Origin: Actinosynnema sp. ALI-1.44
GTDB lineage: Bacteria > Actinomycetota > Actinomycetes > Mycobacteriales > Pseudonocardiaceae
NCBI RefSeq assembly: GCF_001984155.1
Contig: NZ_MTQO01000054.1
Location: 1,178,001-1,242,000 of the forward strand
Reading direction: 5' to 3'
DNA: 64,000 bases
The first letter of the stretch is position 1, and every line of letters starts with the position of its first letter. Both the position numbers and the translations under genes were made by a program. Below, piece by piece: positions 1 to 64,000 of this stretch. Below the pieces are notes generated by a model that ran no database searches, was not told the origin of the DNA, and saw only the letters and a program-made list of their open reading frames with translations.

Positions 1-372
1 GCCCGCTTTCACCAGTTCGCCCAGCATGTCGCGTTGGGTACCGCAACTGCCGGGAATGCTGCTCGGCCACGGCTTCGCGTAACCCAGTCTGCTGTGGAAA
101 GTCGCCAACACGATGTAGGAGGCGCCCAGTTTGCGGGCCTCGTCGACCCAGTAGTCCGGCGTCCAGCCACCGCCGGTCACGTCCCGCTCCCACTCCGCGC
201 AGTCCAGGTGCTTCGGCGCGGTGAACATGCCCCAGTGCAGGAAGAGCCCGGCGGTCGACGCGCGTAACCACTGCTGTCTCGGGTGTTCGACCTCGGCGTT
301 CGCGGTGGGCGTGATCATCGCGAGCAAGATGACGAGCACGCTCAGCAGGATGGTTCGGATGCGTCGTTGCAA
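1..372 (-). CDS. GH29 alpha-L-fucosidase-like secreted protein (N-terminal part)
   Basis: The 5' end of a leftward gene whose 3' end lies outside the window; 124 codons are visible. It starts at a TTG (372-370) about seven bases after a GGGAGGG ribosome binding site. The first ~29 residues are a signal peptide: a basic N-terminus (LQRRIR), a hydrophobic core (TILLSVLVILLAMI) and a TANA-type cleavage site, so the product is secreted. The mature part has the GLFLHWGMFT block, then EW and YW, the pattern at the start of glycoside hydrolase family 29 catalytic barrels (G-I/L-F-x-H-W-G). The family removes alpha-L-fucose from glycans. The catalytic nucleophile lies beyond the visible part, so activity cannot be judged. 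Confidence 0.72.
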   Translation of the reverse strand, partial: MQRRIRTILLSVLVILLAMITPTANAEVEHPRQQWLRASTAGLFLHWGMFTAPKHLDCAEWERDVTGGGWTPDYWVDEARKLGASYIVLATFHSRLGYAKPWPSSIPGSCGTQRDMLGELVKAG

Positions 373-571
373 GACTCAGCCCTCCCGGGTCACCCCTCAG
401 ACATCCGATCAAACCTGCCCGATAACCCGTCGTCAAGGTGCAACAAGCCGAAATGTAGACGATTACATCCGATGAGTCGTGCTTGAGCGGCGCGCGGCGA
501 CGAAACGAAGGTGATGATCGGCACAGGCATGAAAGCCTCGGGCTCGCGTCCACAAAGGATGTCTCAACGAG

Positions 572-616
572 CGAAAGGCCCGGTTCCCCTGGTGAAACTG
601 GGAACCGGGCCTTTCG
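572..616 (-). terminator. Rho-independent-like terminator of tRNA-Val(CAC)
   Basis: A perfect 17-bp inverted repeat (572-588 with 600-616) around an 11-base loop. It lies just downstream of the leftward tRNA-Val and between it and the fucosidase-like gene. No long T-run follows, as is usual for actinobacterial hairpin terminators. Confidence 0.8.
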
Positions 617-622
617 AAAGCC

Positions 623-697
623 TGGTGGGCAATACTGGGATCGAACCAGTGACCTCTCCGGTGTGAACGGAGCGCTCTCCCGCTGAGCTAATCACCC
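623..697 (-). tRNA. tRNA-Val (CAC)
   Basis: A complete cloverleaf on the minus strand. The acceptor stem GGGTGAT pairs with ATTGCCC. The anticodon stem CTCCG/CGGAG carries loop TTCACAC, giving anticodon CAC. The T-arm is GGTTCGATCC, and a CCA end is encoded at 625-623. Confidence 0.95.
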
Positions 698-1039
698 GCT
701 GGCCTGACAGAGACAAAGCTTACAGGAGCCTTCAACCGGAATGTAACCACCCCCCGATCTGCGCCCTGACCAGCGGATGTCGGGGGAGCGTGGAGTGGGA
801 GGGCGAACATCCGACAGAAGATTCACGCATTGGCGCTACCAAGTTCAGGCAGAACCCAGCACTATGTACCCGTAGGTCCATCAGGTGATTACAGGGCGGA
901 GTCGCTCGATCGCATAGTGTCGAACTGGGGCCCGGGCGGGTGAAGATCGACCGAATGCCATCGAAGGGCGGAACTGCGGCGTCACGGGACTGGGACTCAG
1001 TCGTTCCATGGCTGGGAAGGGAGAAGAAGGGTAGCCACG
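698..1039. other. Intergenic region without a supported gene
   Basis: 342 bases between the divergent tRNA-Val(CAC) and the SsgA-like gene. No reading frame here has coding character. It should hold the promoters of both flanking genes, but no confident -35/-10 pair can be named. Confidence 0.6.
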
Positions 1040-1465
1040 ATGCGCAACGATCACGTGACGCTCCGCTCAACGGCGGTCTTCGACCTGCTTGCGCCACGCA
1101 CGCCGGCGGTGCCGGTGAAGGTCGAGCTGCGCTATGACACCCGCGACCCGTACGCGGTCGTCGCGGCGTTCCGCACAGGCCGGGCAGGCTGGGTGGAATG
1201 GGTGTTCGCGCGTGACCTGCTCGCTGACGGGCTGATCGCCGAAGCGGGGGACGGTGACGTGCGGATCAGGCCCGCGGTCGACGACCCGGAAGTGGTGGTG
1301 ATCGAGCTGAGCTCACCATCGGGACACGCGGTCTTCGAAGCCTCCGCGCAGGAGCTGGCGGACTTCCTCGACAGAACCTACGACGTGGTGGTGCCGGGCA
1401 ACGAGCACACATGGGTCAACGTCGACGAGGCGCTGACGCACTTGATCTCCAACGACCTGACCTGA
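1040..1465 (+). CDS. SsgA/SsgB-like sporulation and cell division protein
   Basis: A 141-aa protein of the SsgA-like (SALP) family, found only in morphologically complex actinobacteria, where members place FtsZ and control septation and spore-wall formation. Visible family features are the N-terminal LLAPRTPAVPVKVELRYD block, the DPYAVVAAF strand, the W-V-E-W-VFARDLL segment and a C-terminal amphipathic stretch (DFLDRTYDVVVPG). Its length matches the SsgB type (~140 aa). The ATG follows an AGAAGAAGGG ribosome binding site. It stands alone between tRNA genes, and I read it as chromosomal. The sequence does not settle which SALP subtype it is. Confidence 0.85.
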   Translation: MRNDHVTLRSTAVFDLLAPRTPAVPVKVELRYDTRDPYAVVAAFRTGRAGWVEWVFARDLLADGLIAEAGDGDVRIRPAVDDPEVVVIELSSPSGHAVFEASAQELADFLDRTYDVVVPGNEHTWVNVDEALTHLISNDLT

Positions 1466-1571
1466 GCAAACGGTGAAAACGACCCCCCGTTTGAAACTCG
1501 TTTTGAGGGTCGGATAAAGTTCTTCACGCACCACCGAGACGGGCCAAGCGCCCGGAACGAAGCTGGGGCAG

Positions 1572-1644
1572 GCGGACGTAGCGCAGCTGGTAGCGCATCA
1601 CCTTGCCAAGGTGAGGGTCGCGGGTTCGAGTCCCGTCGTCCGCT
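1572..1644 (+). tRNA. tRNA-Gly (GCC)
   Basis: Acceptor stem GCGGACG/CGTCCGC. The anticodon stem-loop TCACC-TTGCCAA-GGTGA gives anticodon GCC. The T-arm is GGGTTCGAGTCCC. The discriminator is T, as usual for glycine, and CCA is not encoded. Confidence 0.95.
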
Positions 1645-1694
1645 CGGCGTCGGCCCCTCGGGCCGGCCGGACTCCTGAGAAGTAGGCAGGAACT

Positions 1695-1766
1695 GGCGCA
1701 GTGGCCGAGTGGCTTAGGCAAGGGCCTGCAAAGCCCTGTACGCGGGTTCGATTCCCGCCTGCGCCT
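1695..1766 (+). tRNA. tRNA-Cys (GCA)
   Basis: Acceptor stem GGCGCAG/CTGCGCC. The anticodon stem-loop AGGGC-CTGCAAA-GCCCT gives anticodon GCA. The T-arm is GGGTTCGATTCCC and the discriminator is T. It is the middle gene of a Gly-Cys-Val tRNA cluster. Confidence 0.95.
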
Positions 1767-1767
1767 C

Positions 1768-1842
<75 letters not shown>

Positions 1843-1843
1843 G

Positions 1844-3061
1844 TTATATACACTGGTCAGACGGCCTGTCGGTGATCATCACTGACAGGCCGTTTTGCTG
1901 TTCTGGGAGCAGATTGGGAGCAAATGATCTTGAACCCTTTTCTGTCTCGGTAGTGTTCGCTGGTCCGGTGCTCCCAGTTTGCTCCCACCGACGCTGAAGT
2001 CCGGCCAACAGGTGGTCGATCATGGCTTGGCTGACGTGTGAGTAGATTCCCCGCACGCCGGGCACCCGGTGTCCTAGTCTGGCGGCTTGTGCTACCTCGG
2101 GAACGCCATCCTCGATCAGCCAGGTTTTCTGGGTGTGGCGCAGGTCATGGAAGTGCAGCCCGGGGAACAGCGGTGCCCATCCTCGACGCTTGGAGCCTTC
2201 AACGGCGGGGAGCCAGACGCGGTTGCGGAAGTTCGAGCGCCGGAGCAGGCCACCGTCGGCGCCGGTGAATACGAATCGGTGGTCCTGGCTGCTGAGGTGC
2301 TGGCGTAGCAGTTCGGCCAGGAATGGTGGCAGGTGGATGGTTCGGACGCTGGCTGCGGTCTTGGGTGGTCCGAGGATGAGTTTGCCGCGTACCTCGTGCA
2401 GGGCGCCTTCGTCGGGGTCCACGATGATCCTCGGTTCGTCGAAGTGAAGATTGATTCGTTGCAGGGCGGCGAGTTCGCCCCAGCGCATGCCGGTGTAGGC
2501 GGCGGTAATGATCAGTAGCCAATCTTCTCGGCGGCGGCAGCGTTCGGCGATGCGCACGACTTGCCAGCCTGCGGCATGTGGCCGTTCCGGGCCGCCATCT
2601 CGGTTGATCCGGAGTTTCCGGCATGGGTTGGCGGTGATGAGGTCTTCCTCCACTGCCTCGCCGAGGATCATCGAGAGGATCGTGACGACATCGGCGACGG
2701 TCGCCTCGGCGAGTTTGCGGCGCAACGACTTGACCCAGCCTTTGACTGCCAGGCGTTGGATGTCGCCGATGGCGGTGTCGCCGAATTTGGGCAGGATGTG
2801 GTTTTCCAGGTGGGAGTTGTACTTGGCCCAGGTGCCTTCGCTGACGTCGTGGGCGGCGGACCAGGTGGTGACCCAGTCGCCGAGTAGCGTTTGGTTGGCG
2901 CGGGGGTCGACCCAGGTGCCGCGGCGCTGCTCGTAGTTGAGGTCGTCGATGCGGTCTTGGGCTGCGGGTCTGGTGTCGAAGCCGGGTTCGGTCATGATGG
3001 TCTGGTCGTCGAGTCGGTAGCGGACTCGGAAGCCGCCGCCGTGTCGTTCTATCCATGCCAC
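1844..3061 (-). CDS. Tyrosine site-specific integrase
   Basis: A 405-aa phage-type integrase. It has an N-terminal Arm-binding region (to ~60), a SAM-like core-binding domain (~65-150) and a catalytic domain (~170-370). The catalytic residues are present: Arg in YTGMRWGEL, H-x-x-R in FHDLRHT, His in LGHRVPG, and the nucleophile Tyr in IYSHVS. The start is a GTG at 3061 after an AGGAGAC site. It ends two bases from tRNA-Val(GAC), which marks this as the left end of an element that recombines into that tRNA. The last ~40 residues extend past the usual domain end and overlap the tRNA terminator hairpin. Confidence 0.92.
   Translation of the reverse strand: MAWIERHGGGFRVRYRLDDQTIMTEPGFDTRPAAQDRIDDLNYEQRRGTWVDPRANQTLLGDWVTTWSAAHDVSEGTWAKYNSHLENHILPKFGDTAIGDIQRLAVKGWVKSLRRKLAEATVADVVTILSMILGEAVEEDLITANPCRKLRINRDGGPERPHAAGWQVVRIAERCRRREDWLLIITAAYTGMRWGELAALQRINLHFDEPRIIVDPDEGALHEVRGKLILGPPKTAASVRTIHLPPFLAELLRQHLSSQDHRFVFTGADGGLLRRSNFRNRVWLPAVEGSKRRGWAPLFPGLHFHDLRHTQKTWLIEDGVPEVAQAARLGHRVPGVRGIYSHVSQAMIDHLLAGLQRRWEQTGSTGPANTTETEKGSRSFAPNLLPEQQNGLSVMITDRPSDQCI
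1861..1893 (+). terminator. Terminator hairpin after the tRNA cluster, inside the integrase 3' end
   Basis: A perfect 10-bp stem (1861-1870 with 1884-1893) with a 13-base loop, followed by TTTT. It can end transcription of the tRNA cluster. The same bases encode the last residues of the integrase on the other strand. Confidence 0.7.
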
Positions 3062-3190
3062 TGTGGAGTCTCCTTTGCGGACAGTGGTCCGTTGTTCGGG
3101 CAGCGGGTATTCACGCTCGTTTCGGTGAAAAGCGCCAGCGGTATGTGGTCACCCGTTTACATAGATCTCTTGCAGCGAAGCGAGATTTAG

Positions 3191-3526
3191 TCAGCTCTGT
3201 CGTGGAGGTGCAGCGCTGCGGCGTGTTCGCGGGTGTGCCACGGCTGGGGGTCTCTGTGCCTCAGCGACGATCGCTTCCAGGTCCGCGCGGGAGAAGCGCA
3301 AGTGCTTGCCCAGAAACGTGCAGGGAACTCGGCGTTCGGCCGCACGTCGACGTAGCCACGACTCCCGCACCTGTAGGACGGTGGCGGCCTGTGCTGGCGT
3401 GAACAACAGTTGACCCGAATCGGGGCCTGCAGTGCCCGCCGCGTCGTCAGGCTGGGCTGTGACAGTGTCGGCCCCGTCCGTGGCGTGATCGACTGCCTGG
3501 GGCGAAGGGAAAGATGGCGTGGTCAT
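3191..3526 (-). CDS. Excisionase / MerR-like helix-turn-helix protein
   Basis: A 111-aa protein. Its C-terminal half (about residues 40-95) is an excisionase-type winged helix: LFTPAQAATVLQVRESWLRRR, then VPCTFLGKHLRFSRADLEAIV, the usual DNA-binding module of Xis proteins. The N-terminal ~35 residues are acidic and disordered. It lies directly upstream of the integrase on the same strand. In such elements Xis binds near the attachment site and steers the integrase towards excision. Confidence 0.82.
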   Translation of the reverse strand: MTTPSFPSPQAVDHATDGADTVTAQPDDAAGTAGPDSGQLLFTPAQAATVLQVRESWLRRRAAERRVPCTFLGKHLRFSRADLEAIVAEAQRPPAVAHPRTRRSAAPPRQS

Positions 3527-3532
3527 GGCGGT

Positions 3533-4231
3533 CTACTCGTTACCCGGCCGCAGTGCTGCCAGTGGCCGGGAGTGCCGGTTGGCGTTGGTGAACTGTTCGA
3601 GGGTGACCACGGGCGGATGCGCCCAGGTGTCTGACCACACCCACTCTGATCGCGGCACTTGTATGCCGTGGTGGGTACGTCCCCAGACCTGGTGGCCGAG
3701 GTACTTCGGGTTGCGCACGATTGCCCGCACGATTGCTTCGGTCCACATGCCGGGATGGCCCGTGTGTCGATCCAACGGTGCTGGGTATCTGGCGACGGTG
3801 AGACGTCGGCGAATGTCCTTGATGGGCAGGCGTTCGGTCGCACGCCACAGGAAGATCATCTGCACGGTGGATGCCTCGACAGGCTCGATGCTCAAGCGGG
3901 TTCGCCACCGTGGCGATCCACCGGTCGGGCAGACTCGTGCGCGTTGCGCGCGGTAGCCGTAGGGCACGTCTCCGGTGTGGAAACCGGCGTGCACCAGTTC
4001 TTCGGACGCGGTGCGGGCCGCTGCGAGGTTCGCGGCGTGGTAGTCGCGCAATACGTGTTTCTGGACGCGCCGTGAGGGCGTGGCCTTGGCTGTGTCCGGC
4101 TCTGTCGCGGATCCGAACAGCCGGGCGCCCATCGCCGTGAGGCGCTGCCTGAAAGTCTGGCGACCGGCGGTCGCAGCCCGACGCGGATTACGGTCGCCGG
4201 ACTGATCCTGCGCGGTGGTGTTCGAGGGCAT
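3533..4231 (-). CDS. Recombinase-domain protein lacking a resolvase catalytic domain
   Basis: A 232-aa protein containing the Recombinase domain found in the middle of large serine recombinases: HTGDVPYGYRA, the VQMIFLWRA helix, LPIKDIRRRL and the W-x2-x-IVRAIVRNPKYLGHQVWGR segment. The N-terminal resolvase domain with the catalytic serine is absent, replaced by a basic, polar ~90-residue region. It probably binds DNA without cutting it, and proteins of this shape are common cargo in actinobacterial elements. The start is the ATG at 4231, after GGAGAACCGCC. It is seven bases upstream of the excisionase gene and probably cotranscribed with it. Confidence 0.7.
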   Translation of the reverse strand: MPSNTTAQDQSGDRNPRRAATAGRQTFRQRLTAMGARLFGSATEPDTAKATPSRRVQKHVLRDYHAANLAAARTASEELVHAGFHTGDVPYGYRAQRARVCPTGGSPRWRTRLSIEPVEASTVQMIFLWRATERLPIKDIRRRLTVARYPAPLDRHTGHPGMWTEAIVRAIVRNPKYLGHQVWGRTHHGIQVPRSEWVWSDTWAHPPVVTLEQFTNANRHSRPLAALRPGNE

Positions 4232-4260
4232 GGCGGTTCTCCAATTCCGTGACGGCGGGG

Positions 4261-4683
4261 CTACGCCGCGGGCGAGTTCTGCGCGCGTGCTGCTGTTGCG
4301 CTTGTGGCCGAGTGCACGCCCGCACGCTCCGCGGTGACTGGCGTGCCGGATCGGCGTGACCACGGCGAACAGCCGTCCGGGTCGTCCTCCTCCACCGGAC
4401 TCGCGGAGATCAGCCGCAGGTGACGTTTGCCGGGAACTGGTGGGTCGAGGTCGACTTCGTCGAGTGGCTGACAAGCCCGGTGCAGGAAGTACTGTCCGCG
4501 CAGTTGTTGGCCTTGTCTCGTGGCGTGTGGGTAGCCGTCGCGGATGGCCTTGTCGAACTCGACGGCCTCGGCCCAGCTGTCGGGGTCGTGGTCGCGGATC
4601 CAGCGCCAGCCGGCGTTGCCGTGGAATGGGCAAGTTATTGCGAATATCCGGTAACGGTCAGCCGCGGCCGAGTATTCGCGTGC
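4261..4683 (-). pseudogene. Remnant of a phage-type PAPS-reductase-like protein (C-terminal part)
   Basis: About 140 codons match the C-terminal end of phage/actinobacterial phosphoadenosine-phosphosulfate-reductase-like proteins: the CPFHGNAGW segment, WAEAVEFDKAIR, LRGQYFLHR, PLDEVDL and the final DDPDGCSPWS. The N-terminal PP-loop ATPase domain is gone. The same strand stays open to 5532, but that part has no coding character and lies opposite two convincing rightward genes. In the last motif Arg stands where such proteins usually have Cys (SPWSRRS). I read it as the stump of a gene cut by rearrangement. Confidence 0.55.
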
Positions 4684-4731
4684 GTCGGTTGGGTGGGTGC
4701 TGGCACGCTGCGGGCCGTGCTGAATGTTCGG

Positions 4732-5259
4732 ATGAACGAGTTGGCGGTCGCAGCTCTTGGGCAGGCAGGGCCGGGGGTCGCTGTGCCCGTGGCGGAGTTG
4801 GCGCCGCAGCTGCGCGAGTTGGTGGCCGAGGGTGTTGTTCGGCATGGCGCGGCCTTGGCCTTCGCCAGGCACGCCGATCAAGTTGAGGCGCCCCGCTCGG
4901 GCGGCCCGGATCTGACCGGCTGGGAGTGCGCCACGAGCAGCTTCCACCTGGATGACGTGGTGCCCGTCCACGTCGGATCGCTGGAGGACGGTGAGCCGGT
5001 CATCTCCGAGGCGGACCAGGTCTTGATGCTGCGTCATGGGCTGGGCTTTGCCCTGGAGGTGGTCCGGCTTGTCCGCGCGCTGCCCGAACCTGTCGCTGTG
5101 CGGTGCATCGTCGGTGCGAACAGCACGAGTGGGACCTTCAGGTTCCATCGTGCCCGGCGGGGCGAGTCGTGGCTGAACCCAGACGTGGACGCCTACTCGC
5201 TGGACAAGTTGATCGTGGTCGACAGCGGACCACCTAGCCTGGGCGGGACGCCATGGTGA
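4732..5259 (+). CDS. Hypothetical protein
   Basis: About 175 residues, function not recognised. It opens with an Ala/Val-rich helix (NELAVAALGQAG...LRELVAEGVV). The conserved-looking second half contains TGWECATSSFHLDD, a long helical segment (LMLRHGLGFALEVVRLVRALP) and a strand-rich end (AVRCIVGANSTSGTFRF...DKLIVVDSG). The frame is open from 4420, so the start is uncertain; I chose the ATG at 4732 because the residues upstream are low-complexity. It is followed after 30 bases by another small gene on the same strand. Both run against the surrounding leftward genes, so they are probably a later insertion. Confidence 0.6.
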   Translation: MNELAVAALGQAGPGVAVPVAELAPQLRELVAEGVVRHGAALAFARHADQVEAPRSGGPDLTGWECATSSFHLDDVVPVHVGSLEDGEPVISEADQVLMLRHGLGFALEVVRLVRALPEPVAVRCIVGANSTSGTFRFHRARRGESWLNPDVDAYSLDKLIVVDSGPPSLGGTPW

Positions 5260-5289
5260 CGAGCGTTGCGCAGGTGGTGAGATCTCCTC

Positions 5290-5517
5290 ATGCCCGCGGT
5301 GAACCTGGACACCAGCGACGCGACCGAGCTGACCGAGCTGCTGCGGTTCGTGCATGACTGGCTTGCTATTGACGCGGCTCGGCTCGGCGAGTCGCTGAGT
5401 ACTTTCGTCGGAGGTCGCGCTTACGACATCGTTGAGCTCCGTGCGGACCTCGCCCGGTTCACCTTCCTGCTCGGCGGCAGCGACGGCGAGGGCGTGTTCG
5501 CGCACGAACCCGAGTAG
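5290..5517 (+). CDS. Small hypothetical protein
   Basis: A 75-aa acidic protein with strong codon bias and a predicted all-helical fold (TELTELLRFVHDWLAIDAARLGESL, then AYDIVELRADLARFTFLLGG). No domain is recognised. It is probably cotranscribed with the gene ending at 5259. Its 3' end lies against the leftward methyltransferase gene. Confidence 0.65.
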   Translation: MPAVNLDTSDATELTELLRFVHDWLAIDAARLGESLSTFVGGRAYDIVELRADLARFTFLLGGSDGEGVFAHEPE

Positions 5518-5528
5518 CGACTGGGCAT

Positions 5529-6728
5529 TCATGGTCGTCCTCCGGTGATGCTGTCCTGGACGGCAGTGAGCTCGATGAACGCCCGGTCCGCCCCGAGTTC
5601 CTCAGGTGTCGGCCCGGCGGGCGTGGGGACCCTGGCAAGGCGCTCGGCCAGCGCCGTCAACGCTTCGCGGTCACCTTCGAGGGCAGCATTAGGTCTCCTT
5701 TGGAGCCGCGTTGTGCCGGGCAGCCCTTGGTCCCGTCGGTCGCTCGCGGCGTTGGCAGGAACGTCTCGGGATTGACCACCGGGAGCACCTGCTGTGACAG
5801 TGACGGTCCGAACCCGGCTCCCGCCCGACGCCCCGGCGTGCCGATGTCCGATGCCATCGGCGTCGGCAGCCGCGCCTGGTCGGGCAGCGACGGCCCACCG
5901 CTCTGTGTCCGGTGCGTGCAGTTCTTCGCGTCCGAGGCGGTTGGTGTCGGCAGCAGTCGCAGCTGGTCCAGCAGCGACGGGCCGCCTTGTCGGCTGGTCG
6001 CCGAGATGCCGTTGGAGGAGCCGTCGTGCGCGGTTGGTGTCGACAGCATCTCGGTTTGTGTCGTCGGTGGCACCGGCTCGGGGCCAGGCGAGCAGGAACA
6101 CTCGTTCGAGGCGGTGTGCCGCGCCGATGTCGGCGGCGCGGACGCTACGCCAGAGCGCGTCATACCCTGCTTCGGCCAGGTCGCCGAGTACACGGTGGAG
6201 ACCACCGTTTTTCCAGCGAAGCGCGGCGACGTTCTCCACGACGAGCAGCGCGGGTCGTAGTAGGCGAACGCCGACCATGATGTCGGTCCAAAGGCCACTG
6301 CGTGCTCCGTTCTCGATGCCCGCGCGCCGCCCGGCGGCGGAGATGTCTTGGCAGGGGAACCCGACGGTGAGCACGTCGACTGGCTCTACCGCGGTCCAGT
6401 TGATGGCGCGGACGTCGCCGAGGTTGGGCACGCCTGGCAGCCGGGTGGCGAGGATGTGGGCGATGTGCGGGTAGGGGTCGGCGCACCAGGCGATGCGTCC
6501 GCCGCCGAGCGCGGCGAGCACACCGAGATCCAGTCCGAGGTAGCCGGTGCACACCGACCCGACGACCGGTGCAGGGCTCGCGCTGAGCGAGACGTTCTGC
6601 CGTGCTTTGTCCGGCACGGTTTGAGCGGTGGCCGCCCGCACCGCCCCCGCCGCCGTGGTGACGGCGACGAGGGCGGAGGCGGAGTCGCGCCCCGACCGAG
6701 GTGGGGTGCGGCGTGGCCGGGTGCTCAT
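5529..6728 (-). CDS. C5 cytosine-specific DNA methyltransferase, frameshifted
   Basis: The 399-codon frame carries the N-terminal half of a C5 methyltransferase: SAM-binding GSVCTGYLGLDLG, the catalytic PCQ motif in VGFPCQDIS, and VVENV. After FLLAWP the frame loses family character. The expected C-terminal pattern (repeated LPTPxASD, then a GCPAQRGSKGDLMLPS stretch) lies in another frame, 6080 down to 5657. One extra G in the G4 run at 6080-6083 explains the switch. The usual final FVEWMMG-type segment is missing, and the last ~50 codons of this frame look like a different protein end. It is either a broken gene or a sequencing error plus a rearranged 3' end. It overlaps the next methyltransferase by four bases. 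Confidence 0.75.
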   Translation of the reverse strand: MSTRPRRTPPRSGRDSASALVAVTTAAGAVRAATAQTVPDKARQNVSLSASPAPVVGSVCTGYLGLDLGVLAALGGGRIAWCADPYPHIAHILATRLPGVPNLGDVRAINWTAVEPVDVLTVGFPCQDISAAGRRAGIENGARSGLWTDIMVGVRLLRPALLVVENVAALRWKNGGLHRVLGDLAEAGYDALWRSVRAADIGAAHRLERVFLLAWPRAGATDDTNRDAVDTNRARRLLQRHLGDQPTRRPVAAGPAATAADTNRLGREELHAPDTERWAVAARPGAAADADGIGHRHAGASGGSRVRTVTVTAGAPGGQSRDVPANAASDRRDQGLPGTTRLQRRPNAALEGDREALTALAERLARVPTPAGPTPEELGADRAFIELTAVQDSITGGRP

Positions 6729-7924
6729 GCGGCCCGCCGGGATACCTGGCCACCGTCGGTGGTGTGTCGGGGGATCCGTGGCAGGCAGGCGGGTGCGGGT
6801 CGCCTGCGGACGTCGGAGCCGGCGCCGGCCGTTGCCCTCGAACTGTGGCGAGAAAGGACGGTGCGGAAAACGAGCACGTCCTCGTGTGCGATCAGGTGCA
6901 GCGGCAGCCCGGCTTCGCGCTGTTTGCGGATGAAGTCGCGCTGGAAGAAGCTGCCGCGCGCGACGAGGTCGTGCTCCGCGGCGCGCGCCAGCAACGCGAC
7001 ACAGCGTTCGACCGGGATCAGGCCGGCGTGCAGTCCGCAAGCGAGGATCTGCGAGGGCAGGTCGATCAGTTCGGCGTGCTCGCGCCAGGGCCGGATGGTG
7101 ATGGCGATGCGCCCGCCCGGCCGCAGGAACGGCACCAGCCCGGCGAGGATGCGGGTGAACCCGGCCAGCAGCCGGTGATGGCCGATGTTGGCGAGGTTCC
7201 CGCGGTCGAGGGTGTTGCCGTAGAGGTGATGGTACTTCTGCACCCCCGCACCCGGCGCGACCGACACTTGCCCGTGCGTGGATGGACCGTACGGCGGTGA
7301 GGTGACCACCAGCGCCGCCTGTCCGAGGTACTGCGGTGGCAGGAGTGAGGCGATCTGGCGGGCGTCGCCGTGGAACACTCGGCCGTCGTGGTCGATTCCG
7401 GCGCTGTGGGCGAGTGCGAGGTTGGCGTGGGCGACGTCGACCCAGTGCGGCTCGTACTCGATGCCGACCGCGCGGCGCCCGGCGTGCAGTGCCTCGACGA
7501 GCGTGGTGCCGATGCCGCACATCGGGTCGAGCACCAAGTCACCCGGTCGCGTGTAGTGGGCGATCGCGTACGCGGCGACGGCGGGCAGCATCTTGGCCGG
7601 GTGCGCGGTCGACTCGGCGACGTAGCGGCCCTTGCGCTGTGTCGCGGGGGCGGTCTGCGCGGTGGTCCACACCGACACCGCCACGTCGCCCGCCGAGTCG
7701 TCGGTGGCACCCTCGGGCGGTGTGCCTGTGGTGCCGTCGAGGTCGTCGATGAGCGCGCGCGGGATACGCAGGGTCGGTCCGTCCACCGGGTTCTCCGCGT
7801 AGGTCCGAGCCGGGGTGGCGGCGGTGTCGAACAGGGCGCGTGGGAAGTGGTTGTCGGCCACGTGCGTGCCTTTCTGGCGGTGGTGTCCGGACCGGGTGGG
7901 GTGGGGTGTCTGGGCGGCGGTCAT
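6725..7924 (-). CDS. N4/N6 amino DNA methyltransferase
   Basis: A 399-aa SAM-dependent DNA methyltransferase. The SAM-binding motif DPMCGIGTT (about residues 145-153) with acidic GIEYEP following comes before the catalytic motif TSPPYG (about 220). SPPY and DPPY are the catalytic motifs of N4-cytosine and N6-adenine methylases. LRPGGRIAITIRPWR is the late motif. The N-terminal ~85 and C-terminal ~40 residues look disordered. It overlaps its neighbours by four bases on each side, so the three methyltransferase-type genes form one coupled leftward operon. No restriction endonuclease lies next to it, so protection of the element against host restriction is the likeliest role (inference). Confidence 0.85.
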   Translation of the reverse strand: MTAAQTPHPTRSGHHRQKGTHVADNHFPRALFDTAATPARTYAENPVDGPTLRIPRALIDDLDGTTGTPPEGATDDSAGDVAVSVWTTAQTAPATQRKGRYVAESTAHPAKMLPAVAAYAIAHYTRPGDLVLDPMCGIGTTLVEALHAGRRAVGIEYEPHWVDVAHANLALAHSAGIDHDGRVFHGDARQIASLLPPQYLGQAALVVTSPPYGPSTHGQVSVAPGAGVQKYHHLYGNTLDRGNLANIGHHRLLAGFTRILAGLVPFLRPGGRIAITIRPWREHAELIDLPSQILACGLHAGLIPVERCVALLARAAEHDLVARGSFFQRDFIRKQREAGLPLHLIAHEDVLVFRTVLSRHSSRATAGAGSDVRRRPAPACLPRIPRHTTDGGQVSRRAA

Positions 7925-8997
7925 CGGATGACTCCGCTGTCGAGCGCCGCGTGAGCCGGGTTCAGGCGGGGCGGCTCGTAGTCGTGTGGCTGGGCGAAGA
8001 CCAGGACGTCGGAGTGGATGCGCCGATGAGGCTCGGGCAGCCCGCGCACGGCCGCGCGGCGACGAGCGCGTGCCTCGTTCCCGGCATCCGGGCCGCCGGG
8101 TTCGGAGAGGGATTCGGCGGCGAACCGTCCGCCGCGCACCGGCGTGTGCAGGGCCACGATGTGCTGGAGGTAGAGCAGGTCGGCGTTCTGCGCTGAGGCC
8201 ACGACCGCCCCGGTCGGGTCGATCAGCTCACCCGCAGGCCAGTCACAGTGGGTAAGCACGACGAGGATCCCGCCGACCCGCAGCAACCGGGCCGCGACCA
8301 ACGCCACCAGGTCGCTGGACTGGTCGCCGCCGTCCTCGGGACGCAGGCTCGTGATGATCAGATCCGTGTCCGCCGGGCCGTCCTCGGCACCGTCCAGGAG
8401 GCCGTCGCTAACGTCCGAACCGGACGGCGGGTAGACGGGCGCAGCGGAGTGGTCGGAGTCGCCGATGAGGTCGGCCCAGAACGGTCGCGCTCCGGGACCG
8501 GTTGTGGTCGGGTCCGCCGCGACGCGCACCACGCGGCCGGTCCGGTCGAGCCCCTCGACGGCGGCGAGTGCCTCGGCTAGCGCGTGGTCCGGCTCGGTTG
8601 CCGGGGCATGGTCGATCACTGCGTCCGCGCCGACTGGAACCAGTCGCGCGTGGCCGTCTTCGGTCGGCCAGGCCAGGAGCGCGACCCTGCTGCCGGGCTT
8701 GCTGAACGAGCTGACGATCTTGCCAAGGATCGGTTGCGGCCAGGCCGTGCCGAGGTCGATCGGAGCCGGGCCGGCCGTCCAGACCGTCGCCGGAGTCGGC
8801 GTCGTGGCCGACCCGCGTGTCCGTGAGCGGATACTCGCGGAGCCGGGCTTGGCGGGGCTGACCCGGGTGGTGGTCGACGCGGTCGGATACGGGCGGCGGT
8901 CGCCGCCGCGGCGGGAGCCTGTGCGGGTGCTCGCCGGGCGGGTGGTGTCGCCGCGCCGCTTCGGTCCGCGGTTCGCGGAGTGGTCGGCCTGGGTCAT
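7921..8997 (-). CDS. Methyltransferase-fold partner protein, probably inactive
   Basis: About 358 aa from the ATG at 8997, chosen because a GAGGATT site precedes it; the frame itself opens at 9078. A basic disordered N-terminus (~90 residues) is followed by a Rossmann-like domain: ILGKIVSSFSKPGSRVALLAWP, a DLIITSLRPEDG segment where a methyltransferase would have its catalytic motif, and LRVGGILVVLTHCDW. The SAM-binding GxG motif and a DPPY-type motif are not visible. It is the first gene of the methyltransferase operon. A specificity or scaffold role is possible but not shown. Confidence 0.6.
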   Translation of the reverse strand: MTQADHSANRGPKRRGDTTRPASTRTGSRRGGDRRPYPTASTTTRVSPAKPGSASIRSRTRGSATTPTPATVWTAGPAPIDLGTAWPQPILGKIVSSFSKPGSRVALLAWPTEDGHARLVPVGADAVIDHAPATEPDHALAEALAAVEGLDRTGRVVRVAADPTTTGPGARPFWADLIGDSDHSAAPVYPPSGSDVSDGLLDGAEDGPADTDLIITSLRPEDGGDQSSDLVALVAARLLRVGGILVVLTHCDWPAGELIDPTGAVVASAQNADLLYLQHIVALHTPVRGGRFAAESLSEPGGPDAGNEARARRRAAVRGLPEPHRRIHSDVLVFAQPHDYEPPRLNPAHAALDSGVIR

Positions 8998-9294
8998 GGA
9001 ATCCTCGCAGTACCGGTGGGATGCGCGCCGCGATCCGTGGCGCCCTGTGACACCCCCCGACTCCGAAAAACGACCCACTTTTCCAGTGCTGTTATCTAAT
9101 ATTTATCAACCAATATTCCATTGACACAGACGAAGAACGCGCACAAGGATCGCGCATGTACGCCCGCGTGGAGTCACCCTCGGGGGCTCGCCGTGCGGTC
9201 GCCGTCGCCCTCACTTTCTCGACGACTGCCAAGGTGGAGGCGGTCGCGAACTGCGACACCGTGGACCCGGCCTTCTCAACCTATTACCGGATCG

Positions 9295-9491
9295 CCACCA
9301 AAACGCCACAAAATTATGTTATGCCAGCTAGAAGCCTACTTCAGATGATCATTATATGATCTTGATGGGCCGCTTCGACGGCGCCCCGTTGTAGACGGTA
9401 TTTGATCTTTGTTGCGGCCGAGACCGTGCCTCCAAGATCGTCGGTGGCGTTTTGGAAGTCGTTTGGTGGCGGTTTCGTGGCGTTTTGGTGG
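9295..9491. repeat. Long-spaced inverted repeat with an extra direct copy
   Basis: CCACCAAAACGCCAC at 9295-9309 is exactly complementary to 9477-9491. A third copy of the core GGTGGCGTTTTGG lies at 9443-9455, in the same direction as the second. The copies fall between the palindrome and the first transfer gene. Confidence 0.55.
9347..9361. repeat. Operator-like palindrome GATCAT-TAT-ATGATC
   Basis: A perfect inverted repeat (9347-9352 with 9356-9361) around a 3-base centre, in an A/T-rich stretch about 190 bases before the transfer operon. Its size and symmetry suit a dimeric repressor site. Confidence 0.5.
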
Positions 9492-9548
9492 ACCTGATTT
9501 GGCTTCCTTGCCTGGTCGATGTTTCTCCGACCACGCAAAGGAGCCGAC

Positions 9549-10604
9549 ATGGCCCCGAATCGCATATCTCACCGCACGCCATTCGAGCGTGATTCTCTGC
9601 CGCTGGATTCCGCACGCACGGCGTTCGAGTGGTTGGTCACCGGGCCGAGCCCGGTCTCGATCGAAGGCTGGCGCTTCCCCGGTCTTCCCCGGCGCCGGGT
9701 GCCCTTGGACGAACTGCGGGACCTACTGCTCGACGCCAACCTCCCGATGTCGACCGTGGACCCGATCTGGGTCCACCTGGTCACCCGCTCCCGCGACGAA
9801 GGCGGCACCTGGACCGTCGCGTGCGTCGGCGTCGCGCTGCCCGCGCTGTTCGCCATCGCCGCCGAGTTGTCAGCGCCCTACGCCGACGACCACCGCGACA
9901 TCCACGCCGCGATCCTGACCGGCTTCCTCTCCGAGCTGGCCACCATCGACCTCGCCCGGCCGTGGGTCATGTGGCGGCTGCGCTGCGCCGGGCTGCGCGC
10001 GGGACACCTGTTCATCCGCGACGCGCTCGACCGCCCGATGCCCACCGACGAGGACTTCCACTCCAGCGAACCCACCCCGCCGTGGGGACATCCGGACTTC
10101 GTCCTCGCCCGCGCCGTGGCCGACGGAGCGATCACCGGCGACGAGGCCGAACTGATCGGCTCCACCCGCCTCGAGGACACCACGCTCACCGCCGCCGCCG
10201 CCGACCGTGGCGTCAAGGTCACCGCCCTGCACTGGGTCCGCAGCCACGCCGAAGCACGCCTGCTCGCCTGGCTCACCGACCAGGCGCCGCACGACGACCC
10301 CGCCGACCGCCGCGAGCGCGACGTGGAGATCCGCGCGGTGAACGCGACTACCGTCACCGACGCCGCGAACAAGATCGCCAGAGCGCCGCATCGGGCAGCC
10401 CGAAAGTCACGCATGGTGACCAGGATCGACGGAAAGTCGTCGGTCACGGTTCGGTCACGCGTCTGGAAAAACGCCCCTGAATCCGGAGTCGAGGGCTGCG
10501 GGAGGACCCCAGCCGCTCCCGCGCACACCACCTCGCTCGACCGCTCGACCGCAACACCCCGGCGGTTGTCGAGCACGACTCCGGAGGTGCCGCGATGCGC
10601 CTGA
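9549..10604 (+). CDS. Sigma-factor-like helix-turn-helix protein heading the transfer operon
   Basis: About 351 aa. The start is the ATG at 9549 after AAAGGAGCCGAC; an in-frame ATG at 9519 has no ribosome binding site. The middle (about residues 185-255) resembles sigma-70 region 4: DFVLARAVADGAITGDEAELIGSTRL, then TLTAAAADRGVKVTALHWVRSHAEARLLAWL, a helix-turn-helix. The upstream part is helical with no region 2 I can recognise. The C-terminal ~80 residues look disordered and may be read-through of non-conserved sequence. It is first in the operon, with its end overlapping the next start (ATGCGCCTGA). A role in element gene expression is likely but unproven. Confidence 0.6.
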   Translation: MAPNRISHRTPFERDSLPLDSARTAFEWLVTGPSPVSIEGWRFPGLPRRRVPLDELRDLLLDANLPMSTVDPIWVHLVTRSRDEGGTWTVACVGVALPALFAIAAELSAPYADDHRDIHAAILTGFLSELATIDLARPWVMWRLRCAGLRAGHLFIRDALDRPMPTDEDFHSSEPTPPWGHPDFVLARAVADGAITGDEAELIGSTRLEDTTLTAAAADRGVKVTALHWVRSHAEARLLAWLTDQAPHDDPADRRERDVEIRAVNATTVTDAANKIARAPHRAARKSRMVTRIDGKSSVTVRSRVWKNAPESGVEGCGRTPAAPAHTTSLDRSTATPRRLSSTTPEVPRCA

Positions 10605-11125
10605 TCCCTTCGCCCGTCCGCCGCCGGCACGGCCGCCGCATCGGCGACCGTCGGCCTCGCTGCGGACCCGTCACCCACCCTCTCGTGGCGGCTCGCCGAG
10701 TCCCGCGAGCGAACTCCTGCATCTCTCAGCCGTGCAGCGGCAGCACCGTCATACCTCGGATGTCGTCCACTGCGTCGGCGGGCCGCCGGACTGCGCTTCG
10801 GCGCACGTTCGTGGTGGTCATCGGCGTGGTCGTGGTGGCGCTGTTCGTGCCGGTCTCGGCCGCGCACGCGGACACCGTGGTGCTCGCCCTGGCCGGGTCT
10901 GTCGATCAGGTTCTGACCAACATCCGCAACTGGGTGATGGGCATCCTCGCCGGTCTGGCGACGGTGTTCCTGTCCATCGGCGGGGTCCGCCGGGTGATGG
11001 GCGGCGGCGATCCTGGCGAGCAGGAGAAGGCCAAGGAGTGCTTCAAAGCCGCCGCGATCGGCTACGGCCTGGCCGCGCTCGCACCCCTGGTCGTCACTGT
11101 CCTCAAGGGCATCGTGGGGGCCTGA
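10595..11125 (+). CDS. Pilin-like / VirB2-like membrane protein of the transfer system
   Basis: A 176-aa protein. After a long basic N-terminus (~68 residues) comes a signal-anchor (TFVVVIGVVVVALFVPVSAAHA) and then two hydrophobic helices (NWVMGILAGLATVFLSIGGV and AAIGYGLAALAPLVVTVLKGIV) joined by a charged loop (RRVMGGGDPGEQEKAKECF). Two helices after a cleavable signal is the VirB2/TrbC pilin layout, and the GGVRRVMGGGDPGEQEKAK loop is typical of actinobacterial conjugation pilin-like proteins. The ATG follows GGAGGTGCCGCG. An internal start nearer 10760 would give a more usual length. Confidence 0.65.
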   Translation: MRLIPSPVRRRHGRRIGDRRPRCGPVTHPLVAARRVPRANSCISQPCSGSTVIPRMSSTASAGRRTALRRTFVVVIGVVVVALFVPVSAAHADTVVLALAGSVDQVLTNIRNWVMGILAGLATVFLSIGGVRRVMGGGDPGEQEKAKECFKAAAIGYGLAALAPLVVTVLKGIVGA

Positions 11126-11128
11126 GCC

Positions 11129-13402
11129 ATGTCCACGACCAGGCCCACTTGTCGTCGGACACCGGCCGCTCCGATCGTCCGCAGCCTGCGCTCGGACGAG
11201 CCCGTGCAGGCTCGCCCGGAAGCCACCGGTGCCCACCGAGAACTGCTCGCGCCCTCGCCCGCGAGCACCACCGGGCGCGCCTGTGGCCAGCGCACCCGGC
11301 CCCGTCGCTGGGTCAGGCGGCTGCGCATGACGCGACGCCGGGCGATCGTGATGCTGGCGCTGAGCCTGGTCGTCCTGTTGGGCGGCACTCTCGCGGTCAG
11401 CGCCGCCACACCCGGCCATGGTCCGGTCGCCGCGCAGCCCGCACCGACTCCACCCGAGCCGAGCTCGAATCCACTGGCGCCGGTCCCGACGGACAACCCG
11501 TGCCCATCGGGTTCGCCGTTGCCGGTCTGTCACCTGCCCGCCCCGACTACAACACCGCCGCTCACGGGCATTCCGCTGCCCATTCCGACCGGGTCGCCCA
11601 CCTCGTCGCCCTGCATTCCCGGCCCTTTTCAGCCTCCTTGCCAACCGCCTTCCAGCAGCTCCCCGGTCCCGTGCACGGGTGAGGGCTGCATCCCCCAGCC
11701 ATCGACTTCCGCGCCGCCGACCGGTCCTGGCAACGGACAACCCGGCCCACCGGGCAAGGAGGAGGACAACTGCGGGATCACCGATATCGGTGCCTGCATC
11801 ACCGAGGCGATCAACGCGTTCTTCCGAGGGATTGTCACCGCCGCGCTGAACCCGCTGCTGGACTTGCTGTCCAAGACCCTGCTGACCACCCCGATGCCCG
11901 ACAAGCTGCCCAGGATCGGGGAGCTGTGGGACAACTCCTGGCAGATCCTGCTCGTCTGCTACGGGCTGCTGATCCTCATCGGCGGGATCCTGGTGATGGG
12001 GTACCAGACCCTGCAGACCCGGCACTCGGTCAAGGAGATCGCGCCCCGGATCGTGGTCGGGTTCCTCGCCGGAGCGCTGTCGCTCTGGGCGGCGACCAAA
12101 GCCATCGCGATCGCCAACGGACTGGCCCAAGCGGTGATGGGCGGCGGCCTGGACGCCAGCTCGGCCGGCGAGACACTGCGCAACCTCATCCTCGGGTCGC
12201 TCAACGGCGGCATCTTCATCATCTTCATTGGCATCTTTCTCGCCGGGATGCTGATCGTCCTGCTGGTCACCTACATCGTGCGGGTCGCGATCACGGTGGT
12301 CCTGCTCGCCGGGGCACCGCTCGCGCTGATGTTCCATGCGCTCCCGCACACCGAGGGCATCGCGCGCTGGTGGTGGAAAGCGTTCGGTGGCTGCCTGGCC
12401 ATCCAGGTCGGTCAGTCCCTGACGTTGATCACCGCGATGAAGGTGTTCCTCGCGCCCGGCGGGTTCACCCTGTTCGGCCCGACCGTGAGTGGGCTGGTCA
12501 ACCTGCTGGTCGCGCTCGCGCTGATGTACATCCTGTTCAAGATCCCGTTCTGGGTGCTGTCCTCGGTCAAAGGCACCGGCGGTCGCTCGATCCTGGGCTC
12601 GATCGTGCGTGGCTTCATCGCCTACAAGACCTTTGGTCTGCTCGGTGGCCGAGGCGGCGGTGGCCGCAAGTCACGCCCGTCCGGCGGCGGCGGTGGTGGT
12701 GGCCGCGGTCGCGGAGGAAACGGTGGCGGCGGTGGTCGCGGACCGGCGGACCCCTACGCCCACGCTCGCACCGCCGCTGACTGCCAGTACGTGCTCCCGC
12801 TGGTCGGTGTGCGTCGCAGCCGTCCGGCTGCCAAGCCCAAGCCCACTCCCGCGCTGAAACCGAAGGCCGGGCAGGGCCGCCAGTTGGCGTTGCCGCTCGG
12901 GGACGACTGGCCGGAGATCAAGCCGGTTCGCGGGCGCGATGGCCAGTACCGGTTGCCGATGGACGCCGAGCGGGTCAAGTCGGCGCCGCCTCCGGCATCA
13001 CCGAACCAGCCGGGCGGTCGGCGTCGGGGCGGGCAGCAATTGGAGCTGCCGTTCGACCCGTACAAGGGCAACCGGCCGACCCGCTCCGGGCAGTACCCGC
13101 TGCCACTGGACGGCGTGCGCCGCACACCGCGGCCGTCGACCCCACCACCGGCGGCACCCCCGGCTCGAGCACGCGGCACGCAGCTGGAGCTGCCGTTCGA
13201 CCCGTACAAGGGCAACCGGGCAACCCGCTCCGGGCAGTACCCGCTCCCGCTGGACGGCGTGCGCCGCACACCGCGCCCATCGACCCCGCCACCCGCACGA
13301 CCGGCCTCGCCCGCCGGGCAGCAGCTCCGGCTCCCGCTGGACCTGCCGAAACCACCACGGCGTCCCTCGCCGCCACCACCCAAGCCCGGAGGTAAGTCGT
13401 GA
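11129..13402 (+). CDS. TrbL/VirB6-like polytopic conjugation protein with a repeat tail
   Basis: A 757-aa membrane protein, probably the inner channel subunit of the transfer apparatus. Residues ~65-90 are a hydrophobic segment (IVMLALSLVVLLGGTLAV), followed by a proline-rich external stretch to ~205. About six membrane helices lie between 225 and 475, in TrbL/VirB6 style (WQILLVCYGLLILIGGILVMGY, IFIIFIGIFLAGMLIVLLVTYIV). A glycine/arginine-rich linker (~500-540) leads to a cytoplasmic tail built of repeats with a Q-(Y/L)-x-LP-(L/F/M) core and an LPFDPYKGN motif. It lies between the pilin-like and PrgI-like genes with 3-base spacing and a GTGA overlap. Confidence 0.8.
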   Translation: MSTTRPTCRRTPAAPIVRSLRSDEPVQARPEATGAHRELLAPSPASTTGRACGQRTRPRRWVRRLRMTRRRAIVMLALSLVVLLGGTLAVSAATPGHGPVAAQPAPTPPEPSSNPLAPVPTDNPCPSGSPLPVCHLPAPTTTPPLTGIPLPIPTGSPTSSPCIPGPFQPPCQPPSSSSPVPCTGEGCIPQPSTSAPPTGPGNGQPGPPGKEEDNCGITDIGACITEAINAFFRGIVTAALNPLLDLLSKTLLTTPMPDKLPRIGELWDNSWQILLVCYGLLILIGGILVMGYQTLQTRHSVKEIAPRIVVGFLAGALSLWAATKAIAIANGLAQAVMGGGLDASSAGETLRNLILGSLNGGIFIIFIGIFLAGMLIVLLVTYIVRVAITVVLLAGAPLALMFHALPHTEGIARWWWKAFGGCLAIQVGQSLTLITAMKVFLAPGGFTLFGPTVSGLVNLLVALALMYILFKIPFWVLSSVKGTGGRSILGSIVRGFIAYKTFGLLGGRGGGGRKSRPSGGGGGGGRGRGGNGGGGGRGPADPYAHARTAADCQYVLPLVGVRRSRPAAKPKPTPALKPKAGQGRQLALPLGDDWPEIKPVRGRDGQYRLPMDAERVKSAPPPASPNQPGGRRRGGQQLELPFDPYKGNRPTRSGQYPLPLDGVRRTPRPSTPPPAAPPARARGTQLELPFDPYKGNRATRSGQYPLPLDGVRRTPRPSTPPPARPASPAGQQLRLPLDLPKPPRRPSPPPPKPGGKS
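13042..13289 (+). repeat. Two ~100-bp tandem direct repeats in the TrbL-like tail
   Basis: Bases 13042-13145 and 13186-13289 are nearly identical (period 144), each encoding the LPFDPYKGN...SGQYPLPLDGVRR unit. More degenerate units lie upstream (QYVLPL, QLALPL, QYRLPM) and downstream (QLRLPL). Such repeats can expand or contract by slippage. Confidence 0.75.
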
Positions 13403-14670
13403 CTACACCCATTCGTATCCCCGCCGACGTCGACATGGCCGACAAAGTGATCGGCCCCTTGACTGCCCGCCAACTCGCGATCCTCGCGGTGACCGGCCTG
13501 GTGCTCTACGCCGGGTGGACCACCACTCGCGCGGTGCTGCCGCTGCCCGTGTTTCTCGCGCTGGCTATCCCCATCGGGGTGAGCGCGGCGGTCATCGCGC
13601 TCGGCCAGCGCGACGGGATCTCGATGGACCGGCTCCTGGTCGCCGCGATCCGGCAACGCATCGGACCGCGCCACCGCGTGGCCGCCCCCGAAGGCGTTCG
13701 CCTCGCGCCGGAATGGCTCACCAGCCAGACCGCCGCCACGAGCGCGAGCCGGACCGCGGGCACCGGCAAGGGCAAGTCGGTCAAGGCCAGGAGCAAAGCG
13801 GCGGCGGCTGAGCAGATCTCGCCGTCGGCGTTGCGGCTGCCCGCCGAGGCAGTCACCGACACCGGCGTGGTCGACCTGGGCACCGACGGCCTGGCCGTCG
13901 TCGCGGTCGCTTCGACGGTGAACTTCGCGCTGCGGACACCGTCCGAGCAGGAGTCCCTGGTCGCGTCGTTCGGCCGCTACCTGAACAGCCTGACCGCGCC
14001 CGTGCAGGTGCTGGTCCGCACCGAACGACTCGACCTGTCCGGCCAGATCGCCGAGCTACGGGCACGCGCGGGCGGCCTGCCACACCCGGCGCTGGAAGCA
14101 GCCGCCGTCGAGCACGCCGACTACCTGGTGCAGCTCGGCGAGCAGACCGACCTGCTACGGCGCCAGGTGCTGTTGATCCTGCGCGAACCGATGGGTGCCG
14201 CTGGGCCGGCCGATGGGCTCGGCGGTCTCGGCCGGCTGGCGGTGTTGTCCTCGCTGACCCGCGGCAAGCGTCGCGCGAATGCCGAGACCACCCAGGCGAG
14301 CGCCGGGGCACGACGGGCGGCGGAGTCACGGCTGGTGCGCCGCCTCAGCGAGGCGATCGAGCTGCTCGCGCCCGCCGGGATCGTGGTCACCCCGCTGGAC
14401 GCCGGGCAGGCCACCGCCGTGCTCGCCTCGGCCTGCAACCCCGACACCCTGCTGCCGCCCTCGGCGGCCCTGGCCGGTGCCGACGAGGTCATCACCACCG
14501 CCGGCGGCACCGACCTGGACGACGGCGACCTCGCCGAGGACCGCGCGTTCTGGCAGGGCGACGGCCGTGCCGCGGTCGACCAGGACGACTACGGCGCGGA
14601 CGACGGCGAGGTCGACGACGGGGACTACGAGGACGAAGACGACGACTACCCGGAGAGGGGACGGTTGTGA
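13399..14670 (+). CDS. PrgI-family conjugation protein
   Basis: A 423-aa protein with a GTG start overlapping the previous stop (GTGA). The N-terminus is the PrgI signature: IRIPADVDMADKVIGPLTARQLAIL, then two membrane helices (ILAVTGLVLYAGW and VFLALAIPIGVSAAVIAL) within the first ~70 residues, corresponding to VirB3. The remaining ~330 residues are cytoplasmic, in the style of actinobacterial SCO6880-like proteins in which PrgI is fused to a long tail. The C-terminus is strongly acidic (DDGDLAEDRAF...DDDYPERG). It precedes the VirB4 ATPase, its usual partner, with another GTGA overlap. Confidence 0.8.
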   Translation: MTTPIRIPADVDMADKVIGPLTARQLAILAVTGLVLYAGWTTTRAVLPLPVFLALAIPIGVSAAVIALGQRDGISMDRLLVAAIRQRIGPRHRVAAPEGVRLAPEWLTSQTAATSASRTAGTGKGKSVKARSKAAAAEQISPSALRLPAEAVTDTGVVDLGTDGLAVVAVASTVNFALRTPSEQESLVASFGRYLNSLTAPVQVLVRTERLDLSGQIAELRARAGGLPHPALEAAAVEHADYLVQLGEQTDLLRRQVLLILREPMGAAGPADGLGGLGRLAVLSSLTRGKRRANAETTQASAGARRAAESRLVRRLSEAIELLAPAGIVVTPLDAGQATAVLASACNPDTLLPPSAALAGADEVITTAGGTDLDDGDLAEDRAFWQGDGRAAVDQDDYGADDGEVDDGDYEDEDDDYPERGRL

Positions 14671-16622
14671 TCGCCACCCGAACACGGCGCGGCCAGCGCC
14701 GTCCCAACACTCGGCCCGCCGCGCACCACCGGGCAGCCGCGTTCACACCGGACGCCCTGTCCGTCGGCGCACGGCATCTCGAGGTCGGCAACGAGTGGGT
14801 GTCCAGCTTCGCCGTGACGGGGTTCCCGCGTGAGGTGCACCCCGGCTGGCTCGCCCCTCTGTTGACCTACCCCGGCCGCCTCGACGTCGCGCTGCACGTC
14901 GAGCCGATCGACCCGGCCACCGCCGCCGCCAGGTTGAAGAAGCAGCTCGCCAAACTCGAGTCAGGCCGGCGGCACACCGCCGAGCACGGCCGCCTGTATG
15001 ACCCGCAGGTCGAAGCCGCCACCGAAGACGCCTATGACCTGTCCTCCCGCGTGGCGCGCGGCGAAGGGAAGCTGTTCCGCGTCGGGCTGTACCTCACCAT
15101 CCACGCCCCGTCCGAGCGGGCGCTGGCCGACGAGGTGGCGGCGTTGCGCTCGCTGGCGGCGAGCCTGCTGCTGGACGCCAAGCACACCACCTACCGGTCA
15201 CTGCAGGGCTGGGTGTCGACCCTGCCGATGGGCCTCGATCTGATCGGGATGCGCCGCACCTTCGACACCTCGGCGCTCTCGGCGGCGTTCCCGTTCACCT
15301 CGCCGGACCTGCCCGCGGCCGACCCGACCTCGGTGGCCGCCCCGTCGGGCGTGCTCTACGGCTACAACGTCGGATCACAGGGGCTGGTGCACTGGGACCG
15401 TTTCGGCGAAGGGATGCACAACCACAACAGCGTGATCCTCGGGCGTAGCGGCGCGGGCAAGTCCTACCTGGTCAAGCTCGAACTCCTGCGCAGCCTGTAC
15501 CGGGGAATCGAGATCGCGGTCGTCGACCCTGAGGACGAGTACGCCCGCCTGGCCGCCGCTGTGGGCGGCACCTACGTCCATCTCGGTGCCACGGGCGTCC
15601 GGCTCAACCCGTTCGACCTGCCCATCCACACCCGCGCCGACGGCCGCCGAACGGCACCGAAAGACGCCCTGGTGCGGCGGTCGTTGTTCCTGCACACCGT
15701 CATCGCGGTGCTCGTCGGCAGCGAGTTGGAAGCCGCCGAGCGGGCCGCGCTGGACCGGGGCATCGCCGCGACGTACCAGTCGGTGGGGATCACCGCTGAC
15801 GCGCGCACGTGGACCCGGCCCTCACCGACCTTGCGGACCTTGCGCGACCAGCTGGCCACCGCGGGCCAGGCCGGCGACCAGGCCGCCGCCGAGCTCGCCG
15901 CGAGGCTGCACCCGTTCGTCGAGGGCGCATTCAAGCAACTGTTCAACGGCCCGACCACCACCAACCCCGAAGGCCACCTGGTGGTGTTCAGCCTGCGCGA
16001 CCTGCCCGACGAACTGAAAGCCATCGGCACGCTACTCACCCTGGACACGGTCTGGCGGCGGGTCTCCAACCCCGCGATTCGCCGCCCGCGCCTGGTGGTC
16101 GTCGACGAGGCGTGGCTGCTGATGAAAGAGAAGTCGGGCGCGGAATTCCTGTTCCGCATGGCCAAAGCCTCCCGCAAACATTGGGCAGGCTTGACCGTCG
16201 CGACCCAAGACACCGCCGACGTTCTCGGCAACGATCTCGGCAAAGCCGTGGTGGCCAACGCAGCGACCCAAGTGCTGCTGCGGCAAGCCTCGCAGGCCAT
16301 CGACGAAATCACCCAGACCTTCGACCTGTCGGCCGGAGAACGGCAATTCCTGCTGTCGGCCGACCGAGGCCAGGGATTGCTGTCCGCGGGCACCCAGCGC
16401 GTCGCGTTCCACAGTATCGCCTCACCCACAGAGCACTACCTCGTCACGAGCAATCCGGCCGAACTCGCCGGATACGCCGCGGACGTCGACCCCGGCGACG
16501 CCGACACCGAGGAGCAGTCCTTCGTGGACCTGGGCTTCGCCAGCGAGCAGGCATATGCGGCTGAGGGCGATGAGTTCGGTTCGTTCGATGCTGACGACGA
16601 CATCGAACTCGACGCTGCCTGA
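14667..16622 (+). CDS. VirB4/TraE-type conjugation ATPase
   Basis: A 651-aa cytoplasmic ATPase that powers assembly and substrate transfer in type IV secretion. Walker A is GRSGAGKS (about 258-265), followed by VVDPEDEY (about 290). Walker B lies in RRPRLVVVDEAWLLM (about 475-490), with VATQDTADVLG after it, and a late QLLLRQ-type segment (TQVLLRQASQAID). The N-terminal ~200 residues are the VirB4 N-domain. All key motifs are intact and the length is normal. It is coupled to the PrgI-like gene by overlap. Confidence 0.9.
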   Translation: MIATRTRRGQRRPNTRPAAHHRAAAFTPDALSVGARHLEVGNEWVSSFAVTGFPREVHPGWLAPLLTYPGRLDVALHVEPIDPATAAARLKKQLAKLESGRRHTAEHGRLYDPQVEAATEDAYDLSSRVARGEGKLFRVGLYLTIHAPSERALADEVAALRSLAASLLLDAKHTTYRSLQGWVSTLPMGLDLIGMRRTFDTSALSAAFPFTSPDLPAADPTSVAAPSGVLYGYNVGSQGLVHWDRFGEGMHNHNSVILGRSGAGKSYLVKLELLRSLYRGIEIAVVDPEDEYARLAAAVGGTYVHLGATGVRLNPFDLPIHTRADGRRTAPKDALVRRSLFLHTVIAVLVGSELEAAERAALDRGIAATYQSVGITADARTWTRPSPTLRTLRDQLATAGQAGDQAAAELAARLHPFVEGAFKQLFNGPTTTNPEGHLVVFSLRDLPDELKAIGTLLTLDTVWRRVSNPAIRRPRLVVVDEAWLLMKEKSGAEFLFRMAKASRKHWAGLTVATQDTADVLGNDLGKAVVANAATQVLLRQASQAIDEITQTFDLSAGERQFLLSADRGQGLLSAGTQRVAFHSIASPTEHYLVTSNPAELAGYAADVDPGDADTEEQSFVDLGFASEQAYAAEGDEFGSFDADDDIELDAA

Positions 16623-16678
16623 CGCTGGCCGACCCTTTTCTTGATTGAGCATTTCTTACCTTCTTGGAAGGACCCGTC

Positions 16679-19330
16679 ATGCTTTCCTGGATACCGGCTG
16701 CCCTCAAACACCCCGAGCTACCCGATGTGCTGGTTGCTCACGGAATCGTGCGGACGGGCCTGACGAATGGGTGGCTCGGGGACTACCTGCGCGACCCCGG
16801 CGGCGCGCTGCTCAGGCTGCTGGATCACCTGCGGAACTGGGCGATCACCTGGGGGCCGTTTGTCGGCCCGGTGCTCGCGGTCGGCATCACGGGCTTCGTG
16901 ATCGGCCGGCGCTGGTGGGCACGGCGCTGCCACGCGAGGCTTCTCGCCAACGCCCGCCAGGTCACCGTGCTCGCCCCGCCCACCGTGGATCCCGCGGGCG
17001 GCGCGGCCTTGTGGTCCAACCTCGTCGGATTGCTGCGCCCGGCCTGGCGCCGGTGGTTCACCGGCCAGCCCCATGTGGCGTGCGAGTACGTGTTCTCCGA
17101 GGCCGGAGTCGCGATCCGGCTGTGGGTACCCGGTGTGATCCCACCCGGACTGGTCGAACGCGCCATCGAGGCCGCCTGGCCCGGCGCACACACCCGCGTC
17201 GGCACCGCCGACCCGCCCCTGCCACCTCCAGGTGAGGCGCAGCGGCGGCTGGTCGTCGGTGGCGAGCTGCGCCTCGCCCGGTCCGAGGCGCTGCCGATCC
17301 GCACCGACTTCGACGCCGACCCGATCCGTGCCCTGATCGGCGCCCCGGTCGGGCTCGGCCGCGACGAGTACGCCTGCGTGCAGATCCTGGCCCGACCGGT
17401 CACCGGCCGTCGCATCGCGAAGGCGCGCCGCTCGGCGCGGAGAGTGCACACGGGCGGCTCCACCCGCGTTGTCGGGCGCCTGCTCGACATGGTCACGCCC
17501 GGCGTGAAGAGCAGCTCCGCCCGACGCACCACGAAGGCCGGCGCCCTGCACACCGATCCGCAGACCTCGCTGGAGTACGCGGCGCAGAACCGCGCCATCG
17601 TCGCCAAGCAACGCGGCTCGCAGTACGAGACGGTCATCCGCTACGCCGTCGCCACCCTCCTGCCCACCGACGCGGTCGAGATCGAGGTCCGCCAAGCGCG
17701 GGACGTCGCCCGCGGCCGGGCACACGCACTCGCGGCGAGCTTCGCCTCCTACACCGAGCACAACCACTACACCCGCCACCGCGTCCGCCACCCAGGCCCG
17801 GTGCTGGCCGACCGTCGCCTTGGGAAAGGCGATCTGCTGTCGGTGGGCGAACTGGCCGCTCTCGCGCACTTGCCGACGGACGAGGCGATCCCTGGCGTAC
17901 AGCGCGCCGGAGCCCGTGCCATCGCGCCGCCACCGGGCATCGCCACCCCGGGACCGCAGGCCAAACCGATCGGGGTCACCGACACCGGACACGAACGCCC
18001 TGTGGCGTTGCGCGTCCCGGACGCGCGCCACCATTTGCACGTCATCGGCGCGACCGGCTCCGGCAAGTCGACGTTGCTGGGCAACATGATCCTGGCTGAT
18101 GCGGAGGCCGGGCGCGGCATCGTGCTGATCGACCCCAAGGGCGACCTCGTCACCGACGTGCTCTCGCGACTGCCGAAATCAGCCGGCGACCGCGTGGTGA
18201 TCTTCGACGCCGACTCGAAAGCCCGGCCGCCGTGCCTGAACCCGTTGGATGGCGGGGAAACCGACCTGACTGTGGACAACCTCGTCTCGGTATTCCGGCG
18301 GGTGTACTCCGCGTTCTGGGGTCCGCGCACCGACGACGTGATGCGCGCCGCCTGCCTGACCCTGCGCACCCAGGAAGGCGTCGCCACCCTCGCAGACCTG
18401 CCCAAGCTGCTGGCCGATCCCGCCTTTCGCTCACGGGTCACGGCCGGGGTCACCGACCCAGTGCTGCGCGGGTTCTGGACCTGGTACGAGGAACTCACCG
18501 ACTCATCCCGCAGCCAGGTGATCAGCCCGCTGATGAACAAGCTGCGGGCCTTCCTGCTGCGGCCCTTCGTGCGCGACGCCATCGCGGGCGGCCATTCCAC
18601 CGTGGACATGGCGGAGGTGCTTGACGGCGGGATCTGCCTGGTGCGCATCCCCAAAGGCTCGCTCGGCGAGGAAACCACCCGGCTGGTCGGGTCGCTGGTG
18701 GTCGCACGGACCTGGCAGGCCACCACCGCCCGCGCCCGCACACCGCAACGCCAACGCCGGGACGCCTCGATGGTGATCGACGAGTGTCACAATTTCCTCA
18801 ATCTGCCGTACCCGATCGAGGACATGCTGGCCGAGGCGCGGGGCTTCCGGGTCGCGATGACCCTGGCACATCAGCACCTCGGGCAGCTTCCCCGAGAGTT
18901 GCGGGAAGGCATGTCCACCAACGCCCGCAGCAAGATCTTCTTCAACGCAAGCCCGGAGGACTCGCGCGAGCTATCCCGCCACACCGCGCCCCGGCTCTCC
19001 GATCACGACCTGGCCCACCTCGGTGTGTACCACGCTGCTGTCCGGCTGGTGCTGAACGGCGAAGAGGCGCAGCCGTTCACCATGCTCACCCGCCCCCTCC
19101 CACGCGCGATCCCCGGCCGCGCACGGGAAATCCGCGGCATTGCCCGACGTGCCTTGCGTCACCGCGCTCCCGGCAGCGGCGGTCTCGCGTCCGGTCCGCA
19201 GGCCCCGACCCGGCCTCCGCAGCACCCCTCCGCCTCGGCGTCGGCGCAGCCACACCCGGCCAACGGCGACCACCGAGGCACGCCCGGCGTCCGGGCACGG
19301 AGCGCAGACCCCCGCCGCCAGCACCCCTGA
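16679..19330 (+). CDS. VirD4/TraD-type coupling protein
   Basis: An 883-aa ATPase expected to bring the relaxosome to the secretion channel at the membrane. The ATG at 16679 follows GGAAGGACC, better than the in-frame ATG at 16664. A membrane helix lies at ~60-80 (TWGPFVGPVLAVGITGFVIG). Walker A is GATGSGKS (about 457-464), followed by GIVLIDPKGDLV. Walker B is ASMVIDECHNFL (about 700) with the TraM-recognition/TraG C-terminal domain (MTLAHQHLGQLPRELREGM, ARSKIFFNASPEDSREL). The C-terminal ~60 residues are proline-rich and disordered. The core is intact. Confidence 0.9.
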   Translation: MLSWIPAALKHPELPDVLVAHGIVRTGLTNGWLGDYLRDPGGALLRLLDHLRNWAITWGPFVGPVLAVGITGFVIGRRWWARRCHARLLANARQVTVLAPPTVDPAGGAALWSNLVGLLRPAWRRWFTGQPHVACEYVFSEAGVAIRLWVPGVIPPGLVERAIEAAWPGAHTRVGTADPPLPPPGEAQRRLVVGGELRLARSEALPIRTDFDADPIRALIGAPVGLGRDEYACVQILARPVTGRRIAKARRSARRVHTGGSTRVVGRLLDMVTPGVKSSSARRTTKAGALHTDPQTSLEYAAQNRAIVAKQRGSQYETVIRYAVATLLPTDAVEIEVRQARDVARGRAHALAASFASYTEHNHYTRHRVRHPGPVLADRRLGKGDLLSVGELAALAHLPTDEAIPGVQRAGARAIAPPPGIATPGPQAKPIGVTDTGHERPVALRVPDARHHLHVIGATGSGKSTLLGNMILADAEAGRGIVLIDPKGDLVTDVLSRLPKSAGDRVVIFDADSKARPPCLNPLDGGETDLTVDNLVSVFRRVYSAFWGPRTDDVMRAACLTLRTQEGVATLADLPKLLADPAFRSRVTAGVTDPVLRGFWTWYEELTDSSRSQVISPLMNKLRAFLLRPFVRDAIAGGHSTVDMAEVLDGGICLVRIPKGSLGEETTRLVGSLVVARTWQATTARARTPQRQRRDASMVIDECHNFLNLPYPIEDMLAEARGFRVAMTLAHQHLGQLPRELREGMSTNARSKIFFNASPEDSRELSRHTAPRLSDHDLAHLGVYHAAVRLVLNGEEAQPFTMLTRPLPRAIPGRAREIRGIARRALRHRAPGSGGLASGPQAPTRPPQHPSASASAQPHPANGDHRGTPGVRARSADPRRQHP

Positions 19331-19448
19331 ACCGCCACGGCCGCACCGCGGAACGGACAAGAACCCCTTCCGCAAGCACTGGCGAAGTGTAGGTATGTCA
19401 AGTCTGCGGTATTCCTGAGGCGAAGACGAGGACGGCGATGGAGTCAGC

Positions 19449-20030
19449 TCAGGACAGTCCAGTTTGGTTCCAACTGCGCACCGGCAACCGACCGGACATC
19501 TGCAACACGAGCATGGTGGACAGTCCAGCGGCAACGAGTCCCAAGATCCACAGAACCGCAAGACCGACGCGAGGAAAGCCTGCCACGCCATCCTGAGCAA
19601 ATACATACCCAGTCGTCCAGGCGAGCGCCAGCACACTCGCACCGACAAAGGTCAGGAGCAACGGTAATGTCGATCCCAGAAAGTGCGGACGCCGTCTTTG
19701 TCGCTCGCCCAACCAGTGCTCCCACCGCAGTCCTCCCGGCACTCGACCACTCAGATCTTCCTTGATGTACTTTGCCACCCGCAAGGTGCCGAAATGATGA
19801 GCTACGAGACGCCCGCACAGTAGGTATGAACTGAACGGAACTATGAGCAAAAGAGCCGTCATGCCAGCCCGCGAGATGGCGAACCCGAATACGGCAGCGG
19901 CAAGGGTCAGTTGGAGTGAGAGCATGTGTTGTTGCGATTTGACTCGTTCTTGAATCTCGTCGCGGAGTGCTGAGAACTCGGCCAGAGGGCCCTCGTGCCC
20001 TTTAGTGCCCATCTCGGGAAGTGTTGACAT
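19449..20030 (-). CDS. Four-helix integral membrane protein, unknown function
   Basis: About 193 aa from the ATG at 20030; the frame is open further upstream. Four hydrophobic helices are visible: LSLQLTLAAAVFGFAIS, MTALLLIVPFSSYLLCGRLV, LPLLLTFVGASVLALAW and VGLAVLWILGLVAAGLSTMLVL. A charged amphipathic helix (FSALRDEIQERVKSQQH) comes before the first. It runs against the transfer genes and the base composition is slightly less GC-rich, so it may be independent cargo. Surface exclusion or an effector role is conceivable, but nothing in the sequence shows either. Confidence 0.65.
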   Translation of the reverse strand: MSTLPEMGTKGHEGPLAEFSALRDEIQERVKSQQHMLSLQLTLAAAVFGFAISRAGMTALLLIVPFSSYLLCGRLVAHHFGTLRVAKYIKEDLSGRVPGGLRWEHWLGERQRRRPHFLGSTLPLLLTFVGASVLALAWTTGYVFAQDGVAGFPRVGLAVLWILGLVAAGLSTMLVLQMSGRLPVRSWNQTGLS

Positions 20031-20106
20031 GACAGCAAGGATACGGGCCCGACACGTCCTCTCCCTCCAACCAATTCGAGTGTGCACTATTTCGGTGTTT
20101 CCAAGA

Positions 20107-20370
20107 TTATCTATCTGGCGGTCGGTTGGTTCGGGTGGCGGCGGTCAGGTCGGCAGCGAGGTAGTCAGTCCAGCTGGCTTGGGCGAACTTGGCCCAAGCG
20201 TGAGCTGTTCCGGGGTGGATGCCGAACAGGTCGGCGATCACGATCGGCGGCAACTCGCCGACGGCCTCGATCATCGCGGTGTTGCGGGCGATGTGCCCGA
20301 CGACAACGACCAGGTCCACAGTGGATTCACCCAACTTAGCGACAACTCGCCCTGTCCGCTTGACCAGCAA
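20107..20370 (-). pseudogene. C-terminal remnant of a recombinase-type protein
   Basis: 87 codons resembling the C-terminal end of large actinobacterial tyrosine recombinases of the TnpB type: GELPPIVIADLFGIHPGTAHAWAKFAQASWTDYLAA, a helix-turn-helix-like tail (leucine/proline, VIADL-x-GI, then W at both ends). The catalytic domain is missing, so only a fragment survives. The assignment rests on this motif alone. Confidence 0.4.
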
Positions 20371-20446
20371 AGATGGCAGTCACAGCGATCTGCCGAATGC
20401 TGCATCCAATGCAATTACGCCTATTTACAATTCCGGAGGCTCCCGC

Positions 20447-21514
20447 ATGATCACCAATCCGACGAAGCAACGCACCCTGCGCGGGCACAAGGCAACCCGC
20501 CCGACCCCGCGCGCAGCGAACAACGCCGACCACCAGGCGGTACTGGCGGGCCGATTGACCCCACGCGACCGGTGGCTCATCCGGATGCTGCACGAACACC
20601 GCGTCCTCACCGCCAACCAGATCACCGCACTCGCATTCCCCTCCTTCCGGTCGGGCCGGATGCGACTGCGGGAGCTGTTCCAGTGGGGCGTGGTCGACCG
20701 GTTCCAGCCGTTCATCACCTCCGGCACCGCGCCGATGCACTACGTCCTCGCGCCCGCCGGGGCCGCGGTGCTGGCTGCCGAGGACGGCCTGGACGTCAAA
20801 GACCTCGGTTACCGACACGACCGCGCCTTCGGCATCGCCCACTCGTTACGGCTCGCGCACACCGTCGGCGTGAACGAATGGTTCACCGCCCTAATCGACC
20901 ACGCCCGCCACACCGACACAGACGAACAGTCAGCGTTGACCGCGTGGTGGTCGGAAGCCCGCTGCGCTCGCCACTTCGGTGACCTGATCAAACCCGACGC
21001 CTACGGCCGCTGGACCACCAGCGGCGGGGAGATCGAGTTCTTCCTCGAATACGACTTCGGCACCGAGGTCCTGGCCAAGCTCGCCGGGAAACTGGCCGGC
21101 TACGCCGCACTCGCCGAGGCCACCGGGATCACGACTCCGCTACTCGTGTGGCTGCCAACCTCGCGGCGCGAGGCCATCGCCCGCCGGCTGCTGCACCGGG
21201 CCTGGCGCGAGCTCGACAACCCGCGCTCGGTTCCGGTCGCCACCGCCGCGGCCGAGCTGCTCGATCCCGAGACCGCGCACCCGAGTCCCGCCGACGAGGT
21301 CTGGCTGGCCCTGGACACCGCTGGAGGCGGCGTGAGCGCACGGCGGGAGCTGCACCGGTTGCTCGACGCCTGGCCGCACGTCTCGCCGCCCAGCACCGAC
21401 GCGGGCAGCGAATCGGCGGTCGGGGCAGACCCGGCGCTGCCGCTGACGGCTCCCGCGCCCCCGCCCATGCCGCCGAGGCCGATCTCACGCGGGCCGAGCA
21501 CTGGCAGGCGGTGA
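20447..21514 (+). CDS. Replication-relaxation family protein
   Basis: A 355-aa protein of the replication-relaxation family common on actinobacterial plasmids and conjugative elements. The N-terminal winged helix is LTPRDRWLIRMLHEHRVLTANQITALAF, then RLRELFQWGVVDRF (about 35-85). The catalytic-like region has HDRAFGIAHSLRLAHTVGVNEWF, DLIKPDAYGRW and IEFFLEYDFGTEVLAKLAGKLAGYA (about 110-225). The start is the ATG at 20447 after CCGGAGGCTCCCGC. The proline-rich last ~50 residues look disordered. It is 7 bases from the wall hydrolase gene, so they are cotranscribed. No classical relaxase is visible in this element, so this protein may be the initiator (inference). Confidence 0.82.
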   Translation: MITNPTKQRTLRGHKATRPTPRAANNADHQAVLAGRLTPRDRWLIRMLHEHRVLTANQITALAFPSFRSGRMRLRELFQWGVVDRFQPFITSGTAPMHYVLAPAGAAVLAAEDGLDVKDLGYRHDRAFGIAHSLRLAHTVGVNEWFTALIDHARHTDTDEQSALTAWWSEARCARHFGDLIKPDAYGRWTTSGGEIEFFLEYDFGTEVLAKLAGKLAGYAALAEATGITTPLLVWLPTSRREAIARRLLHRAWRELDNPRSVPVATAAAELLDPETAHPSPADEVWLALDTAGGGVSARRELHRLLDAWPHVSPPSTDAGSESAVGADPALPLTAPAPPPMPPRPISRGPSTGRR

Positions 21515-21521
21515 ACCTTCA

Positions 21522-22502
21522 ATGATTCTGAAAGTCGGTGCCATCGTGCTTGCCGCCATCCTGCTCATCCCGACGTTGATCGGCGGCGGAGTATCCGGCG
21601 CGATCTCAGCCATATTCGGAAGCAGCAGCAACCTGGACTGCGCCCTCACCACCGACACGTCCATCGCCGGCTATAGGAAAGAACAACTCGCCAATGCCAC
21701 CACGATCGTCGCTGTCGGCAGGCACATGAACGTGCCCGAGCACGGGTTGGTAGTGGCTCTCGCCGCCGCGATGCAAGAGTCCACACTGAACAACCTCGAT
21801 CACGGAGACCGGGACAGTCTCGGGCTTTTCCAGCAACGCCCTAGTCAAGGTTGGGGCACTCCCGCGCAGATCATGAACCCCACCTACGCCGCCACCAAGT
21901 TCTACCAACACCTGCTCGCCGTACCAGGCTGGCAGAGCATGACCGTCAACGACGCCGCACAAGCGGTCCAGCGCTCCGGAACCCCCAACGCCTACGCCAA
22001 ACACGAGAACGCAGCACGCGCCATCCTCGCCGCGGTCCACGGCGCGCACTGCACCCCCAGCGAGACCACAGTCGTGGGTACCGGCGACTGCAATGCGATC
22101 CAAGCCCCGAACCGCGCGGCGTTCACCGCGATCAACTATGCCTGTGGGCAACGAGGATTGCCCTACGTGTGGGGCGGAGACGGACCCCAGGAAGGCGGCT
22201 TCGACTGCTCCGGCCTCACCAATGCCGCCTACAATGCAGCCGGAATCACCCTGCCCCGCACCGCCCACACCCAATTCCACGCCGGACCACGCGTACCCAC
22301 CGGACAACCATTGCTGCCCGGCGACCTTGTCTTCTACGGCAACCCCACTACCAAGATCCGCCATGTGGGGCTCTACATCGGAGGCGGGCTGATGATCGAC
22401 GCACCGGACCGAGGTCAGGTAGTGAAAATCGAGCCATACCGGTACAAGGGAGATGACTATGCGGGCGCTACACGTCCCGCCGGTTCTTTTGCGGCGGCGT
22501 AA
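21522..22502 (+). CDS. Lytic transglycosylase-like / NlpC-P60 cell-wall hydrolase
   Basis: A 326-aa exported wall hydrolase, probably opening peptidoglycan for the transfer channel. An N-terminal membrane anchor (VGAIVLAAILLIPTLIGGGVSG) is followed by a lysozyme-like/transglycosylase-like region (~65-180: MQESTLNNLDHGDRDSLGLFQQRPSQGWG, with the catalytic-type Glu in MQEST). An NlpC/P60 peptidase domain follows (~200-326) with catalytic Cys in FDCSGL and His in IRHVGLYIGGG. It is the VirB1-like last gene of the transfer operon. Its 3' end overlaps the convergent gene by about 35 bases. Confidence 0.88.
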   Translation: MILKVGAIVLAAILLIPTLIGGGVSGAISAIFGSSSNLDCALTTDTSIAGYRKEQLANATTIVAVGRHMNVPEHGLVVALAAAMQESTLNNLDHGDRDSLGLFQQRPSQGWGTPAQIMNPTYAATKFYQHLLAVPGWQSMTVNDAAQAVQRSGTPNAYAKHENAARAILAAVHGAHCTPSETTVVGTGDCNAIQAPNRAAFTAINYACGQRGLPYVWGGDGPQEGGFDCSGLTNAAYNAAGITLPRTAHTQFHAGPRVPTGQPLLPGDLVFYGNPTTKIRHVGLYIGGGLMIDAPDRGQVVKIEPYRYKGDDYAGATRPAGSFAAA

Positions 22503-22908
22503 CGGAGTCCACGTCGCCAACACCAGAACCGATCATAGCGGAGAACGGTCGGCCGTCGCTGCCGATGAGCAGGATGCGCTGGGTGAACAACGGGGGCGTG
22601 GTGGCGTCGAGTGCAACAATGTTGTGGTAGCTGGCCAGTTCGAAGAGCGCGTGGGTCACCTCGCGGATGGTGGTGCGATCCGGGTCGGACTCGACCGACA
22701 GGCCCTCGACCCGGATCTCCAGCACGCGTTGCTGCGGCAGCACCGTAATCACGGTGCGCACGTGCGCCGGAACACCTCCGTCGTCGCGCAACTCTGCGAT
22801 GTCTTCGGCCAGCCTGACGGCCGCAGCCTCCAGGGTGTAGCCAAGGCCGACTCCGGCACGTGCGCCCCACAACACAAGACAATTCACGGTGGACTCAATT
22901 GGCACCAT
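22468..22908 (-). CDS. Hypothetical protein
   Basis: A 146-aa protein with regular codon use but no recognised domain. A helical part (LEAAAVRLAEDIAELRDDGG) is followed by strands (VRTVITVLPQQRVLEIRVEGL), another helix (IREVTHALFELASYHNIVALD) and a strand-rich end (QRILLIGSDGRPFSAMIG). The C-terminus overlaps the wall hydrolase gene tail to tail. It is downstream of the cargo genes to its right, on the same strand. Confidence 0.6.
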   Translation of the reverse strand: MVPIESTVNCLVLWGARAGVGLGYTLEAAAVRLAEDIAELRDDGGVPAHVRTVITVLPQQRVLEIRVEGLSVESDPDRTTIREVTHALFELASYHNIVALDATTPPLFTQRILLIGSDGRPFSAMIGSGVGDVDSVTPPQKNRRDV

Positions 22909-22967
22909 GGGGAGATTCCTTCAGTCGCATGGGCATGATCGGAAGGTGATTTCCTGCGATTTGGGTT

Positions 22968-24104
22968 TCATCGTCGAAGGACGTTGACGCGCTCGCCGCC
23001 GAGCAGCGGCTTGTCTTCGGGACCGGCGAGGTGCGGGTCGATCCGGATCGGGCGGTGGTCGTTTCGGCTGGGGTAGTACTGGTTGCGCCAGTGTCCGCGC
23101 ACGATCCACCGGTGCCGGTACTCGCGTGTGCCCTTGCCGAAGTCGTCGTCGGGGCGGTCGGAGGGCTCGGTGCGGGCACGTCGCAGGTCGATGTAGCACA
23201 CGGTGGGATCGAGAGCCGGGTCGAGGCGTTCGATCCGACGTCGGGCGGCGCGCGGCGCGGTCATCGGTTCCGAACGCACCAAGGTCTGCCCCATCAGCAG
23301 CCAAGTGGCGAGGATGGTGCGCTGCAAGGCGATCCTGGCGTCGGTGTCGGCGGAGGACTCGGCTTCGGAGACGCCGTCCGGCCAACCCTCCATCTCGGTG
23401 AACTCCATCGGTGTGAGCGCGCACCACTCGTACCCGTGTGGCGGGACGAACGACGGCGGCACCGGGGCGCGTTCGAGGTTCGACAGGAACGTGGCGAGAA
23501 CATGGTCGGCGACCTGGTTGGCGGTCTCCTCGCTGTCCGAGGGTTTGTTCTCTGGCGTCGGTTCGGGCAAGTCGCGTGTCGCGGCCATTCTCGCTCGCTT
23601 CAGCACTTCGTCACGAGGTGCCTGCGCGAGTGTGCGTCCAATGCGGATGATGCCTTGCTGCGAGGGAGAAGTGGTCGCCCAGGTGTGCACCCACAGGCCG
23701 CCCCGCCCCGGTCCCCACGAGACGACCGAGACCGCGTTGTGGCGTGCGGCGGCCGTTCCTTCCACGGGTGGGTGCTCGTAGACCATGATCCCGATTTGCG
23801 CGGGCAGGTCCTCGGGGTGCAGCCGGTAGTCGGTCAGCGTGTCGGCGGCGTGTCGGGCGAGGTCGGTCAATGTCGGCGGAGACGTAGAACAACTCCGCCG
23901 CCGGAAGCTGGACCGCCAGCGTCCCGGCGATGGTGGCTCCCACGTCGTCGGCACGGTCGAACACCCGTGATTCGGTGGCACCGTCAGGACTCGGTCCCAG
24001 GAAGAAGCGAACCAATTGCTCGCTCCGTCGGTTCCGGGATCACGTGCCCAATTGGTCATGCGTGCGCGGATCTCGGGTACGTCTCGCGCTGTCGCGGCGA
24101 TCAT
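22968..24104 (-). CDS. Cargo protein of unknown function, with two compensating frameshifts
   Basis: A 378-codon frame, function not recognised. Coding character is good except between about 24012 and 23882, where the sensible reading (VRFFLGPSPDG...ESRVFDRADDVGATIAGTLAVQLPAAELFYVSAD) lies in another frame; translation then returns to the first frame at LARHAADTLTDYRL. Two opposite single-base changes explain this. The protein has a helical, mixed N-terminal half and a basic C-terminus (YRHRWIVRGHWRNQYYPSRNDHRPI), which looks nucleic-acid binding. It lies downstream of the RAMA-type gene on the same strand. Confidence 0.55.
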   Translation of the reverse strand: MIAATARDVPEIRARMTNWARDPGTDGASNWFASSWDRVLTVPPNHGCSTVPTTWEPPSPGRWRSSFRRRSCSTSPPTLTDLARHAADTLTDYRLHPEDLPAQIGIMVYEHPPVEGTAAARHNAVSVVSWGPGRGGLWVHTWATTSPSQQGIIRIGRTLAQAPRDEVLKRARMAATRDLPEPTPENKPSDSEETANQVADHVLATFLSNLERAPVPPSFVPPHGYEWCALTPMEFTEMEGWPDGVSEAESSADTDARIALQRTILATWLLMGQTLVRSEPMTAPRAARRRIERLDPALDPTVCYIDLRRARTEPSDRPDDDFGKGTREYRHRWIVRGHWRNQYYPSRNDHRPIRIDPHLAGPEDKPLLGGERVNVLRR

Positions 24105-24329
24105 GAAACCTTCCTTGATCGGGCGCTGGAACCACCGTCAAAGTTCCAAAGGTTTGTTCCGCGGGCTTCTTGTTCCTTCTCAGCGCCGACGAGTCGAGGA
24201 TTTGCGAGAGGTCGGAGAGGCCGCGTCCTAACGGTTTCCGCCTAGCCGGATCCGTTGCGCGGCAGTAGTTACCCGCTACAACGGACCCGGCTTGTGGAAC
24301 CCCATGCGTCAGGCACGGAAGTGGTGGGA

Positions 24330-25215
24330 CTACTTCCCTTGGCGAGCGCGGATCTCCGTTCGCAGGTCGCCCAATGTGCGTCCGTCGGAGGCCCGCCGAA
24401 ACGCGTTCCAGCCGTTCTGGTGGTTGCCACCCAGCGCGGTGGTGGCACCGCATGGGTTGGCGTACACCCGCCCGTCGGCGAGGATGAGGGTGCCGTCGAC
24501 CCTGATGCGGGCGGTGTGCCGGACACCGAGGTTGCGGCGGTTCCAGACCAGCTCCTCGCCCGCCGTGACCAGTCCGGCGTCCAGTAGCTCGGCGATGCCT
24601 CCGCGCGCCCACTTGATCAGCGGCGGTGACGTCGACGGCGGCGGGGTCTCCGACCAGATGGCGGCCTCGGTGGTTTCGCAGTGCAGGCCCATCACGGCGG
24701 CTGCCGTCGGCGCGACAAGACTCGGCCAGCCGTTGTCGACCCCGCGCCACTGGCCAACCAGTTGCCAACGTCCCCGGTGCGCCAACAGCATCTCGACATC
24801 GGTGGCATGGTCGCGGGGCAACGGGTACGTTGGGATCGGCCGGGTGGGTCAGGCGCACCACGAGATCGCCGTCGTACAGGCTGCCGGCCGGGGGCTGTCT
24901 GGCTACCCAGTTGCCCGCGAACAACGCCACCTCGCCCACGCGGTCGGGGTCGGCGTCGCTAATGATGTCGACCGCCGTCACGAGCATCGCCCACACATCG
25001 TCAGCGCATCGCATCGGCGGCGGGTTGAACGCCGGGGCGAGGATCATCGTGTCCGGCGGCAATCCTTCCCACGAACGCATTGCGGCCTCGTCGTGTGGCT
25101 GTGACGCCCAGGCGGTCGCGGTGGTGTCATCGGGCGGGGGTACCGGTCGCGGCGCGTCCACGGCCGCGTTGGGGGCCAGTTCGGGCGGTTCGTGAATGTC
25201 GCGGTCGGTCGTCAT
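24330..25215 (-). CDS. RAMA-domain cargo protein (copy 1), frameshifted
   Basis: The ATG at 25215 begins a frame that is convincing to HPADPNVP (near 24823) and then continues in the -1-related frame ending at 24330. A one-base indel in the short run near 24823 would join them into ~295 aa. The C-terminal ~75 residues have the RAMA pattern (restriction enzyme adenine methylase-associated domain): IAELLDAGLVTAGEELVWN, ARIRVDGTLILADGRVY, then HQNGWNAFRRASDGRTLGDLR. RAMA domains are thought to sense modified DNA. The N-terminal half (AMLVTAVDIISDADPDRVGEVALFAGNW) resembles the protein at 36767-37509, of which this is a paralogue. Confidence 0.6.
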
Positions 25216-25534
25216 TGTCTATGCGTCCCTTCGGTTTCCGGGTGTGGTTGGCCGGGTGGCCGACGTATATGGACGCTTCGTGATCCCGTGGTTGTCAACG
25301 GGCATGTGTGCCGTGGGCGCGAAGTGGACCCGTGTGGCGCAACGATTACCCTGTCCGCACTACTATCCACACGAGACAGATGTCTAGTTTGTCGAACCCG
25401 CTTGACTTCATGTGCCGAAGGAAGCGTCCATAGTCGTGTAGCCCGAACACACCGGCAGCGCACCGGGGGCCACACCCGCTCCGGCCGGGGCATGACCACC
25501 CATCACTGATCACGAACGTGAATCGAGGGATGTC
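25216..25534. promoter_or_regulatory. Divergent intergenic region
   Basis: 319 bases between the leftward RAMA-type gene and the rightward winged-helix gene. It must hold both promoters. A TTGACTT block at about 25402 could be a -35 element for the rightward gene, but no well-spaced -10 is convincing. No gene is supported. Confidence 0.45.
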
Positions 25535-26431
25535 ATGTCCAGCAAGACCCGCACCCGTAAAACCCGCACCACCGCCAGCGCGACCGCAACTGCCCCGACG
25601 TTGCGGCCGGTTCCCGAGCAGACCGTCGCCGCGAAGGTCCGCACGGATACCGAAGACAAGCTGTGGGAGGCGTTGTACGCCAACCCGAACAGCACCGCCG
25701 CTGACCTATCCGTGGCGGCGAAGATAGGGAAGTCGACCGCACAGAAGATCCTCGTCAAGTGGGCGAACGACGGCAGCGTCACGCGCACCGCCGGAATCGC
25801 CCAGGGTGGTCGGCGCGCCGCCGACCTGTGGGCGATCACCGAAGTCGACACTGCCCAGACCGACCCGGCTCCGGTGGACACCGCTGCGGCGGCAGAGGAC
25901 GCCGACACGACGGACGCTGAACCGGAGGTTCCCGCCGTCGTTCCGGTCGTCACGGACGCGCCTGCCACCGACGACGTCACGGACGGCGCGGGTGACCCCG
26001 TCGAGCCGACAGACACCACACCGACCGACACCGCAGCCGAGGACGCGCAGGACCCGGTCGAGTCCGAAACGACCGGCCTCGTGACGGCGGATCCTGTCGT
26101 TGCAGAGGTGAGCGAGCCCGCCATCGACGGCGCGGCGACCGACGTCGACAAGGCGACGGAGGATGGTGCGGACGTGACGAGCGAGAGGAAAGCACGGTTG
26201 GCACCCGGTGGATTGCGCGGGATGGTGGAGGACTACCTACGCGACCACCCCGGCCAGGAGTTCGGTCCCACCGCGATCGCGAACGCGTTGGGCGGGAAGT
26301 CGTCGGGCGCGGTGAGCAACGCGCTGGACAAGCTGGTCGAGGTCGGCGTGGCGGCGAAGACGCAGGACAAGCCGAGGCGTTTCGCGCTTGCCCTGTCCGA
26401 GCAGGAGGCTGCCCCCGCGCCGACGAAGTAG
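25535..26431 (+). CDS. Two-winged-helix DNA-binding protein with an acidic linker
   Basis: A 298-aa protein. Residues ~38-110 form one winged helix (LWEALYANPNSTAADLSVAAKIGKSTAQKILVKWANDGSVTR). A long acidic, Asp/Thr/Pro-rich linker follows (~115-220). The C-terminal ~60 residues are a second winged helix (LRGMVEDYLRDHPGQEFGPTAIANALGGKSSGAVSNALDKLVEVG). The last module is nearly repeated at the N-terminus of the MoxR-type ATPase at 40198-41392 (shared LGGKSSGA). It is probably a regulator or accessory DNA-binding protein of the cargo module. It is the only rightward gene here and ends at a hairpin shared with its convergent neighbour. Confidence 0.75.
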   Translation: MSSKTRTRKTRTTASATATAPTLRPVPEQTVAAKVRTDTEDKLWEALYANPNSTAADLSVAAKIGKSTAQKILVKWANDGSVTRTAGIAQGGRRAADLWAITEVDTAQTDPAPVDTAAAAEDADTTDAEPEVPAVVPVVTDAPATDDVTDGAGDPVEPTDTTPTDTAAEDAQDPVESETTGLVTADPVVAEVSEPAIDGAATDVDKATEDGADVTSERKARLAPGGLRGMVEDYLRDHPGQEFGPTAIANALGGKSSGAVSNALDKLVEVGVAAKTQDKPRRFALALSEQEAAPAPTK

Positions 26432-26456
26432 CACCCCCGACGATATGGCGGATGTA

Positions 26457-26491
26457 GTTGTGTCCCAACGGAATCCCCGTTGAGACACAAC
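26457..26491. terminator. Bidirectional terminator hairpin
   Basis: A 15-bp stem with one mismatch (26457-26471 with 26477-26491) and a 5-base loop, between two convergent genes. It can end transcription in both directions. Confidence 0.8.
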
Positions 26492-26509
26492 CACATTCGC
26501 GTCCGTCCG

Positions 26510-27164
26510 CTATCCGGTCGGCAGATTTCCGGGATGCGGGGACGGCGCGTGTGCCTGATTGGCCAGATGCGCCCACCAGGAACTGGTGTCCTGGACCGAC
26601 ACGGCCACCCCCAAGTACGGCCAGCACCCGCAGTACGTACACCTCGATGAACGAGATCTGGTTGCGCACAACCTCGTGTGTTGCCGCGAAGTCGCCTGCG
26701 TCCAGCGCGTCGCTGAATGCTTGGTCGGCGGCGCGGTTGTCGCGGTCGGCCTCGCACAACGCCGTTAGGACGGCATCGGTCGCGACGGTGTGTCCGGCGT
26801 CAGCGGCCCAGGCGGCAGCGGCCTCGGCGATCGCGGTCATCGCCCTGGTATCGGCCACCGCCGCCCGGCCCGCGCTGTCGGGCGGGGCGTTGAGCACCGT
26901 GATCCACCGGTGCCTGCCGGGGCTGTCGGCCAACAGCAGCGCGGTGTCGCTGTCGTCGACCACCGCGATCAGCACGGGCGCGGCGGCGGCGTCGACCAGT
27001 GCGGCGGCCAAGCCGGGTATGTCCGGGAAGTCTCCATGCACGGCGACGAGCTGCCAGTCGTCGTCATGGCGGCCGACGAGCTCCGCCTCGTGCGGGGCCA
27101 GCAGATCCATGTCGAGCAGCGAGTTCGGGGTGCGGGCGAGGATGAGCAAGCCAGTGAAACCCAT
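26510..27164 (-). CDS. Cargo protein of unknown function, frameshifted near its C-terminus
   Basis: About 217 aa after correction. The ATG at 27164 opens a frame with strong coding character: hydrophobic strands at the start (FTGLLILARTP), a helix-rich Ala-rich middle and the FIEVYVLRVLAVLG segment. In the printed sequence the frame then runs on senselessly towards 25977, through the terminator and the opposite gene. Removing one base from the C5 run at 26608-26612 gives VAVSVQDTSSWWAHLANQAH and a stop at 26512-26510, just before the terminator, which is where the gene should end. No domain recognised. Confidence 0.6.
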
Positions 27165-27189
27165 GATCGGACCCCTGTCGTTCGGGTGG

Positions 27190-28048
27190 TCAGCGCGGTG
27201 GCCACGGGTGCGGTTGGTGGGTGCGGTGGGCGGTGACGGCCTGCGCGGCGACGTCGGCAGCGGACTCCAGCAGCTCGCGGGCGTGGTCAGGGTTGTTGCC
27301 CTCGGCGTAGCGGTCGGCGTCGAGTACGAACCGCAGCGCGGTCACCACGCGCTCGTGGGCGAACGGCCGCGTCGGCAGGCAGCACGTGTAGGCCACGAGC
27401 TGGGCCGGGCCGTAGCAAGCTGTGCAGGATCTCGCGGATCGCTGGTGCGGCGAGGTCGGCCAGAGGCCACCGCCGGCCCAAAGCACGTACTCCGCGGCGC
27501 CGGCCACGGCAAGGCCGATCTCGCCGCGGTACGCGAGGTAGGCCGGTGGAACCGGCGGCAAGGTGGCTCTGATCGGGATCGGCAGGCGCCGGAAAACGGT
27601 CCATGTGAACGTCGCGGTCTTCGGCGTGGTGTCACCGAAGGGGGCAGCACGGCGTCCGGACCGGATGCGAGCCCGGCACCGCCGTCGGGGCGGTTGAGGT
27701 CAGGGCGGAACCACGGACCGCCGCGTGCTGACACCCGCACCTGCCCGTCGGCGAAGGCGTAGGCGTACCAGCCGCCGCTGGTGGTGGCCAGCCAGGGCCA
27801 GCCCGCCTCCCCAACTGGGCCGGGTGCAGCGACGAAACCGACCTCGACGGCTCGCTGGCGAGTCAGCAGCGCGGCGACGGCCGCCTCGTAGGTGCCCAGC
27901 GCGGCAGCGGAGAGTACCTCGGTCGTGTCGGCGTCGCCCGCCGCGCCGAGCCGGGCCAGTTCGGCCGGGCCGCCGATGTCGGCCAGCGAGCCCAGCAGCG
28001 AGCGTTCGGTCCGGTGCCGACGTAGAAGTCGGCGTGATCACAGGTCAT
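27190..28048 (-). CDS. 'GWPW' cargo protein (copy 1), multiply frameshifted
   Basis: Start ATG at 28048 after GGAGGTAACC. The sensible protein has to be read through several frame changes: near 28015 (to GSLADIGGPAELARLG), at the G5 run 27640-27644 (to TATFTWTVFRRLPIPIRATLP), near 27465 (ADLAAPAIREILHSLL) and near 27415 (back to AYTCCLPTRPFAHERVVTALRF, ending at 27190). The MTxxxADFYVG start and the GWPWLATTSGGWYAYAFADGQVRVS block match the intact gene at 35443-35781, so this is a paralogue with a longer C-terminus. Function unknown. Confidence 0.5.
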
Positions 28049-28085
28049 GTGTTGGTTACCTCCGGGCGGGCAGCGCGGGCCGAGG

Positions 28086-28207
28086 TCAGCCGGGCTTCAC
28101 CCAGGCGCACCGTGCTGGATCCCACGTCGCCTCGGTGTAGAGGCGGTTGAGGTCGGGAAGCACAGGGCCGAGCATCCAGCCGAGTTGCTCGCAGTCGACA
28201 TGTTGAC
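28086..28207 (-). pseudogene. Truncated 3' end of an unknown gene
   Basis: About 40 codons with good coding character (HVDCEQLGWMLGPVLPDLNR, then TEATWDPARC) ending at 28086, just upstream of the ribosome binding site of the 'GWPW' gene. The frame has no start and is closed by a stop at about 28210. A rightward recombinase gene begins 66 bases beyond. The fragment looks like the stump of a gene cut by insertion of the recombinase block. Confidence 0.4.
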
Positions 28208-28273
28208 TGAACTAACTCGCCTGTTCGGGCAGGTCATCGGGCCTGTTCAGACGGGCGTTGCTAGCTTGCCCAC

Positions 28274-29503
28274 GTGATCTTGGAACGGGATGTCGCACGT
28301 CTGGTGGTGCCGGCGGTGGGCAAGCTGGTCGGTCCGTTGGACGGCGGGTCGGAGCCGTATGAACTGGTGGATGCGACGGGCGCGGTGGTGGCGCCCGTGA
28401 GTGCGTTCTTCCGCGAGTTGACGGCGTCGGGCCGTCCGATGACGACGCTTCGGTCGTATGGGATGGATTTGCTGCGGTGGTGGAGATTCCTGGCGGCGGT
28501 CGACGTACCGTGGGATCGCGCGAGCCGGATCGAGGCACGGGATTTCAGTTGCTGGATCCAAATCACGGCCAAGCCACGCCGCGGTTCGACCGCCTCCGCG
28601 GGATCCGTGAATCCGGTGACAGGCAAGCCCGCCCCTGGCGTGGGGTATGCACGGTCGACGATCGTTCACAGCGAGACGGTCCTTCGCAGTTTCTACGATT
28701 TCCATCTCGAGACCGGCTACGGACCGGTCATCAACCCGTTTCCGTTGGATCGGTCGCGACGAACCGAGCGAGCCAATGCCCACCACAACCCCATGGACCA
28801 GTTCCGTCGAAATCAAGTGGGCCGGTACCGGCCACGGGTTCCACAGCGGACGCCGCGAGGGATCCCTGATGATCGATTCGACGAGATCTTCGCAAGGTTG
28901 CCCTCGGATCGGGATCGGGCGTTGGTGGCGTTCTGGATCTCCAGCGGGGTCCGCGCGTCGGAGTTGCTCGGCGTCCGGGTCAGAGACGCCGACCCTGGTC
29001 GGCAAGTGATCACGGTGGTGCGCAAAGGAAATCGGTCCGTCCAAGAGGTTCCGGCCTCACCGGACGCGTTCGTCTACTTGCGGATCTATCAAGAACAGAT
29101 GCGTGGCCTGGTGCCGCCGGGGCGGACGCAGCCGTTGTGGTGGACACTGCGGCGACCGTACCGGCCGTTGACCTACCACGCGGCGCATCGCATGTTCGAG
29201 CGGGTTAACGCATCGCTGGGCGTGAACTGGACACTGCACGCCCTTCGGCACACCGCAGCCCAACGGATGGCCGCCGATCCTGAACTGCCGTTGACCCACG
29301 TCCAAGCCGTGTTGGGCCACGCCTCGCTGACCACGACCGAGCGGTACCTGATCCCCGGAAGGGACGCGGTAGTGGAGCAAGTGCTTGCCCACTACGCGCG
29401 GCAAGCAGCCCGGCGCACCCGGCCGACGCCTGCACCACCGCCCGGCCCAACTTACGACCCGCGATCTCTGGAGACCCTGTGGGGAAGGCCAGGTAGCGTA
29501 TGA
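28274..29503 (+). CDS. Tyrosine recombinase A of a two-recombinase transposable unit
   Basis: A 409-aa tyrosine recombinase with a GTG start. The SAM-like core-binding domain covers ~35-165 and the catalytic domain ~205-375. Catalytic residues are present: Arg in SSGVRASELLGV, H-x-x-R in LHALRHTAAQRM, His in VLGHASLTTTERYL, and the Tyr in the same block. Its end overlaps the start of a second, larger recombinase by four bases (ATGA). This arrangement of consecutive recombinases matches Tn554-type tnpA/tnpB units and related actinobacterial elements, in which both are needed for transposition. Confidence 0.85.
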   Translation: MILERDVARLVVPAVGKLVGPLDGGSEPYELVDATGAVVAPVSAFFRELTASGRPMTTLRSYGMDLLRWWRFLAAVDVPWDRASRIEARDFSCWIQITAKPRRGSTASAGSVNPVTGKPAPGVGYARSTIVHSETVLRSFYDFHLETGYGPVINPFPLDRSRRTERANAHHNPMDQFRRNQVGRYRPRVPQRTPRGIPDDRFDEIFARLPSDRDRALVAFWISSGVRASELLGVRVRDADPGRQVITVVRKGNRSVQEVPASPDAFVYLRIYQEQMRGLVPPGRTQPLWWTLRRPYRPLTYHAAHRMFERVNASLGVNWTLHALRHTAAQRMAADPELPLTHVQAVLGHASLTTTERYLIPGRDAVVEQVLAHYARQAARRTRPTPAPPPGPTYDPRSLETLWGRPGSV

Positions 29504-32027
29504 CAAGCATCGCGGCTGACGACGACCGGCTGCCGCTTGAGACGCAGACCGACGGCACCTTCGACGAAAACGTCGTCGGCGAGGGCGCAGCGTACGTGCA
29601 GATGCTGCGCCGGAGGTTCCCGCCCCGGCCAGCCGCGACGACCTGGGTACGGACCACCTGGTCGCGGGAGGAAATCCTGAACCTTCTGGCGTCGCCGGCG
29701 TTTCGCACGCCCAACCGGATCACGCAGCGCGCCCGGTTGCTCGGAGCGCGGCGGCTGCTGGACTGGCTGGCCACCCACCCCGGCGACACGTGGCAGCAGC
29801 GCTGGCTGGCCAGCGGTCAGGACGACCTGTCCGGGAGTGACTGGGCACGGCTGCCCGCTGACTGGCTCGCCGCCCAAGGCGACGACGGCGCGGCCAACCT
29901 CGGCGTGCTGGCGTCCGGGATGAGGATGCTGGTGTGCGCCGAGGCGATCCGCCCGACCGCGGCATGGGTGATCACGCGACGCTCCTCTCATCTGACCGCA
30001 GGCATGGCCCAGTACCGCGACCCCGCAGGATTCGCCGCGTTAGACCAAGTCATCGCCACCGACCCGGCAATCAGCAGGGACAACGCCAACCTCGCGAAAT
30101 CCAGGGTCTCGTTCATCCTGGCCACCAAAGGAGGCCGGATCGCCGACATCACCGTCGGCGACTGCGTGGAGCTCTACGACGTCGACACCAGCCCCGGCAC
30201 GCAACGCGTGAAGCGCTACGGCCGGACCTTGTACTACACCCTGCTGCACCGGATGGGCGTGTTCAGCGCACACGCACCGTCCACACTGGATGAACTGTTC
30301 TGCGGCCGACGGCGAGGTCAGCTCTCCGTCCGCGAACTGGTCGACCGGCACAACCTGCAATGCACTCCCATTCGGGACCTCATCGTGGATTATCTGACCG
30401 AGCGCCGACCCGCGATCGACTACGCCACGTTGACCAACCACGCGCACATGCTGGCCGGGCTGTTCTGGGGCGACCTGGAACGCCACCACCCCGGCATCGC
30501 GTCTCTCCACCTGCCGCCCGAGGTCGCCGCAGCCTGGAAGACTCGTCTGCGGACCGGCACGCGGGAGGCTGGCGGCTCGGCTGCCGACACGTCGAAGAGC
30601 ATTGGGCGACATAAGGTTGGGCGTGTATTGCTCGCCGTGCGCGCGTTCTATCTCGACATCGCGCAATGGGCGCTGGAAGAGCCCGTACGCTGGGGGCCAT
30701 GGGCCGCGCCGTGCCCGATCAAGGCGGTCGAGGCCCGTGTGCCAAGAAGGAGCAGCAGGCCACCAAAGCCCGCATGGATCAGCGCACCCGTGAGCGGCTA
30801 CCCGTTCTGCCCGTCCTGCAGCGCATCGCGGCCGAACGGCGGAAATCGATGGCCGCCCTGCTGGAGGGGGCCCGGAACGCGCCGCCCGGTCAAGCGTTCG
30901 AGTGCGGCGACGACGTTTTCCGCAGGCCCGCACCGGGCACGGACAAGCAGCACGCCATGGTGTGGGCCGAACACGCCGCCACCGGCCTCCGCCGGAACCT
31001 CACGCGAGAAGAGCGGGATTCCTTCTGGGCGTGGGCCGCGATTGAGGTGCTATCTCGGACTGGGATTCGGGTCGAGGAGCTCCTGGAGCTCACCCATCAG
31101 GCCATCACGTCCTATCGGCTTCCCTCTACCGGAGAACTTGTTCCCCTGCTGCAGATCGTGCCGTCCAAGACCGACTCCGAACGTCTCCTTCTCGTTGACC
31201 CCGAGTTGGCCGATGTGCTCAGCACGATCATCTGCCGTATCCGTATGCCCGACGGCACTGTTCCCCTCGTGCCCGCCTACGATTCCTACGAGCTGACCTG
31301 GACGCCGCCGATGGGGCTGCTGTTCCAGCGAACCGTTGCCGGCCAGAACCGAGCGTTCACCGCCGCCGGCATCCGCGAGGTCATCAAGCAAACACTCGAA
31401 GCGACCGGGCTTACCGATGCCACAGGCGACCCTCTTCACTTCACGCCACATGACTTCCGGAGAATCTTCGTGACCGACGCGATCATCAACGGCCTGCCGC
31501 CACATATCGCGCAAGTAATCTGCGGCCATAAGAAGATCGACACCACAATGGGATACAAAGCGACCTACCCCACCGAGGCGATCGAGGCGCACCGCGCCTT
31601 CATTGCCCGACGGCGAGCAGCACGGCCAAGCGAAGAATACCGCACACCCACCGACGAAGAATGGGATGCGTTCTTGGCGCAGTTCGAAAAGCGTAAAGTC
31701 TCCGTCGGAACTTGCGCCCGCGCCTTTAACACTCCCTGTATTCACGAACACGCGTGCGTCAGGTGCAGCCTTCTTCGGCCTGACCCAGCTCAACGCCACC
31801 GCCTGATCGAGATCCGCGATAACCTCGAGGCCAGAATTATCGAGGCCAAACGTGAAGGATGGCTGGGCGAAGTCGAAGGACTGCGAGTCAGCCTGGCCGG
31901 AGCCAAGGACAAGATCACCCAAATCGACCAGACGCTCGCACACCAAGCCGAGGCGGTCGAACTCGGCATGCCGCAGTTCGCCGACCTTGCTGGCCGATCG
32001 ATCACCACCGCGAGGACACAGACCTGA
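29500..32027 (+). CDS. Tyrosine recombinase B (TnpB-like), frameshifted
   Basis: A large recombinase of about 842 aa split by a frameshift. Codons from 29500 to about 30735 encode the N-terminal DNA-binding half, ending in a WGPWAAPCPI segment that precedes the catalytic half in such proteins. The rest (CAKKEQQATKARMDQRTRERLPVLPVL onwards) lies in the frame ending at 32027 and holds the active site: Arg in RTGIRVEELLEL, H-x-x-R in PHDFRRIFV, His in VICGHKKIDTTMGY with the Tyr. A cysteine-rich C-terminal segment (CIHEHACVRCSLLRP) is typical. One base is missing, or a -1 slip is used, around 30730-30745. In its raw form the unit may not move. Confidence 0.75.
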
Positions 32028-32063
32028 TGTCGCGAACCAAGATTGCGATCGACAAGGACAGCT

Positions 32064-32222
32064 ATGGACTCGCTCTCATGGTCGATTACCGTGCCAGCGG
32101 CGGAGATGTTGTCGCGAGCGCGTCGCGCTCCTTTCGCCGACCTGGGTGTCCGGGACGACGTGGAGAAGCAGCTCGAACTGCACCAACCCACCTTCAACCT
32201 GGCGAACGCACTCTCCTGGTAG
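32064..32222 (+). CDS. Small protein after the recombinases (possible TnpC position)
   Basis: A 52-aa frame (start ATG at 32064) with moderate coding character: an N-terminal strand, SRARRAPFADLGV, then a helical DDVEKQLELHQPTFNLANAL. It sits where Tn554-like units carry a small third gene (tnpC), but it is shorter than TnpC and shares no motif I can name. Weak call. Confidence 0.3.
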   Translation: MDSLSWSITVPAAEMLSRARRAPFADLGVRDDVEKQLELHQPTFNLANALSW

Positions 32223-32344
32223 GCGTCCGCATTCTGCGTCACACCGCCGCCCTGACCTCCCTCGCCCAACTCGCGAGTCTGGCGTTCAGGCACTCCTTGC
32301 CAGACCGCCCACGCGCACCAGACCCCGATGGCATCATCTGACAG

Positions 32345-34558
32345 GTGACAAAGCGGCGACGGTGGGTGACGGCCAGCGGCGTGCTGGGCGTGGCGGTACT
32401 CGTCGGGGTGGCGGGGTACCTCGCCTCCGTCGGGCTGGAGAAGGCGGACAAGCTCGCCAGCGTGATCGGCGCGCTCGCCGGCCTGGCGGCGCTCGGCGTC
32501 TCACTGCGCGGCGGGCTGAGTCGAACATCCCAGGTGCCCGACCCGCCACCAGTCGGAGCCGGTCCGCACGCCGCCGCGCTGCACGGCCTGGCGTTGGCCA
32601 TCCAACGGCAGTGGCGGGCCGAGAGCGACCTGCGCAGGGTCAGCGACCCGTGGCCGCTGCCGGTGCGCTGGGTGAACACCCGGCGCCCGGTGGCCGACCA
32701 CTGGGACGCCGTACGCGGGAAGCCCGGCCGGACGGAAGCCCTGGATCTCGCCGGCACCCTGGAGGAGATCACCGAGGTCTATGCACGGGTGCCGTCGAAA
32801 CGGCTGGTGCTACTCGGCGAGAGCGGCGCGGGCAAGACGGTGCTGCTCATGTGGCTGGTCCTGGGTCTGCTCGACCGCCGCGCCCCCTGCGACCCGGTGC
32901 CGGTCATCTTCCCCGTGTCATCCTGGGATCCGTCCGTGCCGCTGGAGACGTGGCTGGTAAGCAAACTGGAGGAGGAGTACCCCGGCCTCGCCGCCCCGAC
33001 GCCGCAGGGCACCACGCCGGCACGCGAGCTTGTCGACGCCGACCTGGTGCTGCCGGTCCTCGACGGCCTCGACGAACTCCCTGACGGCCTGCGGAAAGAC
33101 GCCCTGCGCGGCATCAACGCCACCCTGTCCCGGCTGACCGGGGTCGTGGTGAGCTGCCGCGGCGACGAGTACGAGACCGCGGTCAGGTCCGGTGACGTCC
33201 TCTCCCGAGCAGCGGTGGTGGAACTGTGCCCACTGACTGTGGCGGAGATCCAGGAGTACCTCCGGGTCACCACACCACCGCACCGGACCGAGGCGTGGCA
33301 CCCGGTGTTCGATGCGATGGCGGAAGACCCGGACGGCCCGGTTCCACAGGCCCTGAGCACGCCGCTGATGACGTGGCTGGCACGCGTCGGCTACAGCGAC
33401 TCCGACAAGGGCCCGGCGGAACTGCTGGCGGAGCCCACACGCGAACAGGTGGAGGGCCGCCTGCTCGACCGCTACCTCCCCACGGTCTACACCGGCACGA
33501 GGTGGCGGGCGGACGCCGCCCACCGCTGGCTGCACTCGTTTGCCGTGCAGCTCGACCGGCTCGGCACCCGCGACCTCGCCTGGTGGCAGCTAGCACGAAC
33601 CGTTCCCGGCCTCCGGTACGCCATGGGCATCTCCGCCGTGCTCCTCTACCTGGCCATGATCCTTGCGCTGCACGCCTTCGTGTACCGCTCGACCACCGGC
33701 ATCGGGGACGGACTGCTGATCGCACTCGAGGTCGGTGTCGTGGCCGTCCTGCTGGGGTCGAGCAAGTACACACGGCCACCGGCGCGCATCGCCATCCGCA
33801 CCTCGGACCAGGGCCGAGACGCCTCGAAGAAGTTCCTCCGCTGGCTCTGGTACGGCATCTGGACCGGCCTGCTGCACGGGATGCTGGGTGCCCTGCTGTA
33901 CCTGTTCATTAAGGACTACGGGGTCTCTTACGGTGTAGCGCTCGCACTCGTCGCGGGGCCGCTGATGGCCTTGGAGAGCACCGCGACCTACGGCGTGCGG
34001 ATCGGTCTCATGGACGGAGTCGTCGCCGCCGTCGTGTACGGGCTCGTCGGGGCGAACGTCGGCACGCTGTGGCTCGGCCTCGCGTCCGCGCTCACGGCCG
34101 GGCTACTGCACGGGTTCGTGGCAGGCATCGTCTTCAGCCTCATCTTCGGGCTCGGGGTGCCGGAGGACCCGGCGACGTCGCGGGACCCGCACACGGTCCT
34201 CAGCGTCGACCGCGGCTCGACCATCGCCCTCGCCGTCGCGCTGGGCCTGGTGCTGTGGATCCTCATCGGCCTGGCGTTCGCGCCGCAGAACGGGTGGGCG
34301 AGCGGGGTAGTGTGGGGATTCCAGATCGGGTTCTCGGCGACCGCGCTGCTGTTCCTCTCGGCCTCCTCCTGGTGGCGCTTCACGGTGGCGCGGGTAGTCC
34401 TGGCACTGTCCGGCCGCGCTCCGCTGCGTCTGATGGCGTTCATGGATGACGCGCATCGCCGCGGCGTGCTGCGACAGTTCGGCGGCGTCTACCAGTTCCG
34501 CCACAGCAGACTGCAGGACCGCCTGCTCGCAGATGGGGGCAGCTCACTGGTTCGGTGA
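32345..34558 (+). CDS. Membrane-anchored NACHT NTPase
   Basis: A 737-aa protein of the bacterial NACHT (STAND/NLR-related) class. An N-terminal hydrophobic hairpin lies in the first 50 residues. A NACHT NTPase follows with Walker A GESGAGKT (158-165) and Walker B/sensor VLPVLDGLDELPDG (about 236-249), then LTGVVVSCRGDEY and a small helical part ending near 400. Then come about eight to ten membrane helices (430-690), and a final RRGVLRQFGGVYQFRHSRLQDRLL segment typical of actinobacterial membrane NACHT proteins. Some bacterial NACHT proteins defend against phage; here that is inference. It starts at a GTG right after the recombinase unit and may travel with it. Its end overlaps the convergent gene. 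Confidence 0.85.
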   Translation: MTKRRRWVTASGVLGVAVLVGVAGYLASVGLEKADKLASVIGALAGLAALGVSLRGGLSRTSQVPDPPPVGAGPHAAALHGLALAIQRQWRAESDLRRVSDPWPLPVRWVNTRRPVADHWDAVRGKPGRTEALDLAGTLEEITEVYARVPSKRLVLLGESGAGKTVLLMWLVLGLLDRRAPCDPVPVIFPVSSWDPSVPLETWLVSKLEEEYPGLAAPTPQGTTPARELVDADLVLPVLDGLDELPDGLRKDALRGINATLSRLTGVVVSCRGDEYETAVRSGDVLSRAAVVELCPLTVAEIQEYLRVTTPPHRTEAWHPVFDAMAEDPDGPVPQALSTPLMTWLARVGYSDSDKGPAELLAEPTREQVEGRLLDRYLPTVYTGTRWRADAAHRWLHSFAVQLDRLGTRDLAWWQLARTVPGLRYAMGISAVLLYLAMILALHAFVYRSTTGIGDGLLIALEVGVVAVLLGSSKYTRPPARIAIRTSDQGRDASKKFLRWLWYGIWTGLLHGMLGALLYLFIKDYGVSYGVALALVAGPLMALESTATYGVRIGLMDGVVAAVVYGLVGANVGTLWLGLASALTAGLLHGFVAGIVFSLIFGLGVPEDPATSRDPHTVLSVDRGSTIALAVALGLVLWILIGLAFAPQNGWASGVVWGFQIGFSATALLFLSASSWWRFTVARVVLALSGRAPLRLMAFMDDAHRRGVLRQFGGVYQFRHSRLQDRLLADGGSSLVR

Positions 34559-35098
34559 ACTGCGGACGGGCCTTCGGAAAAGCCGACCGTATGGCGTCCG
34601 ACGCCCTGGTCCTTAGTCTGCGACGCCCGTTGGGCGTCGACGCGCGCCGTGTAGATGGAGACCTCCTGCGCCACCCGGTCGGAATCCCACGAGCACGCCC
34701 CGCCACCACCAGGTCCCTCACCGGCTGCGCGGCAGTCCTTCCGACAGCGAACATCCGCCATTGCCGCTGGGAGCGCGTTCTGTCGGCGGCAAGGCAGCGC
34801 TCGATGTCGGCGCTCCCCCCGGGCTTTAGTTCAGAGAAGAGCTGACCGGGCCACCACCCGGTCCAGACGTCCCGTCCGCAGTCGTGGTCGAGGTCGCACA
34901 TCAGCCGCTGCAGCCCGGTCACCACGCAGCGAGCGATGTCACACCCACCGTCGTACTCGTCGTATTCGTGTGGCTCGCCGCCGACGGCGACGGCGCAGTC
35001 CGGGCAGTTCGGCTCGAAGTCCAGGACGCGGAACTGTTTGCCCTGGGCGTCTTCGTGGTGTTGTCGTTCATTGCGCCCTCTGCGTGTGTCGGGTTCAT
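34489..35098 (-). CDS. Zinc-ribbon-like cargo protein, frameshifted
   Basis: Start ATG at 35098 overlaps the stop of the upstream gene (ATGA). The first ~18 codons (MNPTHAEGAMNDNTTKTP) give way near 35045 to another frame with clear coding character: KQFRVLDFEPNCPDC...YDGGCDIARC...MCDLDHDCGRDVWTGWWPG, with paired cysteines that suggest a zinc site. A second switch near 34680 leads to DRVAQEVSIYTARVDAQRAS and an end at 34489, overlapping the NACHT gene tail to tail. About 200 aa if corrected. Function not recognised. Confidence 0.5.
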
Positions 35099-35400
35099 CG
35101 GACTCGTCCGAGAAGTTCGTTCCACGCTGTGGCCTCGTGTACCGCGTTCATCCGGATCGACTTCCACGCCGGGTTCGTCTCGGCGCGCGCGATCTCGGTG
35201 ACCAGCGAGGACCCTTGGGTCATCACCTCGGCGATCCGCAGGTGCATCGATGCGGAGTCCATGGCCCGGCGGTACTCGTCCGGGTCAGAGGCGTAGAGGT
35301 GCTGTGCGTTGGCGAACTCGTCCCGGGCGGCGGCGCAGTGCTCGGCGGCGGACATGGTCTGGCGCGCGGTGGGTGTTTCGGTTGGCACGGCTTCCGGCAT
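35095..35400 (-). CDS. Small helical cargo protein
   Basis: A 101-aa intact protein, predicted all-helical: TMSAAEHCAAARDEFANAQHLYASDPDEYRRAMDSASMHLRIAEVMT, then LVTEIARAETNPAWKSIRMNAVHEATAWNELLG. No domain recognised. It is the middle gene of a leftward operon, with ATGA overlap to the zinc-ribbon-like gene. Confidence 0.65.
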   Translation of the reverse strand: MPEAVPTETPTARQTMSAAEHCAAARDEFANAQHLYASDPDEYRRAMDSASMHLRIAEVMTQGSSLVTEIARAETNPAWKSIRMNAVHEATAWNELLGRVR

Positions 35401-35442
35401 CGTGAACTCCTGTGTTGCTTCGTAGGGGGCCTTGTGTGGTCT

Positions 35443-35781
35443 TTACTGCGACACTCGCTGTGGGACACGTAGCCACGCGCGCCCGGTCGTGATCCACACC
35501 CGACCGTGGGCGAACGTGAACACCCAGTCCGTGTCGCGGCTGTCCGGCCACAACCACGGCCAGCCGCCGTCCGGCTGGTAGCCGTGCCCGTGGTCCTCGT
35601 CGGCCCAGACGTCGAGCAGGTCGGCTACGGCGTCGCTGTAGGTGAGCGGGTCGGTCGCGGCCAGCAGCAGCCGTCCACATGCGACGCCGCGCACCGTGGC
35701 GGGGTCGGCGTCGCCCTGGAGTGAGCCGAGCCAGACAGCGCGTGGTCCGCGCCCGTCGTAGAAGTCGGCGGTGGTGGTCAC
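35443..35781 (-). CDS. 'GWPW' cargo protein (copy 2)
   Basis: A 112-aa intact protein. The N-terminus MTTTADFYDGRGPRAVWLGSLQ and the core GGWPWLWPDSRDTDWVFTFAHGRVWIT define a family shared with the frameshifted gene at 27190-28048. This pattern (short DFY start, W/P-rich block, then strand-rich end) recurs in actinobacterial integrative elements. Function unknown. It is followed by the helical protein and preceded by another small cargo gene at 3 bases. Confidence 0.65.
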   Translation of the reverse strand: MTTTADFYDGRGPRAVWLGSLQGDADPATVRGVACGRLLLAATDPLTYSDAVADLLDVWADEDHGHGYQPDGGWPWLWPDSRDTDWVFTFAHGRVWITTGRAWLRVPQRVSQ

Positions 35782-35784
35782 CGG

Positions 35785-36129
35785 TCACTCCTGCGGCAGG
35801 CGGGTCGCGTCGCGGAGCCGCTGTTCGGCCTCGTAGCTGTCGCGGGTGGTGAGGATGGTGGTCAGCACGATGACGGCGGCACTTTCGGAGACCGGGTTGA
35901 CGGGTTGGCCGTCGAGGGTGAGGGGAAGGCCGAGGGCGGTGACGATGTGCCAGTCGGACTGGCGGACGCGGTCGGCGCAGTAGTAGCTGCCGACGAGTTT
36001 TCCGTTGCGGGTGACGGTGCCGTACAAGGTTTGTTGTGCGTCGGCGGGGTCGGCGACGATCGCGGTCACCTCGCAGCCGTTTTCCGTGAAGCGACGGATG
36101 ACGGTCTCGGGAACGTCGTAGGGTGTCAT
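35785..36129 (-). CDS. Small cargo protein
   Basis: About 114 aa from the ATG at 36129, chosen because a GGAG site precedes it; the frame is open to 36207. Two strand-rich halves (CEVTAIVADPADAQQTLYGTVTRNGKLVGSYYC) flank a helical end (AVIVLTTILTTRDSYEAEQRLRDATRL). No domain recognised. Three bases from the 'GWPW' gene, so coupled. Confidence 0.6.
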   Translation of the reverse strand: MTPYDVPETVIRRFTENGCEVTAIVADPADAQQTLYGTVTRNGKLVGSYYCADRVRQSDWHIVTALGLPLTLDGQPVNPVSESAAVIVLTTILTTRDSYEAEQRLRDATRLPQE

Positions 36130-36154
36130 GGTGATCTCCTGTGAGGTGGCGTTT

Positions 36155-36730
36155 CTATATCCGGCTCGGAAGGTCGAAGTAGCATTCGTCGTCGCAGTCC
36201 TGACCACCTTTGTCTGCCAGGAAAGGGCATTCGTCGCGGTGGGCTTTGGTGAAGGTGACGCCCCCGTCGGGGTGCTCGAAGATGTGCAGCGTTCCGCCGT
36301 TGTCGGTCGCCCACGTGATGTCGTTCGGGTCGATGCGGCATTCGGCCTTGTAGCCGCTGCTGGTGGCCAGCAACGCGCTCACCGCGCGGTAGAGGTGGGG
36401 TGACAAGGTCACGGTGGGTGGCGGTGCGGCGAGAATCTCGGCGGCGCGGTGCAGCAGCCGCTCGGCGAGCGGACCAAGTACGGCGGCGGCGTCGATGTCC
36501 ACGCTCGGGGGGTGTCGTACCACCAGTTGTTGAGGTCGTCGGCGGCGAGGCTGGCCCAGTCCCGTCTGGTCGGTGAGCATCTCAGCGACGGCACCGCTGT
36601 GGTTGAGGTAGACGCCGCGCTCGAGGCGGGCGCGGACGATGCGCCCGGCGATCTCGACGACACGGGTGTAGTGGTAGCGGGTCGAGGTGGCTCCGGTGTC
36701 CTGGTCGCGTTCGATGATTGAGGCGGTCAT
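36155..36730 (-). CDS. Cargo protein with cysteine-rich C-terminus, compensating frameshifts
   Basis: A 191-codon frame, intact overall. Between about 36560 and the G6 run at 36507-36512 the sensible reading (DWASLAADDLNNWWYDTP) lies in another frame; the two shifts cancel, so only ~17 residues are garbled (LGQPRRRRPQQLVVRHP in the raw frame). The C-terminal part has conserved-looking strands (GGTLHIFEHPDGGVTFTK) and a Cys/Asp cluster (DECPFLADKGGQDCDDECYF) that could bind metal. Function unknown. Confidence 0.55.
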   Translation of the reverse strand: MTASIIERDQDTGATSTRYHYTRVVEIAGRIVRARLERGVYLNHSGAVAEMLTDQTGLGQPRRRRPQQLVVRHPPSVDIDAAAVLGPLAERLLHRAAEILAAPPPTVTLSPHLYRAVSALLATSSGYKAECRIDPNDITWATDNGGTLHIFEHPDGGVTFTKAHRDECPFLADKGGQDCDDECYFDLPSRI

Positions 36731-36766
36731 GGCGGTCTCCGTCGTGTCGGTGGGATCGTTCGGGGT

Positions 36767-37509
36767 TCAGTGGGTGGCGAGTGCGGTGCGTAGTTCGGAC
36801 AGCGGGCTGCCGTCGCGGGCACGTCGCCAGAGGTGCCAGCCGTTGACGGTGTAGCCCGCGAGGCTGGTGGCCAGCGCGGTGACGGTGGAGACGGCGAACT
36901 CGTGCGGTCCGCCGTCGTGCAGGACTCCGCCCTCCCGGACGGTGGCGGTGTGCCCTTTCCACACCAGTTGCTCGCCCACCTCGACGAGTCCGGCCTCGAT
37001 CAGCGCGGCGAGGGCATCCGGTGTGCGAGGCGCCGGCGAGGCCGCGGACTCGCCGGCGAGTCCGGCTGAGAGGAGTCCTGGGGGCACTCGTGCGGCCAGC
37101 GCGTCCCGATCGCCTGCCACGTGCGGACTGTGGACCACTCGCCCTGGGTGGCCGCGACGACCTCGACGTCGGCGACGGCGGGGTCGTCATCGGCGGGCGC
37201 GTGAAGGCGCACCACGACGTCCCCGGTGTGCAGGGCGGCGGGCGGTGGTGCGGGCAGCCACACCCCCGCCAGCAGGTCGGTGGTGTCGGTGAGCGCGGGG
37301 TCGGGGGCAGGCGCGTCCCCGGTGAGCCGAACCGGGGCTCCGGCGGCGTCGGTGGTGCGTACTGCCACCACGACCAGCCCCCACGCCGCGGCGGGCGGAC
37401 GCAACGGCACGGTGGGAGGCGGTGCCGGGGCGACCAGCACAGACTCGGCCGGAAGCGCGTCACGGGCGTCGTTGGTCGGCGTGGTGGTGTGGTGGGCGTT
37501 GCTGGTCAC
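36767..37509 (-). CDS. RAMA-domain cargo protein (copy 2), frameshifted
   Basis: The ATG at 37509 opens the N-terminal part (proline-rich, then WGLVVVAVRTTDAAGAPVRL and LHTGDVVVRLHAPADDDPAVADVEVVA). At the G5 run 37080-37084 the reading moves to the frame ending at 36767, giving PDALAALIEAGLVEVGEQLVWKGHTATV, EGGVLHDGGPHEF and YTVNGWHLWRRARDGSPLSELR, a RAMA domain (proposed reader of modified DNA). One homopolymer indel separates the halves; corrected length is ~247 aa. Paralogue of 24330-25215. Confidence 0.6.
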
Positions 37510-37574
37510 GACGTGACCTCCTTCGGTGTGCGGTAGCGGGTGCCGGACGTGCGAGGCGGGTCCACTCGAGGCGG

Positions 37575-38084
37575 CTAGCCGCCCAGGGTGGTTAAGCCGA
37601 AGGCGCAGCCGGGCTGGTGGATCGACTCATCGCGGGCCTCGTCGGCGATCGGGCTGTCGCCGTCGGGGTCGAGGTACTCGCCGAGGTCGCCCAACGTGGC
37701 GACGCGGGTGACGGGGACCTCGTTCTCGCAGTCGGGGCAGCGGTCGAGGAGCAGCCATCCGTCACCGGGGGTGGTGACGTCCGGGATGAACCGCCACGCG
37801 CGCCCGGTCGCCGCGTCGGTGACGGTGATCAGGTCACCAGGAACCGGCCCGGTGCGGGTGCGGTACTCGCGGTGTGGGTCGTCGGTGACGAGCACGCTGT
37901 CCACACCGACCTGCAGGGTGGTGGCGATGGTGCGGGCGACACGGGCGCGGCGTGCCCACCGGTTCCACTGATCGGGGTCGTCGTGGCGGCGGTGGAACCC
38001 GTCGGGGTCGGCGGCGCGGTGAGCGCGTGTGGCGTGCACGGCACGCTCGGCCAGCCCGGTGCGTCCGGGCGCGGTGGTAGTCAT
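37575..38084 (-). CDS. Cargo protein with a zinc-ribbon-like motif
   Basis: 169 aa from the ATG at 38084, which overlaps the previous stop (TGATG). The N-terminal half is helical and basic (AERAVHATRAHRAADP...WARRARVARTIATTLQ). The middle has strands (DSVLVTDDPHREYRTRTG...DLITVTDAATGRAWRFIPDV). A C-terminal CPDCENEVP with a later CAFG could bind zinc. No family recognised. Confidence 0.6.
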   Translation of the reverse strand: MTTTAPGRTGLAERAVHATRAHRAADPDGFHRRHDDPDQWNRWARRARVARTIATTLQVGVDSVLVTDDPHREYRTRTGPVPGDLITVTDAATGRAWRFIPDVTTPGDGWLLLDRCPDCENEVPVTRVATLGDLGEYLDPDGDSPIADEARDESIHQPGCAFGLTTLGG

Positions 38085-38338
38085 CACGACCACCCCAGGG
38101 CGTTGGCGGCGAGCGCGGGCAGGTACCCGACTTGTTTGCCCGCGCCGAGCCACACCACGGGCGGGTCGGTGCGTGTGGGGCCTTCGTACTCGGCGTCGTC
38201 CGGGGTGCACGCGACCCGCGCGAGGAGGTTCTCCAGCGGGTAGCCGGGTTGCGTGGCGAGCCGTACCGGGGTGGTCGGGTCGTACTGGCCGAGGGCGGCG
38301 ATCAGTTCGCCCACGGTCGCGATGTCGGTGTCGGTCAT
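38084..38338 (-). CDS. Small cargo protein
   Basis: An 84-aa intact protein: a helical N-terminus (TVGELIAALGQYDPTTPVRLA) followed by strands (DPPVVWLGAGKQVGYLPALAAN). The GELIxxLxxxDPxxPVRLA start recurs in small phage and element proteins of unknown function. Coupled by TGATG overlap to the downstream gene. Confidence 0.6.
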   Translation of the reverse strand: MTDTDIATVGELIAALGQYDPTTPVRLATQPGYPLENLLARVACTPDDAEYEGPTRTDPPVVWLGAGKQVGYLPALAANALGWS

Positions 38339-38420
38339 GGGTAGTCATCTCCGGGGTCAGGTCGGCGGCGGAATGGCGCGCCGATGGTGTGGACGGGTCG
38401 CGGGTCGCGGGTTGTGGGTG

Positions 38421-40154
38421 TCAGTGGGTGGCGCGCAGGGCGGCGGTGGCGGCGCGGCCAATGGCCTGCGCGGTGGTGGTGGGGTCGGTCATCACGTGCA
38501 CGGTCGCCCCGGTCATCGGTTTGCGCCCTGGGACGTCCGGGGCGATCCACAACACGGCGCATCCGGTGGCGCGCAACCGGTCGAGGAGTCGCTGCCCGTT
38601 CTGGCGGGGTCCGTCGCGGAATTGGCCGTCGGACACGATGACCAGCAACCGGGCGGCACCGGGGCGCGACAGTCCGAGCGCGCCGTCGAGGGCGTCGATC
38701 GCGGTGTCGATGGCTTCCCAGTTGTCGCGGGTGGCGAAGTCGGTCACGGCGGCGGGGGCCCTGCCCGGGTGGGTGATCGGGCGGACGTGGTGCCCGAAGA
38801 TCACGGTGGCGGTGTCGGCGGGTACCGGGCTCTGGGCGGCGGCGTTGGCCAGGATCCACGCGGTCGAGGCGACCGGTTTCGCGAAGCTGCCCATGGACCC
38901 GGACACGTCGCACGCGATGCCCAGCCGTAGTGGCGGGGTCGGAACCGTGGTGCGGGTGGTGCGGGTGAACGGTTCGGCGGTCGGCATCGCCCCGACGGCG
39001 AGTTGCGCCTCGCGTGCCAGCGCACCACGCATCCGAAGGCGTCCGGGAGGGATCGGCGAGGTTGTCTTGGTGGCCACCCGGTCACGGACCCCGGCGGTGG
39101 TCAGCGCGCGCCCGAGCACTCGCGCGGCGGTGCGTTCGCCCGTGGTCGGCGGGCGGGTGTCGATCGTTTCGGTGCGCCCATCGCGGGGACCACCGACCGT
39201 GAACACGGTGCGGGCGGCGTCGACGGCCTTCTTCGCGGCGGCGTCGGCGGCGGCCTTCTTGCGGGCGGCGATCTCGGCGGGGTCCTCGGGCAGCTTTGCC
39301 CGCGCTACCGCGCGCGTCACCTTGCCCAGTGCCTTGCTGATCGCGTCCGCCAGCGGCGATGGGGTGCCGGACGGGTCGGCGAGGTGCGGCGGGGTGGTGT
39401 CGGGGTCAGGTCCGATGATCTCGCACCACTGGCGGCCGAGTTCGATCATGGCGGCGGTGTCGTCGTCGGCGGTGCGGAATGCCTTGCGCCACACCGCCCG
39501 CAGCTTCCCGAGTTTCTCCGCGCCGAGCACGTCTTCCACGGCGCGCGCGACGGGGGCGGTTTCGGCGCGGGTGAGGATGCCGCCGTCGGTGCGTCCCAGA
39601 AACAGGGCGGCGGTGTGGGCGGCGTCGCGCGGGGTCATTTTCGGGGCGAACGCGGGGTCGTCGAGTTTCATGCCGCCCGTGACGATGGTCTTCACGCACG
39701 CGCGCAACCAGTGGCGGTCGTCGGGGCGGCGGCGGATCTGTGCCCGTTCGATCCGGGGCTCTTCCAGCAGCAGCGCGGCGTCCACCGCGCCGGGGTCGGC
39801 GTCGTGGGGCACGGCGGTCAGCCACCGGGTGTGTTTGCTGTGCGCGCACTCGTGGGTCAGCGCGCCCCACGTTGGGGCGTAGCGTTTCCGGTCGCTGATC
39901 CGGTGCGGTGTGGCGGTAACGGGGTCGACCGGGTGCAGGTGCGTACCGTCGACTTCGATCATGGCGGAGGCGGGCAGGAAACACGCCGGGGCACCCTGTT
40001 CGGCACCGGGCGCGATGGTGACCAGTAGGTCATCGCGGTCGGCGATCGCGGGGACTTCGGCGGTCAGCGCGGCGGACAGCGCGTCCCATCCGGGGGCGGC
40101 GGGGAACACGACCGACGCGGTGGCGGCGGGGTCGGCGATCATGTGCGCGGTCAT
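38421..40154 (-). CDS. HExxH metallopeptidase-like / von Willebrand A protein
   Basis: A 577-aa protein, intact. The start is the ATG at 40154 (GGAAAGGACACACC upstream). The N-terminal half contains HECAH (101-105), a zinc-metallopeptidase-type HExxH motif, in a DUF2201-like context. A lysine/alanine-rich helix (~280-320) links it to a C-terminal von Willebrand A domain with MIDAS motif DVSGSMGSF (about 410), then the GALGLSRPGAARLLVIVSDGQF strand. The next gene upstream on the strand encodes a MoxR AAA+ ATPase, the classical partner of VWA proteins. MoxR/VWA pairs act as chaperone-like or conflict-related machines; the substrate here is unknown. Confidence 0.8.
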   Translation of the reverse strand: MTAHMIADPAATASVVFPAAPGWDALSAALTAEVPAIADRDDLLVTIAPGAEQGAPACFLPASAMIEVDGTHLHPVDPVTATPHRISDRKRYAPTWGALTHECAHSKHTRWLTAVPHDADPGAVDAALLLEEPRIERAQIRRRPDDRHWLRACVKTIVTGGMKLDDPAFAPKMTPRDAAHTAALFLGRTDGGILTRAETAPVARAVEDVLGAEKLGKLRAVWRKAFRTADDDTAAMIELGRQWCEIIGPDPDTTPPHLADPSGTPSPLADAISKALGKVTRAVARAKLPEDPAEIAARKKAAADAAAKKAVDAARTVFTVGGPRDGRTETIDTRPPTTGERTAARVLGRALTTAGVRDRVATKTTSPIPPGRLRMRGALAREAQLAVGAMPTAEPFTRTTRTTVPTPPLRLGIACDVSGSMGSFAKPVASTAWILANAAAQSPVPADTATVIFGHHVRPITHPGRAPAAVTDFATRDNWEAIDTAIDALDGALGLSRPGAARLLVIVSDGQFRDGPRQNGQRLLDRLRATGCAVLWIAPDVPGRKPMTGATVHVMTDPTTTAQAIGRAATAALRATH

Positions 40155-40197
40155 CGCGGTGTGTCCTTTCCGGACGGTTCGGGCGGGTGGTGGTTGG

Positions 40198-41392
40198 TCA
40201 GATACGGGCACCGAGTGCCAGCGGGGCAACGGTTTTACCGAAGGCGGTCTTGACGGCGGTGGCCACGATGTCGCGATCCTCTTCCGGGGCGGCGCCGATC
40301 AGGTTCCCGGCGGCGGCGTCAGTCCCCAACACGTCGGCGATCTTCTGGAATGCCAGCAGTTCGCGCAGTTGTGGTGCCCACCGGATCTCGCCGCCTGCCT
40401 GCCGGGTGGACAGGTTGCGCGCCAACGGACACGGCGCGGGTGTCGATCTTGAGTTGCGTGGCGAGGTCGTAGTCGGTGGACACCTGGATCTGCACGGAAA
40501 ACCGCGACGCCAACGCATCCGACAACACCGCGCCGTGCACGCCGGGGTTGTGTCCGGCCACGACGTAGAACCCGGGGGCGGCGTCGATGACCTCGCCGCC
40601 GTTAGCTTTGATCATGATTTGGCGGCGGCCGTCCATCGCGGGGTAGACCACGGCGAGCACGGTCGGCGGGATGAGCGTGGCGTCGTCGATGAACAGGGTC
40701 CGGCCTTCGCGCATCGCGCGGACCAGCGGACCGTGCACGAACACGAATTTGCCGTCCGGGGTCTGGGTGTACTCGCCCACGATGTCGGCGACCGTGGTGT
40801 CCCCGTCGCCCTGAACCGTGACCAGGTCACCGAAAGCAGCCTCGACGACCGAGGTCTTCCCGGTTCCAGGTGGCCCGTACATCAGGGCGGCGACCCCAGC
40901 GTCGCGCAACTTGCGCAGCGCGGTCACGTCCGGCAGTCCGGACAGCTTGCGCGGGTGGTAGAGCTGCCCGTTGGGGCGCGTCACCGGACCGGTCACGGCC
41001 GCAGTCGTCGGGGCGGCGGGCATAGTCGTCGCGGGCGGCGGTGTCGGGCGGGGTGCGCGGTGGCGGCGGGGTGTGCCGGACGGGACCGCCACGGGCGCGG
41101 CGGCGGCGTCAGCGGTGGTCGAGGTCGACCGATAGCGGACCGGTTTGGTCGAGGTTTGTTCGGCGTAGCCCCCGGCGGACAGCGCGGCCAGCGCGTTGCC
41201 GATCGCGCCCGATGACTTCCCGCCGAGCGCGGCGGCGATGTTGCGCGGGGTCAGTTCGGTGCCCGCCTGATCGGTGAGGACCTGCGCCACCTGTCGGCGC
41301 AGTTCGCCGTTAGGCAACCGCCCGCCCGCCGGGGCGGTGGTCGTCGTGCCGGATGCCGCCGGGGCGGTCCTCGGCGTGGCTGACGTGGTCAT
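40198..41392 (-). CDS. MoxR-type AAA+ ATPase with N-terminal winged helix, frameshifted
   Basis: The ATG at 41392 opens a protein with an N-terminal winged helix (LRRQVAQVLTDQAGTELTPRNIAAALGGKSSGAIGNALAALSAGG, about 30-76), a disordered Ala/Pro linker and an AAA+ domain: Walker A GPPGTGKT (173-180), Walker B LFIDDATLIPP (about 238), sensor GHNPG and an arginine-finger-type ASRF. After KIDTRAVSVG (near 40420) the frame is lost. The true C-terminus (ARNLSTRQAGGEIRWAPQLRELLAFQKIADV...LALGARI) lies in the frame ending at 40198; one extra base near 40420 explains it. Corrected length ~397 aa. Partner of the HExxH/VWA gene 43 bases downstream. Confidence 0.78.
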
Positions 41393-41450
41393 CGCGGGTG
41401 GGTCCTTTCGATCTAGTGCGGGCGGCGGAAAACGGCTGGCGGGCTTGGGG

Positions 41451-41663
41451 CTAGTCGCCGAGGTAGTCGGTGACGCCGTCGTTGTAGGCGGCGGTGTAGT
41501 AGGTGGCGACGGTTACGAATCGCGGTGGGATGTCCGGCTCGGCGTGAGGGTCGCCACCGTAGGCGTCCACGAAGGCGGCATGGGTCCAGCCGTCGTCATA
41601 CCCGATGTTGGTGGCTGTGTTCTGCAACGTCCGCAGATAGTCGGCGGCATTGGTCGCGGTCAC
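41451..41663 (-). CDS. Small cargo protein
   Basis: A 70-aa intact protein: a helical start (AADYLRTLQNTATNIGYDDGWTHAAFVDAYGG), then VTVATYYTAAYNDGVTDYLGD. No domain recognised. It is the first gene of the leftward MoxR/VWA module and ends 58 bases before the ATPase start. Confidence 0.55.
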   Translation of the reverse strand: MTATNAADYLRTLQNTATNIGYDDGWTHAAFVDAYGGDPHAEPDIPPRFVTVATYYTAAYNDGVTDYLGD

Positions 41664-42112
41664 GGTGGGCTCCTTTCGGCGGACATAGCTCGCGCCGGGT
41701 GTGTATTCGGTGTGGTTTCCGCTTCCCCCGGTGGTAATTCAATTATGACTCTGCCGCGTGCCGTGCGCAATAGAAATATCCGACCATTTGCAAGACTCTT
41801 TTTCGCGGGCATTGCAGGAAAATGGAAAGCTGTCCGTACGGTCACAATTCCGGCCGCCGTCGCGTCGATTTTCGCAGGTCAGCGATCTGCTTGTGGGCCG
41901 GTCACTGCGGACGGGAATGGTGAGGCAAGGGGCAAACAATGACATTGAGGGAGGACGGGAAACGGAATAAAACAATAAGGACGGTGAGTAGGTGCGGAGG
42001 TGAAAAGTCGCCCAAAGGTGAGCACGGGTCACTAGTGACAGCACTGGGCACCCAGTCCGCCCCCGATGTGTCTACCGGCTTGTGGACAAGCGAGTCTGGG
42101 ATACCAGCGGAT

Positions 42113-42157
42113 CCCCCTGCGGCATCGCTGACCAGCATTTCCGCAGGCCGCAGGGGG
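42113..42157. repeat. Inverted repeat CCCCCTGCGG / CCGCAGGGGG
   Basis: Perfect 10-bp arms at 42113-42122 and 42148-42157 with a 25-base loop, in the intergenic region. Confidence 0.6.
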
Positions 42158-42170
42158 TGGTCCTCTAACC

Positions 42171-42214
42171 TGATCCCCCGTATGAACCCCATCATGATCC
42201 CCCGTGTGAACCCC
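42171..42214. repeat. Two tandem 20-bp repeats, period 24
   Basis: TGATCCCCCGTATGAACCCC at 42171-42190 and the same with one change (GTGTG for GTATG) at 42195-42214. Tandem 20-mers of this kind look like protein binding sites (operator or iteron-like). Confidence 0.6.
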
Positions 42215-42491
42215 CTAACGGAAGCCACTGTGCGTGCAGACGATCTCCGTATTGACTACTCGGTGTGACATTGGGTCATAGTTCGCCTCAAGTAGGAATA
42301 CGGTGGGCTGGTTCCACCGTTCGGCGTAACGTGGAGAGCTTCATCGCTACGAGACGAGGAGGCCGGGACCGGCTCTGCGGTCGCGCTGAGCAGGCACGAC
42401 CGTTCAGGTGACAGCCGCAGGGGGAGGGTCGCCGAACGAGGGGACGACAGGCGCGGCGCGAGGGCCGGGTCAGTGCACACGGGGAGGCGCT

Positions 42492-42962
42492 ATGAAAGTG
42501 GGGGACGAGAGGTTCCTTCGGGCTTTGTACGACCTGAAGTACCTTTTCGGGGACAAGTGGGCACCGGCCATCCTGGTCGCGCTCTCGGGTGGCCCCATGC
42601 GGCGAAAAGAGATTCTTTCCACTATCAGCTCGTATTCCATTGGTGAAGAATGGTCGGACAAACACGCCGTCCTGCACGATAGCATTCTGGCCCGCACATT
42701 GAAAAAGATGACCGAAGAAGGTCTTTTGACACGCATCCGGTGCACAAAGACTTTCCCGGTCACGGTTACTTACGAGCTGAAGCCGGAAGTCCTGGAGTTC
42801 TTGACGCTGACCGAGACGCTGGTCGCTTGGGCCGACGTGCACCCAGACCTCATCGCGCAAGCTCAGGCGTACAGCCGCCGGAATGGCAACGAGATAGGAA
42901 CACTGACCGGAATTGCCGAGCTGGACGACATCGCTCTCACCGACGACGAGGACGACGAATAG
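42492..42962 (+). CDS. HxlR-type winged-helix transcription regulator
   Basis: A 156-aa regulator of the HxlR (DUF24) family. The ATG at 42492 follows GGGGAGGCGCT. The wing-helix core is DLKYLFGDKWAPAILVALSGGPMRRKEILSTI, then LHDSILARTLKKMTEEGLLTRI and VTYELKPEVLEFL, the standard HxlR layout in which the regulator senses a small ligand or redox state. The C-terminus is acidic (LTDDEDDE). It is not linked to a neighbour by overlap; the region of direct repeats 280 bases upstream could be its own operator (inference). Confidence 0.8.
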   Translation: MKVGDERFLRALYDLKYLFGDKWAPAILVALSGGPMRRKEILSTISSYSIGEEWSDKHAVLHDSILARTLKKMTEEGLLTRIRCTKTFPVTVTYELKPEVLEFLTLTETLVAWADVHPDLIAQAQAYSRRNGNEIGTLTGIAELDDIALTDDEDDE

Positions 42963-43032
42963 GCCCCGCCCACAGGCACGGACTCGGTCCGGACTGACAT
43001 CGCCAGGCCCGAGCCATCGGGGCACCACCGAC

Positions 43033-46000
43033 TCAGCTGGCCGCGCTGCGGTCACGTTCGCCTTGGGGGGATGAACTCGCGGGGCCGTCCGGATCGTCCT
43101 CGCGGCGTTGCCCCAGCCGGGCTGCCAGCCCACGAGCCTGCGGGGTCGGTGCCGCGTCGACCTCGGCGAGCCTGGTGGTCAGCAAGGTCAACGTCCGCGG
43201 GATGGCGTCGAGCTGCCCGAGCCGCTCCTGCAGCCGCATGATGTCGCGGTAGAGCAACTCGTTGTGCGGGTCGAACGCCCGCGCGACCTCCAGCAGATCC
43301 AACGTCTGCTGCGGATCGGACTCGACCAGGGCACGAGCCAGCGCCGCGACGGCGTCGATCGCGTCACGGCGGATCGCCTCGCGAGCGGGCTCGATCCACT
43401 CGTTCGACATGCCGTCCGCCAGCGGGCCGCCGTAGCTGTTGACCACGTCCCTGTACGCCTCGACACGGGCCTGGTCGGTCGAGGCTGAGCGACGGGCCGC
43501 GACGGCGTGCGCGAAGCGCCAGTAGTCGCTGCGGACGTGCGCAGGATCGAGCTGGTAGCGGCCGGTGCTGGCCGAGACGACGTCGGTGACCGCGCCGTCG
43601 GTGGCGGCGGCCAGCGCGTGGCGCAGCCGGGACAGCGTGGTGTGCAGGGCGTTGGTTGGCCGGGCCGGCGGGTCGTGGCCCCACAAGGCCGAGACGAGCG
43701 TCTCGCGGGTCGCGCCGTCAGGATGCAGGGCGAGCAGGACCAGCAGTTCCATGGTTCTGGGCTGCAACGTCCCGGTGATCTCCCGCTCGCCGCCGGGGCC
43801 ACCGGGTTCGGGATGCCAGTGCACGCGCAGGCCACCGAGCACGTCGACCGTGAGCAACCCGGCGGTCGTGTCCAGCTCACCGCTGGCGGTGAGGTCCGCC
43901 GGTGTCGCGGCCTTGGTGGACTCACCGGTCGGCAGCTGTTCGTCGACCTGGCCGGTGTCGCGGTGCTCAGTCTCCTCCTCGTCGGCCGAGCGTGACGGGG
44001 CTGGCGGCGGGCTGCTGGCGGCTGGTGGGCGCAGCCGGACACCGGGCGGTTGAACCTGGGCGGGACCGAGGATCTCCAGCTCGCTGTCCAGCGGCCTCGC
44101 TGGCGTGGCCGCGGCCGTGACCTCCAGCTCGACCTCGCCCGAGTTCGAGGTGCCGGGCTCGAGCGGGTCGTCCTCGCCTGGCGCCGTGGGGTCGTTGCCG
44201 GCGGGGTGTGCCGCCACGATGCGAGGGCGCGGCACGGGCGGCGTGAGGACGTGGTCGTCGACGGCCGGTGGTTTCGGTTCGGCTTGGTGCAGCAGCGCCA
44301 GCAGCTCGGCGGTGTCGTCGTCGCCGAGGTGGAACATCCGGGTTCCACGCAGGGCCTCTCCCAGACCGGGGCCAGTGGCCGAGACCACGCCGTCGTCACG
44401 GACGTAGCAGGTGACGCCCGGTTGCCACTGCCCCAGCAACAGACCGGTGACGCCGAACGGCGCACCGTTGTCCAGGATCGCCTGCAGCCGCTGGGGGTGT
44501 GCTGGTGGCCGTGTCACCAGCATCAGCGGCGGCCACGTCCCCGGTTCGGCGTCAGGCTCGCGGCTGGCCGAGGCACGCACCAGGGTCTCGGCCTCCACCG
44601 CGTCCAACGCGTCCTCCAGCGTGGCGACGACCCGCACCGTCGAGGGCAGCTGCTCATGGAGTGCCCCGCGTCCCAGCGCCGAGACCAGGTCGTCGGCCGG
44701 GACGATGACAACCGCCCCGGCCGACGTCGCCTGGTGGCCTTGCGCGGCAGCGAGTGCCGCGACCAGCAGAGCGCGGGCCGCGGCGGGTGCGCCGGCGCCG
44801 ACCAGCCCGAGACCGCGGGCGGTCGCGAGGTCCAGTGCTACCTCGCGACCGTCGCGGACACCCAGACCTGGCGCGACGATGGGGGGTCGGCCGGCGCCGG
44901 GCTGGGGTGCGCCCACCACGAGGGGCGGCGCGGGCGGGACGCGCTGCGGACGGTGCTGTTCCTCGTCGTCCGGGTAGTCCTCGTCGAGGTCGATCTCGTC
45001 GTCGGCCTCGGAGCGCAGGTGTGCCAGCCGCAGCTGGTAGACCACCGGTGCGACGGGCAGGTCGTCGCGATCACCGCTGCCCGGCCGGTATCGGCTGTTG
45101 TGGCGGCGGCGGGCCACGAGCAGCGCCGCGCTGATCGCGGCTGCCAGCCCGAGACCGACGAACAGCTCTGCTCCCCAGCGGACGCCGGGGTCACCCGTCG
45201 CCGGAGGGGTGTTCGTCCCGGTCGCGGCTGGCGGTGCCTGCTGGGTCGAGGGGGCCGGTGGCGCTGGTGTGGACGGTTGGATGCTTGTTGGTGGCGCGGA
45301 GGTGGTCGGCGGTGGGGTCGGCGGGGCGGGAGACGTCTGGTCTGGGTCGGCTTGTTGGTGCGGCGGCGCTGCTGGCGTGCTCGCGTCGCGTGGCAGGGCC
45401 AGTTCCTCGCCGGGGAAGATCAGGCTGGGCTGGGTGAAGGTCCGTCCGTTCGGTTGGGGCTTTCCCTTGTTGAGTTCGAAGATCTCCGGCCAGCGGGCGC
45501 CGTCGCCGAGGGTGCGTTCGGCGATGCGCCACAGTGAGTCGTGGACTCCGTTCTGCGGGGCCAGCACGACCACCGACTCCGGGTGCGCCGGAGCGGACAC
45601 GCCTCCTACGCCGGTGGTGTTGGTCGCGAAGGCCGCGTTGCGGACCACCGCTTCGCCGCCGGGCACTAGCTGCTGCCAGGTCGGGGCGGTCGCCACGACC
45701 TGCGACCCGGTACCCAACGCGGTCGACAGCGAGGCAGCTGGGGCAGGTGTGGGCCGGTTGCCCAGCACCGCCAGCAGGACCGCGCCGACCAGCACGCCCG
45801 CCAGCGCGTGGATGGGCCCGGCCGCCGAGAACTCCGGCAGCCGGGCCGCGTCGAACCCGCTGCGGGCCAGGTCCACTGTGCAGCGCAGGACGTCGATGGT
45901 GAACGCGGCCCACGTGATCCAGCACAAGCACGCGAGGAAGTCCAGGAGGAACGTGGTCGTCATCGGACCGAGCAGCACGCCCTGCACCTCGGCCCACGTT

Positions 46001-46203
46001 GGGACGTGGCTGGGCAGCGGCCAGCCGACGTAGTGCCACAGCGCCCAGGGCAAGCCCGCCACGAGCGCGAGCAACACCGCGGCGGCGACCAGACCTCGCA
46101 GCAGCCGGCCGACCAGCAGGAGTGCGCTGGCCAGCCCCCACCACATGCGACGGCCCCGGCCCGGTGGCCGTGCCCGCCCCCGGCGGTGCGAAGTGGAGGT
46201 CAC
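43033..46203 (-). CDS. LysM-BTAD membrane protein of the pilus locus
   Basis: A 1056-aa protein with a GTG start. Two or three membrane helices lie in the first ~160 residues (LASALLLVGRLLRGLVAAAVLLALVAGLPW and others). A LysM-like wall-binding segment covers ~208-275 (HDSLWRIAERTLGDGARWPEIFELNKG), followed by a proline-rich stretch and another helix (~340-360). The last ~250 residues form a transcriptional-activator-like part: a winged-helix segment (LLALHPDGATRETLVSALWG...LSRLRHAL) and a BTAD TPR domain (YRDVVNSYGGPLADG...LALVESDPQQTLDLLEVA). Proteins of this architecture sit next to actinobacterial tad genes. It is probably a sensor or assembly factor. Confidence 0.78.
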   Translation of the reverse strand: MTSTSHRRGRARPPGRGRRMWWGLASALLLVGRLLRGLVAAAVLLALVAGLPWALWHYVGWPLPSHVPTWAEVQGVLLGPMTTTFLLDFLACLCWITWAAFTIDVLRCTVDLARSGFDAARLPEFSAAGPIHALAGVLVGAVLLAVLGNRPTPAPAASLSTALGTGSQVVATAPTWQQLVPGGEAVVRNAAFATNTTGVGGVSAPAHPESVVVLAPQNGVHDSLWRIAERTLGDGARWPEIFELNKGKPQPNGRTFTQPSLIFPGEELALPRDASTPAAPPHQQADPDQTSPAPPTPPPTTSAPPTSIQPSTPAPPAPSTQQAPPAATGTNTPPATGDPGVRWGAELFVGLGLAAAISAALLVARRRHNSRYRPGSGDRDDLPVAPVVYQLRLAHLRSEADDEIDLDEDYPDDEEQHRPQRVPPAPPLVVGAPQPGAGRPPIVAPGLGVRDGREVALDLATARGLGLVGAGAPAAARALLVAALAAAQGHQATSAGAVVIVPADDLVSALGRGALHEQLPSTVRVVATLEDALDAVEAETLVRASASREPDAEPGTWPPLMLVTRPPAHPQRLQAILDNGAPFGVTGLLLGQWQPGVTCYVRDDGVVSATGPGLGEALRGTRMFHLGDDDTAELLALLHQAEPKPPAVDDHVLTPPVPRPRIVAAHPAGNDPTAPGEDDPLEPGTSNSGEVELEVTAAATPARPLDSELEILGPAQVQPPGVRLRPPAASSPPPAPSRSADEEETEHRDTGQVDEQLPTGESTKAATPADLTASGELDTTAGLLTVDVLGGLRVHWHPEPGGPGGEREITGTLQPRTMELLVLLALHPDGATRETLVSALWGHDPPARPTNALHTTLSRLRHALAAATDGAVTDVVSASTGRYQLDPAHVRSDYWRFAHAVAARRSASTDQARVEAYRDVVNSYGGPLADGMSNEWIEPAREAIRRDAIDAVAALARALVESDPQQTLDLLEVARAFDPHNELLYRDIMRLQERLGQLDAIPRTLTLLTTRLAEVDAAPTPQARGLAARLGQRREDDPDGPASSSPQGERDRSAAS

Positions 46204-46296
46204 AGTTGGCTCGTTTCCCTGGTAGTGAAGGACATTTCGGTTCGATGCTCACCGCTCCACAAGGCATCGGTTGCGTGTCGGCGCGCACTGGGGTTG

Positions 46297-46743
46297 TCAC
46301 GTCACTCCGGCCGTGACGCGTTCGGGCGTGGCCACGGTGTCGGTGCGAGGTACGGCGGTCTCGGGCGTCGCGGACGCCTGGCCGTTTGTCGGCGCCTTCA
46401 CCGTTGACGGTCGTCGGGTTGTGGTGCTCGGCGCGGTCACGGAGGGCTTCTTCTTTTTGTTGGTGCGGCTCGGTTTGTGGGCCGTGAGCCATCCCGTCAA
46501 GTCGGCCGCTGGAATGTTGGTGAACCGTGCCAGTTCGTCGATGTCCAGCACGTCGCTCGCGTCAGCGAGTACTTCGCCGAGCTGTCGTTCGACCTCGTCG
46601 AGTTGCGTGGCGAGCTCGGCTCGGGTTGTGGCGAGTTCGCCGACCTGCTTTGCCGCGGCAGATCGCTTCAGGCGTCGAGCCGTGTCATCTGCCTCGATGC
46701 GGCGATCGATCTCCTCAGACGTAGCGATGTCGGTCGTAGCCAT
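46297..46743 (-). CDS. Coiled-coil hypothetical protein
   Basis: A 148-aa protein. Residues 1-65 form a charged coiled coil (EEIDRRIEADDTARRLKRSAAAKQVGELATTRAELATQLDEVERQLGEVLAD). A short helix follows (IDELARFTNIPAADLTGWL) that could be helix-turn-helix. The C-terminal ~60 residues are Thr/Pro-rich and disordered. Position between the LysM-BTAD gene and the TadG-like genes suggests a pilus-locus accessory role. Function unknown. Confidence 0.6.
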   Translation of the reverse strand: MATTDIATSEEIDRRIEADDTARRLKRSAAAKQVGELATTRAELATQLDEVERQLGEVLADASDVLDIDELARFTNIPAADLTGWLTAHKPSRTNKKKKPSVTAPSTTTRRPSTVKAPTNGQASATPETAVPRTDTVATPERVTAGVT

Positions 46744-46791
46744 CCTGATCTCCTCGAATGTTGACGTGCCGGTGCGCGCGTGGGGCTGCGG

Positions 46792-47283
46792 TTATGGGTC
46801 GATCGTCACCACGCCACGCTGGGGATGAGCGCTGCCGGTGCCGTGGACGGTGAGGCTGGAGATTCCGACCAGGCCCAGCAGTTGCGTGTTCTGGGAGGCG
46901 GTGATGGTGACCGTGACGGTGTCACCGGAGACGGTCACGGTTCCGGAGGCGCCGACGGTGGCGAGATAGCTTTGCGCGTCGGCGACCGCTTGGACCGGCA
47001 CCAGTTGCAGGGTGCCGGTGCTGCGGTACGCCGAGAGGTCGATGGCCTGGGCGCCGGCGCGGGCGGCGGCTTCGGCCTGCCCGTTGGCCTTGACCTTGGC
47101 CGACAAGGCCAAGCCGCCGTCCAGGGTCAGCCCGGCCAGCGTGAGGATCCCGAGGGTGAGCGCCACGACGAATGCGGTCACCCGTCCTTCGTCGGCCCGC
47201 CACCAGCTGCGCCGCTTGGTTCGCCACCAGTGGACTCGCCGTGTCCACCAGGTCGGCCGCGCATCCTGCCTCCGGCTGGTCAT
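46792..47283 (-). CDS. TadG/TadE-like pseudopilin
   Basis: 163 aa. After a basic, Trp-rich N-terminus comes [52 protein letters not shown], the single membrane helix and following helix of Tad-type pseudopilins, with the conserved Glu near the processing point. The C-terminal part is strand-rich. The start is the ATG at 47283; the upstream gene ends at 47280, so they overlap by 4 bases. Confidence 0.75.
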
Positions 47284-47825
47284 GTGCTGCCCCCGGAGGC
47301 GGTTCCTGAGGCCGAGCGCCAGGTGTCGATCGGTTCGACGGCGGTGGCGGACAAACGTTTCTCGCCCGGCACACCGAGGATCAGCGCGTCGCCGAAGTCG
47401 ACCGTGCACGAGACCGTCACGCTGACCGTCCCACCTGGCCGCATTCCGCCGGTGGCGGCGTCCACAGTCAGCGACACGCATGTCACACCAGCCGAGGACA
47501 ACGCGCTGGTGGCGGTGGACCGCGCCACGGCGGTCGCGGTGGCCGAGGTGCGTTCGATACTCGCTGCGCGGGCCGCCTGGTGCGCGGCGTCCTCGATCCG
47601 CAGTCGAGCATCCACGCCGCGGTGGATCACCACACCGACGAACACGAGCAGCATGACCAGAAAGGGCGCCGCTATGGTGACTTCCGCCGCCACGGAGCCT
47701 CGGTCGGCGCGCCACCAGGCCACCCACCAGCCCCAGCGCGGGTGATCGCGTCCCAGCAGGCGTTCTGGACTACCGGACGGGTACGTGGCGGGTGTCCGGG
47801 TGGCGGGCGGGTTCGTGGTCGTCAT
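47280..47825 (-). CDS. TadE/TadG-like pseudopilin
   Basis: 181 aa. The pattern [54 protein letters not shown] is the TadE signature: G-S-x-A-x-E before a membrane helix, then an Ala-rich helix with AARAAS. Such proteins are processed by the prepilin peptidase and help Flp pilus assembly at the membrane. Intact and coupled to both neighbours. Confidence 0.82.
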
Positions 47826-47834
47826 GCCGTCCGA

Positions 47835-48299
47835 TCACCCACCGCTGGCCAGATCGGGAACGAATCGTTCGATCGGGCCGGACGCCTCGGCGTGTACCGG
47901 CAAGGTGAGGAACGGGACCATCGACGTCGCGGTCCCCGAGATCCGGATCGACGCCGAGTTCGCGGACCGATCGGCACCGACGCTGGCACCGGTCAGCGGG
48001 CCGCGTGCGAGTTGATCGAGCATTTGCTGCGCGCTGGCGCTGCCCGCGGCGGCGGTGCCTTTCTGGGCTCGCGCGGCGGAGAGTCCCTGGGACGCGGCGG
48101 CCTGCGCGATGTGCGTGGCGTGCGACCACAGGGCGAACTGCACGATCGCCAGCAGCATCAGCAGAAGCAGCGGTGTCGCGACCACCAGCTCCGCGCTGAC
48201 CGCGCCTTGCTCGCCACGCAGCAGTCGTCGGACACGGCCCGGCAATTCAGCCCGTGCGCGACGACCCTTGTTCGTCGGTGACTCCACGTTGATAGGCAT
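47835..48299 (-). CDS. TadE-like pseudopilin
   Basis: 154 aa. GEQGAVSAELVVATPLLLLMLLAIVQFALWSHATHIAQAAASQGLSAARAQKG is a clear TadE module (processing Glu, membrane helix, then helical ALA-rich stretch). Start is the ATG at 48299. Ten bases separate it from the next pseudopilin gene, so one operon. Confidence 0.82.
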   Translation of the reverse strand: MPINVESPTNKGRRARAELPGRVRRLLRGEQGAVSAELVVATPLLLLMLLAIVQFALWSHATHIAQAAASQGLSAARAQKGTAAAGSASAQQMLDQLARGPLTGASVGADRSANSASIRISGTATSMVPFLTLPVHAEASGPIERFVPDLASGG

Positions 48300-48307
48300 G
48301 GGTGCCT

Positions 48308-48496
48308 CTACAGCTTGATCCCGCCGGCCTTCGTGGTGACCGCCGCTGCGATCAGCGCGATCGCGGCCAACGCCAGGACGACCAGCAACGCGGTCACCAA
48401 CACGGTCTCGGTGGAGTAGCCAGCCTCCGGGTTGCGCCGCAGCGGCTCGAAACGAGCCCGCAGCATCGCCCACAATGTTTCGACGTAGTCACGCAT
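48308..48496 (-). CDS. Flp-type pilin-like small protein
   Basis: A 62-aa protein with PEAGYSTETVLVTALLVVLALAAIALIAAAV, a Gly-Tyr-Ser-Thr-Glu-type cleavage site with the Glu at position +5-like spacing and one long hydrophobic helix. This is the layout of Flp major pilins and of the small pilin genes between TadE and TadC in actinobacteria. It is probably the structural pilus subunit. Confidence 0.75.
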   Translation of the reverse strand: MRDYVETLWAMLRARFEPLRRNPEAGYSTETVLVTALLVVLALAAIALIAAAVTTKAGGIKL

Positions 48497-48526
48497 ACCT
48501 TCTCCTCGTAGGGTCGGACGCTTCTT

Positions 48527-49429
48527 TCACAGTCCATTGAGGACTTGCGTAAGCGCGGGATAGGCGATGAAAGCCAAGAAGCCCAAGAACAACGCCATCA
48601 CCGGCAACGACATGCGCTCGGTCGCGGCGTGGGCATCACCTTCGGCGTCGGTGATCTGGTGCGTGCGCAGTGCCCCGGCTTTCGCCGCGAGCGAGGTGCG
48701 GACCTTCGCGCCTTCGGTGCCGGCCAGGCTGACCGAGGCGGCGAGTTCGGACAATTCGGTGACGTCGAGTTCCTCGCCGAGCTGGCGCAGCGTCGCCCAC
48801 GGCGTGGTCCGGGTCAGCCGAGCGGTGTCCAGGGCTCGGCGGATCTGCTCGAACGCCCAGCCCCTCCCGATGCTCACGGAGTCGTTCAACGCGCTGTCGA
48901 CTCCCGCGCCACCGGCGAGGGTAATCCACACCAGGTCGAGGTAGGCCGACAGCGCGTGGCGGAACCCGGTGCGCAACTTCGCGGCGTCCGACTTCGCTTG
49001 CAGGTCGGGCAGGACGAATCCGGCTGCGGCCAACACGAGTCCGGCGATGATCGGGAACTCGATACCCAGCGACAGCCCGGCCAAGGTGAGCAGCAGTTGC
49101 AGCAGGACCGGCGCGAGCAGCCCGGCAATCGCCAGAGTTGCCTTTTCCGCCAGATGGGTCGCAACCGGGCGGCCGATGACCGCCAGATCACGGGCTAGGC
49201 GCTCGCCGGGCAGCCCGAGCGCACGCAGGGGCGCGATGAACGGGCGACCGAGCTTGGCCGCCCAACCGGTGTCCTCAGTGGCCAGGATCGGTGTCGGCGC
49301 TGGCGCCGCGGTGCTGCGTGCCAGGACCGCGCCGAGGGCGGGACGGGGTGGGAAGGCCCACACCGCCAGTGCCCACAGACCGACGCCGAGCCCGGCTCCC
49401 AAAATGAGTGCGGTGATCACCGACGTCAC
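48527..49429 (-). CDS. tadC: TadC-like pilus assembly membrane protein
   Basis: 300 aa. GTG start at 49429 within GTGTGA, overlapping the TadB stop. Helices at the N-terminus (ALILGAGLGVGLWALAVWAF), in the middle (LLAPVLLQLLLTLAGLSL; FPIIAGLVLAAAGFVLPDL) and at the end (LPVMALFLGFLAFIAYPAL), with a T2SF-type cytoplasmic domain (RHALSAYLDLVWITLAGGAGVDSAL...LGEELDVTELSELAASVSLAG) between. TadB and TadC form the inner membrane platform of the Tad pilus. Confidence 0.85.
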   Translation of the reverse strand: MTSVITALILGAGLGVGLWALAVWAFPPRPALGAVLARSTAAPAPTPILATEDTGWAAKLGRPFIAPLRALGLPGERLARDLAVIGRPVATHLAEKATLAIAGLLAPVLLQLLLTLAGLSLGIEFPIIAGLVLAAAGFVLPDLQAKSDAAKLRTGFRHALSAYLDLVWITLAGGAGVDSALNDSVSIGRGWAFEQIRRALDTARLTRTTPWATLRQLGEELDVTELSELAASVSLAGTEGAKVRTSLAAKAGALRTHQITDAEGDAHAATERMSLPVMALFLGFLAFIAYPALTQVLNGL

Positions 49430-50349
49430 ACCTGCCTCTCGGTGACGAGCATGGGCTGGCCCTCGGTGTCGGCGGCCAAGGACAGGAAACGTTCGGGCTC
49501 GGTGACCCTGGCGACGCGCACCAGCCAGGCAAACCCCAGTCCGAAGAGGACGCCGATGCCCAGCAGTACGAGCTGCCCGGTCGCCGAGTCGTAGGCGGAC
49601 AGGTACGAGCGGTTGAGCAGGACCACCGCGACGGCGAAGCACAGCGTGGTGCCGACGATCACCCGCACCGAGGTCCGGGTCCGGGCACGCCCGGCCTCGA
49701 CCCGCATCCGCATCGAGGCTTGCTCGCGCGCGGCGTGTGCCAGCGAGCCGAGCAGGTCACCGAGTTGGCGGGCCTGCTGTTCCGCAGCGAGCACCAGTGC
49801 GGCGATGACGAGGTCACCGGTAGGGTCGGCGAGCTCGTCGGCCAGGTGCCGCAGGGAGGACGCCAGCCGGTCACCGTTTTCGATCCGCGCCGCGAGGTCG
49901 GTGATCTCGCCGCGGATAGCCGGCGGCGCCAGCGGCGCGGTCGCGAGGATGGCCTGCTCCAGCCCAGCGGCGGCCGACAGCGTGTCGCGCAGCATCTCCG
50001 TCCAGGTCGCAATCGCCTCGATCCGCGCCACCCGGCGGGCGTGCTCGGGGTCCCGGCCCAGGACACGGGGCAATGCCCAGACCGCGAGCCCGGCCAGCAC
50101 GGCGCCGACGACCCAGCCGGTGGCCACCCCGGCAAGCACACCCACCGCGACCGCCAGGCCGATCCGCAGCGCCTGACGCTGATCACGCGGCGCGGCCTGC
50201 GCGCGGCGCAAACGCCCACGGCCGAACAGCCCGGAGCGCCGGTTCGCCTCCACCCCGCGCCAGCCGATGATGACCAGCAGCAGGCCGACGCCGACTCCGA
50301 CGCCGAGCAGGGCGGACAGGGCGGTGGTGACGCTGATCGTGATGTTCAC
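49426..50349 (-). CDS. tadB: TadB-like pilus assembly membrane protein
   Basis: 307 aa from the GTG at 50349 (VNITISVTTALSALLG). An N-terminal helix, a helix pair at ~65-100 (IGLAVAVGVLAGVATGWVVGAVLAGLAVW), a T2SF domain (WTEMLRDTLSAAAGLEQAILATAPLAP...LADELADPTGDLVIAALVLAAEQQARQLGDLLGSL) and two C-terminal helices. The frame is open upstream to 50727, but that part lies inside tadA and is a shadow. Overlaps tadC. Confidence 0.85.
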   Translation of the reverse strand: MNITISVTTALSALLGVGVGVGLLLVIIGWRGVEANRRSGLFGRGRLRRAQAAPRDQRQALRIGLAVAVGVLAGVATGWVVGAVLAGLAVWALPRVLGRDPEHARRVARIEAIATWTEMLRDTLSAAAGLEQAILATAPLAPPAIRGEITDLAARIENGDRLASSLRHLADELADPTGDLVIAALVLAAEQQARQLGDLLGSLAHAAREQASMRMRVEAGRARTRTSVRVIVGTTLCFAVAVVLLNRSYLSAYDSATGQLVLLGIGVLFGLGFAWLVRVARVTEPERFLSLAADTEGQPMLVTERQV

Positions 50350-50356
50350 TGTGTCC

Positions 50357-51847
50357 TCACCGTGGCCACCAGCCTTCCGGCTGCTCCAGCAGACCAGGGT
50401 CGAACCCGGCGTCGACGAGGTCGTCGAGGGTGTCGGTGCGCAGCGCCCCGGCCACCGGCCGGGCGCGGCGGTCCGCGCCGGGCCGGTAGACCTCGTTGGA
50501 GACCACCTGCGGGCCGTCGGCGCCCACGACCTCGCGGATCGAGGACACCACGCGGGTCGTGCGGTCGGTGCCGCGGGCCAGATGCACGACAAAGTGCACC
50601 GCCGAGGCCACCAACAGGTTCGTCGCCTCCAACGGGAGACGTTCCACGCCTTGGGCCGCATAGGAAGCCAGCCGGGTGAAAGCGATCCGCGAGCTGGACG
50701 CGTGCAGCGTCGCCATCGAGCCGTCATTGCCCTGGCTCATGGCGTTGCACATCGGGATGACTTCCGGCCCGCGGATCTCGCCGACGATCACCCGGTCCGG
50801 CGACATGCGCAAGCCCCACCGGACGAGTTCGGCCTGCGAGATCGCGCCCTCGCCCTCCACGTTGGCCTCCCGGGCCTGGAAGGCCGTCACGTCCGCGTGG
50901 ATGTCCGGGTCGAGTTCCAGGCCGAGCTCGAAGGCGTCCTCGATGGTCACGATGCGCTCCATCGAGTCCATCTCCGAAGCAAGAGCCCGCAGCAAGGTGG
51001 TCTTGCCCGCGCCGGTCCCGCCGGTGACCAGGATGTTCTTCTTCGCCCGCACCAGCGCCCGCAGGAACGCCTCCAGGCCGGGATCGATGGTGCCGCGAGC
51101 GCGCAGCTGCGGCAGAGTCACGGTGAGGTAGCCGTGTCGGCGGATCGACAGCGAGGTCACCCCGCCCGCGGTCAGGCCCATCACCGCGAACAGCCGCTCG
51201 CCACCGGGGAGCTGGAGATTGACCGCCGGGGAGCCGTAGTCGAAGCGGCGTTCCTGGCTGGACGCGCGCGCGGCGAGCAGCCGCACCAGATCGGTCAGCT
51301 CCTCATTCGACGAGGCGATCGGGGCCACACGCGCACGGCGGCCGTCGTTGTACTGCACGAAGACCCGGTCGTAGCGGTTGGCGTTGATCGTCTCCACTGT
51401 CGGGTCGTCCAGCAGGGGTTGCAGGCCGGCCATGCCGAACAGCTCGTTGATGACTTCGGTGATCACTCGCTGCTCGACATCCCGGCCAACCAGCGCCCTG
51501 TTGTCCATCAGCTCGTTCTCGCTGTGCGCGGCGATGGCCTCGTCCAGGATCGCCCGCGCCAGCTCGCGCCGGGCCTCCCTCGTGACCGCGGAGCCGGTAC
51601 GGCGCTGCTGGGCATCCACGCGCTGCGGCAGTTCGGTACCCAGGGTGTCTCGCAGGTGCTGGCGCAACCGCCCGACAGCCTCGAGGGCCTGCCCCGGCTC
51701 CACGCCCCCTGGCGCTGGCTGTTGGACCGCCTGGGCCCAGCTGGGGTGACCGGACGCGGCCGAGGATTGCCAATCTTGCGGTGGTTGCTGTTGCTGGTGG
51801 GGGCGCAGGGGCACCGGGAGCGGATAGCCGTTGGGTGGATAGGTCAC
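50357..51847 (-). CDS. tadA: TadA/CpaF secretion ATPase
   Basis: 496 aa from the GTG at 51847, which shares its G with the stop of the TadZ-like gene (TAGTG). After a proline-rich N-terminus come a helical N-domain (EARRELARAILDEAIAAHSENELM...ELFGMAGLQPLLDDPTVETI) and the secretion ATPase: Walker A GGTGAGKT (about 273-280), Asp box (RIVTIEDAFELGL), Walker B region (PDRVIVGEIRGPEVI) and His box (GSMATLHASSS). All motifs are intact. It powers pilus extension at the inner membrane. Confidence 0.92.
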   Translation of the reverse strand: MTYPPNGYPLPVPLRPHQQQQPPQDWQSSAASGHPSWAQAVQQPAPGGVEPGQALEAVGRLRQHLRDTLGTELPQRVDAQQRRTGSAVTREARRELARAILDEAIAAHSENELMDNRALVGRDVEQRVITEVINELFGMAGLQPLLDDPTVETINANRYDRVFVQYNDGRRARVAPIASSNEELTDLVRLLAARASSQERRFDYGSPAVNLQLPGGERLFAVMGLTAGGVTSLSIRRHGYLTVTLPQLRARGTIDPGLEAFLRALVRAKKNILVTGGTGAGKTTLLRALASEMDSMERIVTIEDAFELGLELDPDIHADVTAFQAREANVEGEGAISQAELVRWGLRMSPDRVIVGEIRGPEVIPMCNAMSQGNDGSMATLHASSSRIAFTRLASYAAQGVERLPLEATNLLVASAVHFVVHLARGTDRTTRVVSSIREVVGADGPQVVSNEVYRPGADRRARPVAGALRTDTLDDLVDAGFDPGLLEQPEGWWPR

Positions 51848-52743
51848 TACGCCTGCCCTCCGCGTGAAATGTTCTCCATGTTCGGTGGTGGGGGTGGTGC
51901 GAGGCGCAGACCGTTGACCGAGATCGGGTTGGCGGGTACGCCGGGCACCGCGTGCAGCACCGGCACCGGCTGGTTGTCGGCAGGCGCCTGGCGCGGCACT
52001 GCGGGAGCTGGCGCCTGTTCGGCGATGAGCACTTTCGCGACCTTGTGCGCGATCTGCCCCAATGCCGAATGAGCTGGTCCGCTGCGGCCCCACCGGAGCG
52101 TGCTAGGCCGCCCGCACAGCACGGCGGCTCCGTGCGGGTCATGTGGAACGCGACCCAGCGGCAACACGCCGAGCTCGCGGGCGACATCGGTGGTGGAGTA
52201 CCCGTCGCCGACGAGCAACATCGCCGGGTGCGCGGTCCAACGGCCGATCGCGTTCAGGCGACGGGCTAGGTGCGCGAGGTCGTCGGCGTGCGCGCGGGTC
52301 AACAGGACCATCGCATCGGCCGAGCGCACGATCGGCATCGCCGGAGACCCGGCGTCGATCCGGCCGCAGTCCACGATTACCACGCTGTCCGATGCGCTCG
52401 CGGCCGTCCGCAGGACCCCTGCCCCGGTGGTCGGGTCGGCCAGCGCCGACAACGCCGCCCGCGCTCGGTCGGCGTCCGGTGGCGCGGCCACCACCGGCAG
52501 CCCGCCCGGCAGGACCTGCGCGTGCTGCCACAGCAACGCCGGATCATCGCTACGCCGAGCGGCCACCGCCAAGCTCACCAACCCCGGCGCCGATTCCAGC
52601 GAGAACCGCGTCCCGACGTCCCCACCGGACGGGTCGGCCTCCACCAGCAGCGCGCGAGTGGGCGACGGCCAACGCGCGGCCAACGCGACCGAGAACGTGG
52701 TCACTCCAGGCGACCCTTTCACCGACAGCACCGCCACCAACAT
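51847..52743 (-). CDS. TadZ/CpaE-like MinD-family protein
   Basis: 298 aa from the ATG at 52743; the frame is open to 52893, but the ATG follows GGGGAGTGG and overlaps the upstream stop (TGATG). It has a MinD/ParA fold: a deviant Walker A (VLSVKGSPGVTTFSVAL), ALLVEADPSGGDVGTRF, then VVIVDCGRI and AMVLLTRAHADDLAHLARRL. The classical GKGGxGKT lysine pattern is changed (KGSPGVTT), common in TadZ-type proteins, which localise the pilus apparatus. Proline-rich C-terminus. Confidence 0.8.
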   Translation of the reverse strand: MLVAVLSVKGSPGVTTFSVALAARWPSPTRALLVEADPSGGDVGTRFSLESAPGLVSLAVAARRSDDPALLWQHAQVLPGGLPVVAAPPDADRARAALSALADPTTGAGVLRTAASASDSVVIVDCGRIDAGSPAMPIVRSADAMVLLTRAHADDLAHLARRLNAIGRWTAHPAMLLVGDGYSTTDVARELGVLPLGRVPHDPHGAAVLCGRPSTLRWGRSGPAHSALGQIAHKVAKVLIAEQAPAPAVPRQAPADNQPVPVLHAVPGVPANPISVNGLRLAPPPPPNMENISRGGQA

Positions 52744-53456
52744 CACTGACCACTCCCCGGAAGCATCACGATCGACAACTGACCCGCGGGCACGGCGGCG
52801 ATCTGGCGGGCGGCGGCCGGGCTCAGCTGCACCGACACCACCGTGATCTGTTGGTTCGGCGGCGAGGTCACGCTGGTCACCACCGCTGGCCACACCGTCG
52901 TGGAGTCCGGCGTCGGCGGACTGGCCGCTGCGGCGCCAGCTTGACTGGGCACGAACACCACCGACACGTGACTGCCCGGCGACACCTCCACCGGGAACTG
53001 GCCCGCCTTCAACGACAAGGCCGCAATCGCCTGTCCCGCTTGCGGAACACCGGATCCGCTCACCGCATCGAAGGTGAGCAAGGCTCCGGCAGGTAAGCTC
53101 GCGGACACCGTCTTACCCACCACACTGGCCGCCTGGCTCGCATCCACAACAGACACTCCGGGGTCGACGGCGACGTTAACCTGCTTGAGATCCTGCGTGG
53201 CCAGTACTTGCCCGACCGCCACCGGCCGCGCCAACGCCAAGGCCGTTACTCGGTTACCGGAGTTCAGCGACACCACCAGAAACGCGGCGGCACACGCCAG
53301 CACGAGCAGAACACCCAGCAGCAGGTGCGGGATGCTGCGCCGCCGTTTCGTTCCGCGCAGCCGGGAGGCGGGCTTCTTGCCGTCCGCGACCCAAGGATCA
53401 CTATCCGACCTCGTGGGCCGGTCGGTGTCCGGCTGAGTCGTGATGTTGCTGGTCAC
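52743..53456 (-). CDS. CpaB/RcpC-like SAF-domain pilus protein
   Basis: About 237 aa from the GTG at 53456, chosen for the strong GGAGGAGG site 8 bases upstream; the ATG at 53477 has none. One membrane helix (IPHLLLGVLLVLACAAAFLVVSL, about 42-65) and then a SAF domain (ALARPVAVGQVLATQDLKQVNVAVDPGVSVVDASQAASVVGKTVSASLPAGALLT), as in CpaB. It probably spans the cell envelope side of the Tad machine. Ends in TGATG overlap with the TadZ-like gene. Confidence 0.82.
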   Translation of the reverse strand: MTSNITTQPDTDRPTRSDSDPWVADGKKPASRLRGTKRRRSIPHLLLGVLLVLACAAAFLVVSLNSGNRVTALALARPVAVGQVLATQDLKQVNVAVDPGVSVVDASQAASVVGKTVSASLPAGALLTFDAVSGSGVPQAGQAIAALSLKAGQFPVEVSPGSHVSVVFVPSQAGAAAASPPTPDSTTVWPAVVTSVTSPPNQQITVVSVQLSPAAARQIAAVPAGQLSIVMLPGSGQ

Positions 53457-53572
53457 GCCGGTACCTCCTCCAGGCATGGGGGTAGTGCGCCGCGTCGCTG
53501 AGGTTCTTCAGCGAGCGGAAGGACGAATGAGGTGTATGTGTGGTTATGAAAGGAGGCGCTGCCCTTGGAAGC

Positions 53573-54610
53573 TCAGCCGCCGCCGTTGTTGAGGGCTTGG
53601 GACTCAGCGACACGGAAGGCCGCGTTGCCAGTGGTGGTCAGGCCCGGGAACGTTCCGCCTTGGCCAGCGCCTGCCCAGGTGACTGTCCAGTGCACCGTCG
53701 CGGCAACCGGGAATGCTTGCCCCGCTTGCTTTGCCGACGAAGTCCGATAGGTGTGGCCACAGTCTGGAGACGGAGCTTTCGGGTCACTGCCGGTCCGGAA
53801 CGGCGTGCCAGCGCCGGTGCAGGTCACCGTGCTGCCGTCGCCCATAGACCACGTGACGGACGTCGGCGTCGCGGTGGCTGTCACCGACACGCCCGGCACG
53901 GAGGCTGTTGCCGAGACCGGTCCCCACCCGCTCGACAGCCACATCCATGTCGGTAGGTTCACCAGCTGATCACCGGCAGGGTTCGCCGCGATCGAAGGCG
54001 TGGGCAGCCGCAACTGTTTGCGCGCCATCTGCGCCAACTCGGCCGGAGAGGGCAGTTGCGCCGCTCCGGGCTGCTGTCCATCGGCCATCCACACCGGTGG
54101 CCGGTACAACCCGTCGGTGACGCCCGCTGTCGAGCATTGCCATACGTACCAAGCACCTTGCTGGCCCTGTGCTGGTTGGGCAGCTTGCGCGAGCACCACC
54201 CCACCCGTTGCACGGCGTGTGAACACCGCGGGTTGTGCAGTCACGGCGCCTGTGTTCAACGGCTTTGTGAACGCAGCGGTGACCACACCGCCGGACGGCG
54301 GCTGGTAGTCGCTCTTCACGTAGGAGCACTTCGCCAGGTGCGAGTTGCCGCCGATGATCGTGTCGCCGGGATTGCTGTTGCCGTTGCCGGGGCTTCCCGT
54401 GCCCGGACGGCCAGGCTTGTTGCCGTTTCCCGGATTTCCTGGCTTGCTGTTGTCGCCGCCCTTGCCCGCGCCAAGATCGCAGACCGGGGCCGGTGTTTGG
54501 TTGCACGTGGTGCTGCCGTATCCGCCGTCAGCCAACGCCGGAGCCGCACCGCAGATGCCGCCGACGACCACAAGTCCTGTCGCAATTGAGACGCGTCGTA
54601 GTTTCAGCAT
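53573..54610 (-). CDS. Secreted protein with a PKD-like domain, pilus locus
   Basis: 345 aa. Signal peptide (VSIATGLVVVGGICGAAPALA), then a Gly/Asn/Pro-rich low-complexity stretch (~45-85), and a C-terminal PKD/immunoglobulin-like part (VTWSMGDGSTVTCTGAGTPF...CGHTYRTSS...HWTVTW), in which GDGS and C-x-HTY are typical. Such proteins lie at the start of actinobacterial tad operons and are exported; role probably structural or adhesive. Its start overlaps the previous stop (ATGCTGA). Confidence 0.72.
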   Translation of the reverse strand: MLKLRRVSIATGLVVVGGICGAAPALADGGYGSTTCNQTPAPVCDLGAGKGGDNSKPGNPGNGNKPGRPGTGSPGNGNSNPGDTIIGGNSHLAKCSYVKSDYQPPSGGVVTAAFTKPLNTGAVTAQPAVFTRRATGGVVLAQAAQPAQGQQGAWYVWQCSTAGVTDGLYRPPVWMADGQQPGAAQLPSPAELAQMARKQLRLPTPSIAANPAGDQLVNLPTWMWLSSGWGPVSATASVPGVSVTATATPTSVTWSMGDGSTVTCTGAGTPFRTGSDPKAPSPDCGHTYRTSSAKQAGQAFPVAATVHWTVTWAGAGQGGTFPGLTTTGNAAFRVAESQALNNGGG

Positions 54611-55203
54611 GTCCCCACCTCATGGACCCCGTACTCCGAGACCTTCCAAGATCCGTCCGCTTGCTTCTGGACGATGGCGTTGATGAGGTGCCGGCCGCCC
54701 GGAGTGTCGTTGGCGAGCTGGCCGGTGGCGGCCTTGTACTTCAACCATCGCGAATCGTCAGAGCAGTCCGTGATCACGATCTTGTTCGGATTGTCGGGAG
54801 GGTCGACTGAGGACACCGAAGGCTCGTAAGTGGGCTCTCCCTTGGTCACCAGGCCGTTGTAGTGATCGGCGTACAAGGCCCGTGACATGTTCGTCAGCGC
54901 GATCCCGGTCGCGTACCGCCCCAGCTTCGGCGACTGCCAGTCCGATGTCGTCCCAGCGGCGACGAAGTCCTGCCACATACCCCGGTACGACGTGAGCGCA
55001 TCCTGCTTGGCCTTGTCCACAACAGACAAAGACCCGGTCGGCATGGGCAGGGACGATGACGTCTGCGCAGTCGATGGGGCCGTACTGGATGGCTGGCCGC
55101 TCGTAGTGTTGGAACCGCAGGCGACCACGGCCGTGAGCACCACACCTATTGCGAGCGCAGCAGCCCGCATCACGTCGTTGCCGATGATGATCTTGTTGCC
55201 CAC
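54604..55203 (-). CDS. Lipoprotein, pilus locus
   Basis: 199 aa from a GTG at 55203. A start at the ATG at 55170 would place the lipoprotein signal (AALAIGVVLTAVVACGS, with Cys after VVA) at the very N-terminus and is equally likely. After a Ser/Thr/Pro linker comes a SnoaL/NTF2-like domain (VVDKAKQDALTSYRGMWQDFVAAG, then ALYADHYNGLVTKGEPTY, IVITDCSDDSRWLKYKAATG, HLINAIVQKQADGSWKVSEYGV). Membrane-anchored outside the cell. Overlaps the PKD-like gene. Confidence 0.72.
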   Translation of the reverse strand: MGNKIIIGNDVMRAAALAIGVVLTAVVACGSNTTSGQPSSTAPSTAQTSSSLPMPTGSLSVVDKAKQDALTSYRGMWQDFVAAGTTSDWQSPKLGRYATGIALTNMSRALYADHYNGLVTKGEPTYEPSVSSVDPPDNPNKIVITDCSDDSRWLKYKAATGQLANDTPGGRHLINAIVQKQADGSWKVSEYGVHEVGTC

Positions 55204-55465
55204 TGCGTTCCACCCCTCGAAATGGAAAGCCTAACCCAACGCCCTGTGGTCTATGTCACTTTTACACCAACGCCTCCGTGTTATTGCAAAGTGTTTGCGT
55301 GACTGACTTTGAAGTCGGTGTGTGTTCACCTGGACAGGTTCACTCTTTTGGGTGATTGGCGTCGTTGATCGACGCCATACCCCGTCACACTCGGGCTGAC
55401 CAGCAACTTCAGGGAGTTCACGTGAGCATGCATCGACGGCCGCAGGGCCCCCGTGTCGGTGCTGG

Positions 55466-56101
55466 ATGACACCCGGCAGTGTCATCGCCATGTGGACGGG
55501 GATCGGACTCCTCGTCGGTGCCGCGATGGCACTCATCTGGCCTCGACTGCTCGTCACAGCCTCATCGGGATCGCTGACCGCGAGGCTCGCAGCCCTGCCG
55601 TTGACCGCTGTTGCATTCGGCGGTATGGCGTGGCGCTTTGGTCCACAGTTCGACCTTCTACCCTGCAGCGTCCTCGCTGCCGTTGGTGTCGGGTTGAGTC
55701 TGATTGACTTGCTCGAGCGACGATTGCCCAGTGCGCTCGTTTACACCGGCCTCGTTCTTATCGGTGGACTGCTGGTGACCTCGGCGGTATTGCACTCGAA
55801 GGGATCGGACTTACTGCGCGCGTGGGTTGGCATGGCGATCATCAGCGGGTTCTATCTCGTTTTGGCGCTACTGTCCGAGGGAGGCTTGGGGGCCGGCGAC
55901 GTGAAACTGGGTGGTTTGCTCGGACTGGCGCTCGGCTGGCTGAGCTGGTCGACACTCATCACGGCCACCTTCCTCGGCTGGCTCACAGCCGCCCTGGTGT
56001 GGCTGCTGCTTAAGGCGACTCGACGACGGCAGGACTCGGTGCCTATGGGACCGTTCCTCCTATTCGGGGCGTTGTTCACGATCGCCGTGGTTCCGATGTA
56101 A
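55466..56101 (+). CDS. A24 prepilin peptidase
   Basis: A 211-aa polytopic aspartic peptidase that cleaves Flp and TadE-type prepilins. The two catalytic Asp are visible: SLIDLLERRLP (about 80) and GLGAGDVKL (about 145). Six or so hydrophobic segments surround them (LLVGAAMALIWPRLL, GLVLIGGLLVTSAVL, AIISGFYLVLALL and more). The N-terminal methyltransferase domain of TFP peptidases is absent, as in Tad-associated enzymes. It is divergent from the pilus operon. Confidence 0.85.
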   Translation: MTPGSVIAMWTGIGLLVGAAMALIWPRLLVTASSGSLTARLAALPLTAVAFGGMAWRFGPQFDLLPCSVLAAVGVGLSLIDLLERRLPSALVYTGLVLIGGLLVTSAVLHSKGSDLLRAWVGMAIISGFYLVLALLSEGGLGAGDVKLGGLLGLALGWLSWSTLITATFLGWLTAALVWLLLKATRRRQDSVPMGPFLLFGALFTIAVVPM

Positions 56102-56263
56102 AGCCGTTGCAGCGAGCGGCGTCGACTCCGCAGCGTGGTCCCCGATCGAGCCAAGCACGCCGACGCCGCAGGGAATGTGGATGCTCTGCATCGGGACCGG
56201 ATGGGACAGTGGTGTCGTTTCCCGCCGGAGGGATTCCCGCGAGGCTAAAGGAAAGGAGCGGTA

Positions 56264-56815
56264 ATGGGCGGTGGCGCAGTCGTAGCGGTTGATGTCGACG
56301 GCGTGCTCGCCATCGACCCAGGATTGGTTGCCGGTGGGCAGGCGTTGACGAAGCTGGGGTACCGGCCCTACGAGTTCGACGGGCTCAGCCCGGACGGTCG
56401 CCCGGCCGTAGGAACCGTGTGGCTGAACCCGGCGCATGGCGTGTGGCTGCGCGAGTTGCTGAATTGGGGCGCCGAGCTAGCGTGGGCGACCAGTTGGGGT
56501 GTCCGCGCAGCAGACTGGATCGCGCCCCGCCTTGAGCTTCCCGAGATGCCCGTCATCGAGGTGCCGAACGCTGGGCCCGCGTTCGGCTGGTCCGCCAAGG
56601 TCGGGCCGATCCTCCAATGGGTCGCCAACCGGCCGTTGGCCTGGCTTGACGATCAGTACGGCGGCAAAGAGTACGGATGGGCCGAGGACCGGCGCGACGA
56701 CGGTATCCCCACGCTGATCGTGTCAGTAGGGGCCGGGCGTGGGTTGACGCGCCAGCACGTCGACGATGTGATCACGTGGCTCGCCACCGACGTCGCCAAC
56801 TACCTCGGGAAGTGA
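56264..56815 (+). CDS. HAD-like hydrolase domain protein
   Basis: A 183-aa protein. VVAVDVDGVLAI is the HAD motif I (nucleophile Asp plus second Asp), ELAWATSWG resembles motif II (T/S), and PLAWLDDQYGG gives the late acidic pair. The small size suits the actinobacterial HAD-like proteins often found beside XRE regulators. The ATG follows GGAAAGGAGCGGTA. It stands alone; substrate unknown. Confidence 0.75.
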   Translation: MGGGAVVAVDVDGVLAIDPGLVAGGQALTKLGYRPYEFDGLSPDGRPAVGTVWLNPAHGVWLRELLNWGAELAWATSWGVRAADWIAPRLELPEMPVIEVPNAGPAFGWSAKVGPILQWVANRPLAWLDDQYGGKEYGWAEDRRDDGIPTLIVSVGAGRGLTRQHVDDVITWLATDVANYLGK

Positions 56816-57057
56816 CTCGTCGAAGCCTCGCGGGGCACGATCGTCTGGACGGCCATCCTCGCGCCGCCATAAGACAATGGCTTGCCATTCAACGACACCG
56901 CTTGCACGTGGAACCGGTGCCCAGCAGCGCCCGTGACCACATGGCCAACCGCAAAGTATGACCATGGGGTCTGTGTCGGTCGTGACTGGATGAGCGAAGT
57001 GGCCTGGCCTACTGCCGATGTAACAACGCTGGCCAGCGCGATCGACGCTCCATACAC
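56800..57057 (-). CDS. Small hypothetical protein (possibly a gene remnant)
   Basis: 85 aa with a weak GTG start at 57057; coding character is plausible (SYFAVGHVVTGAAGHRFHVQAVSLNGKPLSYGGARMAV) but the frame opens just downstream of a stop. The C-terminal end overlaps the HAD-like gene tail to tail. It could be the surviving C-terminal part of a larger gene. Weak call. Confidence 0.35.
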   Translation of the reverse strand: MYGASIALASVVTSAVGQATSLIQSRPTQTPWSYFAVGHVVTGAAGHRFHVQAVSLNGKPLSYGGARMAVQTIVPREASTSHFPR

Positions 57058-57264
57058 GCCCCATGGACGCCTCGGGCGCGCTCTGGACAGTGGTGATCAA
57101 TCCGACGTTAACTGCCCCAGCCACGACGGATGACCGTCCTTCCCGCTGGTAGACATGCCGCGCCGCCTTTGTCTTGTTTAGAAGGAGGATTGGGAGTCAA
57201 GCGACGGCTGATGTTGTCGGCGAGATCCGCGACCAAAACTACGCAGAGATGAACAAGGACCACC

Positions 57265-58071
57265 ATGGCAAAACCGGTACCTCCCAATCATCACGGTCGT
57301 CGACTGGCCAGGGAACTCAAGCGGCTGCGTGAGTTGGCTGGCAAGACCCAGGCCGAAGCGGGCAGACGACTGCACATGTCACTCCAGAAGCTGAGCCGGA
57401 TCGAGAACGGGCAACAGCCCGGTTACCACGAGCTATGCGCCATGCTGGGCATCTACGACGTGCCGAGCCAAGACAGGGACACGCTACTCCGGTTGTGGGA
57501 GCTGGCCCGCAAACGGGGCTGGTGGCGCGAATTCGGGCTTAAGAACTCCGGTTACGTCTGCGCCGAGCATGAGGCATCGCATCTCGTCGAGTTTCAGCTC
57601 GGCACGCTGCCCGCGCTGATGCAGACCGAGCGCTACGCTCACGACAGCCTCCAATACGCCGACGATCCCGACACAGCCGTGAGGATCCGGCTCCGGCGAC
57701 AACAACGACTGTTCGATGACAACCCGTTGGCCGTGGACTCTCTGATCCACGAACCAGTACTACATCAGGGAATCGATGAGGAGCAGTCGGCGCTTCTGAT
57801 TGACCGTGCTCAGATGCCGAACGTTACGCTACGGATTGTGCCGCAGTCTGCCGGTTTGCACTGCGGGTTGGACGGTTCTGTAGTCCTACTGTCGTTTGAC
57901 GACCCGGAAGAGCCCGACATCGCATTCACCAAGTCAGCTCTCGGCACCACGCAGTCGGAGGACCCTGATCTGACATCGGCCGCCTGCCGCCGCCTCGACC
58001 AGCTCGCAACGCTCGCGCTGTCGCCGGACGACACATTGGAAACCCTGAAGAAGTTGGTCATTGCTAGGTGA
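57265..58071 (+). CDS. XRE regulator of the Scr1/DUF5753 type
   Basis: 268 aa. N-terminal helix-turn-helix (LARELKRLRELAGKTQAEAGRRLHMSLQKLSRIENGQ, ~12-50), then the DUF5753 domain (EHEASHLVEFQLGTLPALMQTERYA...LIHEPVLHQGI...QMPNVTLRIVPQSAGLHCGLDGSVVLLSF), in which the E-x2-A and the G-x-P-LMQT blocks are standard. Such regulators control development or partner small proteins in actinobacteria. ATG after ACAAGGACCACC. Tail to tail with the next regulator (overlap 8 bases). Confidence 0.88.
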   Translation: MAKPVPPNHHGRRLARELKRLRELAGKTQAEAGRRLHMSLQKLSRIENGQQPGYHELCAMLGIYDVPSQDRDTLLRLWELARKRGWWREFGLKNSGYVCAEHEASHLVEFQLGTLPALMQTERYAHDSLQYADDPDTAVRIRLRRQQRLFDDNPLAVDSLIHEPVLHQGIDEEQSALLIDRAQMPNVTLRIVPQSAGLHCGLDGSVVLLSFDDPEEPDIAFTKSALGTTQSEDPDLTSAACRRLDQLATLALSPDDTLETLKKLVIAR

Positions 58072-59461
58072 ACAGGGTGATGAGCTGGCGGTCTAGCTGC
58101 TTGACACGAGGCTCTTGGTCATACCGCGACATGGTTCGTCGGGTGCTGCGGATCATGTCGATCGTGCGGACTGAACCGGTCTGGGATACAAGCTCAGCAG
58201 CGGTGCGCAGGTTGTTGCAGGCCGGTTCGAGATCGTCAGCGTGCAGGTGCGTTTCGGCGCTGCGGACATGGTAGACAGCCCGGTCGCGAACGTAGCCGGT
58301 ACTCCTCGTGCCCAAGGCGCTGTCGATGTGCGGACGCGCTTTCGCGGGTTGCTCAAGGTCGGCCCAGCACACCGCGGCATGACCAAAAAAATCAGCCTCG
58401 TCGTAGAAGTAGATCCAGTCGGGTTCTTCGGTACCTGGCTTCGCCGTATCCAGCCAATGCTCGGCCTCGTTGAGCGCGTGTCCACACGCCGCAGCGTCCC
58501 CGGCCTTGGCGTGTGCATGCGCCTTGTTGCTGGTAAGCAACGCTTTCAGCCTCGGCGTTGCGAGATGCCGAGTCTGTTCCTCGGCGGCGTCCATCAGGTT
58601 CAACGCCTCCCGATGGTGGCCGGCCAGTGTCGCCTGGTAGCACATACACGACAAGACGTGTGCGCCCGCCAAGGCATCGTTCGCCAGAGCGGATGAACGG
58701 AGAGCGGCAACGTAGTAGTACTGGGCGGAGGCGTCCTGAGCGGCATCGAAATGCAACCACCCGCACAGACGTGCCGCTGCGGTGATGAGACTGAAAAGAC
58801 GCTGCCCGGTCGCGCCGCTGTAGGTGGCGTGATCGGCGAGGTGGGTCAGATAGCGGAATTCAGCCACCGCAAGCTGACAAAGGTCACGGCCGCCGAGAGC
58901 GTCATCGAGACGGCGGAGATCGGCCAACCGGTGATCGAGGCGGTCCAGAACGTCCGGAGTCAAGCGGTCGTGGCCTGGTTCGGTGAGGGCCGCCGGTAGC
59001 GGCGCGTTTGCGAGAGCTGAGTTCCACTGGCCGACTAGACCGGTGAGGGCACCGCCGGTGATGGTCAAAAACTCGCGACGATCCATGGGGCCTCCTGCTA
59101 CCTGGTGGAGGACCCGCGTGGTTCCGGTGATGGTCCAGGGCGGGTCCAGCACGCTGGCCGACCCGGCTGGATGACGGTCCGACCAGTTGAACTCAGAGAC
59201 CACGCTACCCGCACCATCGAACGCCTCCATGCGACTGGGACGACTTACTACTGGATCGGGATCGAGGAGATCAGCGAGGGCGTCGCGGGAAACGTCGAGG
59301 GCTTTGGCGAGGTCAGGCTGGTTCCACGGCTGCGGCGTGCCGGTGCCGCGCTCCCAGCGGCCCACCGTGGATCGTTCGAGTCCGAGGTGTTCGGCGAGGG
59401 TCTCCTGGGTGAATCCCATTGCGGCGCGTCGCCGTGCCAGGTCGTTTCGTCGTGTAGCCAT
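58064..59461 (-). CDS. XRE regulator with TPR-like domain
   Basis: 465 aa from the ATG at 59461 (GGGGACGAGC upstream). The N-terminal helix-turn-helix is LARRRAAMGFTQETLAEHLGLERSTVGRWERGT, with KALDVSRDALADLL following. The long C-terminal part is helical TPR-like (LADLRRLDDALGGRDLCQLAVAEFRYLTHLADHA..., ALAGAHVLSCMCYQATLAGHHREALNLMDAAEE...), as in NsdA-type actinobacterial regulators. It also has a DRREFLTITGGALTG segment that resembles a short transmembrane or ligand loop. Tail to tail with the DUF5753 regulator. Confidence 0.82.
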   Translation of the reverse strand: MATRRNDLARRRAAMGFTQETLAEHLGLERSTVGRWERGTGTPQPWNQPDLAKALDVSRDALADLLDPDPVVSRPSRMEAFDGAGSVVSEFNWSDRHPAGSASVLDPPWTITGTTRVLHQVAGGPMDRREFLTITGGALTGLVGQWNSALANAPLPAALTEPGHDRLTPDVLDRLDHRLADLRRLDDALGGRDLCQLAVAEFRYLTHLADHATYSGATGQRLFSLITAAARLCGWLHFDAAQDASAQYYYVAALRSSALANDALAGAHVLSCMCYQATLAGHHREALNLMDAAEEQTRHLATPRLKALLTSNKAHAHAKAGDAAACGHALNEAEHWLDTAKPGTEEPDWIYFYDEADFFGHAAVCWADLEQPAKARPHIDSALGTRSTGYVRDRAVYHVRSAETHLHADDLEPACNNLRTAAELVSQTGSVRTIDMIRSTRRTMSRYDQEPRVKQLDRQLITLFT

Positions 59462-60166
59462 GCTCGTCCCCGTTCGGCTAGACCGTCCCTGATATTCCCG
59501 TTGCCGTTTGGCCAGGTCAAGGTTGGACCACGAGATGATGGCAGCTGCGCAGGCTGATGGATCAACCGGGGCGACGGAGAAACAGGCGCACAAGCTGGCT
59601 TTTGCGTTCATCGAGAAGTCGCATTGCTCACGAGGTGTGGGTACGATTCCCTTGCGCTGTCTGGCTATCGCCGAGTAAATCCTCTCTGGGCACGCCCCGA
59701 TCGGGAAGTCTGGTTACGCACGGCGTCAATCTGTTTCACCCGATCGACGTAGACGCTACTCGGATCACGTTTGGGCAGTTCAGCAGGGGTAACGCTCCAT
59801 CCGCGCCTCATCGTCGCCCCACGGCCGCTCTGGTCCGCTGCCCGTGGCGATCGTTTAGTTGATCGGTGTTCGCATCCCCATCTGCCAGCAGTGTCGGAAT
59901 CGGCTACGGGCACCGCCTGGTTAGCGCATCGAATGGTCGCCGGGTGTCGATCGTGGGCGCTTTTGACGGCCTGCGCGGATGAGAAACGACGCAACAAATG
60001 AAATAGGGACTCGCTGACTATTGGAGTGGATGATGCTCTCCCAGCGATTCGTGACGCTTTGCGCGTCGCGATGCCCACAGACTCAGCTCGCTGTGCCGTG
60101 TTTGTTCGTGCAGCCGGTGTGTCGACGGGAATGGAGTAGGGACACCGCGCGAGGCGGTGCCGCACG
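59462..60166. other. Intergenic region without a supported gene
   Basis: 705 bases before the QueC/RT operon. Reading frames here are shadows or random; no tRNA, strong hairpin or repeat stands out. The promoter of the operon should lie near 60100-60160. If the RT system needs a non-coding RNA, this is the nearest place for it inside the window, but nothing in the sequence marks one. Confidence 0.5.
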
Positions 60167-60535
60167 ATGAACACCGGACCCTGGTCCATCGCGTGCCGTG
60201 ATGTCGCCGGCCGCGAACGGACCCTGCGTGTTGTCGTGCGTGACTCGGAGGTCGTGGTCACGGCTCCCCCAGGGGAGGTCGCGGTCCTCTGCCGCGCCGC
60301 CACCGCCCAGTTCCGCTCCGCCGTCATACAAGCCGCCGAGGTGGCGACCACACCCGCGCCAGGTGCACCTGGCCCCGTCACGACAACCGGCACAGTGAGC
60401 ACAGCGGAGCAGAACAACGGCGGCCTTCCCCCAACCGCCGAGGGGCGCCCTGCTCTGCTGTCATATCGCGGCGGGACCACGACCCCGATACCTGGTTCCG
60501 CCGCGATCCCCGTCACCAGGGGTGAGGCCGGATGA
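60167..60535 (+). CDS. Small hypothetical protein, first gene of the QueC/RT operon
   Basis: 122 aa with good coding character: strands (ERTLRVVVRDSEVVVTAPPGEVAVL), a helix (RAATAQFRSAVIQAAEVA) and a disordered Thr/Pro tail. No domain recognised. Its stop overlaps the next start (ATGA), so translation is coupled through the operon. Confidence 0.65.
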   Translation: MNTGPWSIACRDVAGRERTLRVVVRDSEVVVTAPPGEVAVLCRAATAQFRSAVIQAAEVATTPAPGAPGPVTTTGTVSTAEQNNGGLPPTAEGRPALLSYRGGTTTPIPGSAAIPVTRGEAG

Positions 60536-60744
60536 TCGCCCTGTTCATCACGGCGAGCGCCGCGCTGGCGGTTGTCTGTTGCCTGCTGCGGTTGGCATGG
60601 CGGCGTCGGCGACAGACCGAATCCGCCTACGCCGGTTCGCATCGCCGCGCGCCGCGCCAGCCTCCCAACCGTGTCCTGCGGCACGCGATCGCGACCGCAG
60701 GAATGCACGGCCTCGGCATGATCAGAAAGACCGAAGGCTCATGA
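60532..60744 (+). CDS. Small membrane protein
   Basis: 70 aa: an N-terminal hydrophobic helix (LFITASAALAVVCCLLRLAW) followed by a basic tail. Starts in ATGA overlap with the upstream gene and ends in ATGA overlap with the next. No family recognised. Confidence 0.6.
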   Translation: MIALFITASAALAVVCCLLRLAWRRRRQTESAYAGSHRRAPRQPPNRVLRHAIATAGMHGLGMIRKTEGS

Positions 60745-61451
60745 GACGACCATGTCAGGCCGAGCCCGCCGCGACCTTGCTCCGTTGGCTGGGATGGCGT
60801 CACCGCAAAGTCGATTGCCGTGACGGCGACGGTCGGCGGTCCGCGCTGCACTTGCGGCGGCGCACTTCTGCGGACGTCGAGATCGAGCTGCCCGGCGGAC
60901 GGCTCGCCCGGCTGTCCAACGCTGAGGTCGGGCAGCTCCGGGCGGCGTTGCGCGAGGTGCTGCTCGTCGAGCACTCGCCGCACCGAGCGGGGTCGTCTAG
61001 TCAGATGTTGGCGCCAGGCCGGGTTTCTCGCCGTGCCTTGGACGAGCGCGCGCCCGCGTCACCGACTGCGGCCGGGCGGAAGCGGTTACACGACGTCTTC
61101 CGCTCGGCTGCCACCAGCACCCATCCCTTTCGAGGAGGGCCGACTCATGACCGCCGTCATCGACGACCAACCCGACCTGACCGAGCACCACCGAGCCGAC
61201 CAACACGGGCGGGACTACAGCGACGTGTTCGCGTGGCCGACCATCATCGACAGCACCACCGGCGACGTCCACCTGCGGCTCGGCATGAACGTCGACGCGC
61301 TCATCATGCGCGCCGGGTTTGCCGGGGAGGTCAACAACTTCCTTGCGCGGCACATGTTGTGCGCGCCCATCATCGTGGTTCCCGGCGATCCCAACGACTG
61401 GATCTTCCTCACTCAGCCACGTACGACCATGCGAACGTCGACCTGGGATGA
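60741..61451 (+). CDS. Small hypothetical protein (3' end uncertain)
   Basis: The ATG at 60741 overlaps the previous stop (ATGA). Coding character is good to about 61000: LLRWLGWRHRKVDCRDGDGRRSALHLRR, then ELPGGRLARLSNAEVGQLRAALREVLL. After that the frame stays open by chance to 61451, running into the next gene in another frame. The true end is therefore unclear: either a missed stop through a frameshift near 61000 or a long overlap. No domain recognised. Confidence 0.4.
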   Translation: MRRPCQAEPAATLLRWLGWRHRKVDCRDGDGRRSALHLRRRTSADVEIELPGGRLARLSNAEVGQLRAALREVLLVEHSPHRAGSSSQMLAPGRVSRRALDERAPASPTAAGRKRLHDVFRSAATSTHPFRGGPTHDRRHRRPTRPDRAPPSRPTRAGLQRRVRVADHHRQHHRRRPPAARHERRRAHHARRVCRGGQQLPCAAHVVRAHHRGSRRSQRLDLPHSATYDHANVDLG

Positions 61452-61632
61452 CCTGGTGCGCATCCAGGTCGGCTGGAAACGGCGCGGCGAAACCATCGTG
61501 CTCCCCGCTCTGAACAACATGGACGAAGGCGTGCGGTGGCTTGAACGACCGCAACCACACATGACCCTTCCGCCGTGGACCGCCGTGGTCGGCGCGGCCC
61601 GCTCGATGTCCTCGCTGTGCGGGGCGTGGTGA
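61147..61632 (+). CDS. Hypothetical protein of the QueC/RT operon
   Basis: 161 aa from the ATG at 61147, directly after GAGGAGGG. The middle (LRLGMNVDALIMRAGFAGEVNNFLARHMLCAPIIVVPGDPNDWIFLTQP) resembles a family of small actinobacterial proteins that look like the N-terminal part of prim-pol-type DNA primases and occur near XRE/DUF5753 regulators. This resemblance is only by pattern. It ends with the TGA that overlaps the QueC start (GTGA). Confidence 0.6.
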   Translation: MTAVIDDQPDLTEHHRADQHGRDYSDVFAWPTIIDSTTGDVHLRLGMNVDALIMRAGFAGEVNNFLARHMLCAPIIVVPGDPNDWIFLTQPRTTMRTSTWDDLVRIQVGWKRRGETIVLPALNNMDEGVRWLERPQPHMTLPPWTAVVGAARSMSSLCGAW

Positions 61633-62339
61633 GAATGCCGATCGGCACCCCTGCGCATCGGCACCCGCGCCACGCCGTCGTGATCGCCTCCGGCGGGCTG
61701 GACTCCACCGTGCTGGCCTACTGGCTGGCCGCGCGCGGGGCCGAGTTGACGCTGTTGTCCTTCGACTACGGCCAACGGCACCGGGTCGAACTGGAGCACG
61801 CGGCCGAGATCGCGCGACTGCTCAACTGTCCACACGAGACCGTTGAACTCTCGATGCTCGGTCGGCTGCTGGTCGGTTCGGCCCTGACCGACACCGACGT
61901 GCCGGTGCCTGACGGGTACTACACCGACGAGTCGATGCGGGCCACGGTCGTCCCGAACCGCAACGCGATCATGCTCGACATCGCGGTCTCCGTGGCCGTT
62001 GCCCGCAAGGCCGATGTGGTGGCGTTCGGCGCGCACGCCGGTGATCACGCCGTCTACCCGGACTGCCGACCAGAGTTCGTCGAGCGGTTCACCCGGTCAG
62101 TCCGCACCGCCAACGAGGGACTGCTGGTCGACGATTTCGAGATCCTCGCCCCGTTTCTCACCCAGAGCAAGACCGACATCGTCCGCATCGGCGCGGCACT
62201 GGAGGTTCCGTTCGAGCGGACGTGGTCGTGCTACCGGGGCGAGGCGACGCACTGCGGGACATGCGGAACCTGCACCGAACGCAAGGAAGCGTTCCAACAG
62301 AACGGCATGACCGACCCCACCAGCTACCGCTGCGCGTGA
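61629..62339 (+). CDS. queC: 7-cyano-7-deazaguanine (preQ0) synthase QueC
   Basis: 236 aa from the GTG at 61629, which overlaps the upstream stop (GTGA); an ATG at 61635 is equally possible. QueC turns carboxydeazaguanine into preQ0 with ATP and ammonia. The PP-loop is SGGLDSTVLAYW (about 20), with FDYGQRHRVELEHA following and PNRNAIMLDIAVSVAVARKADVVAFGAHAGDHAVYPDCRPEF, then WSCYRGEATHCGTCGTCTERKEAF, the zinc site with its four Cys, all intact. No QueD, QueE or tRNA-guanine transglycosylase lies in the window. preQ0 in actinobacteria serves deazapurine antibiotics or DNA modification; the operon partners argue for the latter or something new (inference). Confidence 0.9.
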   Translation: MRMPIGTPAHRHPRHAVVIASGGLDSTVLAYWLAARGAELTLLSFDYGQRHRVELEHAAEIARLLNCPHETVELSMLGRLLVGSALTDTDVPVPDGYYTDESMRATVVPNRNAIMLDIAVSVAVARKADVVAFGAHAGDHAVYPDCRPEFVERFTRSVRTANEGLLVDDFEILAPFLTQSKTDIVRIGAALEVPFERTWSCYRGEATHCGTCGTCTERKEAFQQNGMTDPTSYRCA

Positions 62340-62352
62340 AGAGGTGACGACG

Positions 62353-63333
62353 ATGACGGAGGCGGAACTCGGCTCACCGGCTGGGCCGGGGCGGGGCCGT
62401 CGTTCCTCGCGCCACGGCTCGCGCGTGTCGGGTTGCGAACCGGTACAACGTGGCGAGGGGATCGTTCCTGCCGCCCAAGCACCCAGCACGGTAGCGCAGC
62501 AGGCAGCAACCCCGCCAGCGCCCTCCACCTCCGGACCGCAGTCACACTCGCTGATGCCCCTGCTGGCTGAGCCGTACCTGCGTCGCGCGTTGCGCCAATG
62601 CGGCCGGCGAACCTCAGCACCCGGTGCCGACGGCATGACCTGGGGCTACCTCCGCCGCGAGGCCCGCGTGATGCTGCCGCAACTGGCCATCGAACTCGCT
62701 AGCGGGACGTGGCAGCCCGGACCTGTCCGCGACGTGCAGGTGCCCACCTACACCGGCAAACAAATGCACATGTTCATCCCCACCGTGCGGGATCGACTGG
62801 TGCACCGCGCGCTGCGAAACGCCCTCGAACCGGTGCTGGAAGCGGGTGCCTTCCGCGATTGGGTGTCCGGATTCCGGCCGCGCCGCAACCGCATCACCTC
62901 ACTGCGCCAGGCCGCCGTCTTCGATCAGGCGGGCTTCCGGTGGATAGCCGATCTCGACGTCGCCTCGGTATCAGAAGGCGCGACGATCGACGAAGTCATC
63001 GACTGGCTCGCCGAGCACATCCACGACGGCACTTTCTTGGCCCGCCTGCGCACCGCGCTCGCCGCGATGCCCAGTCCGATCGCGCCGGGCTCCGGCCTGG
63101 CGCCCATACTGATCAACCTCCGGTTGTCCCAAGTGGACAAGAGAGTGACCGGGCTGCGAGTCGTCCGCTTCGCCGACAACTATGTCGCCTTCGCCCGAAC
63201 CCGCGAGGACGCACAGGAGGCGTTCTACACCATCAGCGACGCACTCCTGCAGCTTCGACTGCGGCCCAACGAGGCCAAGAGCCGCATCCGCGAAGACGCC
63301 AACGTCGAAGACCTGTTCCTGATCGGCGGCTGA
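62353..63333 (+). CDS. Reverse-transcriptase-like protein with altered active site
   Basis: 326 aa from the ATG at 62353 (AGAGG nine bases upstream; a GTG at 62344 is the alternative). After ~75 disordered residues the RT motifs follow in order: APGADGMTWGYLRR (RT0), VPTYTGKQMHMFIPTVRDRLVHRAL (RT1), WVSGFRPRRNRITSLRQA (RT2), WIADLDVAS (RT3 with its Asp), GSGLAPILINL (RT4), VVRFADNYVAFA (RT5) and LRLRPNEAKSRI (RT6/7). RT5 has FADN where active enzymes have YADD/FADD, so the second catalytic Asp is Asn. No maturase, thumb X or endonuclease domain follows, so it is not an intact group II intron protein. It lies between QueC and the FGE-like gene, 13 and 3 bases away. Confidence 0.82.
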   Translation: MTEAELGSPAGPGRGRRSSRHGSRVSGCEPVQRGEGIVPAAQAPSTVAQQAATPPAPSTSGPQSHSLMPLLAEPYLRRALRQCGRRTSAPGADGMTWGYLRREARVMLPQLAIELASGTWQPGPVRDVQVPTYTGKQMHMFIPTVRDRLVHRALRNALEPVLEAGAFRDWVSGFRPRRNRITSLRQAAVFDQAGFRWIADLDVASVSEGATIDEVIDWLAEHIHDGTFLARLRTALAAMPSPIAPGSGLAPILINLRLSQVDKRVTGLRVVRFADNYVAFARTREDAQEAFYTISDALLQLRLRPNEAKSRIREDANVEDLFLIGG

Positions 63334-63336
63334 GGC

Positions 63337-63894
63337 ATGAACCTGGAATGGATCGAGGTCACCGGAGGAGTCTGCGCATTCGGGGACGCCGCGCGCCCTA
63401 TCCAGGTCCCGACCCTGTTGTGGACGCGCACCCCGATCGCCTACGGACACCTGCCGAGCGAACACCCTGACCTTGGACTGCGGTTCCCCGTCACCGAGAT
63501 CAGCCACGCCGAGGCGACCGAGATCGCCGGCCGATTGGGCGGGCGGTTGCCGCGCTCGGCGAAGTGGGAGTGGATGGCTGCCGGCACTGGCCGCCGACGC
63601 TGGCCATGGAGCAACGAACCGTGGCAACCGGCGTTCGCGAACCTCCGGGACTCCGGGCACGACACGGTCACCCCGGTCGACACGCATCCCGACGGCGCCA
63701 CGCCCGAGGGCATACTCGATGTCGCGGGCAACGTGTGGGAATGGACCGCCAACACCGCGATGAGCAACGGAGTCGTCATCCGTGGCGGTTCGTACGCCGC
63801 GCCACCGTTGTACGCGCAGTGCACGTTCCTCAACGCCGCGCCCGCTGAACTGCGCTCGCGCGGCATCGGCCTGCGGGTGGTGCGCGAACCATGA
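63337..63894 (+). CDS. FGE/SUMF1-like protein
   Basis: 185 aa with the formylglycine-generating-enzyme (C-type-lectin-like) fold: FPVTEISHAEATEIAGRLGGRLPRSAKWEWMAAG, WPWSNEPWQPAFANL, GILDVAGNVWEWTAN and VVIRGGSYAAPP...GIGLRVV, standard in order. The Cys pair that binds copper in true FGE is not there (RGGSYAAPPLYAQCTF has one Cys, at the wrong place), so sulfatase activation is unlikely. The N-terminal third of usual family members is shortened. Three bases after the RT gene and overlapping the next start (ATGA). The same fold is used by variable proteins of diversity-generating retroelements. Confidence 0.82.
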   Translation: MNLEWIEVTGGVCAFGDAARPIQVPTLLWTRTPIAYGHLPSEHPDLGLRFPVTEISHAEATEIAGRLGGRLPRSAKWEWMAAGTGRRRWPWSNEPWQPAFANLRDSGHDTVTPVDTHPDGATPEGILDVAGNVWEWTANTAMSNGVVIRGGSYAAPPLYAQCTFLNAAPAELRSRGIGLRVVREP

Positions 63895-64000
63895 CCCTTC
63901 GGCCGCCCAGCACTCGCATCCTCTCACCCGAGCAGGGTTTGATCATCCTCAACTGTTCACGGGAGAAGCTCGTCACGAGCGTCCCCGTTGCTGCGCTTGA
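63891..64000 (+). CDS. Next gene of the QueC/RT operon (partial)
   Basis: 36 codons visible from the ATG at 63891, overlapping the FGE-like stop (ATGA); the rest is outside the window. The stretch GLIILNCSREKL followed by VPVAAL recalls the start of DUF6884-type proteins (hydrophobic strand, C-S-x-x-K-L, then a P-A motif), but too little is visible to be sure. Confidence 0.55.
   Translation, partial: MTLRPPSTRILSPEQGLIILNCSREKLVTSVPVAAL

Follow-up and report, generated by a model that had tools for sequence, protein, structure and literature searches.

A mobile actinobacterial gene cluster joining preQ0 genes to a reverse transcriptase-type protein and an FGE-fold protein

The window analyzed in the present study, which is the whole stretch of 64,000 nucleotides, ends in an operon in which a gene for QueC is followed by genes for a reverse transcriptase (RT)-type protein and a protein with the fold of the formylglycine-generating enzyme (FGE), and this raises the question of what these three have to do with each other. 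A preliminary description had suggested a linked preQ0-based system that includes a (pseudo)RT and an FGE-fold partner, and the recurrence of the cluster reported below supports this view.

Layout of the operon and coding evidence

The gene positions and overlaps given in the preliminary description were reproduced from the open reading frames (ORFs) of the window (Table 1), together with its reservation on the ORF starting at 60741, the true end of which is unclear because its frame overlaps the next gene. QueC scored 218.6 bits with the Pfam QueC model and 196.1 bits with NCBIfam TIGR00364 (cut-off 150.3), the RT-type protein, with GTG at 62344 as an alternative start, 47.5 bits with RVT_1 (cut-off 29.6), the FGE-like protein 63.4 bits (Pfam cut-off 23.3), and DUF6884 40.7 bits (Pfam cut-off 30). 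These four are well supported as coding genes by comparisons with four relatives, in which codon position 3 collected most of the substitutions, as in the RT gene against locus L049 (14, 10, and 50 at positions 1, 2, and 3). The 60167 ORF showed no such bias against L049 (8, 9, and 7), so that its standing as a gene is weaker.

Table 1. Features of the operon region in window coordinates (position in locus sequence L004 + 58000)
Feature	Position	Strand	Basis
Conserved structured leader, two stem-loops, upstream of the operon	59996..60076	+	Alignment of 18 loci
Small ORF, 122 aa, no family; candidate gene	60167..60535	+	Pfam search; codon-position counts
Small ORF, 70 aa, ATGA-coupled	60532..60744	+	ATGA overlap with 60167 ORF; modest codon-position bias
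ORF starting at 60741	60741..61451	+	ATGA overlap with preceding ORF; codon-position counts
161-aa protein without Pfam family	61147..61632	+	Relatives adjoin many clusters of the window's type
QueC, 7-cyano-7-deazaguanine synthase	61629..62339	+	GTGA overlap with 61147 gene; Pfam and NCBIfam
RT-type protein of the group II intron lineage with palm and fingers but no thumb; FADN in motif C; Ser210 in the steric-gate position	62353..63333	+	Pfam, structure, alignments
FGE/C-type-lectin-fold protein without FGE cysteine pair	63337..63894	+	Pfam, alignments
DUF6884 (DpdC-type) gene	63891-64379 (63891..64000 inside the window; end = L004:6379)	+	ATGA overlap with FGE-like gene

Recurrence of the cluster and the altered reverse transcriptase

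Rightward of the window, where the preliminary description had proposed to look, DUF6884 is followed contiguously by genes for a GT2 glycosyltransferase, a radical SAM protein, a phosphoribosyltransferase (PRTase), a GT4 glycosyltransferase, a PolI-type 5' nuclease, and a PIG-L deacetylase, and the cluster reaches at least L004:12549 (window coordinate 70549). A scan of named genomes yielded 45 relatives of the RT. The complete core of eight genes (RT, QueC, FGE, DUF6884, PRTase, GT4, 5' nuclease, and PIG-L) was detected by HMMs in 37 of 46 loci, which were gathered via the RT, making its constancy a product of the search, and which are partly redundant: L060, L061, and L067 are 99.99% identical and L049 and L081 99.8%, a single RT gene is divided between L073 and L092, which lie on separate Prauserella contigs, and L051, L056, L064, L065, and L088 apparently come from the genomes G168, G132, G162, G419, and G421, respectively. 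The individual counts over these loci were 43 for QueC, 44 for FGE, 44 for DUF6884, 43 for PRTase, 42 for GT4, 41 for the 5' nuclease, and 42 for PIG-L. Outside this set, L045 has all eight core genes, and the Embleya replicon L127 has seven, PRTase not being found.

The order QueC-RT-FGE-DUF6884, the conservation of which the preliminary description had put forward as a check, is kept in 34 of the 46 loci; four of the other 12 are truncated or interrupted by the end of a contig, and the remaining eight represent a second, differently ordered subtype. GT2 and the radical SAM protein are the tailoring genes of subtype A, their place being taken by WbqC and a second GT4 in subtype B, and a DegT aminotransferase occurs in 13 of the 46 loci. 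Two of the three loci missing QueC lie at a contig end that cuts into the RT; the third, L088, retains the cluster but has no QueC locally, an observation that counts against the pathway proposed below. The link between QueC, RT, and FGE had been regarded as accidental if RT homologues mostly lacked QueC, which 43 of the 46 loci contradict, or if QueC belonged to a metabolite cluster to the right. A metabolite-like cluster is indeed present there, but the link is not accidental because RT and FGE are constant members of the same cluster. Within-cluster distance correlations (30 of the 46 loci) were 0.93 for RT-Exo, 0.92 for RT-GT4, 0.91 for RT-FGE, 0.81 for RT-PRTase, 0.76 for RT-QueC, and 0.69 for RT-DUF6884, values that fit co-inheritance and carry no weight in our argument because cluster genes alone were compared, without an unlinked-gene control.

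The predicted structure of the RT-type protein (pLDDT 82.7) matched the fingers/palm domain of an RT (Foldseek, 5irg, E 9.9e-18), and group II intron RTs ranked highest among solved structures, with the first RT of a diversity-generating retroelement (DGR) at rank 30. The alignment with 5hhj (305 residues) stops at residue 278 and that with 6ar1 (428 residues) at residue 263, close to where the protein itself ends, and no thumb/maturase domain was found in it. Phe at the steric gate of RTs normally keeps ribonucleotides out. In an alignment of 38 of the 46 RT sequences (fragments or broken frames L073, L079, L081, L082, L087, and L092 and near-identical L061 and L067 were left out), Asp203, Asp205, and Asp278 are present in all 38, position 210 is always Ser or Thr (35 and 3, respectively), and motif C is always DN (Asn279). 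In control RT loci, some of which are near-identical copies, the steric-gate Phe was found in 26/26 readable sequences and DD in motif C in 10/10. The protein thus resembles group II intron and group II-like (G2L) RTs in fold and sequence (5irg, 5hhj, 6ar1), and differs from them in the missing thumb/maturase, Ser/Thr for Phe, DN for DD, and its location in a metabolic operon; both the ribonucleotide-excluding Phe and the thumb have been lost, whereas the catalytic Asp in motif A and the first one in motif C remain. These residues suggest that the RT-derived enzyme probably uses ribonucleotides, in which case it would exemplify an RT turned into an RNA-polymerase-like enzyme, although the DN motif and the lack of a thumb could also mean a catalytically dead protein with a structural role only. 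In L081, L082, and L087, the reading frame of the RT is interrupted, and in Prauserella it is divided between two contigs (L073, L092), with neighboring genes kept; these cases, which also count against the pathway proposed below, are either pseudogenes or assembly errors.

A candidate pathway and its resemblance to nucleoside antibiotic clusters

Of the 46 clusters, 22 encode QueD and QueE, 21 of them together with QueC, and 11 encode FolE; the genome of the window has a QueD-QueE pair approximately 24 kb downstream. PTPS-family proteins were present in all 18 genomes tested, namely G000 and 17 others whose clusters are of the G000 type, and some of these proteins may not be QueD. Regarding the fate of preQ0, none of 12 genomes tested contained a protein matching the TGT-family model PF01702 (control, 14/14), which a very divergent DpdA could escape, and tRNA queuosine was therefore rejected as the purpose of preQ0.

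We tentatively propose a mobile actinobacterial cluster for a glycosylated, preQ0-derived 7-deazaguanine nucleotide that is handled by two dedicated nucleic-acid enzymes, a reading to which we give slightly less than an even chance and of which the chemical steps, the use of ribonucleotides, and the product are inferred. FolE, QueD, QueE, and QueC would supply preQ0, which a guanine-type PRTase would convert to the nucleotide. By analogy with DpdC, DUF6884 would turn the nitrile into the amide; the CxxxK motif is present in 44/44 members, and the family takes in DpdC according to PMC11888242. In Dpd systems, this domain takes part in modifying DNA, and it may not hydrate a free nucleotide. GT4 would then add an amino sugar to be deacetylated by PIG-L, with further decoration by GT2 and the radical SAM protein (subtype A) or WbqC and the second GT4 (subtype B). 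The RT-derived enzyme may link ribonucleotides, the modified one or its partner, to form a short product or add them to a nucleic acid, and the 5' nuclease, the acidic residues of which are nearly invariant (41 sequences), may cut back or free this product, with the FGE-fold protein as a putative binding or scaffold subunit. A more specific version, in which an RT recruited to metabolism, freed of its deoxy-selecting gate and thumb, polymerises or couples the glycosylated 7-deazaguanosine nucleotide and the 5' nuclease trims the resulting short modified oligonucleotide, appears unlikely, and would, if true, represent a new class of nucleic-acid-like metabolite on mobile elements.

The preQ0 genes, PRTase, glycosyltransferases, and deacetylase, tailoring genes that swap between subtypes, the DegT aminotransferase, and an FGE-like protein resembling ToxD, CalU17, and PvdO of natural-product pathways would also suit a nucleoside antibiotic cluster of the toyocamycin or huimycin kind, in which the RT and 5' nuclease would provide self-resistance or repair and have no part in assembly. 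The clusters for huimycin, toyocamycin, and tubercidin likewise combine preQ0 genes (FolE/QueD/QueE/QueC) with actinobacterial hosts, that for huimycin includes a glycosyltransferase, and the toyocamycin pathway has a PRTase (ToyH). Radical SAM, glycosyltransferase, and PIG-L-type deacetylase functions are also arranged around a nucleoside, a uridine-based one, in the tunicamycin pathway, in which we know of no preQ0 genes or RT. PMC7439116 describes preQ0 genes as common to the huimycin and toyocamycin clusters, and its main text nowhere uses the words 'reverse transcriptase'. What sets the present cluster apart from 7-deazapurine antibiotic clusters is the addition of the RT, 5' nuclease, DUF6884, FGE-fold protein, PIG-L, and mobility. 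The conserved genes showed no transporter (an exporter included) or ligase, whereas a secreted metabolite would be expected to come with one, and this speaks against the pathway proposed above as well. The RT and the nuclease recur as regularly as QueC does (the RT by construction of the search), and a biosynthetic operon is not a necessary home for repair enzymes. We consider an antibiotic cluster to be rather unlikely.

A full-text search of open-licence PMC papers, seen in part, found no description of a QueC-RT system or of an altered RT combined with a preQ0-sugar pathway, in agreement with the preliminary description, which knew of no named system with QueC, RT, and FGE; nor did the portions consulted of PMC11888242, PMC11701544, PMC4244168, PMC7159879, PMC7439116, PMC12648386, and PMC6884629 contain one. 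RTs would thereby be linked to deazapurine or nucleoside biosynthesis, a link also not found in the papers listed by that search, and a modified oligonucleotide or nucleotide as the product would mean a new bacterial metabolite class or a nucleic-acid modification on mobile elements.

Mobility, the structured leader, and the FGE-fold protein

The RT orthologue is sparse, occurring in 4 of 200 genomes of the order and 4 of 394 of the class, and the RT and FGE families co-occur in the same four class genomes, an agreement the weight of which rests on the 390 genomes without either because no fewer than three of the four had contributed sequences to the FGE model. Sciscionella marina has three copies of the cluster, one of them shortened, Amycolatopsis tucumanensis and Prauserella flavalba share more than 50 kb at 99.9-100% identity, and the window also holds conjugation genes and an integrase; the gene set is mobile among actinobacteria. 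Matches were found in 26 of 72,556 plasmid records; among the 20 listed, a 5.7-Mb linear replicon of Embleya reached 46.6% identity and the other 19 at most 32%, and the Embleya stretch is unannotated in PLSDB yet carries a subtype B cluster. A phage origin was rejected, all 10 matches among 50,697 phage records having no more than 31.2% identity.

This distribution, the multiple copies, the long shared stretch, and the mobility genes, together with the DpdC-type domain, are also consistent with defense, which the preliminary description had raised along with nucleic-acid labelling, or element protection, that is, a nucleic-acid modification or nucleotide toxin directed against phages or rival elements and travelling as cargo. 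However, mobile cargo is not necessarily defense, and PADLOC gave no whole-system match for six window proteins among the matches listed (25 of 37 rows for the RT). A generic RT model scored 132.5 bits and QueC 99.6 bits; the RT matches listed included Cas1_IIIb, an RT-bearing Cas1, at 66.9 bits, by position through its RT part, and weak models (QatC, 22.7 bits; DRT models, no more than 28 bits). Dpd DNA-modification islands share preQ0 genes and the DUF6884/DpdC-type domain with the present cluster, which differs in the absence of a TGT-type base-exchange enzyme from the 12 genomes and has an RT, glycosyltransferases, PIG-L, and PRTase instead. A defensive role is distinctly unlikely in our estimation.

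Many bacterial RTs use an adjacent non-coding RNA as a substrate, and a covarying leader, which immediately precedes the operon in window-type clusters, raises a related question. In its alignment (18 loci), 98.4% of cells are paired and 17 show double changes, against 4.9 ± 2.5 in shuffles. The model scored 86.2 bits in the window, where the leader is the only copy in the genome, and none of the 196 order genomes (of 200) that lack an RT orthologue gave a strong match. The leader could mean that the RT copies an RNA, which would count against the main reading: the RT would copy the leader or another cognate non-coding RNA, in a retron or DRT style, and the copy would receive the deazaguanine and sugar modification. 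We regard this as very improbable: the search with the model (42 of the 46 loci, without L061, L067, L079, and L092, together with the window and 14 further stretches, flanking or otherwise) did not find the leader in the Streptosporangiales, Streptomyces, and Micromonospora clusters covered or in the Actinosynnema cluster L057, Rfam gave no match at the gathering score (seven loci, 120 kb), and the single-copy leader could be a riboswitch or operator. A promoter scan around the leader found none, and blast of upstream regions in other cluster types returned local similarity only, with repeated ACCTTCACG words.

The pairing of RT and FGE-like genes, which the preliminary description had compared with DGRs and which adjoin in subtype A, did not hold up as a DGR, which was rejected on the absence of a template/variable (TR/VR) repeat among the repeat families listed for 11 kb (L004:1500-12600), the conserved C terminus of the FGE-like protein (36 sequences), and the group II-type RT, and the two genes are apart in subtype B. 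FGE itself carries a catalytic cysteine pair, unlike the present FGE-like protein, in which no invariant or nearly invariant Cys was found among the 36 sequences aligned (of 44; L050, L061, L067, L069, L081, L082, L091, and L092 were left out). The direct repeats present in L004:1500-12600 are 20-39 nt long with 66-85% identity to the reference copy in the 20 of 43 families listed.

Gene content and recurrence of the cluster

The gene starts and overlaps from which the preliminary description had proposed a coupled operon were confirmed at their positions in the window (C51:1178001-1242000 of an 11.7-Mb source genome in 54 contigs), and extension to the right revealed that the operon continues from DUF6884 through GT2, radical SAM, phosphoribosyltransferase (PRTase), GT4, 5' nuclease, and PIG-L genes (Table). 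Pfam cut-offs were exceeded by QueC and by the RT, FGE, and DUF6884 domains, and codon-position substitution counts indicated protein-level constraint on all four. The first small ORF lacked a third-position substitution excess and may not be a protein gene. The kinase-like gene just downstream of the cluster gave an APH match below the cut-off.

Table. Features of the window and its source genome (L004 continues the window; L004 position + 58000 = window coordinate)
Feature	Position	Remark
PrgI, VirB4/TraG-type ATPase, coupling-protein-like ATPase, phage-type integrase	window 13399-19330, 28274-29503	
NACHT-domain protein	window 32345-34558	possible defence gene
Leader element	window 59996-60076 (+)	
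First small ORF	window 60167-60535	
QueC	window 61629-62339 (+)	
RT	window 62353-63333 (+)	
FGE-like	window 63337-63894 (+)	
DUF6884	L004:5891-6379	Pfam domain above cut-off
GT2	about L004:6385-7410	downstream of DUF6884
Radical SAM	about L004:7645-8766	downstream of GT2
PRTase	L004:9311-9949	downstream of radical SAM
GT4	L004:9942-11063	downstream of PRTase
PolI-type 5' nuclease	about L004:11078-11920	downstream of GT4
PIG-L	L004:11917-12549	downstream of 5' nuclease
Lsr2, then radical SAM/SPASM, AAA ATPase, kinase-like gene	L004:15288-18703	just downstream of cluster
Ordinary group II-type RT	L005:3440-4225 (-)	~19 kb from cluster's RT
QueD, QueE, NUDIX, inositol-phosphatase, APH, second PTPS	L005:7772-9577 and L123:3995-6611	24-28 kb downstream of RT
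Separate QueC-QueD-QueE set	L006:9511-11629	contig C32

A scan of the RT alignment against named genomes yielded 45 loci, which were searched with HMMs together with the locus of the window. The gene set is a conserved cluster: among these 46 loci, QueC was detected in 43, FGE and DUF6884 in 44 each, PRTase in 43, GT4 in 42, the nuclease in 41, and PIG-L in 42, and the complete set of eight core genes, including the RT, was present in 37. The order QueC-RT-FGE-DUF6884 was kept in 34/46 loci. Part of the missing genes is explained by a contig end just after the RT (L072); L079 and L092 start within the RT at contig ends, the clusters of L081 and L090 run off the contig, L063 is a shortened copy from Sciscionella, and L078 is without radical SAM, PRTase, and GT4. 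QueC was not found for L088, even in the longer stretch L046.

In L081, L082, and L087, the reading frame of the RT is disrupted, and in Prauserella it is divided between two contigs (L073, L092), a point against the RT being strictly required. Since other single genes are also broken (the nuclease in L068, FGE in L082 and L091, PRTase in L049, and GT2 in L081), pseudogenes are indistinguishable from assembly errors in these loci. In L073, the RT extends to about residue 219 and is followed by ~1.4 kb without a core gene up to the contig end (L073:8577-9987), perhaps an insertion, the remainder of the gene being on L092.

The 46 loci comprise two subtypes. GT2 and radical SAM, which characterize subtype A, were each found in 35 loci, the full order of this subtype (QueC-(QueD-QueE)-RT-FGE-DUF6884-GT2-radical SAM-PRTase-GT4-nuclease-PIG-L) in 31, and a DegT aminotransferase often follows its PIG-L gene (13/46). 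In subtype B (8/46; L083, L085, L086, L088-L091, and L093), WbqC and a second GT4 replace GT2 and radical SAM, the order is different, and the RT and FGE genes are non-adjacent. QueD and QueE lie within the cluster in 22/46 loci and FolE in 11/46, counts that leave out lower-scoring pieces (e.g., L054, L057, and L078). Outside the 46, L045 of genome G322, previously used solely for RT alignment A1, carries 8/8 core genes with GT2, radical SAM, QueD, and QueE, and an Embleya replicon (L127) carries 7/8 with WbqC, a second GT4, QueD, QueE, and FolE, PRTase not being found on this replicon. The organisms of the scan include groups such as Streptosporangiales. Upstream of QueC at L071:4016-6145 is a 709-aa ORF without a Pfam family; five further loci, each of them Streptomyces, have shorter versions related to it.

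Linkage in unselected genomes and the leader element

Of 394 genomes from the class, four contained an RT orthologue with E<=5.5e-64, namely G000 (the genome of the window), G322, G419, and G421, and the FGE family (E<=1e-30) was present in exactly the same four. Because G000 was included by construction and sequences from G000, G419, and G421 entered the FGE model, the independent evidence consists of the other 390 genomes, which are without RT and without FGE. Two further RT hits, L011 and L040 (E 1.8e-27 and 2.8e-26), have Phe and DD, as ordinary RTs do. Of 200 genomes from the order, four contained an RT orthologue at E<=1e-120, and 15 had weaker hits only.

The leader is a structured, covarying element with 98.4% of cells paired (slid controls, <=57%) and 17 double-change cells vs 4.9 +- 2.5 in shuffles; there was no excess of pairs changed on both sides (4 vs 2.6, reached in 85/500 shuffles) or of further pair types (7 vs 8.2). 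Its model matched 20/57 sources at E<=7e-17, of which 18 had built the model, one was the window, where the match coincides with that in L004, and one was L081, a near-copy of L049; the model search did not find it in L057. Among the order genomes, it matched at E<=1.1e-17 in 4/200, exactly those with an RT orthologue, three of which are apparently among the model's own genomes, and five further hits were weak (E 0.003-0.06). Repeated ACCTTCACG-like words, perhaps operator sites, occur upstream of QueC at L065:4590-4740, L066:5525-5680, L068:4875-5030, and L082:5517-5670.

Use of preQ0 and the role of the RT

In the genome of the window, a QueD-QueE pair lies ~24 kb downstream of the RT and is followed by NUDIX, inositol-phosphatase, APH, and second PTPS genes, a set that partly recurs in Amycolatopsis tucumanensis. 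PTPS-family proteins, not all of which need be QueD, were present in 18/18 genomes tested. The set on C32, the QueE of which was named from its reading only, lies near an apparent NRPS-like adenylation/reductase gene and possibly belongs to another deazapurine metabolite cluster.

A model search for TGT-family proteins found none in 12 genomes, while the control matched in 14/14; therefore, unless an enzyme escapes this model through its divergence, the preQ0 of the cluster serves neither tRNA queuosine nor TGT-type DNA exchange. In a broad reading, a preQ0-derived nucleotide or nucleoside is the probable product. Gene content and order, linkage, residues, and mobility are observations, and the chemistry and substrate are, like the product, inferences. 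Excerpts of the literature place DpdC of Dpd islands in the DUF6884 family (PMC11888242), give CxxxK and LSAxxG as its motifs (PMC11701544), and assign an amidohydrolase reaction to DpdC (PMC6884629). CxxxK was present in 44/44 DUF6884 members of the clusters, and LSAxxG with variants. The Asp/Glu set of the 5' nuclease, residues of which presumably bind metal, was kept with rare exceptions in 41 sequences.

The RT resembles group II intron RTs in type (5hhj by hmmsearch, E 3.9e-39; 5irg by Foldseek with a model of pLDDT 82.7, E 9.9e-18) and ends after the palm, the thumb being absent. Asp205 and Asp278 were kept in 38/38 aligned members, with DN as motif C, and the residue five after Asp205 was Ser in 35 and Thr in 3. 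In 27 RT loci that came from these scans but are not members, some of them near-identical copies, this residue was Phe in 26/26 with a letter there, and motif C was DD in 10/10 readable, 17 cells being outside the alignment. Phe at this position is a gate that excludes ribonucleotides, and some RNA viruses have active polymerases with DN as motif C; the replacement of Phe by Ser or Thr, together with the occurrence of DN in these polymerases, thus suggests that the RT uses ribonucleotides. Its catalytic action on the preQ0-derived product is conceivable, at slightly below even chances.

The FGE-like protein has no invariant cysteine and is similar to FGE, EgtB, ToxD, CalU17, and PvdO; a connection of FGE-type domains with RT-dependent diversity systems has been described, but in the form of DGRs (PMC7159879). 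According to excerpts, the huimycin cluster combines preQ0 genes with a methyltransferase and glycosyltransferase, and the main text of its paper lacks the words reverse transcriptase (PMC7439116). The sections considered of an RT survey mention neither QueC nor the DN motif (PMC4244168). No description of this gene set was found in the parts searched of the open-licence literature; an earlier description may exist, including in subscription papers, which were outside the search.

Mobility

With the PrgI, ATPase, and integrase genes in the window, a conjugative element carries or adjoins the cluster. The loci of A. tucumanensis, A. echigonensis, and Prauserella flavalba (L060, L061, and L067) are 99.99% identical over 17 kb, and the near-identity of A. 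tucumanensis to P. flavalba covers ~50.5 kb in three pieces, including the cluster. Sciscionella marina has three cluster copies, one of which is shortened.
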